From assembly GCA_037447655.1 (NCBI GenBank), contig JBBHKE010000098.1, positions 43,528-107,527 on the forward strand: DNA of 64,000 nt, given 5' to 3'. Position 1 is the first letter of the stretch. Each line of letters starts with the position of its first letter. Made by a program: the position numbers and the translations under genes. Of the stretch, positions 1 through 64,000 are shown piece after piece. This DNA is from Zygnema cylindricum. Lineage: Eukaryota > Streptophyta > Zygnematophyceae > Zygnematales > Zygnemataceae. The notes beneath the pieces were generated by a model. The model ran no database searches and was not told where the DNA came from. It saw nothing but the letters and a program-made list of their open reading frames with translations.

Positions 1-803
1 TAAAAATGCGGCGTTCTTTACAATCGACGAGACGCTAGACGCCATAAGACGAACTGACGGAGGAAAAAGACGATGTGGTCATATTTCCACAATCGGATGA
101 TGATGAGTTATTTTCTCTTGCAAAGGATCTCATGGAGGGACCTCAAGAGAACGGAGGAATTATGGACTCCGGGTGCTCCTCCCACATGTGCGGCAATCAG
201 GCTTACTTCAAAACCCTTACTCCAATTCCCACTCGTCAAATTTATTACGCAAATGAAAGTGGTGTGAAGGCTACATCAAAAGGAAGCGTGTAGTTAGCAT
301 GTGACATCAATGGCCAGATCTTAAAAATGACCTTACATGATGTTCTCTGTATTCCAAAATTTAAGAAAAATGTGTTTTCCACTTCGGTGGCTGGAATGAA
401 TGGATTCGATATTTTGCAAAAAAATGGGAAAAAGGTAGTAAGCAAAGATGGGAGAGTAGCTTTGGTAGGAACTAGAGGCCCAAACTTGTTATACTGGATG
501 GACTTAGCTAATGAAATTGACTTTGCATACTCTATTGTCCTTCCGGAAAATGTGTTGTGGCATAAGAGGCCTGGTCATATTCATCATGAAAGGCTTGATA
601 AAATAGTAAAACGAATTATGATAGATGGTGTTAAATTTAGACAAAAAGATTCTCATGTGTGTGATGGATGTGCTTTGGGAAAACTTCAAAAGCTGTACCT
701 ACCTCAGACGGCGAATAACAAGGCCATGAATTTGTTGCAAATAATTCTTTCAGATGTCTCGGGACCGTCAAAAGTCTCTTTCCTCCGTGGCAACCGATTT
801 TAA
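1..803 (+). pseudogene. Copia c1: protease and GAG-pre-integrase remnant
   Basis: The translation carries the copia aspartic protease signature DSGCSSHMC near 165-195. After an in-frame stop at 291-293 it continues into the GAG-pre-integrase zinc region WHKRPGH...CDGCALGK at about 556-680. In the family these domains are part of one Gag-Pol polyprotein whose protease releases the mature enzymes. The reading frame is broken by a stop after GSV and another after GNRF (801-803), so this is a dead copy. It enters the window already inside the element, so gag lies to the left. The first 200 bases match the last 200 of the window (c8) at roughly 80 percent by eye, showing one family in two copies. 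Confidence 0.9.
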
Positions 804-1600
804 GTCACTTTTACGAATGATTTTTCCCGATACATGAAAGTTTACTTTATGAAGGAGAATAATGAAGTGTTTACACACTTTAAGCACTTTTGGGTTTGGG
901 GGGAAAAGCTTCACGGGAAGTTGGTTCTCTCCCTTGAGTCCGACAACGGAGGTGAATATATTTCAAATGCATTTTCATATTATTTAAAATAAAATGTCAT
1001 CTCTCGTCGATTTACAGTTCCCTATAGCAAAACGGAGTATTGGAAAGACTTAACAAGACTTTAACGGAAAGTGCAAAATCTATGATGTTAGATAAAAGGA
1101 AAGATTTTAAATTTTGGGGTGAGGATTTGTCTTGTGCTTTGTATCTTAGGAATAAAATAGAAAATAGAGCCGTAAAAGGGAAAACACCCTATGAAGTGTG
1201 GACCGGAAGAAAGCCTAATGTTAGTCACTTCCGGGTTTTTGGTAGTAAATATTATATTTTGGATAATCTTTTTATTTCTAAACTTAGTCCAAAATCTGTT
1301 CTCGCGATTTTTATGGGATATGATGATGAGTCTGTAGGCTATAGAGTATACAATACGGATAAAAAAACTCTTCAAGTTGTTAGGAATATTCAGGTTAAGG
1401 AAGAGATTCAATCGGTTGATATCTTTGGCATGACAAATTTTGAGAAAAATGCCAAAATTCAAGAATATAAAATTATGGAAAATGTTCCTTGTACCTCTTC
1501 CACCCATTCTTCCTCGTCTATCATTAGAGGATCATCTCCTATTCCTACTCCAGACCCTCGGGTTGTTCAATCTGTACACCCTACATGACCTCTTTCACCT
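804..1600 (+). pseudogene. Copia c1: integrase remnant
   Basis: Catalytic-core motifs are readable across frames: FTNDFSRYMKVYFMKE, then LESDNGGEYIS (second Asp of the DDE triad), then, after stops near 990-1060, the open stretch from 1040 with MERLNKTLTESAKSMM. The usual copia continuation TPYEVWTGRKPNVSHFRVFG and the GYDDESVGYRVY segment follow. The family enzyme inserts the cDNA into chromosomes. Several stops and at least one frame change before 1040 make it non-functional. The C-terminal part dissolves into a Ser/Pro-rich, low-complexity linker (1490-1640). Confidence 0.88.
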
Positions 1601-2040
1601 CTTCCTCCTCCTCCTCTTCCTCCTCATCGGCGGACACGTACGGCTCTAACAATTCCATCCTAATTTTTCCGGAGTCGGGAAAGCAAAGCAGCGGGCTCCG
1701 AGGTGAATAGGCGGAAGCATACTCAATTTTATGCGAGTACAATAGAACCAAGGAACGAGTCACCATACATGAGGCTTTTCCAGCTCCGAAAAAGGATTAA
1801 TGGATCTCCGCGGTTAACGACGAAATGCGATCGATAATGGAAGCTCAAACTTGGGAGCTTGTGGAGCTTCCGCACGATTTAAAGGCAGTCAGCTTTTGGC
1901 ATGGCAGAGGCAAAGGGAAGTGCCACTCCCATGGAATTAAATCAAAAGGTAAAAGGTAGAGAGACCGATGGCGAGGTCATTTTTGATGACACCTTAGAAT
2001 CGAGGAGGCACAGTTTATGGTTGCCATTCTATAATGTCAG

Positions 2041-2182
2041 ATTGTCGACAACCTAATTGGTAGCAGTCTAATCTTCTTCATGAACTACACACGGCCGGAC
2101 ATTACGGCAGCATTGTCGACAGCCTAATTGGTAGCAGTCTAATCTACTTCATAAACTACACACGGCCGGACATTACGGCAGC
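2041..2182 (+). repeat. 71-bp tandem duplication
   Basis: Copies 2041-2111 and 2112-2182 both read from ATTGTCGACA(A/G)CCTAATTGG to ACGGCAGC with a few substitutions. The period is not a multiple of three, so it shifts the RT frame. Confidence 0.9.
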
Positions 2183-2186
2183 AGTT

Positions 2187-2294
2187 GGTACTTTAGGTCG
2201 GAGTTTGGAAAATCCGAGAAGATCGGATTGGGAGGAAATTGGTGCTTTAAGTCGGATTTACATAATCCGAGAAGATCGGATTGGGAGGAAGCAA
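2187..2294 (+). repeat. 54-bp tandem duplication
   Basis: Copies 2187-2240 and 2241-2294 share GGT(A/G)CTTTA(G/A)GTCGGA at the start and AGATCGGATTGGGAGGAA near the end. Confidence 0.85.
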
Positions 2295-2331
2295 AGAGGG
2301 TTTTTTGGTATCTTAGAGGGACACGGAATCT

Positions 2332-2607
2332 GCGACTTGCTCTCCGTGGAGATGAAGTCAAAATTCAAACTTGGAGCAATGCGGGCTACGGGCACATGCC
2401 AAGTCGCCGCTCCACCACTAGATTCATTCTGAAGAAAGGAAGTGGAACATGCAGCTTGAGCAGCAAACTGCGACTTGCTCTCGGAGGATATGAAGTCAAA
2501 ATTCAGACTTGGAGCGATGCGAGCTACCGAGACATGTTAAGCCGGTGCTCCACCACCATGTTCATTTTGAAGATCAGAAATGGAACATGATGTTGGAGCA
2601 GCAAGCT
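2332..2607 (+). repeat. 138-bp tandem duplication of RNase H start
   Basis: Copies 2332-2469 and 2470-2607 both begin GCGACTTGCTCTC and encode TWS(N/D)A... . The copies have diverged, so the duplication is not recent. Confidence 0.88.
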
Positions 2608-2977
2608 TTAGAAATTCACACCTCAATCTACAATGGAGGCTGAATACATGGCGGCAAGCTCAACTGTGAAAGAGTTACTTTGGGTGAAATCTCTCTTTCA
2701 AGAACTTGATTTCATGCAATCTGGACCTCAAATAGTGTGGTGTGACAACCAGACACCTACAGCGATTGCATATTCAAAAGCAAGCACATTGATATCAAGC
2801 TGCATTTTGTAAGAATGAGGTGATAAACATAATTTTAAAACTCAGTTATCTGCCAGATGAGCAAATAGTAGCACATATGATGACTAAGCCTTTACCTACG
2901 CCTAAATTGTAGTTTGAAATTGCAGTTTTGTAGAGAGGCATGTGGACTAAGCGGGAGAGTTTAAATGTTTAGGGGGG

Positions 2978-3645
2978 TGTTGTTTTGTAAACCTTTAGTC
3001 CTCTCTATATCTCGTGTGTGGGAAAGAGATTCCGGACTTAATCATTTTTGTGTATAGATTGAATTGGCGTAGACAAGATTTAATGTGCTATGTAAGTCCG
3101 AATGGGATTACACGGGTTCGGTACACTCAATGAACACGTGCCGGTCCGTGAGGGAGTCGAGGTTGTTTGATCCGGACAACAAAGTACGGATTCATTTGAG
3201 AACCGGATTTACACGTGGAGGTTCATTTTTAGTGATGAATGAATGCGCGGACGGCACACGGAGCGACACAGAGTATTTAAGATTCATGTAAATATTTCGT
3301 ACGGCAGACGTCAAGGTTTTTTTTTTAAATATTTAGTGTACCCGTCGACCACGGTAATTTTGGTATGGTGTAGATCGGCTATAAACTCAATTTTATATGT
3401 AAGACTAAGAATACTTTTGTGGTTAGGAATTCCTTGGATTAAAAACTGTGAAGCAGTTTTTGGGAGTTTTTGAATTGTAAGATCATTGTGATCTTTTGGC
3501 ACATCCTTGTGAAATTTTGCATGTGGTAACTTTGGGGTGTAATTTTTATTGTGGCAAATTTAGAGACCTAGTGTGAGTCTGGTTTGCTTGAAACATTATT
3601 GTGAAGCCGGTCATTTTGTGGGTTTTTGTGAGAGTTTCCTATTTT
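2978..3645 (+). repeat. Copia c1 3' LTR
   Basis: The LTR starts TGTTGTTTTG directly after a purine tract (TTTAGGGGGG) that follows the end of pol, the expected position of a polypurine primer. The part around 3205-3640 is matched by 62393-62940, which precedes gag of c8, confirming LTR identity. The right border is inferred from the gag start at 3660 and is uncertain by some tens of bases. Confidence 0.75.
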
Positions 3646-3659
3646 GTGCATTGATTATT

Positions 3660-3740
3660 ATGACAACTGTTGGTGCTTCTTTTTCTTCTTCTTTTTCTTC
3701 TTCTAGGGCACCAGCTTCCTCAAATCATCACTCTTTCCTA
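3660..3740 (+). pseudogene. Copia gag 5' stub after the c1 LTR
   Basis: Sequence from ATGACAACTGTTGGTGC matches the gag start of c8 at 62950 (ATGGCAACTGC), including the Ser-rich CTTCTTC run and the ACCxGCTTCCTCAA segment. A gag start directly downstream of a 3' LTR means that the LTR was shared with a second element in tandem, of which only this stub survives. The stub ends where minus-strand copia c2 begins. Confidence 0.65.
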
Positions 3741-5765
3741 CCCCAAACTCTAAGGCAGATATGGACGACATTCTCATGTACTTTCTAGTTGATTCTTGCT
3801 CTTCCTTTTGTTCTTCCTCGGTCTCACTTCCTCTGAGGATGTCTCTTTTGACCTCTGTGTTCAATGGGAGTTCGGTTTCCACTAGATTTTCCACTTCCAG
3901 GTGTCCCTCCTTTCCCTCTTTATTTCTTTAACCTTGTTTTTGATCTCAAAATTTTTAATTCTTGTTCCAAACTGTCATTCAGAACCATTTCGATTTTCAC
4001 TACCTTGTTGAACTTGAATGGATTAATTGACTCCCTTCATCCATTGCAACTAAATGTTTCACTAGAATCACATCTTTTCTTTTTAAATCATAAAATTTAT
4101 ATCCTTTTACATTATCTAAATATCCCAATAGATATCTAGGCTTTTTCTTTTCTTCCATTTTCCACATAGATTTGTTTTTATTTAAACTATAATCCAGATT
4201 TCTAAAGAATTTGAGGTGTGACAAATCTGGCATTTTTCCAGTTTGCCTTTTATAAGGGGTTACATATTTCACTCTTAATGTAAGAACTCTACTCATGAGA
4301 TAGTTGGCACAATTCAGAGCCTCGACCCAAAACTGATAACTAGTTTTCTTATTACTTGGCATGCACCTAGTATTTTCTCCAAGTGTCCTATTTAGTCTCT
4401 CAGCTACTCCATTCTGCTTTGGATTATAAGGTATCGTTAACTAGTGTTGGGTACCCTTATTTTTAAGAAAATCCTCAAAATTATTCGAAGTATATTACCC
4501 CCCATTATTAGTCCTTATTCTCTTAATAGGTGTCTCGTGGAGCATTTCATTCCATGCTTAATATTGTTTAAAAACTGAGAATGCTCTTGATTTAGGCCTT
4601 ATAAAGTAGACTCGCGAAAACCGGGACCAATCATCATAAAGTAGACTTGAAAACACCGTGACCAATCATCAGTGATAGGTAGCATAAACTAACTTCGTAC
4701 CCCTATCAGATATGACTCTAGCTCGTCCCCACACATCAGAGTGTACCGAATGTAACACTTCTTCCCCTCTAAAACTATAAAATTTTGGAAATGGTAACAT
4801 GTGTATCTTCCTTTGTGCACATCCACTACAATAATCCATTTCTATTTCACCCTCGAGCTTAATTTTTTCTACAGTTCCCTAAGAACACATTTCCCTTAGT
4901 TTCTTTACTTGAACATGCCCTAGTCTCTTATGCCAAAATGATACAACATTGACATAGGTATAAAAAACTCTTTGTTTGTCATTACTCAAAACAATGTGAA
5001 ACATCCATTTCTTTCATTTTTCAGCTATGAAGAAAACCGCATCTTTGAAATTGATTGTCATAATTCCCTTGCTAGTATTAGTGTCAAAATCCTTGTCATC
5101 CAACCCATAAGTTGAGATCAATTTTTTACTTAACTTTGGGATATGCAATACTTCCTATAAGGTTATAATTAATGCTTTCCCATCACCTAACGTTGTGAAA
5201 TGAACTCCTCCAACTAGGCGAGCTGTTACTATCTTCCCATCCCCTCGCTCAATCTCAACTGAAGGAATTTTCTTGAGTTTTGCAAACTACCTTTTATCTC
5301 GACACATGTGCATTGATGCTCCGGAGTCAATGATCCATCCTTCTTCCGGCTTCTCTCAGACTCCTCGAAAGTCTCATCTCTGCTTTCTTGGAATCCCAAC
5401 ATGTTTTCAATCCGACTTCTCATTCAAACGAAGTTCCTCCGACTCCTCGTCCTCCTCGGATGACTCTTAATCCTCATTTCCATGAACATTTGTCAGAAGA
5501 GCCTTCTTGATCTCCCTTTGGCTCACATTAGCTTGGCCATCCTTGGTCATTAGAGCGGCAGCCCGGTTACAATCTGCCATGCAATGCCCTAGTTTCTTAC
5601 AAAAATGGCATACTCCTTTTGGAGGTCCCCTTCCCTTTCCATCAGAACCCCCTCCCTCTTTTTTTTTCCCACCAAAATTTTTGTGATCATTTCCCAAGCG
5701 GCAATCACCACGCTTCCTCCAAGCAGTTCCAGCTGCTAATGCGTGTACATTTGGAATATCTTTCT
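3741..5765 (-). pseudogene. Copia c2 fragment: Gag knuckle, protease, integrase
   Basis: Reading the minus strand from the right, there is a CCHC zinc knuckle CHFCKKLGHCMADC (about 5570-5620). An acidic linker and a protease motif WIIDSGASMHMC (about 5300-5340) follow, then the GAG-pre region with CSGCAQ (about 4820) and an integrase core broken by many stops. The integrase C-terminal part, WRKPDLSHLKFF-like and LLGYLDNVKGYKFYDLKRKDVILVKH, lies at 4000-4362. Gag resembles that of c7. The copy lacks RT, RNase H and both LTRs. It is cut on the left by the c1 stub and on the right by an X repeat inserted at 5766. Confidence 0.85.
4600..4670. repeat. Short tandem duplication (about 35 bp)
   Basis: Two adjacent units contain ATAAAGTAGACT and end in GACCAATCATCA. 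They lie within the dead integrase of c2. Confidence 0.7.
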
Positions 5766-6040
5766 TGTCATGCTGCATCGCGTCGGCTGCTCGCGCGCAC
5801 GTTATCATGCACGCACGCGCGGTATTTTGCACGCACGCGCCGTATTTCTCACGCACCCGCAGTATTTCTCACGCACGCGCGGTATTCTGCACGCACGCGC
5901 GGTATTTTGTATGCACGCGCAGTTTAAGGCATGCGCGCTCGGTTTTATGCATGCACGCGCGGTTTTATGCATGCACGCACGATTTTGGCACGCGCGCATA
6001 ATTTTTGTTCGCACGTGCAATTTAATTCCGATTCATATTT
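5766..6040 (+). repeat. XY-4: 5' part of an X repeat, cut by assembly gap
   Basis: It begins TGTCATGCTGCATCGCG, the same terminus as the X repeats at 9577, 11756 and 17448. It then enters a CpG-rich minisatellite of about 20-bp units of the type GCACGCGCGGTATTTTGCAC. The left flank is copia c2 gag, so this is an insertion into that element. The unit runs into the run of N, so its 3' part and internal region cannot be seen. After the gap the sequence no longer matches X. Confidence 0.85.
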
Positions 6041-6050
6041 NNNNNNNNNN
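6041..6050. other. Assembly gap (10 N)
   Basis: Ten N bases sit inside an XY-type element. The true length is unknown, since collapsed minisatellite is a likely cause. Confidence 0.99.
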
Positions 6051-7149
6051 CTGTACGTGTCAAAACTTATCAGTGTTTTCACACGTCGCAGGTGTTGAGG
6101 GTGTTCTATCGGAAGAAAACAGAATTGTTACTTATAGAGTGTGATGGTTGTGGACGCTGCACACTTTTGTGACTATTCAAAACTGTGCATGTCGATTTTT
6201 TTGTAACGTTATGACCGTCTAGTTTTTTTTTGTGACATTGTAGATGTCTAGGTTTTTGTGACATTTTTTCGTCATGCTCACTTGTGACAGCATCGCTAGT
6301 AATATAACTTCCTCGATGGCTTCTCGATTTTGTTTATTTGTCCTTTCTAACTCGATGGGTCACCAAAATACACCAGAAAGAAGTTAAAAAAAATAAAATA
6401 AAAATAGCGCTCTTTGATTTCTACCAATATTGTCGTATTTCATTCCAAGAAGAGGGATAGGGGGGTGGTAGTGGTAGTGTGAGGAGGAGAGGGAGAGGTG
6501 ACGACGACATGTAATTTGGTAAGGAACCCATGAATGAAACGGGTGGTTTGGAAATTGTGTACTTATTAGAGGAACTAGTCGTGACAATTCATCAATACAT
6601 CGGTTATATTCAGTTTGATATACAGATGAAGCACTATCGCGACAAATCCGTTCTGAGTTTATACTATAGTTCTTTACTTTCAGTATACAAAGTACGGACA
6701 TGATTGTGATAATTTCCTAACCCCCACAAGAATTGTTATACCCCCCTTTAAAATATATGAACGATAACTTTTTAGTTGGTGCAGCCGAAGATTGACCAAA
6801 CCGAACCGAACCAAGAGTCGGGTCGAGTGCTACCGTATCGTGAAAATGTAATTATGTATTATGCGTTGTTGTATCGTCTTACATACTTCACAGCTTTTAG
6901 TGTTGATACCAATAGCGATACACCATATTGTTTTTTATTTTGTTATCCGCACCGCATATCGAAGCTGGTCTATTTTCCCGATATGTGTCTCTAACCTACC
7001 TACGTATCTGAATTGTGTCGTCTTCTTCCTCCCTAGGCGACAGCACCTACTGCTCGTCACTATGTTCCTACGGATCCGGCCCGCGGCCACCGCCAACCGG
7101 ACGCACACGGGCGAAATCATAGGTGCGGGCCCCCTTCAGTAATCCTTAA
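6051..7149. other. No recognisable gene
   Basis: There are only short ORFs without family motifs. Near 6115-6165 one plus frame reads LLLIECDGCGRC, which resembles the core of a PHD finger and could be the degraded tail of the XY-4 element left of the gap. This is weak. The rest (6200-7149) shows nothing I can assign. Confidence 0.4.
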
Positions 7150-7535
7150 ATCTTTCCCCCCTTCCCATTTATTGTCAAAAACCCCATTCCCCCCACTAAA
7201 ATTATACATGCCCATTCCTTCCTTCCATTCCTTCCTTCCTTTCCATCTTCCATCCATTTGTTGACTCCTTTCGGATCCATTTCTTCCTTCCTTCCTCCAT
7301 TCCATTCCTTCCACCCTCCATCCCTCCCCCCCCAGTTTTTCCTTTATCCCTTTTTTTTCCCCCCTATTTCCATTCCTTCCATTCCATTCGTCCGGCATCT
7401 TTTCTTCCCCTTCCTTCCTCCACTACCATTTCCACCATCTATTTCCCATGGTTTCCATTCCTACTTCCCATTTCCCCCTTCCTTTCCCTCTATTAATTCC
7501 CATGCCTCTCATCTCTCTCATTAATGACCATGTCC
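7150..7535. repeat. Pyrimidine-rich low-complexity tract
   Basis: Nearly 400 bases are dominated by CCTTCC, CATTCC and TTTCCC words on the plus strand, with the purine complement on the minus strand. Apparent ORFs here (Ser/Pro/Phe on plus, Gly/Lys/Glu on minus) are products of the composition. It directly precedes the LINE remnant. Confidence 0.85.
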
Positions 7536-8477
7536 GGCCACGCATCCTCGCCCATTCCCCCTCGATCACCTCCTCCACCTAAACCTTAATGTAGTGGGTG
7601 TCATAACCATTTTGCGACCGGTGCCGGTATTGCCCGGTATACAAAGAGTTGTCAACAATTCTTGGCCCTAGGCGGCCCTTCTTCTAGTACCCTTTCTTCC
7701 ACTACACTCTCGTCCGGACCTACAAGCGAAGATTGGGTATTTGTACGCGATTTAGACGTGTTCGGACCTTATGATTTAGGGGGCCCCCGTCCACGATTAT
7801 ACCCGTGGATTCCCATGGTTGTGTGAATTATCGTACAAGACGCCCTCCACCTCCCTTTGTCTCGTATTTATTCGGATCCCACGGATGTTGGACCTTAACA
7901 CCTCCTTTTCATGTTTTCTCTTTGGGTTCTAGTCTTACCTGGCCGTGGCGGCGGTAGCGAGGCCCGAGAAACTATGACTCGATGTCGACGATTCCTTCAA
8001 GGTGATAGGAGGGCCCTTCATGCCGAGCACGAGGATCGAGTTGGGAGCGCTTCTTTCACACCACGTCGTACATCTCGGACTTTGGATTCGCCATCCTCCT
8101 ATCGTCGTGCGGTTAATTTGGGTCAAGTTGGTGAGCTCTCTCGAGCGGTTCGGGCCCTCCAGCCGTTTTATCGTGCTCCTCGGTTTGCTGCGACTGTCGA
8201 GATTCTCCAGGCTCTTCCTCCACCAACACCTACCCCTCAGTCCCCCTCTATTAACACCTTCGAGCCTCTATTCACACCTCCGAGTCGACATGGTGTTTTC
8301 TCTTGGATTGACTCTCATTCATTAAAGCCCTTACGACTTCTCCACATCTTTCAGGAGGGGGTCCTTCGGGGCACTGTTTATGAGTTATTTCGCGACGTTT
8401 TGCCTCCGAAATCTGGTGCTCGAGGTTTTGATATGTTTTTCGAGTTTGTTCCCTTATTGCGGTTGGCAATGTCCCTT

Positions 8478-8623
8478 CTCGTATTTGTGATCTCCTCACG
8501 GCCTCCCGCCTCTTAGCTGTCACCAAACCCAATGGGGGAATCTGTGCATTCTCGTATTTGTGATCTCCTCACGGCCTCCCGCCTCTTAGCTGTCACCAAA
8601 CCCAATGAGGGAATTTGTCCTAT
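8478..8623 (+). repeat. 73-bp tandem duplication in the LINE RT
   Basis: Copies 8478-8550 and 8551-8623 both begin CTCGTATTTGTGATCTCC and end around CCAATG(G/A)GGGAAT. They repeat the LLTASRLLAVTKPN segment. Confidence 0.9.
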
Positions 8624-8926
8624 TGCAGTGGGTGAGGTATTGTACTGACTGGTGGCCCGCGTCATCAGCATCCAGCTCCAGCCCGCTTTCCATGATTATT
8701 TCTCTCCTCATCAATTCGGAGTGGCAACCCGAGGGGGTTTTGAGGCCGTGGTCCACGGGATCCGGACTTTGTTAGATGCCCAACCGGATTGGTTAGTCCT
8801 CCAGGTGAATGTTTCTAATGCTTTCAATACAGTGGATTAGAATGCCATTTTTTCGGAGCTTATGGCTGCACCTTCCCCGATTTTCTAGATTTTTCCCTTT
8901 GTGATAGCCTTTTATTTTCTGAGCAG

Positions 8927-9006
8927 TGGCCCCTCTTTCTCCACTGATGATGATTTGGTCCCACTTTGGCCTCTCTTTCTCCACTGATGACGATTTGGTC
9001 CCACTT
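8927..9006 (+). repeat. 40-bp tandem duplication in the LINE RT
   Basis: Copies 8927-8966 and 8967-9006 share TCTTTCTCCACTGATGA and GATTTGGTCCCACTTT. Confidence 0.85.
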
Positions 9007-9576
9007 TCCTCCACGACTGGCACTCGTCAAGGTGATCCTCTTGGGGGCCATTTGTTTGCCCTAGCCCATTACCGCACCCTCTGAGCTTCCGCGGCTGCTT
9101 ACCCTTCTAGCCTCTTCCCTTTAGTTGCGGACAACACACAGATTATTAGTCCTTGAGACCAAGTTATACAGGCCTATATCTTTTTCAAGGTTCGTCTGGC
9201 CGAAGTCAATCTTTCCGTCCAGCCCTCTAAGTGTGTTGTTTGGTCCCCTCGTTCTATTCCTCCTCCTCTCACTCCCCCTCCTAGTTTTCAAACTCCTCCA
9301 TCCAAAGGCATTCGTGTGTTGGGTTGCCCGCTAGGTTCCGATCCATACGTCACGAAATTCCTTGATTCCGCTCTTCAAACAAATTTTTCCCACGTGGAAG
9401 ACCTTCCTCACCTTTCCGGTTCCCAGGTGTCTTTTGCTCTTCTGACACGGTGTTTCCCCCACCGGCCTTCCTACCTTACTCGCACTTCCCCTCCCACCCC
9501 ATCTTTTGTGTCCTCGCTTTTTGCATTTGATGATCGTCTCATGGATGTCCTTACAACTTTGTTGGGCCATGGGGCT

Positions 9577-11118
9577 TGTCATGCCGCATCGTGTCGGCTG
9601 CTCGCGCGCACGATATTTTGCCCGCACGCGCAATATTCAGCGCGCGCACGATATAATGCACGCACGCGCAATTTTATACATGCACACGCGATTTCATGCA
9701 TGCACGCACGATTTGATGCACGCGCGATATTATGCATGCACGCACGATTTTATGCATGCACGCACGATTTTATGCATGCACACAGGTTTTCATGTTGTTT
9801 CGTCGCACGTGCGATTTCACGTCGATTCATTTATTTTCACGTTTGGCTGTATAGTACTAATTTCGTGCGATACCTTTCATTTCGTGCGTAGGTACACGAT
9901 TTTCGAAGTATGGACGCGATATATCGTTTGGGCGACGCATCGCGATTCTGGGAATATTTCGTGCGATATGTTCCGTTTCGTGCGGTATTTATCGTTTCGT
10001 GCGTATGCACGCGATTTGGGGAGTATCGACGCGAAGTATTGTTTGGAGGCGTATCGCGATTTCCGAGCGACGCTTCGATATATCTATTTATTTAAGTCGC
10101 GAACCCATGTAGGTTCGCGCATACATGTAGTTAGGGAGGGTTTTTACCCTCGGACGGTGGATTTTGTCAGGCGTACGGCAGACGATGTTGGCCGCATATT
10201 GGCCAACATCTTAAGTAGTTTCATGCATGTAAAGTAGACTAGACGTAGGCTAATTTTGCTTCGGCCTAGCGTAGCTCTTACTTAGCCTAATTCTCAGACT
10301 TAGAGAATTTAGCTTTTGGACAAGAATTTTCTCTTGGCAGCGGAGCTTTTCTCTTGCTCTCTCTCTCTCACCGATTGCTCATGCTTTCTTTTTCTTATTG
10401 CTAGTTAGCTATAGTGGCTAGATAGGTTAAGAATATTTGCTTTTTTTGTGCCTCGCTTTTAATCCACACGGCTTCGGCCAAGTCCGGAAGGTTTCCCTCC
10501 AAATTTGTCTTTTTGGCGATTGGTGGAGTGGAGGCTTGAGGTGTGGCATCTTCTGTCAAGCAGCGCCGTTCTCCGGACAGTTGGACGGTTTGTTTGAGTG
10601 TATTTATGTGTGTGGCATTTCGGTTTTCTTGGGAAAGTGTCATTTTTGGTTAATTCCGATTTTCTTGGTTTTGGTTGGAAGTGATTATTTTGCCTCGTTG
10701 CTTTCCTTTGAGATAACTCTTGTAGAGAATACGTGGAAGACCCGAGAGCCTAGTGGCTACCTCGTGGCTTAGTATTCTTGTCCAAAATCTCTAACTTTTA
10801 AAAAGGTCTAACTTTTCAAAAGCACATATTTTAAAAAGTTTATTTCTTTAAAATAAATTAAAAATATAAAATAAAATTATTACCTTTCTTATTCAGTTTT
10901 TATTCTTATTTTTGTCTTTCCATTTTCCTTCCACTTTATCTTTCGTTTTCAGTTTTGCTTCTCAGTTTGGTGTGAGAACAAAAATCTAAAAGACAAAAAT
11001 ATATAAAAATACATTATTTTCAATATAAAATCCATCTTTTCATTTCTATATTTTCTTCCACCTATTTTTGATTTGGTTTTTTTCCGCTTGTTTTTTCTTT
11101 CTACAATTTTCATTCACA
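9577..11118 (+). mobile_element. XY-3: truncated XY element (X repeat plus start of leader)
   Basis: An X repeat runs from TGTCATGCCGCATCG (9577) to GGCTTAGT (10773). Primer-site sequence ATTCTTGTCCAAAA follows at 10774-10787, then an AT-rich leader to about 11118 that matches 13002-13200 of XY-1. The element stops where minus-strand copia c3 begins, so most of it, including coding sequence and the 3' end, is missing. Left flank is the LINE. Inside X lie the 20-bp minisatellite (about 9595-9790) and two hairpins. The predicted self-priming complement GCTTTTGGACAAGAAT lies at 10312-10327. Confidence 0.85.
10184..10210 (+). promoter_or_regulatory. Conserved hairpin in X repeat
   Basis: GATGTTGGCC and GGCCAACATC form a perfect 10-bp stem around a 7-base loop. 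The same stem occurs in the other X copies at 12397-12423 and 18076-18102, with a base change only in the loop. It lies upstream of the predicted primer complement. Its role (transcript structure, packaging or 3' end signal) is unknown. Confidence 0.6.
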
Positions 11119-11755
11119 CGTTTTAGCTGATTGATCTGAAAGAGCAACTCCTTTTATTTTACTACGATGTACCATTTTTTTTAAACTGTCATAGTTCACA
11201 TGGCCTAATATTTTATGCCACAACTCATCTGAAGATAATGCACCGGAATACAAAACATCATTTTCTTTATTATCGGGCATATCCATACGATGCATTTTGC
11301 TGGCATCTCTAGTGTCTGTGACTGCAATCTTTCTATTCTTGCTAACAACCTGCCGACCATGTTTCAAATTGACCTCAAACCCTTTACTCTCCACCAAAAA
11401 AGTTGAAAACAAATTTTTTTTTAAATCTGGGAAAGAGAGAACATTATGAAGAGTTCTCTCAATGCCTTGCCTTCCATATCAACTAGCAAAGAGACATCAC
11501 CTACTACACGTGTCTGCACAATCATACCACAAGCATATTAGATATTCTTTTTAGGTGTGGAATTTAGATTTTTGAAAATCCCCTTGTTCCAGCACATGTG
11601 TGTCAAAGCTCATGTGTCCATTATCCATCCATAGTCTTTTGCACCCTTCATTACTGCCGCCATAACAAATAAATCCTTTTCTTCCTTCTCAGAGAATGTC
11701 AGAGACTCGTCCTTGTAAGATAAAGATGCCGAGAATAGTGCATTTCCACAAATGT
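11119..11755 (-). pseudogene. Copia c3: protease / GAG-pre-integrase part
   Basis: On the minus strand this reads a protease-region segment related to WIMDT...SAHMCW (about 11590-11640). It is followed by FSTFLVESKGFEVNLKHG and the GAG-pre motif ELWHKILGHVNYDSLKKM near 11160-11230. It is closely similar to c6 and c5. The gag part of the same element resumes at 18855, because XY-1 is inserted between 11755 and 18855. The left end abuts XY-3, so integrase and RT are missing. Confidence 0.85.
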
Positions 11756-12985
11756 TGTCATGCCGCATCGTGTCGGCTGCTCGCGCGCACGTTATGATGC
11801 ACGCACGCGCGGTATTCTGCATGCACGCGCAGTATTTCTCAGGCACACGCAGTATTTCTCACGCACCCGCGGTATTTTGCACGCACGCGCGGTATTTTGT
11901 ATGCACGCGCAGTTTAAGACACGCGCGCGCGGTTTTATGCATGCACGCGCGGTTTTATGCATGCACGCGCGGTTTTATGGATACACGCACGATTTTGACA
12001 CGCGCGCATAATTTTTGTTCGCACGTGCGATTTAATTCCGATTCATATTTTCAGTTTTAGTTGAAAGGTACTTATTTCATGCGATATGTTTTATTTTCTG
12101 CGTAGGTAAAAGATTTTCAAAGTTGGATGCGAAACATCGTTTGGGCGACGAGACGCGATTTCGAGTATTTCGTGATAGACCTTTTATTTCGTGTGGCATG
12201 CTTCGATTCGTGCGTATGTACGCAATTTCGAAGTATATACGCGGAGTATCGTTTGGAGGCGCATCGCGATTTCCAGGCGAGGCTTCGATACACTATCTAT
12301 TTATTTAAGTCGCGAACCCATGTAGGTTCGCGCCCACATGTAGTTAGGGAGGGTTTATACCCTCAGACGGTGGATTCTGTCAAGCGTACGGCAGACGATG
12401 TTGGCCGCCTATTGGCCAACATCTTAAGTAGTTTCATGCATGTAAAGAAGACTAAACGTAGGCTAATTTTGCTTAGGCCTAGCGTAGATCTTACTTAGCC
12501 TAATTCTCAGACTTAGAGAATTTAGCTTTTGGACAAGAATTTTCTCTTGGCAGCGGAGCTTTTCTCTTGCTCTCTCTCTCACCGATTGCCCACGTGTCTT
12601 TCTTTTCCTTGCTAGCTAGCTGTAGAGGCTAGATAGAGTAAAACTATTCTCCTTGTTTTTCTACCCTCGTTTTTAATCCACACGGCCTAAGGCCACGTGC
12701 GGAAGGTTTCCCTCCAAAGTTTGTCTTTTGGTAGAAGTGTGGAATTGGAGATCGTGGGGGAGCACATCTGGACCTTGCTGTGCCTTCCTCGAGCATCTTA
12801 CCGGTTTGGTTGTGTGTTTGTGCCTTGTTTGTATATCGGTTGGCTTGAAAGGAGTGTATTTTTGATCGGATTTGGATTTTCCCTTGTTCCGGTTGAAATA
12901 TTTCTTGCTTTGCAGTCGTAACGAGATAACTCTTGTAGGGAATGTGATAAAGACAGAGAGCCTAGTGGCTGCCTTTTGGCTTAGC
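11756..12985 (+). repeat. XY-1 repeat X1
   Basis: The repeat is about 1230 bp and shares its whole length with 17448-18658 and 9577-10773. Its first 250 bases are a CpG-dense minisatellite with a period near 20. It contains a TATA-like CTATTTATTTAAG at about 12295-12308, the hairpin at 12397-12423 and GCTTTTGGACAAGAAT at 12525-12540. By position it supplies promoter, R and U5 functions. Confidence 0.88.
12525..12540 (+). promoter_or_regulatory. Predicted self-primer (R start) in X1
   Basis: GCTTTTGGACAAGAAT is the exact reverse complement of the 16 bases right after X1 (12986-13001). In self-priming gypsy elements such as Tf1 the transcript's own 5' end folds onto the primer site. This is the candidate segment here. 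The same sequence is in X2 at 18204-18219. Confidence 0.7.
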
Positions 12986-13001
12986 ATTCTTGTCCAAAAG
13001 C
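12986..13001 (+). promoter_or_regulatory. Predicted primer-binding site of XY-1
   Basis: ATTCTTGTCCAAAAGC sits immediately after X1, where an LTR element has its primer site. I see no tRNA 3' end match (no leading TGG), but it pairs perfectly with 12525-12540. Confidence 0.7.
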
Positions 13002-14598
13002 TGCACTTTTCAAAATCACATTTTCTCAAAGTCTATTTATAAAAAAAATATAAATTATTAAAAATAAATATTTTATTTCATAAAAATAAATATTACCTTT
13101 CATATTCAGGTTTTATTCTTGTTTTTGTCTTTCCATTTTCCTTTCACTTTACCTTTCATTTTCAGTTTTGCTTTGAAATAAAAATATTATAAAAATAATT
13201 ATATTTTCAAATTTTATTATAAAAAAACATTTTGTTTTGTTCCTTTTCTTTCTTTCTTGCAATCCTTTCTTTCTATCTTGTTGCCACTCCATTTCTAGTC
13301 TGCAGATTTAGGTCTGATTTTGTTTCAGATTTTTAGGGTTAATCTGCAGAATTAGGGTTTGGCTGCAGATTTAGGGTTTGGGGCCGCAGATTTAGGGTGT
13401 GGGCGTATTTAGGGTTTATTTTTTGAAATTCTTAACCCTAGGTCAGCATATTACCATTCATTGGTCGCATATTTTTGATTTTTACAGCCTGGAATTAGGG
13501 TTTGGGAAACCTTTTTGCCCAATTTTACCGTATTTTGTGTCTTATTTTGAATTTTTCTCAATATTCCTCATATTTCTTTCTTTTAGTGCAACTTAATTTG
13601 TTAACTAGTGGATGTTTATTTTGTTTGGGATTTGATATTTTCTTTATTTTTCTCTTATCAAATTTAATCATTAAGAAAACTTAACAAAATAAAAATATAT
13701 ACTCTATATATCAAGATTGCACGATTTAACACCTATAATTATCACCGCTTTATAGTTGGGCATAGCGTGGCATAGCGCCGATACGCTTACCCTAGCAGGA
13801 TACTAGTTGCTTTGGTGTTTAGCGGTGGTTTTTGACACGTTTATTCAGAATCGGAGCAAGTTCGATTCCAAGGAGCTCTGCGAAATCCGACTTGCCTCGA
13901 CCAAGTCCGTTTCACTTTTAGTACTCACCAGAGTATTAAAGGTGTTTGTAAGCATCACGATGCCTTGCGGGTGCAGAAGTGTTTCTTTGTAATTTGGACA
14001 CTCGTGTAGGGGTTCGGTGTGGATTGGTTCTATTACGAACCTTTCTTTTTGAGCATTTGCATTTTCCTTGTTTTCTTAGCATACTATCTGGCCGTGAGTG
14101 GCCTTGAGTTTCCTTGTGACTATCTAGATTGGATTTTCATTCATAGATCTCGCCGTGGGTGGCATTATTTAGACAATTTTCTGTCTGTGCCGCTATAGAT
14201 CTGCACCAAAAGGTGCCTGGATAGTTCTCTATTTTTTTTTATAGATCTGGCCCTTCCGCCTTGCCCTATTGTTTGTAGGGTAGAGGTTTTGGTATTCCGA
14301 CTTCTTGCTAGATCTGATCACCGGGTCTTGATAGAGACTTCGTGTGTTAGCTTGTCTTGTGTGGTTTGGCCTTCCATTTGACGTACCTCGATTAGGCCGT
14401 TCCCTTCTTTCCTAGTCGTAATCGAGGGTTTTCTCTTCGTTTATGCCCACAGATTGGGATAACTTACGTTATCAATCCGGATCTACCCGCGGCAAGACTG
14501 TTTTCCGTCCACCGTAGTTAGATCTTTCTTGTTTTTTCGAGTCTACGAACGCACCAATTTCGGTTCCGACTTCTAGATCTCCGTCAGTTCGATCAGTA
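13002..14598 (+). other. XY-1 untranslated leader
   Basis: About 1.6 kb has no long ORF. It is AT-rich at first and then holds at least five TTTAGGG/ATTAGGG motifs at 13336-13410 and 13494. Blocks homologous to the XY-2 leader on the minus strand (38560-39437) include AGGAGCTCTGC, ATCACGATGCCTTGCGGGT and repeated ATAGATCT words (14140-14250). The conservation between two divergent elements supports a real leader rather than filler. Confidence 0.75.
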
Positions 14599-16443
14599 TT
14601 GACCACAGTCTCACCATTATCCTCGATTTCCTCTAAGTCATACCTAGATAAAACTGAAGAAGAGTTTTCAGAGGAAATCTTTTCTCATCCTCTTACATTT
14701 CAATTTCCGGTTAGTCCAAATTTGGAACAACCGGTGTATCCTCCTTTTGACGACATGGCTTCCTCCTCAGAGGGATCTATGGGCAGGATGCAATTTTGTT
14801 TTTCCGGATTGAAGGATACCATGTCCTTATCTCATTTCCGCATGCTTTATCACACATAATTGAGGGACTTAACCTTCCAATATCAAGACCGGTTCGACCT
14901 TAGGGTCGCTTTCTCTCTCCTTGGTCGAAACCTTCGGGGTTCGGCTCTCACTTTATACACACGGAAGTATGAGAGTATCTGTCAAATGACAGAGCACTCT
15001 CTACCCTTTGCAAGACTTCCAGATGTTTCCAGCCAGGTAAAAATTCCCTACGAGGCAGCTATTCCAGCAATATAGGACGTTAATGGGGATGAACTATATC
15101 CAGCTATCCCGAGATTCCTCAACAGTATGCTGTGGCTGCCCAAGCGGCAGTTCCAACTAGACCGGGAGGATTAATTTTTTTACGTGACCCGCTTTCGGTC
15201 ATGTTCGATCTTCTCCAAGAAGAATATCGGATGCAAAATCTAGATCAGGTTAAGGAGTTGATGAACTTCAAACGTAGGCCGGGTGAGACTGCCCATGTTT
15301 TCCGAGCTCGAATAGAAACCCTTCGAGAAGCCTTACCGGACCTTATGTCCAATGCGGAGGCTGTCCAAAAATTCGTGGGACAGTTTCCTCCTCAATCGAA
15401 AATATTCATTCAGACTCATCTCAGTCAAACCTACGGGCTGAAATTTACCTTTGAGCAAGCGGCTGAATATGCGGTTAGGTATGAGATGCAATCGTCGTGG
15501 TGGGATGCTCATGACTATCGCGAATCTCAAGGAAACGAATTTGACCAATCCCCACCACCTTCGAGGAACCCGTGGCCTTCTAATAGGCCTCCAAAGACGC
15601 CGGCCATGGGAAACCCGCCATTTCATTCTTGAGACCGATTGTGTTTCCGATGTGGAAACACGAGGCATGATGCCCGCATGTGCCCGGATAAGTCGGCCAC
15701 ATCAACCATTGCCAGCAGAAAGGACATTACGTCCACCGTTGCCATGTTAAGGACCCTAATTTCTCTTATGAGAATCAGATTCAGAACGGTGTAATTCTTG
15801 CCCGTTTTGCCAAGCCTGTCATTCCTCCTGCCGAGACCGAGAAAGAGACGACTCCGCCTAAGATCTCTCGACGAGAGAGAGAGAAAAGGCCGAGTTACAA
15901 GTCATGATGGCCGCCATGATGAAGGAGCATTTTGTCGCCTTCATGGCCGAAATGAAACCCCAGTTCACGGGGATGGCAATGACAGTCGTCCACATGCCAT
16001 CGTTGGCCGGCCGAATCCTTCGACATTGTACTGTCTAACAACGAGCATCTACTTTTGATAATGGCTCGCCTGATCATAATCGAGACGGTAAATTACAGAA
16101 TTCCCGTATTCCACTTTCTTTCGAGAAAGTATCTCTCTCTCCTCTACCAGACACAGCTTCTTCCATAGTGGCTGAAGCAATCACCAGTTTGGATAGTACC
16201 ATACATGATGCACACCGGGTCAAGGAACGACTAAGCATTTTTTTTGCCATGGTTGATGAAGCCCCCAAGGACTCTCCCTTTCCTAACGAGGTTCCCAAAG
16301 CCTCTCCCGTTGTTGATGAGTTCGCTGCAGCCGCCGCTTTGAGAGCGTTGCAGCTGAACCATAGTTTTTCAGTTATTCAACTGGTTACCGCGGATGAGCG
16401 TCGTGACCTTGATCCTCACATCACTTTCTTGGAAAATGCTTGA
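14599..16443 (+). pseudogene. XY-1 gag
   Basis: Gag is read from about 14599 in pieces. An N-terminal acidic region and a capsid-like part carry LLQEEYRMQNLDQVKELMNF and RPGETAHVFRARIETLREAL (15190-15345), the typical plant gypsy retrotrans_gag signature. A first zinc knuckle CFRCGNTRHDARMC (about 15648-15690) and a second degraded one (QQKGHYVHRC) follow. A Met-rich linker with AAMMKEHF and TVVHMPSLAG leads to 16443. XY-2 has the same order. Stops at 14857, 15073 and elsewhere and frame changes near 15630 and 15890 show decay. Gag proteins form the particle that packages the RNA. Confidence 0.85.
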
Positions 16444-17090
16444 AAGTCCTTCTGCATTAATGGTGTTGCTCCTTATCTACCTCTCATGGATACCGGAGCC
16501 AAACCCGTGGTCGTTGGATCCGGATTTGCGCTCAAGCTTAGTCTGATAGCAGACAAGCTCCAAGCCACGGCTACTCGGCTTCTCACTTCAGCCGGTAACA
16601 CGGAGCCAGTGCTTGGAATCACCAAGGACCGGCTCACCTTTCGATTCCAAAACGGAACCGAGGGTGAGTGCGTGGAAGTTTCTGTCCGAGCATTGGTCAC
16701 CAAATGCAATGACTGCGAATGCTTAGTGGGACAGGATGTTATCTTCCGAATCGGTGGGGGAATTGATATGCATGATCAGACCTTCTCCTACCATCCCTCT
16801 AATTTTCCGAGACGCAAAATTTTCCTCCCTCTTGTCTCGGCTCATAAAGCGTTGCCCACCATGGCACATTTGGCTTCCGCTCTCCCTGCATTTTCCAGTA
16901 TCGACCTTAGGGAAGACAATTGCGACTCTCTTTTCCCAGAAAGGATCCTTCCAGCCACCCCACCTTTGCGAGATAGTTTCAGTGAGCCCGGTTTTCTCAT
17001 CGACTCGCGTCATCTCTTGAAAACCATCCACACCAAGGTCTCTCCACACATTCTCCATGTGGTGGACAACGATACTAACGAGATCTTGAG
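16444..17090 (+). pseudogene. XY-1 retropepsin-type protease
   Basis: The frame is open from 16486 and carries LPLMDTGAKPVVVGSGFALKL, with the catalytic Asp-Thr-Gly intact. ECLVGQDVIFRIGGGIDMHDQTFSY, a strongly conserved block also present in XY-2 (36190-36290), follows. Family members cut the Gag-Pol polyprotein. The frame continues without a stop into the PHD remnant at about 17095, so a deletion has joined protease directly to the PHD tail. Apart from that fusion this ORF is unbroken. Confidence 0.85.
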
Positions 17091-17094
17091 TTTG

Positions 17095-17280
17095 CAGAGG
17101 GTGTATACATGTACAGTTGGTGATCAAGGGTTCCACATGGAGTGCCTCTCTTCTCCATTATCTTTCAAACCTGCTGACCATTGCTGCCTCTATATCTGTT
17201 CCGAGCCCTCAGTTGTGTTGACCACCTCCTCTACAGGCTTAAGAGCTGGGGGGGGGGATTATTGGGTCCACTCACTGTAG
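17095..17280 (+). pseudogene. XY-1 PHD-finger remnant fused to protease
   Basis: The end of the 264-codon frame reads GVYTCTVGDQGFHMECLSSP. It aligns with the second half of the XY-2 PHD finger (CDHSNQGFHMECLVPP) and with its tail LASSSAG (here TTSSTGL). Only the central Cys and the H-x2-C part remain. The first pair and the last pair of zinc ligands are lost or altered. Its position just before the G tract matches XY-2, proving that the deletion spans DNMT to integrase. Confidence 0.75.
17247..17258 (+). promoter_or_regulatory. Polypurine tract of XY-1
   Basis: A run of ten G followed by A lies right before Y1. It is the expected plus-strand primer and occupies the same place as the G-rich tract of XY-2 (31485-31494). 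Confidence 0.75.
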
Positions 17281-17445
17281 GGGAGTATTCTTCCCCTTCT
17301 CTCTTTGATAATTTTCACCTTTATTCCTTCTCATGGTGTATATAATTTTTGTCTTTTCATATTTATTTTCGTTGTTATATATGTTTATGAGCATGACTTT
17401 GCAGGTTTTGATGTATGTTTGCTTGCTTGTCTCTCATGCACGACA
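17259..17445 (+). repeat. XY-1 repeat Y1
   Basis: About 187 bp from TTATTGGGTCCACT to CATGCACGACA. It is repeated at 18664-18854 at roughly 80 percent identity by eye. Both contain a small hairpin AGGGGA/TCCCCT. It has no counterpart upstream of X1. Confidence 0.85.
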
Positions 17446-17451
17446 GCTGTC
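17442..17451. repeat. Palindromic Y1/X2 junction
   Basis: GACAGCTGTC is a perfect 10-bp palindrome made of the element's 3' terminal GACA, two bases GC, and its 5' terminal TGTC. XY-2 has GATAGCTGTC at the same junction. Confidence 0.85.
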
Positions 17452-18658
17452 ATGCCGCATCGTGTCGGCTGCTCGCGCGCACGATATTCTGCTCGCACGC
17501 GCAATATTCGGCGCGCGCGCACAATATAATGCATGTACGCGCGATTTTATGCATGCACACGCGATTTCATGCATGGACGCACGATTTGATGCACGCGCGA
17601 TATTTCGCACGCACGCGCGATATTATGCATGCACGCACGATTTTATGCATGCACGCACAATTTTATGCATGCACACATGTTTTCATGTTGTTTCGTCGCA
17701 CGTGCGATTTCACGTCGATTCATTTATTTTCACGTTTGGCAGTATAGTATTAATTTCGTGCGATACTTTTCATTTCGTGCGTAGGTACACGATTTTCGAA
17801 GTATGGACGTGATATATCGTTTGGGCGAGGCATCACGATTCTTGGAATATTTCGTGCGATATGTTTCGTTTCGTGCGGTATTTATCGTTTCGTGCGTATG
17901 CACGCAATTTCGGAAGTATCGACGCGAAGTATCGTTTGGAGGCGTATCGCGATTTCCGAGCGACGCTTCGATATATCTATTTATTTAAGTCGCAACCCAT
18001 GTAGGTTCGCGCATAGATGTAGTTAGGGAGGGTTTTTACCCTCGGACGGTGGATTTTGTCAGTCGTACGGCAGACGATGTTGGCCGCATATTGGCCAACA
18101 TCTTAAGTAGTTTCATGCATGTAGAGTAGACTAGACGTAGGCTAATTTTGCTTCGGCCTAGCATAGCTCTGACTTAGCCTAATTCTCAGACTTAGAGAAT
18201 TTAGCTTTTGGACAAGAATTTTCTCTTGGCAGCGGAGCTTTTCTCTTGCTCTCTCTCTCACCGATTGCTCCACGTGTCTTTCTTCTTCTTGCTAGCTAGC
18301 TGTAGAGGCTAGATAGAGTAAGACTATTCTGCTTGTTTTTCTGTCCTCGTTTTTATTCCACACGGCCTAAGGCCACGTGCGAAAGGTTTCCCTCCAAAGT
18401 TTGTCTTTTGGTGGAAGTGTGAAATTGGAGATCGTGGGGGAGCACATATGGACATTGTTGTGCCTTCCTCGGGCGGCTTACCGGTTTGGGTGTGCCTTGT
18501 TTGTATTTCGGTTGGCTTAAAAAGGGTGTATTTTTGATCGGATTTGGATTTTCCCTTGTTCCGGTTGGAATATTTCTTGCTTTGCTGTCGTAACGAGATA
18601 ACTCTTGTAGGGAATGTGATAAAGACCAAAGAGCCTAGTAGCTACCTCGTGGCTTAGC
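17448..18658 (+). repeat. XY-1 repeat X2
   Basis: It is the second copy of X, with the CpG-rich minisatellite at 17465-17680, hairpin 18076-18102, self-primer complement 18204-18219 and end GGCTTAGC. Five bases (ATTAG) separate it from Y2. Confidence 0.88.
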
Positions 18659-18663
18659 ATTAG

Positions 18664-18854
18664 TTATTCGGTCCACTTCACTCTAGGGGAGTATTCTTCC
18701 CCTTTTTCTCTTTGGGTCATTTCCCCTTTTATCGTTTCTCATGGTGTATACGTTTTTCTCTTTCTCATTCATTTTTCGTTTGAATATATGGTTGTCCACA
18801 TGACTTTGCTGGTTGTGATGCATGTTTGCTCTTTCTGGTCTCTCATGCACGACA
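18664..18854 (+). repeat. XY-1 repeat Y2 and element 3' terminus
   Basis: It runs from TTATTCGGTCCACT to GCACGACA. It ends at the target duplication ATGT (18855-18858), beyond which copia c3 resumes. Confidence 0.88.
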
Positions 18855-19757
18855 ATGTAGATCCACTAAAGCCTTGATTTAACTGCTATGTTGCCATCCA
18901 GGCCTGTACAAACCTGTTTCGTTAGCTCTCTTAAGCATAGGGCAGAACTTATATCCATGACATTTTTCATTACAATAAAAACAAGCACTGAAAGACTATC
19001 TATTCCCTCTCGGATTAAACTGTTTAAAAAGATTCTGGTACTGATTAAACTAACTTCTTTGCTGATTAAAAATATTTCTTTACTGATTAAACTAAGCTTG
19101 TTTGTCAAAGTCTGACTTAAAGACCTCTACCTGCTTTTCTGCACTAAGAATTTTTAGAATCAGCCTCATTCTCTAATATCAAATTACTAGCTAAGTGTAA
19201 AGTCCAACTAGCTTTATCTTTCTGTTTCAGCGTATCATACGTTGCTTTCATAGTATTAGGAAAACCCATCATTAACAATGCAGCCTACTGAAGCTAAGGG
19301 AATGATCCACCTGCACGAGCATGAGAGTCTATTAGAATTCGAAACTTGTTACCATATTTGGCCATTGAGTCGCCCGTGAATTTATAGTCCCACATTTGTC
19401 CAGCCAAAATAGTTCTTTTTGGACCTTAGCCTTTTCGTAATCATCTTTAAAAGACCTCCAGATATCGATCGCCTTTTTCATTTTTATTCGAGACATAGCC
19501 AATTCTTATGAGATACACAATTTTAGATTAGATTGAGCTTGCAAATTTTTCTTTGACCAAGATGCATTTGTTTCCGCTAGGGAGCCATCCAAAATATCCA
19601 AAAGGTTAACATTTTCCAAGTGTGTTTGCAACATATCTGCCCAATAAATATATTTTTCTCCGGAGAAGATCGGAATTCTTGATGACAGGCCCATAACCTG
19701 TTGTTCCACGACCACTAGAGCAGGTGAAGCAACAACAGTAGTAGTAGAAGTAGACAT
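18855..19757 (-). pseudogene. Copia c3: gag
   Basis: The minus-strand start MSTSTTTVVASP is at 19757. It is followed by GLSSRIPIFSGEKYIYWADM, as in c5 and c6, and a Lys-rich, damaged middle. Near 18960-19000 a knuckle of the form CFYCNEK(G/C)H... is recognisable by comparison with c6. The 3' part continues at 11755, beyond the inserted XY-1. Gag stops and frameshifts (for example around 19500) show it is dead. Confidence 0.82.
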
Positions 19758-19774
19758 AATTCACTCACAGGAGC

Positions 19775-20634
19775 TTACCAAAATCCTACCAAAAACCTGT
19801 TTTCTACAGCTCACCAAATTTGACACAAATGACCAAACTATTTCAAAATATACCACATTATAGAATATTACAAAGAATGATAACTCCCAAAGTTTCAACC
19901 CAATTGATTCATCATTCCTCAAGATAAATGACTCAGAAATTTCCCAAAAATAGTTTGCAGATTACACAATCTAGAAGTCTGGATACATAAAATGTTCTAA
20001 GTCCTTAGTCTTGTACTCGCAGTGAGTATCTACTCTTAGTTTTCCTATTATATAGTATTGTACCTGAGATTCAAATGTACTTGAGAGGTAAGTCGAAAAA
20101 CCAAAATGCCACTAAGATCTAAGTACTCTTAATCATTCTAAAACTAATATACCACTGTAGAGTCAATTTTACTTAGAAATCTATAATTTGTGATTGTACA
20201 AATACTTGTCGTTGGCTTAGTTAGTGTTGTCCGGATACGTCCATCCGGTTGTTGCGAAACCACCTGCCAGCTAAGTCATTTGTGATCCTCTTTTAAATCT
20301 CGTCTGTCGATGTCATTCATATTAACCGCGGCTACGTTGTCCCGTACCGGATCATTCCCAAAATAGCCCCTTTCTTTCTCGTTCGTCCGATTCTGAGACT
20401 CCACTTGTTCATTGCGTGACACGCGTATGTGGGTGTCGGCACCATTCCGAAATACCTACACTATCCTCAAGTGAGGACGCGTGTCCCTGTGGAAATACGC
20501 TACACCTTACTATCTTTCGGTCGTCACACTATTTCAGGTAAGTTTTATAGGTCTCTGAATATTCTATATTCTAATTCCTAAAACCTCCGCTCACACATCT
20601 ATTTACTAAAACTTAAAACTTTTCAAAATCAACA
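19775..20634 (-). repeat. Copia c3 5' LTR
   Basis: On the minus strand it starts TGTTGATTTTGAAAAG at 20634 and ends just before gag. It resembles the LTRs of c5 (48910-49730) and c6. It abuts the gag start of c4 at CCCTC, so c3 probably inserted into c4. The matching 3' LTR is not here, so no duplication can be shown. Confidence 0.75.
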
Positions 20635-20639
20635 CCCTC

Positions 20640-21885
20640 GAGGGTGCCCATATTTAATTGATCATACTTTTTTTATTGGGAAATAATGATGGAGGGAGAA
20701 CTTTTTGAGAAGCACTTATGGGGCATAGTTTCCGGGCGAATTCGATGCACAACTTCACCTGGGATTGGAAGAACACGTTTTTTTGGCACCTCCACCCCCA
20801 CACCCGTCACAACAACTGCCAAAACATCAGCCACCATCACGAACGATGACAAGGAAGTGGAGAAAATAATCATGGAACGAGAAAAGGGAGGAGTTGCTTC
20901 TCAATGGACTCCATTGTCAATGACGATACCGCAGCAGCACCTCAGCAATGGTGACAGGGAGTCAGACCGAACAGTCAAAATATGAAAATTGGATCTATAA
21001 GGACAAGGTTGCTAAGCTCCTAATTCTCAAAAGTGTAGTGAAGGGTATTGCCATTCCCATTATGCATGTTACATCTTCCTCTCAGATTTTGGGTATCTCT
21101 TGTAAACAAATATAAGAGTGGGTCATTGCAGTAGTAACAACAAGCAAAAAATAAGATTTCAGTTTATACTTACAAGGGAGGAAGTATGAATGATTATTAC
21201 AATGACTTAGGAGCATTATTTGGAGAACTAGAGAGCACAAGTAACTCATCGTCTAAGAAACAAAGAGTAAATACATTGATAATGAAACTACCTGAAGAGA
21301 ATGAGAATATCATCAATCGGTTGCACGATCTTAGTGATGGCGATTAGAATTGGGATGATACAATGGGGATGATTTTAGTAAAAGAGAGTACCATAAAACT
21401 TAGGAGAGGAAGTCCAAGTGTTCAACCATTGGCTGCAGGATCTAATTGGCGAAAGTGTGAAGAGGAAAAGGGAAAGGATACCTATCGAAACTTTGGAGGA
21501 AGAGGACAAGGAGGTGGCATATTTTAATGATAGGGAGAGGAGCTCCTCGAGGTGGACTATGTTACTTCTACAAGAATCCAAGACATTATATGGCAGATTC
21601 TGTCAAACTCACAGATCTTCAACTGAAAGATAGACAAGGTTCCTCAAGAGATGGAGGATATAAAAAGGCTTTTCTCACTCTGGTTCATGATGAGGAAAAA
21701 GATGAACTAACCGAACCGGAAGAGGAGCTTGAGGAGCTTCTCCTTAAACCAAAAACCAGTGAGAAGCATGCCGACATTTCATGGATACAAAAGTGTGCTT
21801 TTGGAGGTAAGACGGATCCACCAGAGGATGGGTGGATCATAGACTCAGGGCCTCAATGCATATGTGCAAGTTTACTAAATTGAGG
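20640..21885 (+). pseudogene. Copia c4: gag and protease start
   Basis: The translation follows c7 gag: SRVPIFN, FYWEIMMEGELFEKHLWGIVSG, a Thr/Pro-rich linker and VKRKRERIP. A degraded knuckle region FYKNPRHYMAD follows, where the first Cys pair is lost, then the acidic DELTEPEEELEELLL. The protease motif reads WIIDSGPQCICAS (about 21833-21870) in place of the usual DSGASMHMC, so Ala and Ser next to the catalytic Asp are changed. Stops and frame changes are frequent. The 5' LTR is missing. Confidence 0.82.
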
Positions 21886-23260
21886 AAAATCCCAACAGTT
21901 GAGATAGAGTACGGAGATGGTAGAGTGAAACCACAAGTCTTGTTAGATTTGTTGATTTAAAATTTCTAGTTAATGGAAAGGCTTAAATTGTAACACTCTC
22001 AAATGATCTTTACATTCCACAAATTAGCAAGAAACTAGTATATACAGCTGTTCTAGATGAAAAAAAAATCAAAACAAAAACTAAGAAAGGAATCTTCTGC
22101 TAGCTTTGAAAATGAGGTTTATTTCATAGATAAAAAAGGTAGTCAAGGAATGTTCAGAATTGAACTTTGCAATTAAAAGAGTGTTCTCTATTCAGGTAAA
22201 AGTGATATGATGCTTTGGCACAAGAGGTTGGCTCATGTACAGCTAGATAGATTAAAGAAAATAAAAAAAAGGGAATAGTGAATGGAATTGAGTTTGGAGA
22301 TGATGAGATCTCACATGATTGTAGTGGACGTGCCCAAGGGAAGATTCATAGACTCACATTCCAAAAAGCATCCACATTTAGAAGAGATAATGTAGTAGAT
22401 GTAGTTCACATTGATGTTTGGGGACCAGCTAGGTATGCTTCACATGGGGGGAAAAGATGGATGCTACCCATTATAGATGATTGATCTATATACACTAAGG
22501 TATACTTTCTTATGCATAAGTCAAAGGTACTAAAATGTTTCAAAGAATACAAAACATGGAGTGAAAATTACATGAAACCTCAATAAAAGAGATAATTAGT
22601 GATAATGGGAAAGAATACACCTCAAGGGAATTTGAAGAATTTCTGAAAGAATAAGGAATCCATCATGAGAAAATGGTTTCTTTTAATCAGGAACAAAATG
22701 GAGTAGCAAAAAAAAGTAAATAGAACTTTAGGGGATATTTCCAGAAGTATGCTAATGGAAAAAAGGATACGATTGCAGTTTTGGGAAGAGTTTATGAAAT
22801 ATGCTAACTTCATCAAAAATAGACTCCTAACTTTAGCAAATTAGGAGGAAACTCCGTATAAGAGGTGGACGAGAAGAAAACCAGATTTGTCTAGTTTGGG
22901 AGTGTTCGAAAGTGAGGTCTACAGTTTGGATTTCAATAAAACTAAACTAATGTTAAAGAGAAGAGGGAAACCAAGATATCTTGTAGGATATAATGAGAGC
23001 ACAAAAGGATATCGAATGTATGACAAAAAAAAGAGAGATATCATTTTGGTAAAACACATAGTGGTGATGAATGGAGTTAATTCTATTGATTCATTCAAAT
23101 ATAACAAAGAAGTCAAAATCAGATTTGAATTGGGTCAATATTCTGAATCTGCTTTGGTAATGAAGAGAAGGAAGACGAGGAGAAGGAAAAATCTGCAGAT
23201 GTATCAAAGGAGAAGGAGGAAAATACAACTTCGGAGTTAACACCACAATACAAGTGGAAA
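21886..23260 (+). pseudogene. Copia c4: GAG-pre and integrase
   Basis: A protease tail is followed by MLWHKRLAHVQLDRLKK (22210-22255) and DCSGRAQGKIHRLTF, where the second Cys of CSGC has become Arg. DVVHIDVWGPARYASHGGKRWMLPIIDD carries the first catalytic Asp, and ISDNGKEYTSREFEEFL carries the second. The C-terminal piece GYNESTKGYRMYDKKKRDIILVKHIVVMNG is at 22975-23075. The frame changes at least four times, so no active integrase can be made. Confidence 0.82.
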
Positions 23261-23449
23261 CCGACGAGGAACTTTATCAAACACCAAAATTGGAAGATAG
23301 AGGAGATGAATATCTTACTAAACAAAACCCGAAATTGCTTTCAATACCAGCGTCAGATTTTGAAAGAGGAAAAAGAATAGTAAACGGCTTCAAAAAAGAC
23401 AAGTAAATAACTAACTCACAAAGATGTCTCACCCAGGAGAACCTCAGAC

Positions 23450-25015
23450 ATACTTAGAGGCCATTAATACCCCATAAAGTAGTCGGTGGATCACTCCCAT
23501 CAATGAGGAAATGGTCTCTATCATAAAAGCCAATACATTGGAGTTAGTAGATTGTCCACCAGACAGAAAACCGATTGGATGTAAGTGGGTTTTTAAGATT
23601 AAACTAAACCTAGATAACACCATTGAAAAAATATAAGGCTAGGTTGGTTGTTAAAGGTTATACTCAGAAAGAAAAAATAGACTATAAAGAAAACTTTGCA
23701 CCTGTAGTCAGATTTCCCCTCTGTCGAAATCCTCTTACGTTTAGCCGCAGCAGAGGATATAGAAATATATGAAATGGATATTAAGACCGCTTTCTTACCC
23801 ATAGAGTTAGAAGAAGAAATCTACATGAGGCATCCGGAAGGATTCGTGGAAAGTGGAGAAGAGAGCAAGGTATGCAAACTGATAAAATCACTTTATGGCC
23901 TTAAGCAAGCCCCGCGACAATGGAATATAAAATTGTACAAATTGTTGACCGGTTTGAGATACATCACAATAAGTTCATATCACTCCATATATCTATTTGA
24001 GGATAAAAATGGAGTGATATTTATTGTTATTTATTTTGATGATTTGATAGTCTTAAGGAAGTCCTTAAATAAGATTAACAAACTCAAACAGGATCTGAGA
24101 AGTCGGTTTGGCATAAAACATCTCGGCGAAGAAAAATAAAGTCTAGGGATTCAAATGGAGAGGGATAGACGAAATAGAATTATTAGACTCACTCAGAAAG
24201 AAGTTATCACTTATATGCTAGAAAAGTTTCAGATGGAGAAAGCAAATAGGTGTACCACTCCCATGGATTTGAAGAAAGTATCGGAGGGGAGTGAAGTGGG
24301 AAGGATATTGATTTCGAATGATGAGATTGATGAGGAAGAAAAGAGGTTTATTGAAGGAATTCCTTATTGGCAAATTTTAGGCAGTTTAATTTACTTTATG
24401 AATTATACATGTCCGATCATAGTTGCAGCTCTAAGTGTTCTCAGTAGAAGTCTAAATGAACCCAAAATAAAAGACTAGGAATAGCCAAAAGAGTGATGAG
24501 GTATTTGGTGGGAACAAGGTAATAATGGTTGCATTTGGGAGGGGAGCACATTGACATCACCACTTGGAGTGACGCCAGATATGGAGATGTGCCTTTAAGA
24601 CGATGTACAATTGGATATGTGTTGCAAATTGGATCTGGTGCACGCTCTTGAAGTAGCAATCAGCATAAAGTAGTTGCTCAGTCCACTATGGAGGGTGAGT
24701 ACATGGCTTTTTGTGCTGCCACCAAAGAATTAATGTGGGTAAAATCCCTGCTCGAAGAACTTGGGTTCATGAAATCTGAGACTCAAAATGTCTTTTGTGG
24801 TAATCAAGCTGCTATCTCTATTGCAGCATATCCAAAACACCATTTCAAAGCTAAACAAATGGATATAAGACTAAGCTTTGTCAATGAGAAGGCTGAGGAT
24901 AAAATAATTAAACAGGTTTATAAAAGTGATAAAGAGATGATGCAGATATGCTGACAAAACCAGTGCCTTCCCCTAAGTTGATTTATTACAAAGAAAATTG
25001 TGGACTTAAATTAAA
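23450..25015 (+). pseudogene. Copia c4: reverse transcriptase / RNase H
   Basis: RT starts at INEEMVSIIKANTLELVDCPPDRKPIG and continues with EMDIKTAFLPIELEEEIYMRHPEGF (motif A Asp present). It then has [13 protein letters not shown] and IVIYFDDLIV (about 24020-24050), a variant of YVDD with both catalytic Asp kept. RNase H follows with TWSDARYGDVPLRR and MEGEYMAFCAATKELMWVKSLLEELG, ending near 25015. Frame breaks lie at about 23630, 23720, 24139 and 24475. It is better preserved than c1 or c2 but not functional. Confidence 0.85.
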
Positions 25016-25038
25016 ATTCAACAAAGAATTACGGGGTG

Positions 25039-25905
25039 TGTTGAAAAGAAGTAATTAATATTCATTTCTTAATTTAGACTCTAGAGAGAAAAGAGAGAGA
25101 GTCACCATGGCGGCCCCCATAGTCAGAAAAAAACAGGCTTACAGACTGATAGATGACCAAAGGTTATCGTGGACCGGATTTGATCCACCGGATTTGATCC
25201 TAGGTCTACAAAGTACCATTGAGACGTATGCCTTATCCATTAAGACGTTGATGAAACGATACACGTATGAGGTTTGATATTTAATTAAAAATTTACGCGA
25301 CGTCATTTTGACTTAAACAAACCAAAATGACGAAACCACACATATAGACAATGGCGGTCACGGACTAGAATCTAACCGTGTAAAATATATGATCGGACAG
25401 ATGTCGTCCCCACCGCCAAACCCGAGTGAGTATTTGGCGGCTTTAGGACACAGCGGAGCACTGTGCCACGTGGCGCCACATCATTAGATGTAGGAAAGAT
25501 GGAAGGAGGAACAATGGATCCTAAGCTGACAAGTGTCAACCTAAAAGCCATGTTGTACAATGTTCGTACAAAAAGTACAATCAACCACTATACCTTCTTG
25601 TACTATACACTTTTTTAATTGGTCTAGGGTACACTAGTGGGTAGCTATGAGTAGGATTTTAGGGACTTAGCGTGTTTTAGGCACCTCTCTCTAGGTGACC
25701 TTTTGTATTTATATGCCATCTTTGGCCAGCCATAACTTACTGTTCAGGGGAGCAAATTCAGTGATTCTTTTTGCGCTTGACTCAAGGGAGTCTTTTCCTT
25801 ACAAGGGTGAGGGTGGTCAGAATATTTGTGTGCGTGGGTGGCACTTATTCAGTGGGAAAGTAGAAGGGGAAAATATTATCCTAGAGGCTTTACATAGGCT
25901 GCTCA
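25039..25905 (+). repeat. Copia c4 3' LTR
   Basis: It starts TGTTGAAAAG right after ATTACGGGG at the end of pol. Its 3' part (CTAGAGGCTTTACATAG) resembles the ends of the LTRs at 28693-29680 and 56478-57530. The right border is not sharp. The hAT remnant begins by about 25920. Confidence 0.7.
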
Positions 25906-25919
25906 TTCTGTAGGTTAAT

Positions 25920-26546
25920 GGAGACCACAGTATTCCAATGTGCACCACATTTTCCACCCCTAATGCAAGTACTTCTTTTACAAGCACCTTACAAATTTAT
26001 TCAGCGACTTTAATTTGCCCACTCGTGTCTTGCACCGTCAAGAACATGTCCCCTTTCGAGGTGACTGCTAAAATATTTAAGAAAGGTTTATCGTCAACTG
26101 TTATCCACGCGTCTGATATAATTGTGGTATTGATGACATAAATAGTTTCCACATAACTTGTCAAATATTTTTCCACATTCTCCTTGGTTTGTTATAGGAG
26201 ACGAATTCTCATTGCACTACGGTTTGTTAACTTTTAAGATTCGCCTATATCACTAGTCTTCTTCACTACTGCCTTGAAATATGGGTCCTCTAAAAGTTTG
26301 AACGAGAATCCATTGGCAAAGAAAGCCGTGGGCCAGGCTTAATGTACCTCTTTGTTATTATAGGCGTCAAATGAATTTTTTATCTTAGTATGTACACATT
26401 TTGCTTTGGTACGCGAAAAGGGTGGAAAATTGCGGGTGAGTTCATCAAAGTCGCACATTACACCTTTTTCAGAGGAATTTGCAGATTATTGCTTTTCTAA
26501 ATCATTAAACTTCTCGTTCACCTCGTCGGGACACATTAAACAGGTC
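25920..26546 (-). pseudogene. hAT-type transposase, DUF659 part
   Basis: The minus strand, across frames, reads CPDEVNEKFNDLEKQ, then AFFANGFSFKLLEDPYFKAVV (about 26260-26340). Then comes DAWITVDDKPFLNILAV followed by GDMFLTVQDTSGQIKVAE and ENVVHIGILWS (about 25925-26120). The order and wording are those of DUF659 transposase-like proteins of the hAT superfamily, DNA transposons with a DDE/RNase H fold. Several stops and frame changes are present. Its N-terminal BED finger lies at 27607-27770 on the other side of an inserted solo LTR. The C-terminal dimerisation part is missing to the left of c4. Confidence 0.78.
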
Positions 26547-26551
26547 TAACT

Positions 26552-27606
26552 TGTAGAAATTAATGGTCCATTTTAAGTATTTTCTAGGCCTAAATAGAAA
26601 TATAGAAAGAAGTCGAGGCAGTCTACCTCTAACTTCTCTCCCCAACTCTCAAACTTGTCGCAGTCACTGAGAAATTGGAGAAGGAGCTAGAGCCATGGCT
26701 ACCTTGGCTATCTAAAGGTTTACGGGAAATTTATATCAATTATGGGTTTAATTACTAAAAGGTATGTGCCGGCCACAGGATTTGATCCTGGTACCTACCG
26801 ACCGGTAGACATCAGGTAGCCGGTAGCGTTAGCCGTTAAGTCTAGAACTAGTGTTACGTAATATAGGGTTTGATATTTAATTACACATTAACACGTAGAA
26901 TTATTCATTTAACTGAAACTATTTACGGGAGACATACATCCGGTAATGTATAAGTACGGATTACGATACGGACAAGAAATCAATACCGCGCATTTATTCT
27001 TTTAGTGAAACGAATACCGTGCATGTATTTATTACGGCTACGATTAAATTCGATTTTAATCGGACGGCCGGAATTAGCGCCGAGATCGCGGAAGAAGATT
27101 TCGGCGGTTTGTGGGCATCGCCACATCAGATGATACGTGGCGAAATTACATTGGATTGTGGTATCTCCGGAGATTATGGCACTAAATCCGGATATGACAT
27201 GTGTCGACATTTAGGCCATGTCGTACAATGTCCGTACATAAAGTACACCGGCAGTTGTACTTTTGCGTACGGAACTCTAATCTGATTGGTTCCGTACATC
27301 ATTAGATAGAGTCTGTGAGAGAGATAGGACTTAGAAAAATTAGGAGATAGGACCCTCTCTCCCAGAGAGCTTCTGTACAAAAGGTCAACTTTGACCCTCC
27401 ATAACTTACTACTCAGGGGAGCAAATTCAGAGATTCTTTTTGCTATCGACTCAGGGGAGTCTTGCCTTTACAGGGGTGCAGGTGGTCAGAGTTTTTGTCT
27501 GCCGCGGTGGCAGTTGTTTTTGCTGAAACACAAAGGGGTCAGAGTTATCTTGGAGACTTCTTGGAAGCTGTCCACTCTGAGGACTTATGGAGGTCTCAAA
27601 GTTTCA
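26552..27606 (+). repeat. Solo copia LTR inserted in the hAT gene
   Basis: It starts TGTAGAAATTAATGG and ends AAAGTTTCA, with the same start, end and length (1055 bp) as the c7 LTRs (51070-52125, 56478-57530). It is flanked by TAACT on the left and TAACC on the right, a 5-bp duplication with one mismatch. No internal region is present, so this is a solo LTR left by LTR-LTR recombination. Confidence 0.88.
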
Positions 27607-27871
27607 TAACCCCTCCACTCGTTACATTTTCAATAATTTGATTTTTGATCCTGGTTTCTTGGGCGTTTTTATCAAAGTTGCAATAAATACAGACACATAA
27701 TCGGTTGGCAAGGAGAATCCAACCGTCTGCACCCTTCATGTGCTCCCACTCCTCTCCTCGATTTCTGGGCATGGTTGCTTTTGTCAAAGTTTGGAAGAGA
27801 GGAAAGTAGAAAGATTGAGAGGGAGGAGGGTATGTTAGAGGGAGGCGGCGTCTGTGCGGTTTTGTTTTCAA
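27607..27871 (-). pseudogene. hAT transposase, BED zinc-finger part
   Basis: From an ATG at about 27770 the protein reads MPRNRGEEWEHMKGADG, then VCIYCNFDKNAQETRIKNQI and ENVTSGGV. C-x2-C followed by TRIKxH/Q-type residues is the BED finger that binds transposon ends in hAT proteins. Here the first ligand His is replaced by Gln (TRIKNQI), and the Cys near the junction follows beyond the LTR (MCPDEV). The open frame extends upstream to 27871 without clear homology. The gene continues at 26546. Confidence 0.75.
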
Positions 27872-28692
27872 TAGTTTATGTTTTCTTTTAAAAAAAAATG
27901 AACAAGATGTTCATACAATTTTAAAACTTAACGCGCGCAAATTGTAATTTCACTAAATTTCGTACATTACCGTAAAATACCGTACATATTAAGCAAAAAC
28001 GTTATACTTTTACATAATTTGACAGTTCAGTTTACCGAACAGAAAGTACATTTTTTGCGATTTTTTCAAAAGTCACGAATTACACGTTTCAATCGCCAAA
28101 AAAGAAAAAATCGTGCGATTTGAACAACAAGGCATTCCATTAGGCGGTCGTAGTAAATGTACGGACAAGTCTATTGATAACATTTACTCGAACTCCGCTC
28201 CATTTTGTCGGGACAGTAACAAACCCTCCTCAATTATAATTGGCGCCATATAAGCTAAAGTCCAAATTCTAAAAATCTTAAAAAAATCTACAAACAAAAT
28301 ATTTGTACAACCGGAGGTAGTTAATGATTCGTACGTAAAGTCTTCGGCCAGATTTTGATTTTGAAATTGGAAATTAAAAATTTCAAAACAGAATGGCAAA
28401 AAAACGCGGTAAATTTTGAAGGTCGTGGCAAACTTTGAATGACGGAGCGTGCGAGGATATTTTTGGATGACCTGCATTCAGCGTGGCAAATGCCACATGG
28501 CCTGTACGAGGCGCATGCCTGTGATCGCTTGTTCAAAGTATACATTTTTTTGTTTTTCACGTGTGCCAATGGTAATCATCCAGTTGGTCCCAACTCTTCT
28601 CGCGAGGAGAGTTAGAGCCCACTAGATGATGTGTGTGATTTCTTCGCGAATCTCAAAAGGTGAAACATCCAACGGTCAAAAATTACGCCTAC
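27872..28692. other. Unassigned, probably hAT 5' flank
   Basis: It is AT-rich with only short ORFs without motifs. It lies directly upstream of the hAT start codon and may hold that transposon's promoter and end, but I could not identify a terminal inverted repeat. Confidence 0.4.
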
Positions 28693-29680
28693 TGTTGAAA
28701 TTGAAAGATTTATGAGGTATTTTCTAGGTCTGAATAGATTAGTAAAAAAAAAAGGAAAAGCGTAGGCAACCTGCCTCCACCTTCTCTCTATAGCCCCCAT
28801 ACTTGTTGTAGTCACTGAAGAAAAGTGATGGTGGTGGAGCCATAGCTGCCTCTAGCTCAATAGGCAAGACTAAAGAGTGACATAAGTCACTCTCAACAAA
28901 ACGTTGAGTCTTGCAAGACTCCAACATCCGATCGGTAGAGCGAGGCGTAGCCGTCAGCCTTAGTCGGTCTGTCGTAGAAGTCTGTTAGAGTACATAGGGT
29001 ATGATTACTATTTAAATATGTCATAGATCATTAATCGGATTAACAGAATAACGGATAAAGAACATACAAACAATTTAGATTACAGTGCGAACGTTAATCT
29101 GCACGAAAGAAATTACAGGACATCTATTTTCAACGGCTAGCATTTAAAGTCGATTTAGATCCAACGTCACGCATCATTGCCGAGATCCCGAAATGGACGC
29201 TTTGGTTGTTTTCGAGCGCAGCATTACTTGGCACAACGTGGCAAGATAGGATTGGGAAGCGGGAATCTCGGGGAGCATGAGGACGAGTGCGAGAAAGACA
29301 GACGTCCACTCCATGGCCTTGTCGTACACAGGTCGTACAGAAAGGACATAGTACCTATAGTACCTTTTTGTACTGTTCAGTCTTCTGATTAGTTCGTACA
29401 TCAATAGATAGGGGTAGTGAGAGGGGTTTATGACTGAGAAGATTGAGGAGGTAGCCGCCTCTCTCCGAATAAGCTTGTATACAAATATTGGCCTTTTTGC
29501 CCCTTTATATTTTATCGCCTGATTGGGCGTTTTCAATGATTCTTTTTGCTCTGGACTCAAAGGAGTCCAAACAGCAAAAAGGTGCAGTCAAACTGTCTAT
29601 TTGTATGCTTGGGCAACGGTGGTTCTAGTTAAAAGAGGGTTAGCTAAAAACTATCTAGAGGCTTTCTAAGTTATGTAGCC
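28693..29680 (+). repeat. Diverged copia-type LTR
   Basis: It starts TGTTGAAATTGAAAG. Inside it has the words of the c7-type LTR in the same order: TATTTTCTAGGTCTGAATAGA, the CAGTCACTGA..GGTGG block, TTCTTTTTGCT..GACTCAAAGGAGTC and CTAGAGGCTTTC. No internal region is attached. XY-2 begins five bases further right. I could not find a target duplication. Confidence 0.7.
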
Positions 29681-29684
29681 CAAA

Positions 29685-29876
29685 TGTCGTGCATGTGTCG
29701 AATAACAGGAAGATGTATGCAATATCATCAGCTGTGCTACAATTACACCCAAATGATAACAAGACATCGTTATTTAAATAAGACATAAAAGTGGAAAATG
29801 GATAATACAACGATAGGCAAGGTGGAAAAAAAAGAAAGGTCAACGACTTAGATGGTTATGGCTAGGTCAGTTTATT
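29685..29876 (-). repeat. XY-2 repeat Y2 and 3' terminus
   Basis: 192 bp, from AATAAACTGACCTAGCC to CATGCACGACA on the minus strand. It matches Y1 (31293-31484) closely. Confidence 0.88.
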
Positions 29877-29878
29877 CA

Positions 29879-31290
29879 ACTAAGCCGATGGATGACCACT
29901 AGGCCCCACGGTCTATTTATATTCCTTGCAGGAGTTATCTTATCAAGGAAAATCTTAATTTATAGGAAAATAAAACAAATCGCATAAACAACCGAGAAAG
30001 ACAAACACAAACTGAAAATGACAATATTTCCGACACTTATAAGGTTTGAGATAACCAAACTCAAAAGATGCGCATAAGCCAAATAGAAATAAATACACAA
30101 TCACAAGAAATAATAACAACAAAACGATAATCCCGATATACAACTTCCACAATAATTAAAGTTCAGCCACAGCCGGGAAAAGAAGTTTGTGTTGTGAGAT
30201 CGCGGTCAATATCCACTCAAAAGGACGAGGAAAGTCAAGGGAAACCATGTAGGTCTTGGCTGAGGCCGTATAGATTAATATGTAAAGCTTTACAAGAGAT
30301 TGATAATGTAGTAAAAACTAGACGCTTCACGCAAAGGCAGAAAATCGCCTCTAAGTTGTCCGTACAATTTTACAAATAAAAAGATGGCTGCAAAAAATCC
30401 TCAATACTCAAAACAAATAATTCGTGCACTTGAAAATTGTGTATAGAAGGTGATCTTAAATGAACTAAATAAAAAAAACTACGCCTAGCAAAAACAAGCC
30501 AATCAGAAAACAGCGTGCTATGTAAGTATTTGCGCCTAGTTTGGATTCAGCCAATAGGAGGCCGAAATCCTATGCCCTACGTTACAAAGTATATAACCTA
30601 CGGACTAAAACCCTTCCTATCTACATGTAAACGCGTGAATCTCCAAATGGTTCACGACTTAAAATGGTCCAATCACGTCGCTTCGTCAGAACTGACAACC
30701 AATTTGTCTATCACTTGCGTCGACGGTCCAGATGCAAAGTTATGAAAATTGCATAATCTGCGTCTACTGTCGAGATGCTACTCCACGCGAAATGATTAAA
30801 ATTTGTTGTTTTCCAGGATTCAAGGGAAAGAAAGTTTGTACGGTAGGACGCAGGTTCGGTCCATTTTATGATCGCGAAAATTCTGAAAAAGGTAAGTCGT
30901 ACGGTTTACATAATAACCAAAGTAGCCGCCGGCGGAAATCGCGGACGATAGATGTGGTACGGCTGACGTGAAATATCACAATTCACCATCTGCAAAAATC
31001 AAGGAAAATATATGTTGTACAGTCGAATTCGCCGTCGACGGAAATTACGCGATTCTGAGTTGTACTGTCAATATTGTCGTCGGCGTATATTACGGCCAAA
31101 AATAAATATGTAAATATGTACGGTCGACGCGTACAATGATAAAATATTCACGGTTGACGCGAACGCGAAATGTAAGTATATACGGTCCTGCAAACCCCAA
31201 ATAACACACATATACAAATTAGTGTGGCGGTTGCCCGTCCTAATACCTAAATATAAACAAATAAAGTGGCCGAGAAGATGCGGCATGACA
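29879..31290 (-). repeat. XY-2 repeat X2
   Basis: About 1.41 kb from TGTCATGCCGCATC to CATCGGCTTAGT, matching X1 (39460-40839) throughout. It contains the self-primer complement at 30420-30440. The TCGTACGGT/CGTCGAC-rich part at 30720-31150 is the subfamily-specific section. Apart from the terminal 15 or so bases it does not resemble X of XY-1. Confidence 0.88.
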
Positions 31291-31292
31291 GC

Positions 31293-31484
31293 TATCGTGC
31301 ATGTGTCGAATAACAGGAAGTTGCATGCAATATCATCAGCTGTGCTACAATTAAACCTAAATGATAACAAAACATTGCTATTGAAATAAGACATAAAAGT
31401 GGAAAATGGATAATACAACAACAGGCAAGGTGGAAGAAAAAAAAAGATCAACGACTTAGCTGGTTAGGGTTAGGTCAGTTTATT
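31293..31484 (-). repeat. XY-2 repeat Y1
   Basis: 192 bp immediately after the purine tract, ending GCACGATA. Two bases (GC) separate it from X2, giving the near-palindrome GATAGCTGTC. Confidence 0.88.
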
Positions 31485-31494
31485 TCCCCCCTCC
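31485..31494 (-). promoter_or_regulatory. Polypurine tract of XY-2
   Basis: GGAGGGGGGA on the minus strand, right after the integrase-PHD stop codon and right before Y1, the standard place of the plus-strand primer. Confidence 0.75.
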
Positions 31495-31500
31495 AGCTCT

Positions 31501-33039
31501 TTAGCCGGCAGAGGAGCTGGCCAACACGAACGGAAGCTCGCGACATCCGTGGCAAAACCAGTGACCATCCGGAACTGCCAATAATGGTGGTACCAAACAC
31601 TCCATGTGAAACCCCTGATTGGAATGATCACAAAGTAACATGGTAGTTTCCCCGTCCGATCGATGACAAAAGGTACATGTTGTCGCCTCCATAATCGGCA
31701 TTTGCATATGATCCATATCCTGCGACAAATCTGGTAAATAACATGGAGCACAATTTTTGGAGTGCTCTCGAAAAGTCCGTGTGTCCGCTCCTTGTAATTC
31801 CAATATCCCGTTCGGATCCACCGCGATAATCCGTACGATGTGTATAGAAACATCCGTGTCCAAAGTGTCAAAAGATTGCCTGTGAAGATGAACACAATCT
31901 CCCACCCAATAGGGCTTCTGTTGCGACATGTAAATGCCACTTCGAGTGGTCGCAAATTGAAGTGTGTCATGATGCTGGGCAATCTGCAGGTTATCAAAAG
32001 CCATGGGCATTTCACGGGCAAAAAGCAAAGCACGACGAGTAAGTTTTTCCAAAAAAATAGTGTTAGACATCAGTGGAAGCCCAAAGCTTGCAGCTTTCTG
32101 AATATTGCGACCGAGCAACAGTTGTTGCCCAAATAAAACATAATACGGGCTGAAATTAGCCAGACTAGCTTGAAGTGACATGCGATATCCCATGGTAATG
32201 TAGCCGAGGGACTCGTTCCAAACTGAAATGTGTTTTTCTAAGCAATGCTTACGTAAGGCACTCTTAAATGTCTGGATTGCCCGTTCAGCTAGGCCATCGG
32301 CCTGGGGGTGATCCCGATTAGTACGTCGATGATCGATGAGAACCTCATCAAGCATCTCTTGAAATTCTCCTTGAAAATTTGTACCTTGATCCGTAAGGAC
32401 GTCTGATAGGGCACCGTATCTCATAAGAACATGATCCTTAAAAGCTGCGGTGGTTAACTTAGGTGTCTTATATGGCAGGGCTACAACTTCTACCAACTTA
32501 CTGAATTTTTTGATCATAATCATGATGTATTGTTTTCCTCTACGTGAGATGGGAAATGGTCCAGCCAGATCAACGGACCATCGATAGAATAAACCCCTAA
32601 TGGGTAAAGATTGGAGCATAGTCTGCCGATTAGAGAAAGAAGTTTGAAGACGGTCACAGGTGGCACACTTGTGTAAAATAGCAAAAACATCGGCTTGCAT
32701 TCCTGACCACCAATACCGTGCCTAAACTAGGGTTAACATCAGCTTGGTACTGTAGTGACCAAGCTCGGTGTGAATTTGCTCAATTAGAGAAAGTCGCTCG
32801 GTAGGACGAGGGACGTGCATATGGCTTCCATCTGCCAACAACCGAAGTAATGATCCTCTGAGCCAATGGTAATGTTTGGCCCTCTTTTTAACTTTGTCTT
32901 CTTCGTCAGAGTTAGTACCAGTCCTAAAGGTCTGGGTCAATAGGAAGAGTATGAGAGGCACATCACGCCAAAGATCTGTGGCGGGACGGGGATTTAGAAT
33001 AGAGGCTAGACAGTAAGTAAGATAAGAACCTGCTGACAT
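31501..33039 (-). pseudogene. XY-2 integrase with C-terminal PHD finger
   Basis: The HHCC zinc domain reads HTELGH...KCATCDR (about 32660-32790) and is interrupted by one TAG near 32722. From 32700 a 399-codon frame is open. It holds SVDLAGPFPISRRGKQY (first Asp), VLTDQGTNFQGEF (second Asp) and HPQADGLAERAIQTFKS (Glu), the gypsy DDE triad. YWVGDCVHLHRQSF and a beta-rich tail follow. No chromodomain is seen. Instead the last 58 residues hold a PHD-like finger. The enzyme joins cDNA ends to target DNA, and C-terminal chromatin readers in related elements steer target choice. The single stop in the zinc domain is the only lesion seen in this gene. Confidence 0.9.
31543..31677 (-). other. PHD-type zinc finger domain of XY-2 integrase
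   Basis: Spacing is C-x2-C (CTFC), x11, Cys of LLCDHS, then G-F-H-x2-C (GFHMEC), x14, and C-x2-C (CHGC) preceded by the usual aromatic pair WF. This is the C4HC3 pattern except that the fourth ligand, normally Cys in CDxC, is Ser (CDHS). XY-1 also lacks that Cys. PHD fingers bind the histone H3 tail. Loss of one ligand may weaken zinc site 2, so binding is not certain. Confidence 0.8.
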
Positions 33040-33559
33040 AGCAGGAACATCGTCATCATCGAAACCCTGTCAAACTATATTATCCGTCGTTCGGGGCAAA
33101 GAATTTCAGGAAATTCCGTCCGCATTTAGACTAAGCAGACCTGGTCGGTGAATTATTTCAATGTCATATTCTTGTAGAATTATAGCACATCGGGCTAGTT
33201 TCTCGGAAAGCTTATCGTTAGTCATCAACTAATGCCAGGGTTGATGGTCAGTTAGGAGTGTGAAAGATTTTCCGTACAAACAAAGGCGTAAGTGAACGAC
33301 TCCCCAAACAGTGGCTAGACACTCTCTTTGTAGCTACTATAATTTGATTCAGCCCGGTTATTGCTTCTACTCGAGTAAGCAACGACATATTTTTCTCCGC
33401 TCAACTCTCTTTGTGTCAAGATGGCAACGATCTCGAGTTTTCCAAAATCTGTTTGGAGACAAAAAGGGAGTTTGTGATTGGGAGGATGGAGAATTGGAGC
33501 ACTTGATAAGGTGATTTTTAATTTTTGAAATGCGAAAATCTGATCGAGACCACATATAA
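33040..33559 (-). pseudogene. XY-2 RNase H and linker
   Basis: Following the RT thumb, the frame reads KLPFCLQTDFGKLEIVAILTQ, then EKYVVAYSSRSNNRAESNYSSYKE (gypsy RNase H motifs). It then has VWGVVHLRLCLYGKSFTLLTDHQPW with stops at about 33225 and 33110. The domain removes the RNA template during cDNA synthesis. The catalytic Asp of TDxS is present (TDFG), but the downstream stops break the chain. Confidence 0.82.
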
Positions 33560-34663
33560 ATGCCACTTCCTTCTTGAGAATGTCGTTTAACACAGATGCG
33601 ATTGTGTTGAAATTAGACATGAATCTACGATAATAATTAGCAAGTCCGAGAAAAGCTCGTAGACTTGTGAGGTTTTTGGGAGCAAGCAATTTACTTATTG
33701 CCTCTACCTTTGCTGCGAGAGGAGTGATCCCCTCAGCCGAGATAAATTGGCCGAGGTAAGGCACTCCCTCGGCTTCAAAGGTGCATTTCCCTATATTACA
33801 TTTTAATCCGACCATTTATAATTCAGTCAATACTCATTCGATGTGAGCTGCGTTCTCATCGATAGTAGCAGAGGCAATGATGAGGTCATCGATGTAACAT
33901 CTAGCACACTTACAACCTCTAAAAACAGAGTCCATGACTTTTTGAAATACCGCCGGAGCATTTTTCAGTCCGAATGGCATTACGGCCCATTCCCATCGGC
34001 CGTCACTACCCCAAAAGGTAGTTTTATGCATGTCTTTTTCCTCTATCTCAATTTGATTAAATCCTTGACGGAGGTCAAGGATACTAAAATACTTTGCTCC
34101 ACCTACAGGAAAAAATATTTCTTCGGAAGAGGCATGGGATGACGATCTTGAACCGTTCTAGCATTTAGTTCACGATAATCACCACACATTCGACGTTCAG
34201 TAAAATTACCCTCGGAATCCTTTTTCCGAGGCATGACAGTGGGAGCTGCAAATGTGGAGTCTGACCGATAGATTAGGCCAGCTTCCTCTAGTTCAGCACA
34301 TCGTTTGTCTACCATTTCCCATTCAGTTTCTGACAGACGATGTTTCGGTTTAAATATCGGGCGGTCATCTTCGAGGTCTATCGACATCTTATACGCGGTG
34401 TGACGACCCAAATTGTACATACAAAAAGCAAAGGCATCGACATTTTGTAGAACAACGTCATTCAGTAATTCTTGTTTGGCCTTTGATAGATTAGTGCCAA
34501 ATTTCCAATTAGGAGCATCGGGGTTCTCGATTGTCTTGGGTTCCATGGCTTGTGCAAAGGCCAACTGCTTATCTACGATAAGCATTTGCCCAAACTCGTA
34601 AGCCATAGGCGTCAATTTAAGGCAATTCAACGAATGATTCCAGCTGCGTGATGGAAAAGCAAC
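33560..34663 (-). pseudogene. XY-2 reverse transcriptase
   Basis: It begins after a TAG that follows the methyltransferase frame (same frame), with the finger region RPIFKPKHRLSETEWEMVDKRC and APTVMPRKKD...RMCGDYRELNARTV. Motif A is FSILDLRQGFNQIEI (after a one-base shift near 34110). WAVMPFGLKNAPAVFQ follows, and the active site CYIDDLIIAS at about 33900 has both Asp intact. The thumb (VPYLGQFISAEGI, LTSLRAFLGLANYYRRF) is at 33600-33790. It is a typical Ty3/gypsy RT with one frameshift and a stop between 33834 and 33815. It synthesises element cDNA. Confidence 0.9.
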
Positions 34664-34666
34664 ATT

Positions 34667-35866
34667 CTAATGAGGAGTGGGTAGATTATGCATGGAACTT
34701 GCAGAATGGACAGCCGTGTATGCGAGTATAGACCAAGACATATGGCTAAGATTGAGGAAATTGCAAATAGAGATTTCCAGAACTGGTGGAATTGGAGAAG
34801 GAAAAAGGAAAAATTGAAATGTGGTCCATTTGAGAGTGGGATGGAAAGATTTACTTAGTGATGCATTCCCCCCCCAAGTTGGCTGAGACGGATGTGTCTG
34901 AGAGTGGCGACCAGCTGCAAACCCAAGACCTAAAACAAAAGACAAAGATTGAGGGTCGATGACACGACCTAAGAAAGTGCATCTTTGACCATCTGTAAGA
35001 CCAGAAGTGGCAGGGGTGCCAAGGATGAAATGCTTGAGGTGTTCGCAATCCGTAGAGGTAGGCTCTTCGAGCTTACCGATATGAATGTTTCGGAGCATGC
35101 CAGGACCGTCATTAAATAATGCGTGTGAATGTGGGTAAGAGACTAAGGTACGAAGAACCTTGAGAGGTTGACCGGGGACATTGATATTAAAATTTGGGGG
35201 AAAGTCCTTTTGAATGCAAGGATGCACCTTATGGAAAGGAGCTAGGGCAGTTTGAATGTCTGTAGGAGGAGGACGAACTGACAGGTTGGCCTTACGGAGT
35301 CGACCAATATCAATCAGGTTGGTCCATTTAGAGCGAACGCAATGCGCTAGCAAACCATGGAGAGCGACGTGAATTATAAGAGGCGGACCAATTAATTGTT
35401 TGATCCGTTGATAATCAGCCAGGACCGTAGGTCTTGGATAATTATGAGCCGCAACATTTTCCAAGATATATCCCATTGGATGACCTAAAGTTTGTAGAAA
35501 ATGCAAGATGCGAACCAATTTGAAAAATAATTTAGTGCGGGGATCGGCCAAAACAATACTTTTCCCGGCCCAAGACATTCCTGGGCACTCCCATCCGCCA
35601 AAAACTAGATCGACCGGCCCAATTTCTAATAAGTGATGGTTCCCCACAATCCGTATGTCTTGTGGGATGGCAGTATGCATATGCTCGTATGCCGATTTTG
35701 GTAACAAATGTGGGTATTGAGAATGCAACAGATTACAATGATGTAGTTGTGCTTTCCGTGATAAAGGATCAATCTCGACAAAATTATAAAATCGGATTAA
35801 TAATCCATTCGGCAAACATGAAAAGAGGGAAGTGTCAATTCCAGAGAAGAGGTCCAAAATCACCAA
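34667..35866 (-). CDS. C5 cytosine DNA methyltransferase inside the retrotransposon Pol
   Basis: 399 codons are open without a break. Residues from the first codon after the protease stop: motif I ILDLFSGI (3-10, SAM binding), motif II FVEIDP (29-34, Glu31), motif IV DLVFGGWECPGMS (86-98, catalytic Cys94). Then comes DPRTKLFF...LVRIL and motif VI ILENV (134-138). CVRSKWTNLID (176-186) resembles the R-Y-F-W-x-N segment of DNMT3. VLRTLVS and motif IX/X GQRCTFLGRVIDP (293-305) follow. The motif order is linear, so it is DNMT3-like rather than a permuted DRM. The usual Pro before the catalytic Cys is Glu. It lies in frame between protease (TGA at 35867) and RT (TAG), so it was probably made as part of Pol and released by the protease. 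It would add 5-methyl groups to cytosine, plausibly on the element's own cDNA. Confidence 0.93.
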   Translation of the reverse strand: MVILDLFSGIDTSLFSCLPNGLLIRFYNFVEIDPLSRKAQLHHCNLLHSQYPHLLPKSAYEHMHTAIPQDIRIVGNHHLLEIGPVDLVFGGWECPGMSWAGKSIVLADPRTKLFFKLVRILHFLQTLGHPMGYILENVAAHNYPRPTVLADYQRIKQLIGPPLIIHVALHGLLAHCVRSKWTNLIDIGRLRKANLSVRPPPTDIQTALAPFHKVHPCIQKDFPPNFNINVPGQPLKVLRTLVSYPHSHALFNDGPGMLRNIHIGKLEEPTSTDCEHLKHFILGTPATSGLTDGQRCTFLGRVIDPQSLSFVLGLGFAAGRHSQTHPSQPTWGGNASLSKSFHPTLKWTTFQFFLFPSPIPPVLEISICNFLNLSHMSWSILAYTAVHSASSMHNLPTPH

Positions 35867-36530
35867 TCAATTTGGATGAGGTTTGAATTCGACCGGATTC
35901 CAATTAATGGGAAGAAACCCATAAGAGTCTGTTGGGATTATGATCGGAGGAGAGACTGGAGAAAGTGGGATTGACAAGGTTTGTTTATAGATGCTATCAA
36001 ATTCCCTCGTATCAAAAAGAAAACTTGGGTCACCAAAGATTTCTGGCAAGTAAAAACTATCGAGCAGAATTTTTTTTGTTGACAATGAATGAAAGATTTT
36101 GGCCCCCACAAAATTCCCTGAAAATGCAGGTATGAAGGTGGCTGAATGCGCCATAACAAGCATGGGTTTTCGAGCGGAAATTAGCGAAATGCAGAATTTG
36201 CGTTTTGGGAAGTTAGTGGGTCTATAGGAAAATGTTTGATCATGCATGTCAACTCCACCCCCTACACGAAATATAACGTCCTGTCCCACTAGGCATTCAT
36301 AGTCACTACATTTAGTGACCAGAGCGTGAACCGAGATCTCAACAAAGTCTGTGGCCGTTCCGTTCTAGAACCTGAAAATGAGCGGTTCCTTAGTGATTCC
36401 TAGAACTGGCTCGGTTGTACCCGCCGATGTTAACATGCGAGTAGAAGTGGACTGAAGCTTGTCCAGAGTTAGACCAAGCTTGAGTACAAAGTTAGAGCCC
36501 AATATCACCGGCTTTGCAGCGTATCGATGA
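35867..36530 (-). pseudogene. XY-2 retropepsin-type protease
   Basis: The segment aligned with DTGAKPVVVGSGFALKL of XY-1 reads AAKPVILGSNFVLKL. A one-base loss at the Asp-Thr-Gly site (about 36525) shifts the frame. Downstream LTSAGTTEPVLGIT, ECLVGQDVIFRVGGGVDMHDQTFSY and a 90-residue tail follow in the frame from 36289. The frame ends with TGA at 35867-35869, directly adjoining the methyltransferase in the same frame. That stop could be a CGA that lost its CpG cytosine, which is inference. Confidence 0.82.
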
Positions 36531-36667
36531 GAGGCAAGGAAGGGGCTATACCATTAATCAACAATGCACCCTTCCGTTATCCAAAAAGATGATGTGAGGA
36601 TCGAGGGAATTTTTCTCCTCTATTAAAAAATAAATAGCATATAAATAGCAGCAAGAATTTTGTGCAG

Positions 36668-38539
36668 CTAAATTAGTTGTAACACGGCAGCTGCAGCTGA
36701 GCTATCGGAGGTAAAGGAGATAGAGGAGATTTTTGGTGAGTCGAAAATCATACTGGATAGAATGCACAAGTGTTCTTTCATGCGGTCTGCCTCATGTATA
36801 GTATGATCCACCATGTTAAGAGCTTCAACCGCGATGGTTGAAGCGGTTTTAAGTAAGGGAGGAGAAGGTTCTTTAATGAATGACAAATGAATGCGTGTGG
36901 TAGGATTTTTACCATCACGGCTGTGATCGGTCGAACCTTTGTCGAACGTAGCCTCTCGTTGTTGGATGATGGAATCTCGTAAGATTTGACCTGCTAACGT
37001 GGGCAGGTGCACAACAGTGCGAGCCATGTTTGTAAATTGTAGCTTCATTTGAGTCACAAGGCTGCGAATTGTTCTTTCATCATAGCCGCCATTTGCTCTT
37101 GCATTTCCAAACGCTCTCTCTCTCTCTTCGGGATACCTTAGATGGAGTGGTGTCTTACTCCGGTTCTTTAACCAGTTCAACCGGTTTTCCAGATCCAGCG
37201 GGAATGCAACCACTCTTAATTTGGTTCTGAAAGGAAAATTTTGAGTTCTTTATATGACAATGTTGGACATAATGTCCGGTTTGCTTGCAATGTTCACAGT
37301 TAGCAGTTTTGTCTGGACACATTGGGGCATCGTGCCCCGTCTTCCCACATCGAAAGCATAATTGGTTTCCGAGAGCAATAGGTGAGGTCCCCATGGCCGG
37401 GACTTTAGGAGGCCGGTTGGTAGGACGAGGCCATGGAACAATCGGTTCTTTCGAGACCGCTTTGTGACGGTCATGGGCTTCCCACCAACAATTTTGCATT
37501 TCGTATTCCATGGCATGTTGGGCGGCTTGGTCGAAAGTGAACTTGAAGTTGTAGGTTTGAGTCAGGTGACTCTGGATAAATTTCTTAGACTGACTCGAAA
37601 AATGTCCTACAATGTTAGGGACAGCTTCAGCATCCGACATTAAGTCCGGCAATGCGTCGCGAAGAGCTTCCATACGAGCACGCATGGTAGGGGTGGTCTC
37701 TTTGATTTCCGTTCGAAGTTCATTAACTCACAAATTTGGTCAAGGTTATATATACAGTATTCCGCTTGCAACATTTCAAACCTAACAGAGAGCGAATCCA
37801 ATATAGGGATCGTCAACGCTGGTCGTGTTGGGATTCAAGCACGCGCAGCTATAGCGAACTGCTGTGGTATTTCCGCAACTGCTGCTGTAATAAGATCACC
37901 GTTGAGATCAAAGACTTCCGGAATAGCTGGTTGGTTGGGAATTTCTAGTTGTCCTATAATAGCAAGACTCCCAGCGAAAGCTGGAGAAAACTATTTCATC
38001 GCAAGTACGAATCATACTTGCGGGAATAGAGAGTAAGGGCTGACCCGCGAAGGTAACGGCCTAAAAGAGATGAAGGGACCTGTAGGTGAAACCGATCTTG
38101 GTACTGGAATGCAAATCACGCATTTCGGTATCTAATAACATTCGGAAATGGGATAAGGTCATGGTGTCATCCATTCCTGAAAAAATAAATTAAGCCGACC
38201 CCCTCTCTCGGATGTGGAAGCCAATTCTAATAACAAAATGATTGGGGCTAATAATGAGTCTGTAATTTGTGGAAACCAAAATGATAATGAATTGGAATCC
38301 AACCCGTCAAGGGAATCGTGGTCAAATTCTTCCCAAAAAAATGTGGAAGAGACTGATGATAAGGAAGATACTGAGGTGAGAGAAGATCGAATCGAAGGGG
38401 AAATTTGACAAGAGATATTCGTCGATGGAAGGTCCAAAAGAGTAGGTAAATCTGATGGTCTTGATTCTGTGGGCCTAAATGGGGCCGACGATTGGGTGGT
38501 TGCGAAAGGATAATCGAGTTTATCCCAATTGGTGGGCAT
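36668..38539 (-). pseudogene. XY-2 gag
   Basis: The N-terminal start MPTNWDKLDYPF at 38539 leads into a Ser-rich region. Further on (37685-37155) are MRARMEALRDALPDL, FTFDQAAQHAMEYEMQ and two intact zinc knuckles, CFRCGKTGHDAPMC and CEHCKQTGHYVQHC. A Met/Gln-rich, probably helical linker follows (37213-36668) with TVVHLPTLAG, as in XY-1. The frame changes at about 38160, 37690 and 37180. Gag forms the particle and the knuckles bind element RNA. Confidence 0.87.
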
Positions 38540-38559
38540 AAAAATGATAAAACCAAATG

Positions 38560-39437
38560 ACGACCAGATAGCAAAATTGATCTATATGAGATGTTTCAAA
38601 TGTAGACCACACCACTCACTTGTCCAATAAGCCAATCAATCTCTAATAGGGCCTTGATAACGAGATCTATCAGGAAGCCGTATTACCAAAACCTTCTACC
38701 TTGCAAACAAGGGGACAAGGCCGAAGAGCCAGATCTATAAAGGCAAATAACTTACTATCTAAGCACTCCCAAGTGCAGATCTAAAGCGGCACAATCCACA
38801 AAGGAGCTAACCAATGCCTCCAACGGCAAGATCTATGGAACAAATCTCACAACGGGCAAAGCAAACTCAGCCAAGGCCACTCAAGGCAATATAGCAAGCA
38901 TGGAAAGCTGGACAAATGATATGCTCAATAGAAGTGGATTAACACTAATCCACTCCAAACACGATCCCTTTATACGATCAACCGACTACCTTAGCACGCG
39001 CCTGTACCCGCAAGGCATCGTGATACTTACATAACACTCTTAGCAATCTGGTGATTGCCAAGGGTGAACTGCGGTTGTTCACTACAACCGAAGTTTTGCA
39101 GAGCTCCTTAGAAAGGATCCGCTCCACTAACACCCCTCTTTAGTGAAGTATGTCTCAATGTGAGCAAACGATGCCTCATGTATACAAAAAAAAAAAAAAT
39201 GAGGAAACAAAAACCAAATACTTAAGTTAGTGTAGTATACCGTTGGCCAAAAATTGGCCAAGGAGAAAAAAACGTCCACCAACAAGCAAATGGTAATTAA
39301 AGATGTAAAACTATTTGTAGATTTTTGCAAAAATGTATTTATAAAAATATATATGTATTTTTTTTTTTTATTTTTTTTTTTTTTATTATAAGAAAACTGA
39401 AATTGAAATAAAACAAACAAGCGAGAAAAGAAAAGTA
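38560..39437 (-). other. XY-2 untranslated leader
   Basis: There is no coding signal. Blocks are shared with the XY-1 leader (13860-14400): GGAGCTCTGC, ATCACGATGCCTTGCGGGTA, repeated ATAGATCT, and the GTGGCCTTG block. Poly-A/T runs at 39186-39200 and 39358-39385 are the AT-rich part next to the primer site. Confidence 0.75.
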
Positions 39438-39458
39438 ACAATTTTCAAGTGCAGGAAT
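39438..39458 (-). promoter_or_regulatory. Predicted primer-binding site of XY-2
   Basis: Immediately after X1 the minus strand reads ATTCCTGCACTTGAAAATTG. It is complementary to X2 30420-30440 with one mismatch and to the X1 copy (about 40000-40020) with three. The sequence is unrelated to the XY-1 primer site, yet self-complementarity is kept. Confidence 0.7.
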
Positions 39459-39459
39459 A

Positions 39460-40839
39460 CTAATCCGATGGATGACCATTAGGCCCCACGGTCTATTTAT
39501 ATTCCTTGCAGGAGTTATCTTAACAATGATAATCTGAATTAATACGTAAATAAAACAAATCGCATAAACAACCGAGAAAGACAAACACAAACTGAAAATA
39601 ACAATATGTCTGACACTTATGAGGTTTGAGATAACCAAACTCAAAAGATGCGCATAAGCCAAATAGAAATAAATACACAATCACAAAAAATAAAAACAAC
39701 AAAAGGAAAATCCCAATATGTAACTTCTACACTAATTAAAGTTCAACAACAGCCGGGAAAAGAAGTTTTTGTTGTGAGATCGCGGTCGAAATCCACTCAA
39801 AAGGACGAGAAAAGTGAAGGGAAACCATGTAGGTCTTGGCCGAAGCCGTATAGATTAATATGTAAAGCTTTACAAGAGATTGATAATGTAGTAAAAACTA
39901 GACACTTCACGCAAAGGCAGAAAATCGCCTCTAAGCTGTCCGGACAATTTTACAAATAAAAAGATGATTGCAGAAAATCCTGAATACTCAAAACAAATAA
40001 TTCGTGCACATGAAAATTTTGTGTAGAAAGTGATCTAAAATGAACTAAATAACAAAAAATACGCCTAGCGAAAACAGGCCAATGAGAGTACAGCATGTTA
40101 TCTAAGTATTTGCGTCTAGTTTGGATACAGCCAATAGGAGGCCAAATCCTATGCCCTACGTTACAAAATATATAACCTACGGATTAAAACCCTTCCTATC
40201 TACATGTGAACGCGTGAACCTCCAAATGGTTCACGACTTAAAATGGTCCAATCACGTCGCTTCGTCAGAACTGACAACCGATTTGTCTGTCACTTGCGTC
40301 GACGGTCCAGATGCGAAGTTACGAAAATTGCATAATCTGCGTCGACGACCGAGATGCTACTCCACGCGAAATGATTAAAATTTGCTGTCGGTCGGGATTC
40401 AAGGGAAAGAAAGTTTGTACGGTAGGACCACAGGTACGGTCCACTTTGTCGTCGCACGAATTCCATAAAATGTAAGTCGTACGGTCGACGTGAAATGATC
40501 GAAGTCACCATCGGCAGGAATCGCAGAAAATATATATATTATGGTAAGTTTGTTTGTACCGACGTGAATTCGAACATGAGTTGTCGGCGAGAAATCTTGG
40601 AGAAATAAATAAGTACGGTCGACGTGAAATGATCCGATTCACCGTCGACGGAAATCACGGAAAAAATAAGTCGTACGGTACAAGTCATCGCGGGAATCCC
40701 GGGAACAATATGTAGTACTGTACAACTCGTACGGTCCTGCGAAACCCAAATAACACCCAAATATAAATTAGTGTGGCGGCTGCCCGTCCTAACACCTACA
40801 TATAAACAATTAGAATGGCCGACGAGATGCGGCATGACA
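39460..40839 (-). repeat. XY-2 repeat X1 (5' terminus)
   Basis: About 1.38 kb, beginning TGTCATGCCGCATCTCGTCGGCC on the minus strand and ending CATCGGATTAGT. It matches X2 but has no Y upstream. Outside lies minisatellite-like DNA. Part 40370-40740 has degenerate units around TACGGTCGACGTGAAATGATC and TCACCGTCGACGGAAATC. Confidence 0.88.
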
Positions 40840-40844
40840 CAATA

Positions 40845-41455
40845 ATATACACATCGGCAGAATATCGACACATGACGTGCATATTGACACGACGCGTAAA
40901 TATCGAGCTAAGCTAAGCTTCACAATCGAGCCATTGCGTGAATATCCAAGCATCGCATGATTGTCGAGACATTGCATTATTATCGTCTCGATGTATGAAC
41001 ATCAATGCATCGCGTAAATATCGACGCGACGCGTGAACTCGCATGAATATTGACATATCTCGATATATTGACGTTTCGCGTCAATATCGACTCCTCGCGT
41101 GCATAACGACGCTGCGCGTGAATATCGACCCTTCGTATGACTATCGATCCATCTCGTGGATATCCGCACATCGCATGAATATCGTAATATCGCGTTTCTA
41201 CTGACGCTTCACGTGAATATCCACACCTCGCTTTCATATGGACGTTGCACGTGAATATTAGAAATTCGCATAAATATCGAACCGTCGCTTGAATATCAAC
41301 ACCTCGTGTAGTTATCAATACGACATGTGAAAATGGGCACATCGTGTTGTTAGCAAATGCATCTCACGAATATCAGAAAATCGCATCAACATCGGCATGT
41401 CGCATTAATGTCGACATATTCCGTACATATTGACGTTTCACGTGAATAAACATAG
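40845..41455. repeat. Degenerate 20-21-bp minisatellite
   Basis: About 600 bases consist of diverged units of the form GCGTGAATATCGACnnnTC, with ATCG, CGCG and GAATAT recurring at a spacing near 21. No coding potential. It borders the 5' end of XY-2. Confidence 0.8.
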
Positions 41456-41900
41456 AAAAGACAACACAAAAAAAGGCAAAACAGAGAAAAGACTAAAAAA
41501 TACAACAAATTTTAGAGAGCATAAATAAAAAATTCAGGAAAGATCGCAGAAAAGATAAACCACAAAATGACAAAACCCAAAAGACAAAATTGATAAAAAA
41601 CAAAACACCAAAAAGAGAATAGAAGGAAGACAAAGCATGGATAAGACAAAATGGAGAAAAAATTAAAACACAAGAGAAAAAAATATTGGAAAATTAGAAC
41701 AGAAAAGACAAAAACAGAAAAGGCAAAACAGAGAAAGGACAAACCGAAGAAAAGGTAAAGCTAGAAAAAGACAATAAACAAAACATAAAAAGACAAAAAT
41801 AGAGAAAAGAGCATAGAAAAATCATAAAAGAAAGACATTGCACAAAAAGGACAACACATAAAAGACATGAAAGATATGGAATAGATTGACATCCGGTTAT
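41456..41900. repeat. Purine-rich AAAAGACAAAA repeats
   Basis: Low-complexity DNA with recurrent words AGAAAAGACAAAA, ACAGAGAAAAG and AAAATAGAG. The minus-strand hydrophobic ORFs (Phe, Leu, Ser) are composition artefacts. Confidence 0.8.
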
Positions 41901-42009
41901 TTCGCGAAAGCGCTTCTGCCTCATGGTTTTGTGTGTGTTAAGGTGTGGGTTGGGATGATTATTACGGACGTATTCACATACCAACTAAAAGTAGATTATT
42001 TTGGGTATT

Positions 42010-42178
42010 ACTGGTAGTGTTGGGTATCGAGGACCATTTGCCGATATTCGATATGTACCGAGTTTTAGGTACCCGATAATCGATATATCGCTTCGATATA
42101 TCGATTATCGAAATATCGCGATATTTAGCCGATATATCGTCGATCTTATATATCGCGATATATCGAATGATTTTCTAG
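42010..42178. repeat. Self-complementary CGATATATCG-rich segment
   Basis: It holds TAGTGTTGGGTATCGAGG and then many overlapping CGATATATCG, TCGCGATA and CCGATA words that read the same on both strands. It can fold extensively. The start resembles ends of some hAT transposons, so it may be the end of the hAT element whose transposase lies at 43484-44546. No matching partner end was found. Confidence 0.5.
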
Positions 42179-42189
42179 GTTTTTTTTTT

Positions 42190-42670
42190 GTGGTCTGCTG
42201 CCAGTACTACTGCTTCTGCAGCCCGTAGTAGTAACAACTGCTGCTGGTACTAGTGTTGCAGCTGGTAGTACTAACAGCTGTTGCTAGTACTAGTGTTGTA
42301 GCTGGTAGTACTAGCAGTTGCAGCTAGTACTAGTGCTGCAGCTGGTAGTGCTAGCATCTGTTGTTAGTTAGTACTAGTGCTGCAGTTGGTAGTACTAAGG
42401 CTGCTGCTAGTACTAGTGTTGCAACCGGTAGTAATAGCAGCTGCAGCTAGTACTAGTGCTGCAGCTAGTAGTAGTGCTGCAGCTGGTAGTACTAGCAGTG
42501 CTGCAACCGGTAGTAATAGCAACTGTAGCACTAGTGTTGCAGCTGGTAGTACTAGCAGCTGCTGTTAGTACTAGCGCTGTAGTTGGTAGTACTAAGGCAG
42601 CAGCTAGTATTAGTGCTGCAGCTGGTGGTACTAGCTCCTGTTAGTACTAGTGGTACTGCAGCTGGTAGTA
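42190..42670. repeat. GCTGCAGCTGGTAGTACTAG minisatellite
   Basis: Units built from GCTGCAGCTGGTAGTACTAG and GCAGCTGCTGGTAC repeat over about 480 bases. Any frame gives Ala/Ser/Thr or Leu/Val repeats. There is no sign that they are translated. Confidence 0.85.
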
Positions 42671-42679
42671 TTACCTACT

Positions 42680-43483
42680 ACTATTCCACATTTCTAAAAT
42701 TACACCTCTAATTATAACATCAATAATATTAAAAATTCACATTTTTCTACTATTAAAAAAATACAATATAATTCCAATACCAATTCCAAATATATAACAT
42801 AAATCAATATGTGGCCATAAGTAACCCATATTTCCACATTAATATTAATTATTTATTTTCCCAATATTCAATTCTAATTCCCTAAATGAAAAAAATTCAA
42901 ACTCGCAAAGATTTCAAAATCCAACATGTCCAAATCATGAGCTTAATTTGACATCTCCCACATTCAAACATGTGATTATTATATAATCCCCAAATTCTGA
43001 ATTTTCCATTTTCCCAATTTCTCAAAATCCAAAATACAAATCCGAAATTTCCATTAATTCTCACACTAGCAACATAAATTTTCAACATCCATTTCCTCAA
43101 ATATATAATTTTCCATCAACAATTCCACCTCTCCCAAATGCAAACATGTGATTATCCTATAATCCCAAAATTCCAATTTTTCTACTTTCCCAAAATCCCA
43201 ATATCCGAAATCCAAATCTAAATTACACAATGTTTCTACGACCAAAAAACTGAAATTCAAATTCTCTCAACCGTGCACACTACAAATCTTCCATAAAAAA
43301 CAAAATTTTGCAAAATTATTTTTTGTTGGGTAAAGTATTCCACCAATCTCCAATTTCCTTTCCCGTTTCCTTTCGACGTTTCTTGGACACAACCTTATTG
43401 TTATCGTTGTCGTTAATGTCTCCCTCTTAATCAATCTCTTTTCTTTTGTCATCACGAATATTAATGAGCGATTTCGTTGCTTG
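42680..43483. other. AT-rich non-coding, probably hAT 3' flank
   Basis: About 75 percent A+T by eye, no motifs. Two diverged copies of a block (42915-43060 and 43105-43230) share AAACATGTGATTAT and ATAATCCC(C/A)AAATTC, an internal direct repeat. Confidence 0.55.
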
Positions 43484-44546
43484 TCATGATCCTTTCAAAA
43501 AAACAAGTCTTTCCACCGATTCCGGAGTCGACCGGTTTCGCTTAATCGTGCTAATTTGACCGGCCATGGAAAAAATTCGCTCGGAAAGAGCCGAAGTGGC
43601 CGGTAAAGCTAAAATGATTCGAGCCAAAGAGCTCAATGTCGGAAACAAATGTTTCTCTTCAGCCCACCACTTCAATGGTTTTGCCCGTTCGTGTTGTGAT
43701 TGTTCTAAAACACTTCTTCCCTTGTAAAGTTGAACTTCGTGGAGCAAATGCTCCTTAAACTCATCTCGTGTGAGTTCCGAGGCCGAAGGTTTTTTGAACG
43801 GTTTCTATTCCCGAAGAAATGGGATACTCTCTTTGTAATGCTATGAAAATGTCATCCTCATCATCATCTTCGACTTCATTCACACCTTTCTCATTTGAAT
43901 TGTTTCCAATTTCCATCATCAACCTATCACTACCACCCTCCGAATGTCCAAACAATTCCGCATCCATGTCAAACTTTCCTAACATCATGTTGACAATTTC
44001 TTGCCATACTTTATCTACCTCCAATGGTGTTAAAAATACTAGGTTTTTCGTCCTAGGATCTAGTGCACAAGCAATAAACATCTTTATCGGGAGGGTTGTT
44101 AACTCACACATTCCAAATTGACCCTCAAAATCGGTTACTATCGTCTCCGCAATTGCATTAATTGCCAAATCATCACATCCTCCATTTGAAGTGTCATCCA
44201 CCACTTTTTTTAGTCCTTTAAGTAGTGAGTGGACAATTACCGGCACCCAACTCAAAGTTACATAGCTTTCCCCTTCCAACACGCGTTGGGTAACCATGAA
44301 AGGTTTTAAAAGAATCGCACCTCTCTCAATGATCATCCACGCCTCTTCACTCAACCTCGCATTCGGTGGCACAATTGTTGTCATGATTGCTTGTAACGGA
44401 TTTTTCAAATACAATATTGAAGTGAGCATAGAGTATGTTGACCACCACCTCGTAGCTACATCCGGAATTAGAACTTTCCACTTCATTTCACTCGCAACAT
44501 TTTTTAGAATATTAGTTGCTCTTGATGAGCTTCTAAAAATTCGCAC
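43484..44546 (-). pseudogene. hAT superfamily transposase, C-terminal two thirds
   Basis: From 44546 the minus strand reads a plant hAT transposase: IPDVATRWWSTYSML (catalytic-core Trp motif), LSEEAWMIIERGAILLKPF, MFIACALDPRTKNL and an acidic EVEDDDEDD stretch. After one frame change at about 43765 the dimerisation region follows: KPLKWWAEEKHLFPTLSSLARIILALPATSALSERIFSMAG and RLVFLKG. The protein mobilises DNA by cut-and-paste. The N-terminal zinc finger and first catalytic segment are missing because the gene is cut at 44549 by copia c5. Confidence 0.9.
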
Positions 44547-44549
44547 TTA

Positions 44550-46396
44550 GTGCATCATGGCAGCATAGCAGCGCAGCCATAGCAGCGCAACATGGCAACA
44601 TAGCAGTGCAGCAAACCAACTAATCACCTGGGTCCACTACATCAAAATTTTGGGCTATCGCAGCATGGCAGTATCGCAGTGGACCTACTCACCTATTCAC
44701 CCAATCCTAATGCATTTCTACAATAGTTCAACTTGGGAGCAGGGAGAGCTTTAGTAAGCATATCATCAACCATTGTTGCATCAGCCAAATAACATAATTT
44801 GATCACCCTAGAGAACACTTTTTCTCTTACAAAGTGTAATCCTACATCCAGGTGCTTACTCTTGAAGTGGTGACTCGGTTTAGAGGCAATGGCAATGGCA
44901 GCCTGGTTATCACACCAGATCACCTGTGGCCCAACCTGCATGTATCCTAGTTCTTGCAACATGGATTTTACCCATAAGAGTTTTTTGAGGGCCGAGCTTG
45001 CTGCCATATATTTTGACTCCATTGTTGACTGCGCTGTAACCTTTTGAAGTTTGCTGCTCTAGCAGCACGTTCAGTTCCCAATCTGCAAAACGAATCCCGT
45101 GGTGGACTTCCGGCTTGGCATGTTGCCATAGCTTGCATCACTCCACGTTTGCAGCTTCACTTCTCCTCCGCCTAGCGTGAGTTTGAAGTCTTTTGTTCCT
45201 GCTAAATATCTTAAGACTCTTCTTGCTGTTTCAAAATCAGATTTTCTCGGATTCTCTAGACTTCTGCTCAGTACCCCAACTGCTGCAGCAATGTCAGGGC
45301 GGGTACAGTTCATGTAATATATTAAGCTTCCCAATATCAGTCTATAAGAGATTAGTGTCATAGGATCATTCTCCCTTGACTCTAAATACTCGCTAACAAT
45401 GACACCCGGTTCTGTCTCTTCTCCCTTTAACCTCGGCCGAAACTCCATTAGAGTTAGACATCCTTTTGCCCCCCGCATTCCATACTCATCTAACATTTTT
45501 CCAATAGCCTCTTTTTGAGTGAATTTTATTAATTTCTTATTTCTATCCCTCTCTACCTGGATTCCTAGAATATACTTTGCCTCACCAAGGTCTTTCATCT
45601 CGAACCGTGAGTTTAGAGCAGTTTTGATTTTGTTAATTTCAGCCATTGATTTACTAATTAATAGTAAATCATCTACATACACCGCTATATATACTATCCC
45701 AATTTCACCATTTAGAACGTAGACAAAGTAATCAGAACTTATCCTTTGAAATCCTGGACTGGTTAAGAATTCATCAAGCTTCAGATTCCATTTCTTAGGG
45801 ACATGTTTTAGGCCGTACAAAGATTTTAGCAACTTGCATACTAAGTGCTCTTTTCCTGGTTCTGCGTACATTTTAGGCTGCTGCATGTAAATGGTCTCTT
45901 CTAGTTCTCCATGCAAAAAGGTCGTCTTTACATCCATCTGATGAATTTCCATATCTTCTATAGCAGCTAGGGACAGCAAAATCCTAATTGTCGGAAATCT
46001 TACAACCGGAGAAAATGTTTCTTCAAAATCGATTCCTTCCTTTTGATTATAACCCTTTGCCACAAGTCTAGCCTTATATGGTTGAATGGTGTTATCGGGA
46101 TTTAACTTCACCTTGAATACCCATTTGCTGCCGATCGCCTTTCGGTCTGGAGGACGTTTCACAAGCTCCCATGTTTGGGCCTCCATGATTGACTTCATTT
46201 CGTCGTTTGCTGCCTCGATCCAGTGATTCTGCTTTGGTGATGAGAAGGCCTTTTGGATGGTCAAGGGCTCCCTTGAGGCTGTCGAGTAGGCAAAGTGAGA
46301 GCTTACTTGCAGGCGGCTGCTGATCTTCTTCCCCTCAAAAATTCTGAGGCTGAGATCGTCGGATGCCGTGCATTGCGCTAACTGCACTGATTGCAC
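44550..46396 (-). pseudogene. Copia c5: reverse transcriptase / RNase H
   Basis: A 441-codon frame (46396-45071) contains WIEAANDEMKSIMEAQTWELV and [27 protein letters not shown]. It has MEIHQMDVKTTFLHGELEETIYM (motif A), SLYGLKHVPKKWN and VYIAVYVDDLLLISKS with the YVDD site intact. After a break at 45071, RNase H continues to 44693 with MESKYMAASSALKKLLWVKSM and WCDNQAAIAIASKPSHHF. It is one of the best-preserved copia RT frames here. The 3' UTR (44560-44690) resembles that of c6, but no 3' LTR follows. The hAT remnant begins instead. Confidence 0.88.
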
Positions 46397-46559
46397 TGGT
46401 TGCTATCTGTGTGTGGCTGATTGCGCAGGTTGCTATCCGTGTGTATTGACTGCTGGTTGTCCGGTTGGAACTGAACTGGATGAGGAATTCGGAGAGAGTG
46501 TGACTCTGGAGTCATTACCGGAGAATGTTGCACCTTTGGGACAATTTCTTGCATGCAAT

Positions 46560-48062
46560 CTAAGATGACATACTCCTGTACGTTTTGCTGTTTTGCTGCT
46601 CTGTCATTTGTAATAAATCTATCGAGTCTAGTTCATTTCTAACAATGATATTTCTTGCTACAACTATTTTCTTCTTCTCAAATACAAAGACTCTGTAACC
46701 TTTAAAGAGATCATCATATCCTAACAAAACACTTGGTAATCCCTTCTGTTCCATTTTCTATCTGTTCGTAGACGTATCCAAGATAAAGCATTGACTACCA
46801 AAGACTTTGAAATGGCTAACAATTGGTTCGCTACCTGTCCAGATCTCGTAAAGAGTAGTGTCTACCGATCTGGATCCTATCCTATTCTTAATATAAACTG
46901 CACAATTTAGAGCTTCAGCCTAGAATTTCGGATCCACATTTTTATTTGCGAGCATCGACCTAGAGCTCTCCGTGAGAGTTCTATTGAGTCTTTCCGACAC
47001 CCCATTTGTTCCAGTTAATATGGAACAGCTAACAGATGACTAATACCTTCCTCGAGTAAAAAGGTTTTAAATTCTTTCGACGTATATTCACCACCATTGT
47101 CCGATTTGAGCTTCAAAATAGGTGAATTATGAAGTTTTTCAACCCATGCTTTATAGTGTTTGAAGTGACCAAACACTTCACACTTCTCCTTCATAAAGTA
47201 AACTTTTGTAAACTTGGAGAAATCATCTGTGAATGTGACCATATATTTCATCGCCCTGGCAGATGGAACCTTCGCAGGACCAAAAAACATCCGAATGAAT
47301 TTGTTGTGAAAGTTTCGTTGACCGATGCGCATACTCTTTAGGAAATTGCAATCTGTAAATTTTGCATAAAGCGCAACCATCAGAAGTTTTGACCGGCTCA
47401 TCTGTGATTGATACACCTTCTATTTTTCCAACAATGACCATTTTCCTCAAACTATCATAGTTTACATGGCCTAATCTTTTATGCCACAACTCATCTGAGT
47501 GCAAAACACCAAAGTACAGAACATCATTCTCCTTGGTATTAGCCATATCCATGCGGTACATCTTGCTACTATCTCTAGTACTTGTAACCGCAACCTTGCC
47601 ATTTTTGCTAACAACGTGCGGACCATTTTTCAAATAAACCACAAAGCCTTTCCTCTCTACCAACGACGTAGAAAATAGATTTTTCTTAAAGTCAGGCACA
47701 AATAAGACATTGTGAAGGGTTCTTTCAATTGCTTTTCCTTCCACATCAACTAGCAAGGACACATAACCCAGAGCACGAGTCTGGACACTCATTCCACAAG
47801 CATAATAAATATTTTTCTCCGGCGTTGCTTTCAGATTTTTGAAGATGGCCTTGTTCCAGCACATGTGGGCTGACGCTCTTGTATCCATTATCCATCCAGG
47901 GTCCTTTGCGCCCTCCATTGCTGCCGCCAAATTGAATAGATCCGTGTCGTCCTCCTCAGAAAATGTCAGAGTCTCGTTCGGAGTGATGAAGAAGCTGAAA
48001 ACAGTGCATTTCCACGAGGTGTAGGCCCCGTGAAGCTTTTGTAAAACTGACTTTGTTGCCAT
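46560..48062 (-). pseudogene. Copia c5: protease, GAG-pre, integrase
   Basis: The frame 48062-47223 carries the protease region WIMDTRASAHMCW, in which the Gly of Asp-Thr-Gly is Arg. It continues with NVLFVPDFKKNLFSTSLVERKGF and ELWHKRLGHVNYDSLRKM plus DGCALCK. Integrase follows with TFTDDFSKFTKVYFMKEK and LKSDNGGEYTSKEF. The Glu region at about 46970-47000 is damaged. The C-terminal LLGYDDLFKGYRVFVFEKKKIVV is at 46560-46754. The Gly to Arg change would abolish protease activity. Several stops are present. Confidence 0.85.
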
Positions 48063-48893
48063 CCCGGCCTGTATAAACCTGTATGGTTAGCTTTTTTAAG
48101 TTTATGACAGAATTTGTATCCATGACCTCTCTCACTGCAATAAAAGCATGCATTGTTAGATTGTCTATTTCCACCCTGATTAAACTGTCTGAAATGGGTA
48201 AACTGATTACGTTGCTTACCTTTCCTCCCAAAGTCTGAATTAAAAGCCTCTACTTGCTCAACATTGAGAATATTAGATGTAGCTTCCTCCTCTAGTAAAA
48301 TATTGATGACTAACTGTAAAGTCCAGCTAGCTTTATCTTTTTGTAGCTTTATCTTTTTGTTTGAGCATGTCAGATGCTCCTTCCATACTACGAGGGAGAC
48401 CCCTCATGAGCAAAGCTGCTTGTTGAAACGGAGGAAACACACCACCTGCACAAGCATGTGCATCTACAAGAATGCGATATTTGTTAGAATATTCAGTCAT
48501 TGTACCGCTAGTGTACTTATAGTCCCAAATTTTTCCAGCTAATAGAAGCTCTTCTAGGACAATAGCCTTTTCATAATCATTTTTAAGGGATTTCCAAATA
48601 TCTATTGTTTTTTTCATTTTTATTCGAGACATAGCTAAGTCCTCAGATATACAAAATTTCAGAATAGAACGAGCGTGTGTATTTTTCTTAGACCATAACG
48701 GATCAGATTCATCTAGCGAACAATCGAATATATCCAAAAGATTGACATTCTCAAAATGTGTCTCCACCATATCCGCCCAGTAAACATACTTTTCCCCGGA
48801 AAAGATAGGAATTCTTGAAGACAAGCCCATAACTAGTTGTTCTACGACCACCGGTGCAGGTGGAGGAGCAGCAGTAGTAATAGAAGTAGACAT
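48063..48893 (-). pseudogene. Copia c5: gag
   Basis: The start MSTSITTAAPPPAP at 48893 leads into a 186-codon frame with GLSSRIPIFSGEKYVYWADMVETHFENVNLLDI, KMKKTIDIWKSLKNDYE and the Gag helix GGVFPPFQQAALLMRGLPRSMEG. It breaks at 48333. A CCHC knuckle CFYCSERGHGYKFC is readable at about 48110-48150. This is the UBN2-type copia gag. The 48340-48360 region has a 17-bp tandem duplication of TAGCTTTATCTTTTTG. Confidence 0.87.
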
Positions 48894-48909
48894 GATACAA
48901 TGTCAGAAG

Positions 48910-49730
48910 CTATCAAGAATCCTACCAAACAGCTATTTTCAAGTGCTCACCAATTCTTGCAAAAGCATTCAAACCTCACAAAACTATATCAGAATATAGA
49001 GTAGCATAAACACTGACAACTCCCAAATTTTCAGCACAATTGACCCGAAAACACTCAAGATATAACAGAATATTCCCAAAAACTGTCTGCAGTTTTTTTA
49101 CTTGGAAGTCTGGATACATAAAAAAGCTTTAAGTCCTAAGTCTTATACTTTCGGTGTTCTATCGCCGATACAAGTGGACCTGAGAGGTACGTCCAAAATC
49201 AACCCACCTACTGAGATCTACGTGTTCCTAATCGTGCCAACCCAATCTATCATCGTACAGTCAATATTACTCAGAATCTATATTAAGTGATTGTACAAAT
49301 ACTTGTCGGCTAAGTCACTTGTGATACTCTTATGAATCTCGTCCCTTTGACTTTATTCATATCAATCGCAACTGCGTTGTCCCGTATTGGATCACATTCA
49401 CATCACCCGCGGCTGCGGTGTCCAGCTCCGAATCATATCCAAGATAGCAGCAGCTCCGTTGTCTGTACGGATCATATCCAAAACAACCGCAGCTGCGTTT
49501 GTCCTGTCTGTGTCGCAGCTTCGCTGCTGCGCTGCTATGTTTGCAAGGTAGCTGCGTCGCTGCGCTGCTATGTCAGCATAGCAGCAGCGCTGCTCTGGTT
49601 GCATAGCAGCTGCGGTGTTGTGTACTTCACTCAAGTGATGACGCATATCCTTATGAAACTTTCGCTACAAATTACTACCTTTCTGCCGTCACACTAATAT
49701 ACCGAGACTTAAAGCTTTTCGAAATCAACA
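48910..49730 (-). repeat. Copia c5 5' LTR
   Basis: It starts TGTTGATTTCGAAAAGC at 49730 and ends just before gag. The part 49390-49640 is rich in GCAGCTGCG/AGCAGCGCAGC words, a family trait also seen in c6. Beyond it are integrase fragments. Confidence 0.78.
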
Positions 49731-49739
49731 CCGAATGCT

Positions 49740-50325
49740 TTCAAGTGAGAAATACCTAGTTTCCTTCCAACTCATCTCTCATAAGGTATCATTCCTTTAA
49801 CAGTTGTAGTTAGGACTCTATTCTTAATTTAATTAGCACAGTTCATGGCTTCTCCCCAAAATCTTCTTTTTATTTTCTTATTTGCCAACATACTACACAC
49901 AATATCATCAAAGTCCGGTTAAACCTTTCAGCTACCCCATTTTGATCTTCATTATTCTGTAGAGTTTTTTGATGCTAAAACCCCTCATCTCTCAAGTATT
50001 CCTCAAACTAGTTAGAGGTGTATCTCCCCTATTATCACTCCTTATTCGCTTAATGGAGGTTTCGTGCAACTTCTCACTCCAGGTTTGGTATTCTTTAAAG
50101 TTCTTTGGTGTTTCAAACTTTGTTTTTAGAAAGTAGACTCTTGAGTATCTGGACCAATCATCAGTAATTGTTAGCATATACCTCTTTCCCCCAACCGAAT
50201 GTACTCTTGCTTGTCCCCAAATATCTGTGTGGCAGTTTGGGAAAGGGGAGTCTATGAGCCTTTCCTTGGGCACAGCCACTACAATCATCCATCATTTCAT
50301 TATCCCCAAACTGAATGCCTTTTGC
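49740..50325 (-). pseudogene. Copia integrase fragment 1 of 2
   Basis: The minus strand reads SGCAQGKAHR, then FPNCHTDIWGQARVHSVGGKRYMLTITDDWSRYSRVYFLKTK and EKLHETSIKRIRSDN. A damaged core and N-KNRVLTTTVK-like C-terminal piece follow near 49800. The wording is that of c7. It contains only GAG-pre end and integrase, with no LTR or neighbouring domains. Confidence 0.8.
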
Positions 50326-50742
50326 TAAAGTCACTTAAAGTCCGATTTACTCTCTCGGCTACGCCGTTTTGTTTCGAATTCTTTGGGACAATCTTTTGGT
50401 GTTGAACCCCTTCCTCTTTCAAATAATCCTTAACTGATTAGAGGCATATTCCCCCCCATTATCACTCCTCACTTTCTATATAGGTGTATGATAGAGCTTC
50501 TCACTCCATGCTTTATACTCTTTAGAAAAGTTTGGTGCCTTAGATTTATTTTTCAAAGAATAGACTGTAGAGACCTAGACCAGTCATCATTTATAGTAAG
50601 CATAAATATTTTCCCTCCAACTGACGGCACTTTGGCCAGTCCTTAGATGTGAGTATGAACTACATCTAGGACCTTTTCACCTTTATAGGTTGCGGTTGTC
50701 GGGAAAGGTAATCTATGGGCCTTACCTTGAGCACATCCACTA
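50326..50742 (-). pseudogene. Copia integrase fragment 2 of 2
   Basis: It covers the same part of integrase again, from CSGCAQGKAHRLPF (about 50735) through VPSVGGKIFMLTINDDWSR to the FEDYLKEEG and EQNGVAER-like region. It lies head-to-tail with fragment 1. The boundary at 50325 joins two different integrase positions, so it is a rearranged repeat rather than one gene. Confidence 0.78.
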
Positions 50743-50745
50743 AAC

Positions 50746-50811
50746 TTATACATGTTGTTCTACGACCACTGGAGCAAGTGGAGCAACAGCAGTAGTAGTA
50801 GAAGTAGACAT
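50746..50811 (-). pseudogene. Copia gag 5' stub after the c6 LTR
   Basis: MSTSTTTAVAPLAPVVVEQ matches the start of gag of c3 and c5 but stops after 21 codons, where integrase fragments begin. As at 3660, a gag start follows what should be the 3' LTR of a neighbouring element. Confidence 0.75.
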
Positions 50812-50821
50812 AATTAACCAC

Positions 50822-51069
50822 ATAAGCTTACCAAGAATCCTACCAAACAGTTGCTTTCTATAGCTCAATACGTTTGACACAAAGTTCCAAACTGCTTCAA
50901 ACAATACCACAATATAGAGTATCACAAAGTCTGACAACTCCCAAAGTTTCAGCACAATTGATCCAACATACACCAAGATATACAACTCAGAAGTTTCCCA
51001 AAAACACTTTGCAGATTACATAGTCTGAAAGTTTAGATAAACAAAATGTTCTACGTCCTAAGTCTTATA
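50822..51069 (-). repeat. Copia c6 3' LTR, distal part
   Basis: This is the continuation of the LTR at 57531-58188 (minus strand), split by the insertion of c7. The joined sequence follows the c5 LTR through ATGTTCTACGTCCTAAGTCTTATA. The right-hand TTATA is the duplicated target. Confidence 0.8.
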
Positions 51070-52125
51070 TGAAACCCTGAGACCCCCATAAGTCCTCAGA
51101 GTGGACAGCTTCAAAGAAGCCTCTAGGATAATCATGACCCCTTTGTGTTTCAGCAAAAACAACTGCCACCTTGGCAGACAAAAACTCTAACCACCTGCAC
51201 CTCTGTGAAGGCAAGATTCCCCTGAGTCGATAGCAAAAATAATCTCTGAATTTGCTCCTTTGAGCAATAAGTTATGGAGGATCAAAGTTGACCTTTTGTA
51301 CAGAAGCTCTCTGGGAGAGAGGGTCATATCTTCTAATTTTTCTAAGTCCTATCTCTCTCACAGACTCTATCTACTGATGTACGGAACCAATCAGATTACA
51401 GTTCCGTACGCAAAATTACACCTGCCGGTGTACTTTATGTACGGACACTGTACGACATGGCCTAAATGTCCACACGTGGTATGTCCGGATTCGCTCCTTT
51501 AATCCTCGGAGATGCCGCGCTCCAATGTAATTTTGCCACGTGTCATCCGATGTGGCAATGCCCACAAACCGCCGAATTCTCCTTCCGCGATCTCGGCGCT
51601 AATTCCGGCCATCCGATTAAATTCGCATTTGATCGTAGCCGTAATAAATACATGCGCGGTATTTGTTTCGTTTACGAAATCAATGCGCGGTATTGATTTC
51701 TTAACCGTACTCTAATTCGTACTTTTACACTACCGGTTCTATGTATCCCGTAAACAATTATAGTTAAATGATTTATCCTACGTTTCAATGTTTAATTAAT
51801 TATCAAACCATATAGTTCGTAACACTACTTCTAGACTTAACAGCTAAGGTTTCCGCCTATCGGCAGTTTGCCGGCCGATAGGTACCAGGATCAAATCCTG
51901 TGGCCGGCACATACCTTTTAGTAAATAAATACCTAACTAATATATATTTTCCTGCAAACCTCTTGATGGCCTAGGTAGCTATGGCTCTAGCTCCATCTCC
52001 AATTTCTCAGTGACTGCGACAAGTTTGAGAGTTGGAGAGAGAAGTTAGAGGTAGGCTGCCTCAGCTTCTTTCTTTAATTCTATTTAGACCTAGAAAATAC
52101 TAAAAATGAACCAATAATTTCTACA
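51070..52125 (-). repeat. Copia c7 3' LTR
   Basis: TGTAGAAATTATTGG to AGGGTTTCA on the minus strand, preceded by the purine tract AAAGGGAG. It contains a potential T-arm-like hairpin (see rejected items). Confidence 0.92.
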
Positions 52126-53801
52126 CTCCCTTTATATTCTAGTCAATCTTTAATTTCAGACCACACTTCTCCCTGCAGAAAATTAGCTTAGGGGAAGGCA
52201 CAGGTTTGGTCATCATATCTGCTACCATCTCACTATCTGGTCTGTACTCTAAACTGATTATTTTGTTTTCTACTTTCTCTCTAACAAAGCTGAGTCTGAT
52301 GTCCATGTATTTGGCTTTAAAATGATGTTTAGGATTGGCAGAAATAGCGATTGCTGCCTGATTATCACAAAATATTTTCTGCACACCACTCTTAAGGTGA
52401 CCAAGCTCACCAAGCAAAGACTTGACCCACATCAATTCTTTTACAGCAGAGCAAGAGGCCATATACTCAGCCTCCATGGTGGACTGAGCAATAACCTTTT
52501 GCTGTTTGCTACTCCAACAGCAAACCCCATCACCCACATATAATACATATCCAGAATTGCATCTCCTCATCGGAGCATCACCATAACTAGCATCACTCCA
52601 AGTAGTGATGTCACTATTCTCCCCTCCCAAATGCAACCATAGATTCCTAGTTCCTATCAAATATCTAAGGACTCTCTTAGCTGCCTCCCAATCCTTCTTA
52701 GTGGGAGCATTTAGACTTCTACCCAACACTCCTACAGCTGCAACTAAATCCGGCCGGGTACAATTCATAAAATAGATTAGACTTCCCACTACTTGCCTGT
52801 AAGGAATAGTCTGCATGAACTTCTGTTCTTCAGGAGATAATTCCTCGTCTAAGACTATCACTCCTTCTTCCTCACTCCCCTCACTTCCCTTCTTCAAATC
52901 CATTGGAGTTGTACAACTATTAGCTTTATCCATTTGAAATTTTTCAAGCATGTTCCCTATTGCTTCCTTTTGAGTCAATCTTATAATTTTCCTTTTTCGG
53001 TCTCTCTCTACTTGAATTCCCAAAATATATTTTGCTTCCCCCATATCCTTCATTTCAAATCTCCCCTTAAGGTCGGTTTTCAGTTTATTAATTTTTTCCA
53101 TTGATTTACTTAAAACAAGCAAATCATGAACATAAATTGCAATAAATATAAAACCTTCCTCATCTTCGAAAACATAGATTGAGTGATCTGAGCTGATTCG
53201 GATATATCCCAGACCGGTAAGAAACTCATCAAGCTTCTTATTCCACTGTCGAGGCGCCTGTTTGAAACCATAAAGAGATTTAATCAGCCGACATACCTTA
53301 CTCTCCTCTCCTTCCTCCACAAACCCTTCGGGTTGTCGCATGAAAATCTCCTCTTCCAATTCTCCATGCAAAAAGGATGTTTTGATGTCCATCTGGTGCA
53401 CTTCCATGTCTTCTGCTGCTGCCAGGCTGAGAAGTATGCGGACAGAGGGAAATCTGACCACCGGGGCAAAGGTTTCCTCGTAGTCAATTCCCTCCTTTTG
53501 TGTAAATCCCTTTGCCACTAGTCGGGCCTTGTAGCGCTCGATTGTGTTATCTGGATTCAGTTTTAATTTGAAAACACACTTTCAACCGATTGGTTTTCGG
53601 TTAGGTGGACAATCCACCAGCACACAAGTATCGGCTACCATAATTGAGGCCATCTCCTCATTGATGGCTGTCTTCCACAGATTTCTTTCTGGACAAGTCA
53701 TCCCCTCTCCATAAGTTTGAGGTTCATCTTGATAAGATAGTTTAGTTACCTTGTTATTAACCTATTTTTCTTGCAGTTTTTTGCTTCTTCTCCTTCCCCC
53801 C
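52126..53801 (-). pseudogene. Copia c7: reverse transcriptase / RNase H
   Basis: A 459-codon frame (53518-52139) begins MAKGFTQKEGIDYEETFAPVVRF. It contains [42 protein letters not shown] and IAIYVHDLLVLSKS. It continues with CTTPMDLKKGSEG, YRQVVGSLIYFMNCTRPDLVAAVG and RNase H up to MTKPVPSPKLIFC. The active site YVDD reads YVHD (about 53125-53140), which removes a catalytic Asp. Upstream (53519-53800) the fingers region is broken, with TGA in the GCKWVFK motif. The frame otherwise is long and complete. Confidence 0.92.
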
Positions 53802-55215
53802 TCAAAATTTGAGGCCGGAATAGATGGTTCTCGTGGATTCTTTCGAACAAACTCGGCTTCTCAACCTATCCCTTGGTTCCGAATAAATTTCCACCACGTC
53901 TTCCGCTTCGGGTAGAGTTGTCACTGGAGTTTCCACAGCCAAGTCCTTTTCGGTCTGATTTGTACCTGCAAGAATGTCATCTTCTCTAAAACCTGGATAG
54001 TTAGGAAGCTCAAAGTCATCAGAATTTTCTGACTCAAATCTGATTTTTACTGACTTCGTATACTTGAAGGGATCCACTGACTTTCCTTCATCCATAACTA
54101 CTAGATGCTTTACTAAGATTATATCTTCCCTTTTTAGATCATAAACTCTATATCCTTTAACATCCTCATCATATCCTAATAAGTATCCCGGTTTTCCTTT
54201 AGGATCTAGCTTCCAATTGGACCGATCAGTATCTAGACTGAATACTTGACTGCCGAAAACCTTTAAGTGAGATATGTCTGGTTTCCGGCCTGTCCATCTC
54301 TCATAAGGTGTTTGATCTTTTATAGCTGAAGTAAGAACTCTATTTTTGAGGTAATTAGCACAGTTCATTGCTTCTGCCCAAAACCTTTTTCCTATCTTTT
54401 TATCTGACAACATACTTCTAGAACTATCACTTAGTGTTTTATTTAACCTTTCAGCTACCCTATTCTGTTCCGGGTTTTCTGGAACTGTCTTTTGGTGTTG
54501 GACCCCATCTTCTCTCAGAAAATCCTCAAACTGGTTAGAAGTATACTCTCCACCATTTTCACTCATTATTTTCTTGATTGAAGTTTCATGGAGTTTTTCG
54601 CTCCATGTTTTATATTGTTTAAAACAATCCTGAGCTTGGGACTTGTTTTTCAAAAAATAAACTCGGGAATACCGAGACCAATCATCAGTGATAGTCATCA
54701 TAAATCTCTTCCCCCCCGGTGAGGGCACTCTAGCCGGTCCCCAAATATCTGTGTGTACTAGATCTAGAATTTTTTCTCCCTTATAGGTGGCTATTTTAGG
54801 AAAGGGTAATCTGTGTGTTTTACCTTGAGCACATCCACTACAATAACTTATTTTATCACTCTCACTGAACTGAATCCCTTCCACCACTCCCATCTTTTTC
54901 ATCTCTCTTAACTTGTCTAGATTCACATGCCCAAGCCTCTTATGCCACATCATAATATCATGAACACCAACATAATAAAGTTTCTTCTTTTCATTACTTA
55001 AAACCAGCCTAAACATCCCATGGCTACCTTTCTCAGCAATGAAATAGACATCCTCCTCAAAACTAGCAGTAAAGACTCCTTCCCTAGTGCTAGTAATAAA
55101 ACCCTTATCATCTAATACGGATGTAGAGATGAGGTTTTTGTTCAGCTCCGGAATAAACAATACATCGGAGAATGTTACTATGGATGTCTTTCCTTCTAGT
55201 AACACTTTCAAATCT
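53802..55215 (-). pseudogene. Copia c7: GAG-pre and integrase
   Basis: A 469-codon frame reads VLFIPELNKNLISTSVLDDKGF, MMWHKRLGHVNLDKLREM and YCSGCAQGKTHRLPFPK. It continues with VHTDIWGPARVPSPGGKRFMMTITDDWSRYSRVYF, KKIMSENGGEYTSNQF and PEQNRVAERLNKTLSD. The DDE triad reads D, E, E, because the second Asp (normally SDNGGEY) is Glu, and QNG is QNR. The C-terminal part includes LGYDEDVKGYRVYDLKREDIILVKH. It is separated from gag-protease by a one-base frame change at about 55225 and from RT by stops after 53802. Confidence 0.93.
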
Positions 55216-56497
55216 ACCGATCCTACAAGAGTAGTGGTGCAATCCTCCCATCCCCGTATTCTATCTCTACGGTGGGAATATTTCTTATCTTAGTGAACAG
55301 GTGCCTATCCTTACACATGTGCATGGAGGCACCTGAATCTACAATCCAGCCTGCTTCACCTTTCAATCCACCGTAAGCACATTTCTGCCTTCGTGGAATT
55401 TCGACCTCGGTTTTTGCCTCTAACTCCTCATCTAAGAGGAGCTCATCGTCCTCGTCCTCGGATTCCGCCTCATGTACCTGTGTCACAAGGGCCTTTTTCT
55501 TTCCTCTCGGGGTACCACCAGTCTGCCCCTCTTTTAACCGAAGCTCGGTTAGCTTAGTGCACTCTGCCATATAGTGCCCCGGTTTCTTACAAAAATGACA
55601 TAAACCTTTGGGAGCCCTTGGTCCAAACTCGTCAACCTGATTTTTTTGCTTCCTCCCCCCATAGTTTCCGACCGGTTTCCGAGAATCCTTGTTCCTCCAA
55701 TCGGTTGCAGTTGCCAAGGCTTGACCACTCTTTCCTCCCCTTCGGATTTCAATCGTATTCTCCCGAACGAGAATCATCCCTACCACTGAGTTCCATATCC
55801 ACCTTGAGTCCGGCAAGTCCTGCACACGGTTGACTATGTTCTCGAACTCATCGGGTAACTTCATCAGTAAACAGTTAAACTTTTCTTTTTCACTAAAATC
55901 TTTTCCCGCACTCTTTAGCTCCATGAAGAGTGTAGCAAGCTCTTTGCAAAAATCCAACATCTTCCCCCCTTTGTATATATACTCCTTAACTTTTTTATCA
56001 GCCAACTGTTGTTGCTGAATCGAACCACTTCGGTACATCTCTATGAGAGCCATCCATAGATCGGATGCCCTTTCTACCTGCAAATGAGGACATGCAAGTC
56101 CTTGAGTGAGATGGCGTAGGATGAAGTGCTTTGCCGCCATATTGTTGAAGTCCCAGGTTTCAATATCATTCTCCTCGTTCCTCGAAATAGGTGACATGAA
56201 TGCCGAACCAGTTGCTATTGGTGTGGTCGCCTCCTTCTCCTTTCCTTTGTCCACCACCTCTCCTTCTTTTGTTTCCTCCGTTGAAGGTGGATCCTCTTTC
56301 CTGGTGAATCTCTTTCCTCCAAACCCTGTAGGAATTCCAAGACTTGATGGACGCCCCAATCGTCCACTCACTATCCCCCAAAACCTTTTTTCGCATAGAG
56401 CTCCTATCATCATACTTTCCCAGTATATGAAGCCAGTTCCATTAAAGATTGGTACCCTAGAGGGTGGGCCCATAATCTGAAACTCTGAGACCTCCAT
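55216..56497 (-). pseudogene. Copia c7: gag and protease motif
   Basis: 424 codons: MGPPSRVPIFNGTGFIYWESMMIGAL, LRHLTQGLACPHLQVERASDLWMALIEMY and KVKEYIYKGGKMLDFCKELATLFMELK. The CCHC knuckle CHFCKKPGHYMAEC (about 55563-55605) follows, then a long acidic linker and protease WIVDSGASMHMC at 55310-55350. Frame is intact to that point and then shifts, so downstream Pol is out of frame. The first ATG of the frame (56497) lies inside the LTR. The second ATG overlaps the primer site. Either could start translation. Confidence 0.93.
56463..56475 (-). promoter_or_regulatory. Primer-binding site matching initiator tRNA-Met anticodon arm
   Basis: Two bases after the LTR end the minus strand has TTATGGGCCCACC. 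Its complement GGTGGGCCCATAA matches, as I recall it, plant initiator tRNA-Met around the CAU anticodon. Half-tRNA priming of this kind is known for copia and Ty5. The site overlaps the gag codons for M-G-P. Confidence 0.75.
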
Positions 56498-57530
56498 AAG
56501 TCCTCAGAGTGGACAGCTTCCAAGAAGCCTCTAGGATAACTCTGACCCCTTTTTGTTTCAGCAAAAACAACTGCCACCCTGGCAGACAAAAACTCCGACC
56601 ACCTGCTCCATTGTGAAGGGAAGACTCCCTTGAGTCGATAGCAAAAAGAATCTCTAAATTTGCTCCCCTGAGCAGTAAGTTATGGAGGATCAAAGTTGAC
56701 TTTTTGTACAAAAGCGCTCTGGGTTTAAGGTCCTATCTTCTAATTTTTCTAAGTCCTATCTCTCTCACAGACTCTATCTACTGATGTACGGAACCAATCA
56801 GATTACAGTTCCGTACGCAAAAGTACAGCTGCCAGTGTACTATATGTACGGACACTGTACGACATGGCCTAAATGTCCACACGTGGTATGTCCGGATTCG
56901 CTCTTTTAATCCTCGGAGATGCTGCGCTCCAATGTAATTTCGCCACGTGTCATCCGATGTGGCGATGCCCACAAACCGCCGAATTCTTCTTCCGCGATCT
57001 CGGAGCTATTTCCGGCCGTCCGATTAAATTCGCATTTGATCGTAGCCGTAATAAATACATGCGCGGTATTTGTTTCGTTTACGAAATCAATGCGCGGTAT
57101 TGATTTCTTAACCGTACTCTAATTCGTACTTTTACACTACCGGTTCTATGTATCCCGTAAACAATTATAGTTAAATGATTTATCCTACGTTTCAATGTTT
57201 AATTAATTATCAAACCATATAGTTCGTAACACTACTTCTAGACTTAACGGCTAAGGTTACCGGCTATCGGCAGTTTGCCGGCCGGTAGGTACCAGGATCA
57301 AATCCTGTGGTGACACATACCTTTTAGTAAATAAATTTCTAACTAATATATATTTTCCCGTAAACCTATGGAAAACCTAGGTAGCCATGGCTCTAGCTCC
57401 CTCTCCAATTTCTCAGTGACTGCGACAAGTTTGAGAGTTGGAGAGAGAAGTTAGAGGTAGACTGCCTCAGCTTCTTTCTATATTTCAATTTGACCTAGAA
57501 AATACTAAAAATGAACCATTAATTTATACA
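56478..57530 (-). repeat. Copia c7 5' LTR
   Basis: TGTATAAATTAATGG to AGAGTTTCA on the minus strand, 1053 bp, preceded outside by the duplication TATAA (minus sense). Confidence 0.92.
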
Positions 57531-58188
57531 TTATACTCTTCACTCAGTTGTCCTACTACATAGTGTTGTACCGCCAACACACGTGTTATTAAAAGATAAG
57601 TCCAAAAGAACTTAACTGCCACTAAGGTCTGAGTGCTCCTAATCACGCTAAAACTAATCTATCACTGTACAATCAATATTACCAAGAATCCTATACAAGT
57701 GATTTGTTCAAATACTTGTCGCTTGGCTTAGTGACAATTGTCTAGGTACGTCCATCCGGCTGTTTAGAGAACATGTGTCAGCAAGTCACTTAATTATTCT
57801 TTTATGAATCTCGGCTGTTGATTTGATTCATATCAATCGCAACAGCGCAGTCCAATTCTTGATCACATTCAAATATTTGTAGCTTCGTAACAGTTGCGTT
57901 GTCCCATATCAAAAATGGCCGCAACTTCATTTGTCTTTGTCCTGTACCAAAATATACGCAGTTGCATTTTTCCCGTTGTGTCGCAGTTGCGTTCGTCCAT
58001 ATAGACCATATCAAAAATGATCGCAGCTGCGCTTGTTCCATCTACGTCGCAGCTGCGTTGTTCCAATGATGGTGTGCGTACCATTCCAAAACATGCACTG
58101 TGCTTTAAGTGTCGACGCGTGTCCCTATAGATCTATTTTTCAGCCATCTCATAAATTTGTTGTGACTTGAAGCTTTCCAAAAACAACA
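57531..58188 (-). repeat. Copia c6 3' LTR, proximal part
   Basis: It starts TGTTGTTTTTGGAAAGC after the purine tract AACTTTAGGGGAG and is interrupted by c7. The segment 57830-58060 is rich in GCAGCTGCG/CGCAACTGC words, as in the c5 LTR. Confidence 0.82.
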
Positions 58189-58389
58189 CTCCCCTAAAGT
58201 TTTAGACTCAGTATGCCAGCGCAACTACGATGTCGAACTAGCGCAACATCGCAACATGACAACGTAGCAATTTAGCAAGTCACCTAGTCACACTACATCC
58301 TCACGTTGGACAAGCGGAGCATGGCAATATAGCAGTGCAGCAACTCAGCTATTCACTTAATCCCACTGCATCCCTACAATAATTCAACT

Positions 58390-59880
58390 TAGGAGCAGGT
58401 GGAGCTTTAGTGAGCATATTTGCAATCATTCTAGCATCTGGCAAATAGCATATTTTGATCACCCTAGAAAATACTTTTTCTTTTACAAAGTGTAAACTTA
58501 CATCCATGTGCTTCCTTTTGAATTGGTGACTTGGGTTAGAGGCAATGGCAATGGCAGCCTAGTTAACACACCAGATCACCTGTGGACCAACCTGCATGTT
58601 TCCCAGTTTTTGCAACATGGAGTTTACCCATAAGAGTTCTTTGAGGGCCGAGCTCGCTGCCATATATTCTGACTCTATCGTCGATTGCGCCGTGACCTTT
58701 TGAAGTTTGGTGCTCCAGCAGCAAGTCCTGTTCCCAATTTGTAGAACGAATCCCGTGGTGGATTTTTGGCTTGGCATGTCGCCATAACTTGCATCACTCC
58801 ACGTTTGCAGTTTTACTTCTCCTCCGCCTAGTGTGAGTTTGAGATCGTTGGTTCCTGTTAAGTATCTTAAGACTCTTTTTGCTGCATCACGGTCAGATTT
58901 CCTCGGATTTTCTAGACTTCTGCTCAGTACCCCAACTGCTGCAACAACATCCGGACGGGTACAATTCATGAAATATATTAAACTTCCCACTATCTGTCTG
59001 TAAGGTATCACTGTCATAGGAACATCCTCCCCTGACTCAAAAATTTCACTGACAATAAAACCCGGTTCTGTTTCTTCCCCCTCTAACTTATGACGAAGTT
59101 CCATTGGCGTTACACATCCTTTTGCCCCCCGCATTCTATATTCATCTAACATGTTTCTAATAACCTCTTTTTGAGTTAGTTTAATTAATCTGATTTTTCT
59201 TTCCCTCTCTACCTGGATACCCAAAATATATTTTGCCTCATCGAGGTCTTTTATCTCAAACTATGAGTTTAAAGCATTTTTAAATTTGTTAATTTCAGCC
59301 ATTGATTTGCTAACTAATAGTAAATCATCTACAAACACCGCTATGTACACTTTTCCATCCTCACCTTTTAAAACATAGACAGAGTGATCAAAACCTTATC
59401 CTTTTAAATTCTAGGCCAGCTAAGAATTCATCAAGATTTAGATTCCATTGCCTAGGGGCCTGTTTTAGGCCGTACAAAGATTTTATCAGTTTGCATACTA
59501 AGCGCTATTTTCCTGGTTCTGCATACATTTTAGGCTGCTGCATGTAAATGGTCTCCTCTAGTTCTCCATGCAAAAAGGTCATCTTTACATCCATCTGATG
59601 TATTTCCATATCTTTTATAGCAGCTAGAGATAGCAAAATCCTAACTGTCGAAATCTTACAACAAGAGAAAATGTTTCTTCAAAATCAGTTCCTTCCTTTG
59701 GATTATACCCTTTTGCCACAAGTCTAGCCTTATATTGTTCAATGGTATTATCTGGATTTAACTCCACAATGAATACCTATTTGCTGCCTATCGCTTTTCG
59801 ATCCGGAGGAAGGTCCACAAGCTCTTATATCTGAGCCTCCATGATTGACTTCATTTTATCGTTTGCCGCCTCGATCCAGT
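58390..59880 (-). pseudogene. Copia c6: reverse transcriptase / RNase H
   Basis: The RT part (59225-59880) is broken, but [53 protein letters not shown] and VYVDDLLLVS-like sequence (about 59315) can be read in alternating frames. From 59224 a 221-codon frame gives MGIQVERERKIRLIKLTQKEV, GSLIYFMNCTRPDVVAAVG, TWSDASYGDMPSQKSTTGF and the RNase H run MAASSALKELLWVNSML. It ends at a TAG near WCVN (58560), and the conserved tail continues to 58390. c6 is the closest relative of c5. Confidence 0.85.
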
Positions 59881-61500
59881 GATTCCGCTCCGGTGATGGG
59901 AAGGCTTCCCGGATGGTTAGAGGCTCCCTTGAGGCTGCTAAGTAGGCGAAGTGCGAACTTGCTTACAGGCGGCTACTGGATCTTCTTCCCCTCGGAAATT
60001 CTGAGGTTGAAATTGTCGGATCGCGTGCATTCCGCTTGTTGCGCTGGTTGCGATTCGTAGGCAATGATTGCTGTTGGTCCACTTTGAAATGAACTTGTTG
60101 TGGAACGCGATTATGTTCGACTCTTGTGTAACCACTGGTGAATTTTGCATCTGTGGGAGAATATTATGGATGCTATCTAAAATGACATATTCATGTACTT
60201 TTTGCTGCTTTTGTTGCTCTGTCATTTTAAATAAGTCTATCGAGACTAGTTCATCTTTGACAACAATGTTCTTTGGTACAATAATTTTTTGCCTCTAAAA
60301 AACAAAGACTTTATAACCTTTAGAGTTATCATCATATCCTAACAGAACGCGCGACAATCCCTTAGGTTTGATTTTCCATTTATCATTACACGTATCCAAA
60401 ATAAAGCATTTACTTCCAAAGACTTTGAAATGACTAACATTCGATTAACTACCCATCCAGATATCGTAAGGAGTGGTTTCTACCGATCTTGAACCTATCC
60501 AAAATGTGATATAAATTGCACAATTTAATGCTTCAGCCAGAATTTTGGATCCACATACTTGTCCGCAAGCATGGACCTAAAGCTTTCTGTGATAGTTCTA
60601 TTTAGTCTTTTGGAGACCCCTTTTTGTTCCGGAGAGTACGGAACAGTTAGTTTGTGACTTATACCTTCTTTGAGTAAGAAGTTTTCAAACTCTTTTGACG
60701 TTTATTCCCCGCCATTGTGCGATCTGAGCTCCAGAATTGGCAAACCGTGTAGTGTCTCCGCCCACGCTTTGTAGTGTTGAAAATGAGTGAAGACTTCACT
60801 CTTGGCTTTCAGCAAGTAAACTTTAATAAACCTCAATAAATCATCTGTAAATGTAACCATATATTTCATCCCCTGGCAGATTGTACCTTTGTAGGGCCAA
60901 AAACATCAAAATGAATGAGTTGTAAAAAATTAGTATATGTATGTTCAGACTCATGAGGAAACGCTAATCTGTGTATTTTTCCTAATGCACAGGCATCACA
61001 TGTTTTAGGTGACTGATTTGACAGAGTGACTCCTATTTTACCAGCATTGACCATCTTTTTCATACTGTCATAGTTCACATGGCCTAATCTTTTATTCCAC
61101 AACTCATCTGAGGATAATGCACCGGAATACAAAACATCATTTTCTTTATTATCGGGCATATCCATTCGATACATTTTGCTGGCATCTCTAGTTCTTGTAA
61201 CTGCAATTTTTCCATTTTTGCTAAGAACCTGATCAGATTGACCTCAAACCCTTTACTTTCTACCAAAGAAGTTGAAAACAAGTTTTTCTTAAAATCTGGT
61301 ACATAGAGAACATTATGAAGAGTTCTCTCAATTGCCTTGCCTTCTACATCAACTAGCAATGAGACATCACCTACAGCCCGCGTTTGCACACTCATTCCAC
61401 ATTGATAGTAGATATTTTTCTCCGGTGTTGATTTCAAGTTTTTGAAAACTGCCTTGTTCCAGCACATGTGGGCCGACGCTCCCGTGTCCATTTTCTATCC
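59881..61500 (-). pseudogene. Copia c6: protease, GAG-pre, integrase
   Basis: Protease MDTGASAHMCW is intact (61460-61491), followed by YYQCGMSVQTRAVGDVSLLVDVEGKAI and NVLYVPDFKKNLFSTSLVESKGF. The GAG-pre region at 60866-61174 has ELWNKRLGHVNYDSMKKM, where the first His is Asn, and CDACALGK. Integrase from 60900 to about 60240 is scattered over frames (GPTKV, KVYLLKAKSEVFTHFQHYKAW, NGGE), and the HHCC/DDE parts carry stops. Confidence 0.82.
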
Positions 61501-62426
61501 ATTGCCTTTCCCGCCCTCCATTGCCGCCGCCATAGCAAATAGATCGTCATCCTCCCTGTCAGAGAGTGAAAGAGACTCTTCTTGATGAGATGAAGACGCC
61601 GAGAAGAGTGCATTTCCTCGTTGTAATGATCCCGTGAAGCCTTGATGAAATTGGCTCTGCTGCCATCCAGGCAAGTACAGACCTGTTTCATTAGCTTTCT
61701 TAAGCTTAGGACAGATTTTATATCCATGACCTTTTTCATTACAATAAAAACAAGCATTGAGAGATTTTTTTTTTCATTTTTGATTAAACTGTCTAAAATG
61801 ATTCTGATTCTGATTAAACTGATTTCTCTGTTGATTAAATTGAGTTTTTTGTCAAATTCTGTGCTAAATGCCTCTATTTTTTTTTCACCATTAAGAATTT
61901 TAGAATCTACTTCCTCTTCGAATATCAAATTAATAGCTAATTGTAGGTCCAGCTAGCTTTATCTTTCTCTTTCAGCCTATTAGACGTTGCTTTCATAACA
62001 GTAGGAAGCCCTCTCTCTAGCAAAGCAGCCTACTGAAACTGAGGAAAAGATCCACTTGCACAAGCATGAGAATCTATTAGTATTCAAAATTTGTTACAAT
62101 ATTCTGCCATTGTGCCACTCGTGTATTTGTAGACCTAAATTTGACCAGCCAGAAATAGTTCTTCCTAAACATTAGCCTTTTTCAAAATCACCCTTGAGAG
62201 ATTTCAAGATATCGATCGCCTTTTTCATTTTTATCCGTGACATAGCCAACTCTTCTGATATACAAAATTTCAAAAGTGACCAAGACAGATCCATTCTCGC
62301 CAGTGAACCATCCAAAATATCTAAAAGGTTAACATTTTCGAAGTGTGTCTCCACCATATCCGCCAAATAAGCATATTTTTCCCCCGAGAGTTGGTTGACA
62401 AAGTACAAATTTACTTGAGGGACCAA
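61501..62426 (-). pseudogene. Copia c6: gag
   Basis: It reads QLSGEKYAYLADMVETHFENVNLLDILDGSLA, then LLKFCISEELAMSRIKMKKAIDILKSLKGDFEKG. After breaks the knuckle CFYCNEKGHGYKIC is readable at about 61700-61745. The N-terminal residues up to the joint at 62392 are replaced by LTR sequence of c8 read in the wrong strand, so the true gag start and 5' LTR are missing. Confidence 0.8.
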
Positions 62427-62945
62427 ATTTACACGTGGAGTTTCATCTTCGGTGATGAATGAATGCGCGAACGGCGGATGGAGTTTGCCGTCATTTTTGG
62501 AAGAGAAATATTGACCGAGTCTTCATTTCAGCAAACAAACTTTGACTGCGTACTTTAGAGGCGGATAGGGTTAAGGATTGATGTAAACACTTGTACGGTA
62601 GACAGCGGGGTTTAGTTTGATTAATGTTTAAGTGTACTGGCAGACCACCGTAATTGTGATACGGTGTAGATCAGGTTCACTTTGTATATGTTGGACTTAA
62701 AATATTTTAGAGAAAAGAATTCATTGTATGGAAAAACTGCAAAACAGTTTTTGTGCACTTTTTGAATTGCATGATCATTGTGATCTTTGGGCAAAACCTC
62801 GTGAAATTCTGCATGTGGCTTCCTTGTTATACTTTTCAAATTGTGGCAAATTTGTAGATCTATGTGTCTCTGGTTTCCTTGGGGCTTCATTGTGAAGTCG
62901 CTCTTTTTGTGGTCTCCGTGAGAATTTCCTCTTTTGTAATCTGAA
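62393..62945 (+). repeat. Copia c8: partial 5' LTR
   Basis: From ACAAAGTACAAATTTACTTGAG onward it aligns with 3180-3645 of the c1 LTR (shared TTTACACGTGGAG, GATGAATGAATGCGCG, GATCATTGTGATCTTT). Its first few hundred bases are missing, cut at the junction with c6 gag. Confidence 0.78.
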
Positions 62946-62949
62946 TATT

Positions 62950-64000
62950 ATGGCAACTGCTCTGCTTCTTCTTCTTCCTCTGGGTCACCGGTTGCCTCAA
63001 TACAACAGGTCACGGGCCCATCCTCACGGATCTCGGTGTTTAATGGCCAAATATATTTATATTGGGCAGATTTTGACTAAGTCTTACCTTAAGTTAGTGA
63101 AATTGTATGATGCGATTTCCGGTGTTCTTCCGGTTACGGATCCGGATTTTGAAAAGAAAATGAGGATGCGTTGCATGTTCTCAAATTAATCTTGTCCGAA
63201 TATTTGAACATGGCATATATCAATATCTCTAAAGCATCTGATATATGGAAGGCATTGCGTGAGTCTTATGTCCTAGCTACTGAGTAAAATTAAGTTATAA
63301 CTGCCGGGAAAATTTGGGATTATGAGTATTCCGTGGGTAATATGAACTCCCATTGTAATGGCTTGAAGCTTTTGTTGCCTGAAAATGCATGTTCCGGGGG
63401 GAATTTTCCTCCCTATCATCAAGCTATGATTCTAATGAGAGGGCTTCCTACTAAGTAAAAAGGAGCCGCGAAACAATTGAAAAGGTTAGAGAAGACTAGA
63501 TGGAACATAGCTGTAGCTGAAGCTTACATTTTAGAGGAGGAGGCAACTCGGATAGCATTGAATGGTGGAAAATTAGCGGTAGCGTACAATGCTTAGACAT
63601 ATAGGCCGGCTGGATTTTCTGGAAATATGAACTTCACCCCTAATCCTAATTATAGGCAATACGATAGGTGTGTCTATTGCTTCGGTCAAGTTCATGTTTT
63701 TCGGCTGTGCCAAACATTTATAAAAGCGTGTGAGACAGGAATTTAACGTGCAAGATGGAAGGTGCGATCGGAGGAACCACCTTCAAATGGGTCGGCGTCA
63801 AAACTGCCGGTGAAAAATGCGGCGTTCCTTGTATTTGATGAGACGCCACGAGATGAACCGTTGGGGGGAAAAGATGATGTGGTCAGATTTCCGCAATCGG
63901 AAGACGATGAGTTCTTTGCCCTTGCAAAAGATCTCATGGAGGGACCTCAAGAGAATGGATGGATTATGGGCTCTGGGTGCTCTTCCCACATGTCCGGCAA
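62950..64000 (+). pseudogene. Copia c8: gag and protease start (runs off the window)
   Basis: The start MATALLLLLPLGHRLPQYN is followed by IYIGQILTKSYLKLVKLYDAISGVLPVTDPDFE. After a stop at 63187 it continues with SKASDIWKALRESY, KIWDYEYSVGNMNSH, GGNFPPYHQAMILMRGLPTK and EAYILEEEATRIALNGG. The knuckle CVYCFGQVHVFRLC (63669-63710) keeps its four ligands. The protease reads IMGSGCSSHMSG at the window edge, in which the catalytic Asp is replaced by Gly and the Cys by Ser. Frame stops near 63290, 63460 and 63595 make it dead. It is related to c1. Confidence 0.87.

Follow-up and report, generated by a model that had tools for sequence, protein, structure and literature searches.

Cytosine methylation is the usual means by which retrotransposons are silenced, and the locus described here raises the question of what such an element would do with a cytosine methyltransferase of its own. 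The window (the whole stretch analyzed, 64,000 nucleotides of Zygnema cylindricum contig JBBHKE010000098.1, whose internal numbering is used throughout) contains a 399-codon frame, open from stop to stop, that occupies exactly 34667-35866 on the minus strand. The chance of such a frame at the given composition is approximately 1e-10, and the longest frame in 200 base shuffles had 192 codons. A first-pass annotation, made from the letters alone, had described it as a complete DNMT3-like methyltransferase with motifs I, II, IV, VI, IX, and X in linear order. We recovered all of these motifs in that order and could also read motif VIII: I (DLFSG), II (E31), IV (GGWEC, with the catalytic Cys), VI (ENV), VIII, IX, and X, named as is customary for C5 methyltransferases. 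The methylase corresponds to approximately the first 312 codons, and the frame extends about 87 codons beyond motif X toward the reverse transcriptase (RT). A profile search with the 399-residue frame retrieved Pfam DNA_methylase (PF00145; E = 3.2e-7, 30.5 bits against a curated cutoff of 22), a profile of C5 methyltransferases. Membership in PF00145 is further supported by the ordered motifs I, IV, VI (ENV), and VIII and by a predicted AdoMet-type fold, the model of which has low confidence beyond residue ~190 (pLDDT mostly 29-62 as far as residue 300) and reaches only 68-70 near the catalytic loop.

A PDB sequence search with the window methylase returned DNMT3A as the best match, and the solved structures closest to it by both sequence and fold are DNMT3A/B/C. 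The motif order is linear rather than permuted, and DNMT3A scores 75.7 bits versus 28.8 bits for DRM2; on these grounds, we rejected an assignment to the DRM type. Profile scores and motif order likewise led us to reject the DNMT1 type. The maize chromomethylase 4fsx (presumably ZMET2) is not among the PDB matches listed for the window methylase, which excludes nothing by itself. Phylogenetic analysis groups the retrotransposon methylases with DNMT3 (support, 96/78) in a tree that samples 39 of the 117 sequences P0004-P0120 (every third one), whose DNMT3 rows are about half filled and whose window row is flagged for unlike composition. In the same tree, bacterial-type sequences fall outside the joint retrotransposon and DNMT3 group at this support, and a bacterial origin was rejected accordingly. 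Profile, PDB matches, fold, and tree thus agree with the original reading of the enzyme as DNMT3-like.

That reading had further placed the frame between the protease and the RT, in a reading frame shared with both. The shared frame is real, as the adjoining frames 35867-36364 (protease end) and 34103-34666 (RT start) continue that of the methylase, but the three are not joined in the window copy, which is interrupted by TAG at 36365, TGA at 35867, TAG at 34667, and TAG at 34103 and changes frame in the protease, the RT/RNase H region, and the integrase. Taken singly, the two flanking frames gave no Pfam match; they are identified through continuous relatives, and their counterparts at locus L024 match Pfam. 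The description of the methylase as complete is correct with respect to its length but not its state. The window copy alone has Pro in place of Gln after the catalytic Cys (1 of the 20 covering copies of its family, family 1) and Cys in place of the first motif VIII Arg (1 of 21 family-1 copies, with Gln in two others). Its A1 and A2 repeats differ at 187 of 1,345 aligned sites. Together, the stops, frame changes, and repeat divergence indicate an old, decayed member in which the methylase has stayed open, and we predict this copy to be inactive.

Features of the methylase-bearing element and of its shorter neighbor in the window
Feature	Position	Strand	Evidence or remark
C5-cytosine methyltransferase domain, DNMT3-like, catalytic Cys in GGWEC	34907..35866	-	Pfam, motifs, PDB matches, fold
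Spacer from methylase to RT, same frame, ends TAG in window copy	34667..34906	-	Continuous with RT in L024
Retropepsin-type protease end and linker, methylase frame	35867..36364	-	Upstream TAG at 36365; L024 counterpart Asp_protease_2, E = 8.7e-4, below curated cutoff
RT start, methylase frame	34103..34666	-	RVT_1 1.3e-30 in L024 counterpart
Remaining RT (YIDDL) and RNase H; different frame, stops in window copy	33315..34130	-	Pfam
Integrase: H2C2 zinc part (below cutoff) and DDE core, rve	31687..32721	-	Pfam
PHD finger, end of integrase frame	31531..31686	-	PF00628, 1.2e-8
Gag end, CCHC zinc knuckles	37155..37727	-	zf-CCHC 9.9e-4, just below curated cutoff
Repeat A1, element left end, starts TGTCATGCCGCATC	39459..40839	-	Repeat comparison
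Repeat B1, ends ...GCACGATA, 2 bp (GC) ahead of A2	31293..31484	-	Repeat comparison
Repeat A2	29879..31290	-	Repeat comparison
Repeat B2, element right end, ends ...GCACGACA	29685..29876	-	Repeat comparison
Second, shorter split-repeat element (A1-body-B1-A2-B2), methylase missing, duplication ATGT/ATGT	11756..18854	+	Repeats, translation

The polyprotein that is broken in the window is continuous at L024, where Gag, protease, methylase, RT, RNase H, integrase, and PHD finger lie within one 2,395-codon frame. Five pieces of this frame scanned against Pfam gave matches above the curated cutoffs to DNA_methylase (9.3e-13), RVT_1 (1.3e-30), RNase H, rve (2.6e-12), and PHD (3e-10) and matches below them to the zinc knuckle (0.00085) and the protease (0.00087). 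In L015, a copy of a second family, methylase, RT, RNase H, and integrase share a 1,520-codon frame with the protease just upstream, and the C-terminal PHD match is weak (0.0017, below the cutoff). A profile search of the genome (352.8 Mb, 2,689 contigs), for which 123 of 782 candidates from a first look were scored, yielded 123 PF00145 matches, all above the cutoff; the true number is at least this, since the window's own copy is absent among them. We retrieved 36 of these, namely, the first 20 with 4.9 kb on each side and 16 stretches of 2.6 kb chosen for a family-1-like profile range, and 35 of the 36 are retrotransposon copies belonging to two families. The first 20 comprise four copies of family 1, 15 of family 2, and one host exon of the chromomethylase type. 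Protease, methylase, and RT follow each other on one strand in all four of the former and in 12 of the 15 family-2 copies (16/20), as well as in each of the 16 chosen extra loci, so that the order is kept in 32 of the 36 retrieved matches. It is missing from L010 and L026 (RT not found), L019 (protease not found), and L016. The candidacy of L016/L008 as a retrotransposon methylase was rejected, as it represents the host exon (99 bits with 4fsx versus 48 bits with DNMT1), and it was scored as a miss; such a chromomethylase-like exon suggests a host of the plant lineage. Carriage of the methylase is hence a multicopy trait of two retrotransposon families and no one-off. Among the homologous proteins, P0002 and P0003 are shorter relatives; scans of viral and genome contigs retrieved no close relative and one 24%-identical IMG/VR locus.

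Comparison of these copies by the Nei-Gojobori method gave methylase dN/dS values of 0.16-0.32 in the 6 of 21 family-1 pairs that were measurable, the value of 0.32 stemming from two nearly identical copies, and of 0.10-0.34 in 13 of 21 family-2 pairs. Left out were 15 family-1 pairs with saturated dS and eight family-2 pairs (six saturated, two identical); the 21 saturated pairs are 57-85% identical in protein sequence. In the four family-1 pairs shared between the two domains, the RT has values of 0.05-0.23 versus 0.16-0.23 for the methylase, and two further pairs are saturated. In the measurable pairs, the methylase is therefore under purifying selection, much like the RT. The catalytic Cys and the Glu and Asn of the ENV motif are kept in 35 of 35 covering copies and the second motif VIII Arg in 36 of 36, the window copy being included in each case. 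The two families differ in the residue preceding the catalytic Cys: motif IV has Glu-Cys in all 20 covering family-1 copies and in P0001-P0003, versus Pro-Cys, as part of Pro-Cys-Gln, in all 15 family-2 copies. Pro-Cys is also found in 109 of the 120 listed homologues, the rest being eight that the search expression did not read and P0001-P0003. Further, the acidic residue of motif II is Asp in 8 of the 20 covering family-1 copies. With its Glu-Cys, family 1 could have a catalytic activity that is changed or gone.

On the minus strand, the window element occupies 29685-40839 and is arranged as A1-body-B1-A2-B2, a split direct repeat layout like that of the DIRS elements named PAT and Ngaro. 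The same layout recurs in the 11756-18854 element and around L024. The A repeats start TGTCATGC and the B repeats end GCACGACA, and the internal meeting point of B1 and A2 reads ...CA-GC-TG..., i.e., both outer ends joined (with TA for CA in the window copy). The elements are flanked by target duplications (TTGG/TTGG at L024 and ATTG/TTTG at the window element; see the table for the neighbor). At L024, A1 equals A2 over the compared stretches (187 and 783 bases, 39 of them overlapping) and the B repeats are 99.6% identical, which points to a very recent insertion. Across the genome, an 18-base sequence that bridges B1 and A2 is found at 158 places versus 0 for the reversed control; four of the 158 places were looked at. 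In four family-2 stretches, whose limits may fall short of the element ends, no internal repeats were seen. By their Pol order (protease, RT, RNase H, and DDE integrase), TG...CA ends, and short duplications, the split-repeat elements are of the Ty3/Gypsy type, with split repeats in place of the two full-length terminal LTRs of an ordinary Gypsy element. They depart from DIRS elements in having 4-bp target-site duplications. The Pfam matches of the five pieces, which cover most of the L024 frame, include no tyrosine recombinase. The original description of a Ty3/gypsy Pol with a PHD finger and permuted ends is thus supported by the domain order, the PF00628 match, and the split repeats. Between A1 and A2 of the window element, transitions affect 39 of 190 CG sites versus 71 of 1,155 other sites, a comparison biased by the definition of a CG site; this modest and weak excess is compatible with methylation but no sign that self-methylation is strong.

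Several further features surround these elements. In the 11756-18854 element, the protease linker continues directly into the PHD finger, a configuration expected if the methylase, the RT, and most of the integrase had been lost by internal deletion. More A repeat copies lie at 9577-10960 and 5764-6040, both on the plus strand and both starting TGTCATG; the former runs beyond the A end like an element start, and the latter stops near an N run. The observed/expected CpG ratio is 1.38 in A2 with B2 (29687-31290) and 1.46 in A1 (39459-40839), versus 0.67 and 0.72 in two flanking stretches. L024 and L025 are 99.9% identical from position 2612 onward, and the earlier part of L025 is unrelated and partly repetitive; an A1 start sought around L025 was not found, and the copy looks truncated. 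The window also holds Copia-type frames on the minus strand (45071-46402, 52139-53581, and 53802-55289) with RVT_2 (2e-71 and 8e-73), rve, gag_pre-integrs, and SH3_retrovirus domains. The Copia-type frames scanned in the window gave no methylase match, so transposition can do without one in this genome. Neither the Rfam nor the tRNA scan of the window returned a match. A search for PsaA found four short matches, the best of which fits many PsaA chains alike.

The integrase with its PHD finger belongs to a lineage with members in other green organisms. Over 77% of the integrase-PHD part of the window, protein P0121 of Klebsormidium nitens, likewise an integrase with a PHD finger, shows 46% identity, and the lineage also occurs in the liverwort Calypogeia fissa (53%), Sphagnum magellanicum, and several green algae. 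More broadly, integrase proteins of this lineage (P0121-P0180), the majority with a match to PHD, are frequent among sequences from metagenomes and the green lineage. In the integrase tree, which has few outside rows and an unsettled bootstrap, the window sequence nests neither with K. nitens nor with the bryophytes. The best solved relatives of the PHD finger are PHD fingers of chromatin proteins.

On the basis of these observations, we consider it probable that the DNMT3-type domain, set between the protease and the RT of a multicopy Ty3/Gypsy-type polyprotein, methylates the element's own new cDNA. After packaging of the polyprotein with Gag and its cleavage by the protease, methylase and RT would share one particle, in which the double-stranded cDNA would be methylated before integration; a new copy would thereby resemble the methylated DNA of the host. 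The PHD finger may steer the integrase to particular chromatin. From its layout, the internal B1-A2 junction could be a template for rebuilding the outer ends lost in transcription, perhaps via a circle, as in IS3-type elements, which use circles. Combining these elements into a single scenario, we propose, quite tentatively, that a branch of green-lineage Ty3/Gypsy elements captured a DNMT3 once, before the split of the two families, and that circular or end-joined cDNA, its outer ends rebuilt from B1-GC-A2, would be methylated in the particle by the copackaged Glu-Cys DNMT3 and then cut and inserted by the DDE integrase in the manner of IS3-type circles, with the PHD finger choosing the chromatin.

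Self-methylation of the cDNA has to be weighed against several observations. The only known test of a Gypsy-borne relative, that of K. nitens KnitGypsy-Dnmt3 in yeast, detected no methylation, an outcome that is called inconclusive in the published account (de Mendoza et al. 2018, PMC5890265). In family 1, the catalytic Cys is preceded by Glu and not by the usual Pro, the structural model is weak over the C-terminal part and at the catalytic loop, and the CG transition excess is modest. The yeast result and the Glu-Cys of family 1, along with the variable acidic residue of motif II, would also fit a domain that no longer methylates and is kept as a folded spacer or a nucleic acid-binding part of Pol. 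We regard such a role as improbable, given that the catalytic Cys, ENV, and the second motif VIII Arg persist in all covering copies of both families and that family 2 has the usual Pro-Cys-Gln. Less improbable, though still unlikely, is that the methylase acts on host chromatin at or around the insertion site under the guidance of the PHD finger, so that insertions would land in silent chromatin, or generate it, and be less harmful. The PHD finger that follows the integrase in family 1, and more weakly in family 2, and its kinship to the PHD fingers of chromatin proteins are in keeping with this, but within Pol the methylase is distant from the PHD finger, and the protease may separate the two.

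That a single dead element gained the methylase by a chance fusion, or holds a piece of a cellular gene, could be argued from the stops on both sides of the window methylase and from the neighboring element that lacks it. This reading is scarcely credible in light of the 35 retrotransposon copies from two families among the 36 retrieved matches, the purifying selection on the methylase, and P0001, encoded on another contig, in which a protease end is likewise fused to a methylase 44% identical to that of the window. A single chance insertion is refuted by these further copies. A many-copy family keeps a de novo-type methylase of its own under selection in the middle of Pol, and Pro-Cys and Glu-Cys active-site families exist side by side in one genome. 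Self-methylation of the cDNA remains the reading that we favor. With methylase, DDE integrase, PHD finger, and split repeats coupled in a single element, the old question of what a transposon gains from methylating DNA becomes open to direct testing.

Among known systems, the vertebrate DNMT3A/3B/3C come nearest of all solved structures, by sequence and fold as well as by motif order (20-26% identity in structural alignments), but the window methylase is part of Pol and shows no sign of the ADD and PWWP domains of the vertebrate enzymes. Retrotransposon-borne DNMTs are also found in SymbioDIRS-Dnmt3 and SymbioLINE-Dnmt of Symbiodinium; SymbioDIRS-Dnmt3 methylases methylate CG in yeast, but the carriers are DIRS elements with a tyrosine recombinase or LINEs and, in the authors' published account, represent independent captures (PMC5890265). 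Split direct repeats of the form A1-internal-B1-A2-B2 characterize one type of DIRS element, and one published source describes DIRS elements as lacking target-site duplications (PMC8969392); the Zygnema element shares this layout but differs in its DDE integrase, TG...CA ends, and 4-bp duplications. According to a 2019 opinion paper, cytosine or adenine methylases are carried by Ty3/Gypsy and DIRS elements of stramenopiles, red algae, green algae, and charophytes, and methylase-bearing elements of these two types are absent from land plants (PMC6338049). A literature search at the title and abstract level, with subscription journals mostly outside its reach, found no report of another Gypsy-borne DNMT3.

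The nearest published system is KnitGypsy-Dnmt3 of K. nitens, in which an unpermuted Dnmt3 lies in a Gypsy Pol with DIRS-like repeats and is under purifying selection and for which cDNA self-methylation was proposed along with alternatives (de Mendoza et al. 2018, PMC5890265). The Zygnema element matches this published description in its Gypsy Pol with an unpermuted Dnmt3, its DIRS-like repeats, its selected methylase, and its green-lineage host. The first-pass annotation had mentioned a published capture of this sort in the charophyte Klebsormidium, and the likeness is borne out, suggesting that the Klebsormidium case is not isolated. The annotation's proposal of a distinct family is only partly right, since KnitGypsy-Dnmt3, as described, already joins Gypsy Pol, Dnmt3, and DIRS-like repeats; fitting that description, the element belongs to an already known kind. 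Within this kind, it differs from the published account in that one genome holds two families, the first with Glu-Cys in motif IV, and in its TG...CA ends, 4-bp duplications, and joined internal ends; the main text on KnitGypsy-Dnmt3 does not use the words protease and PHD (PMC5890265).
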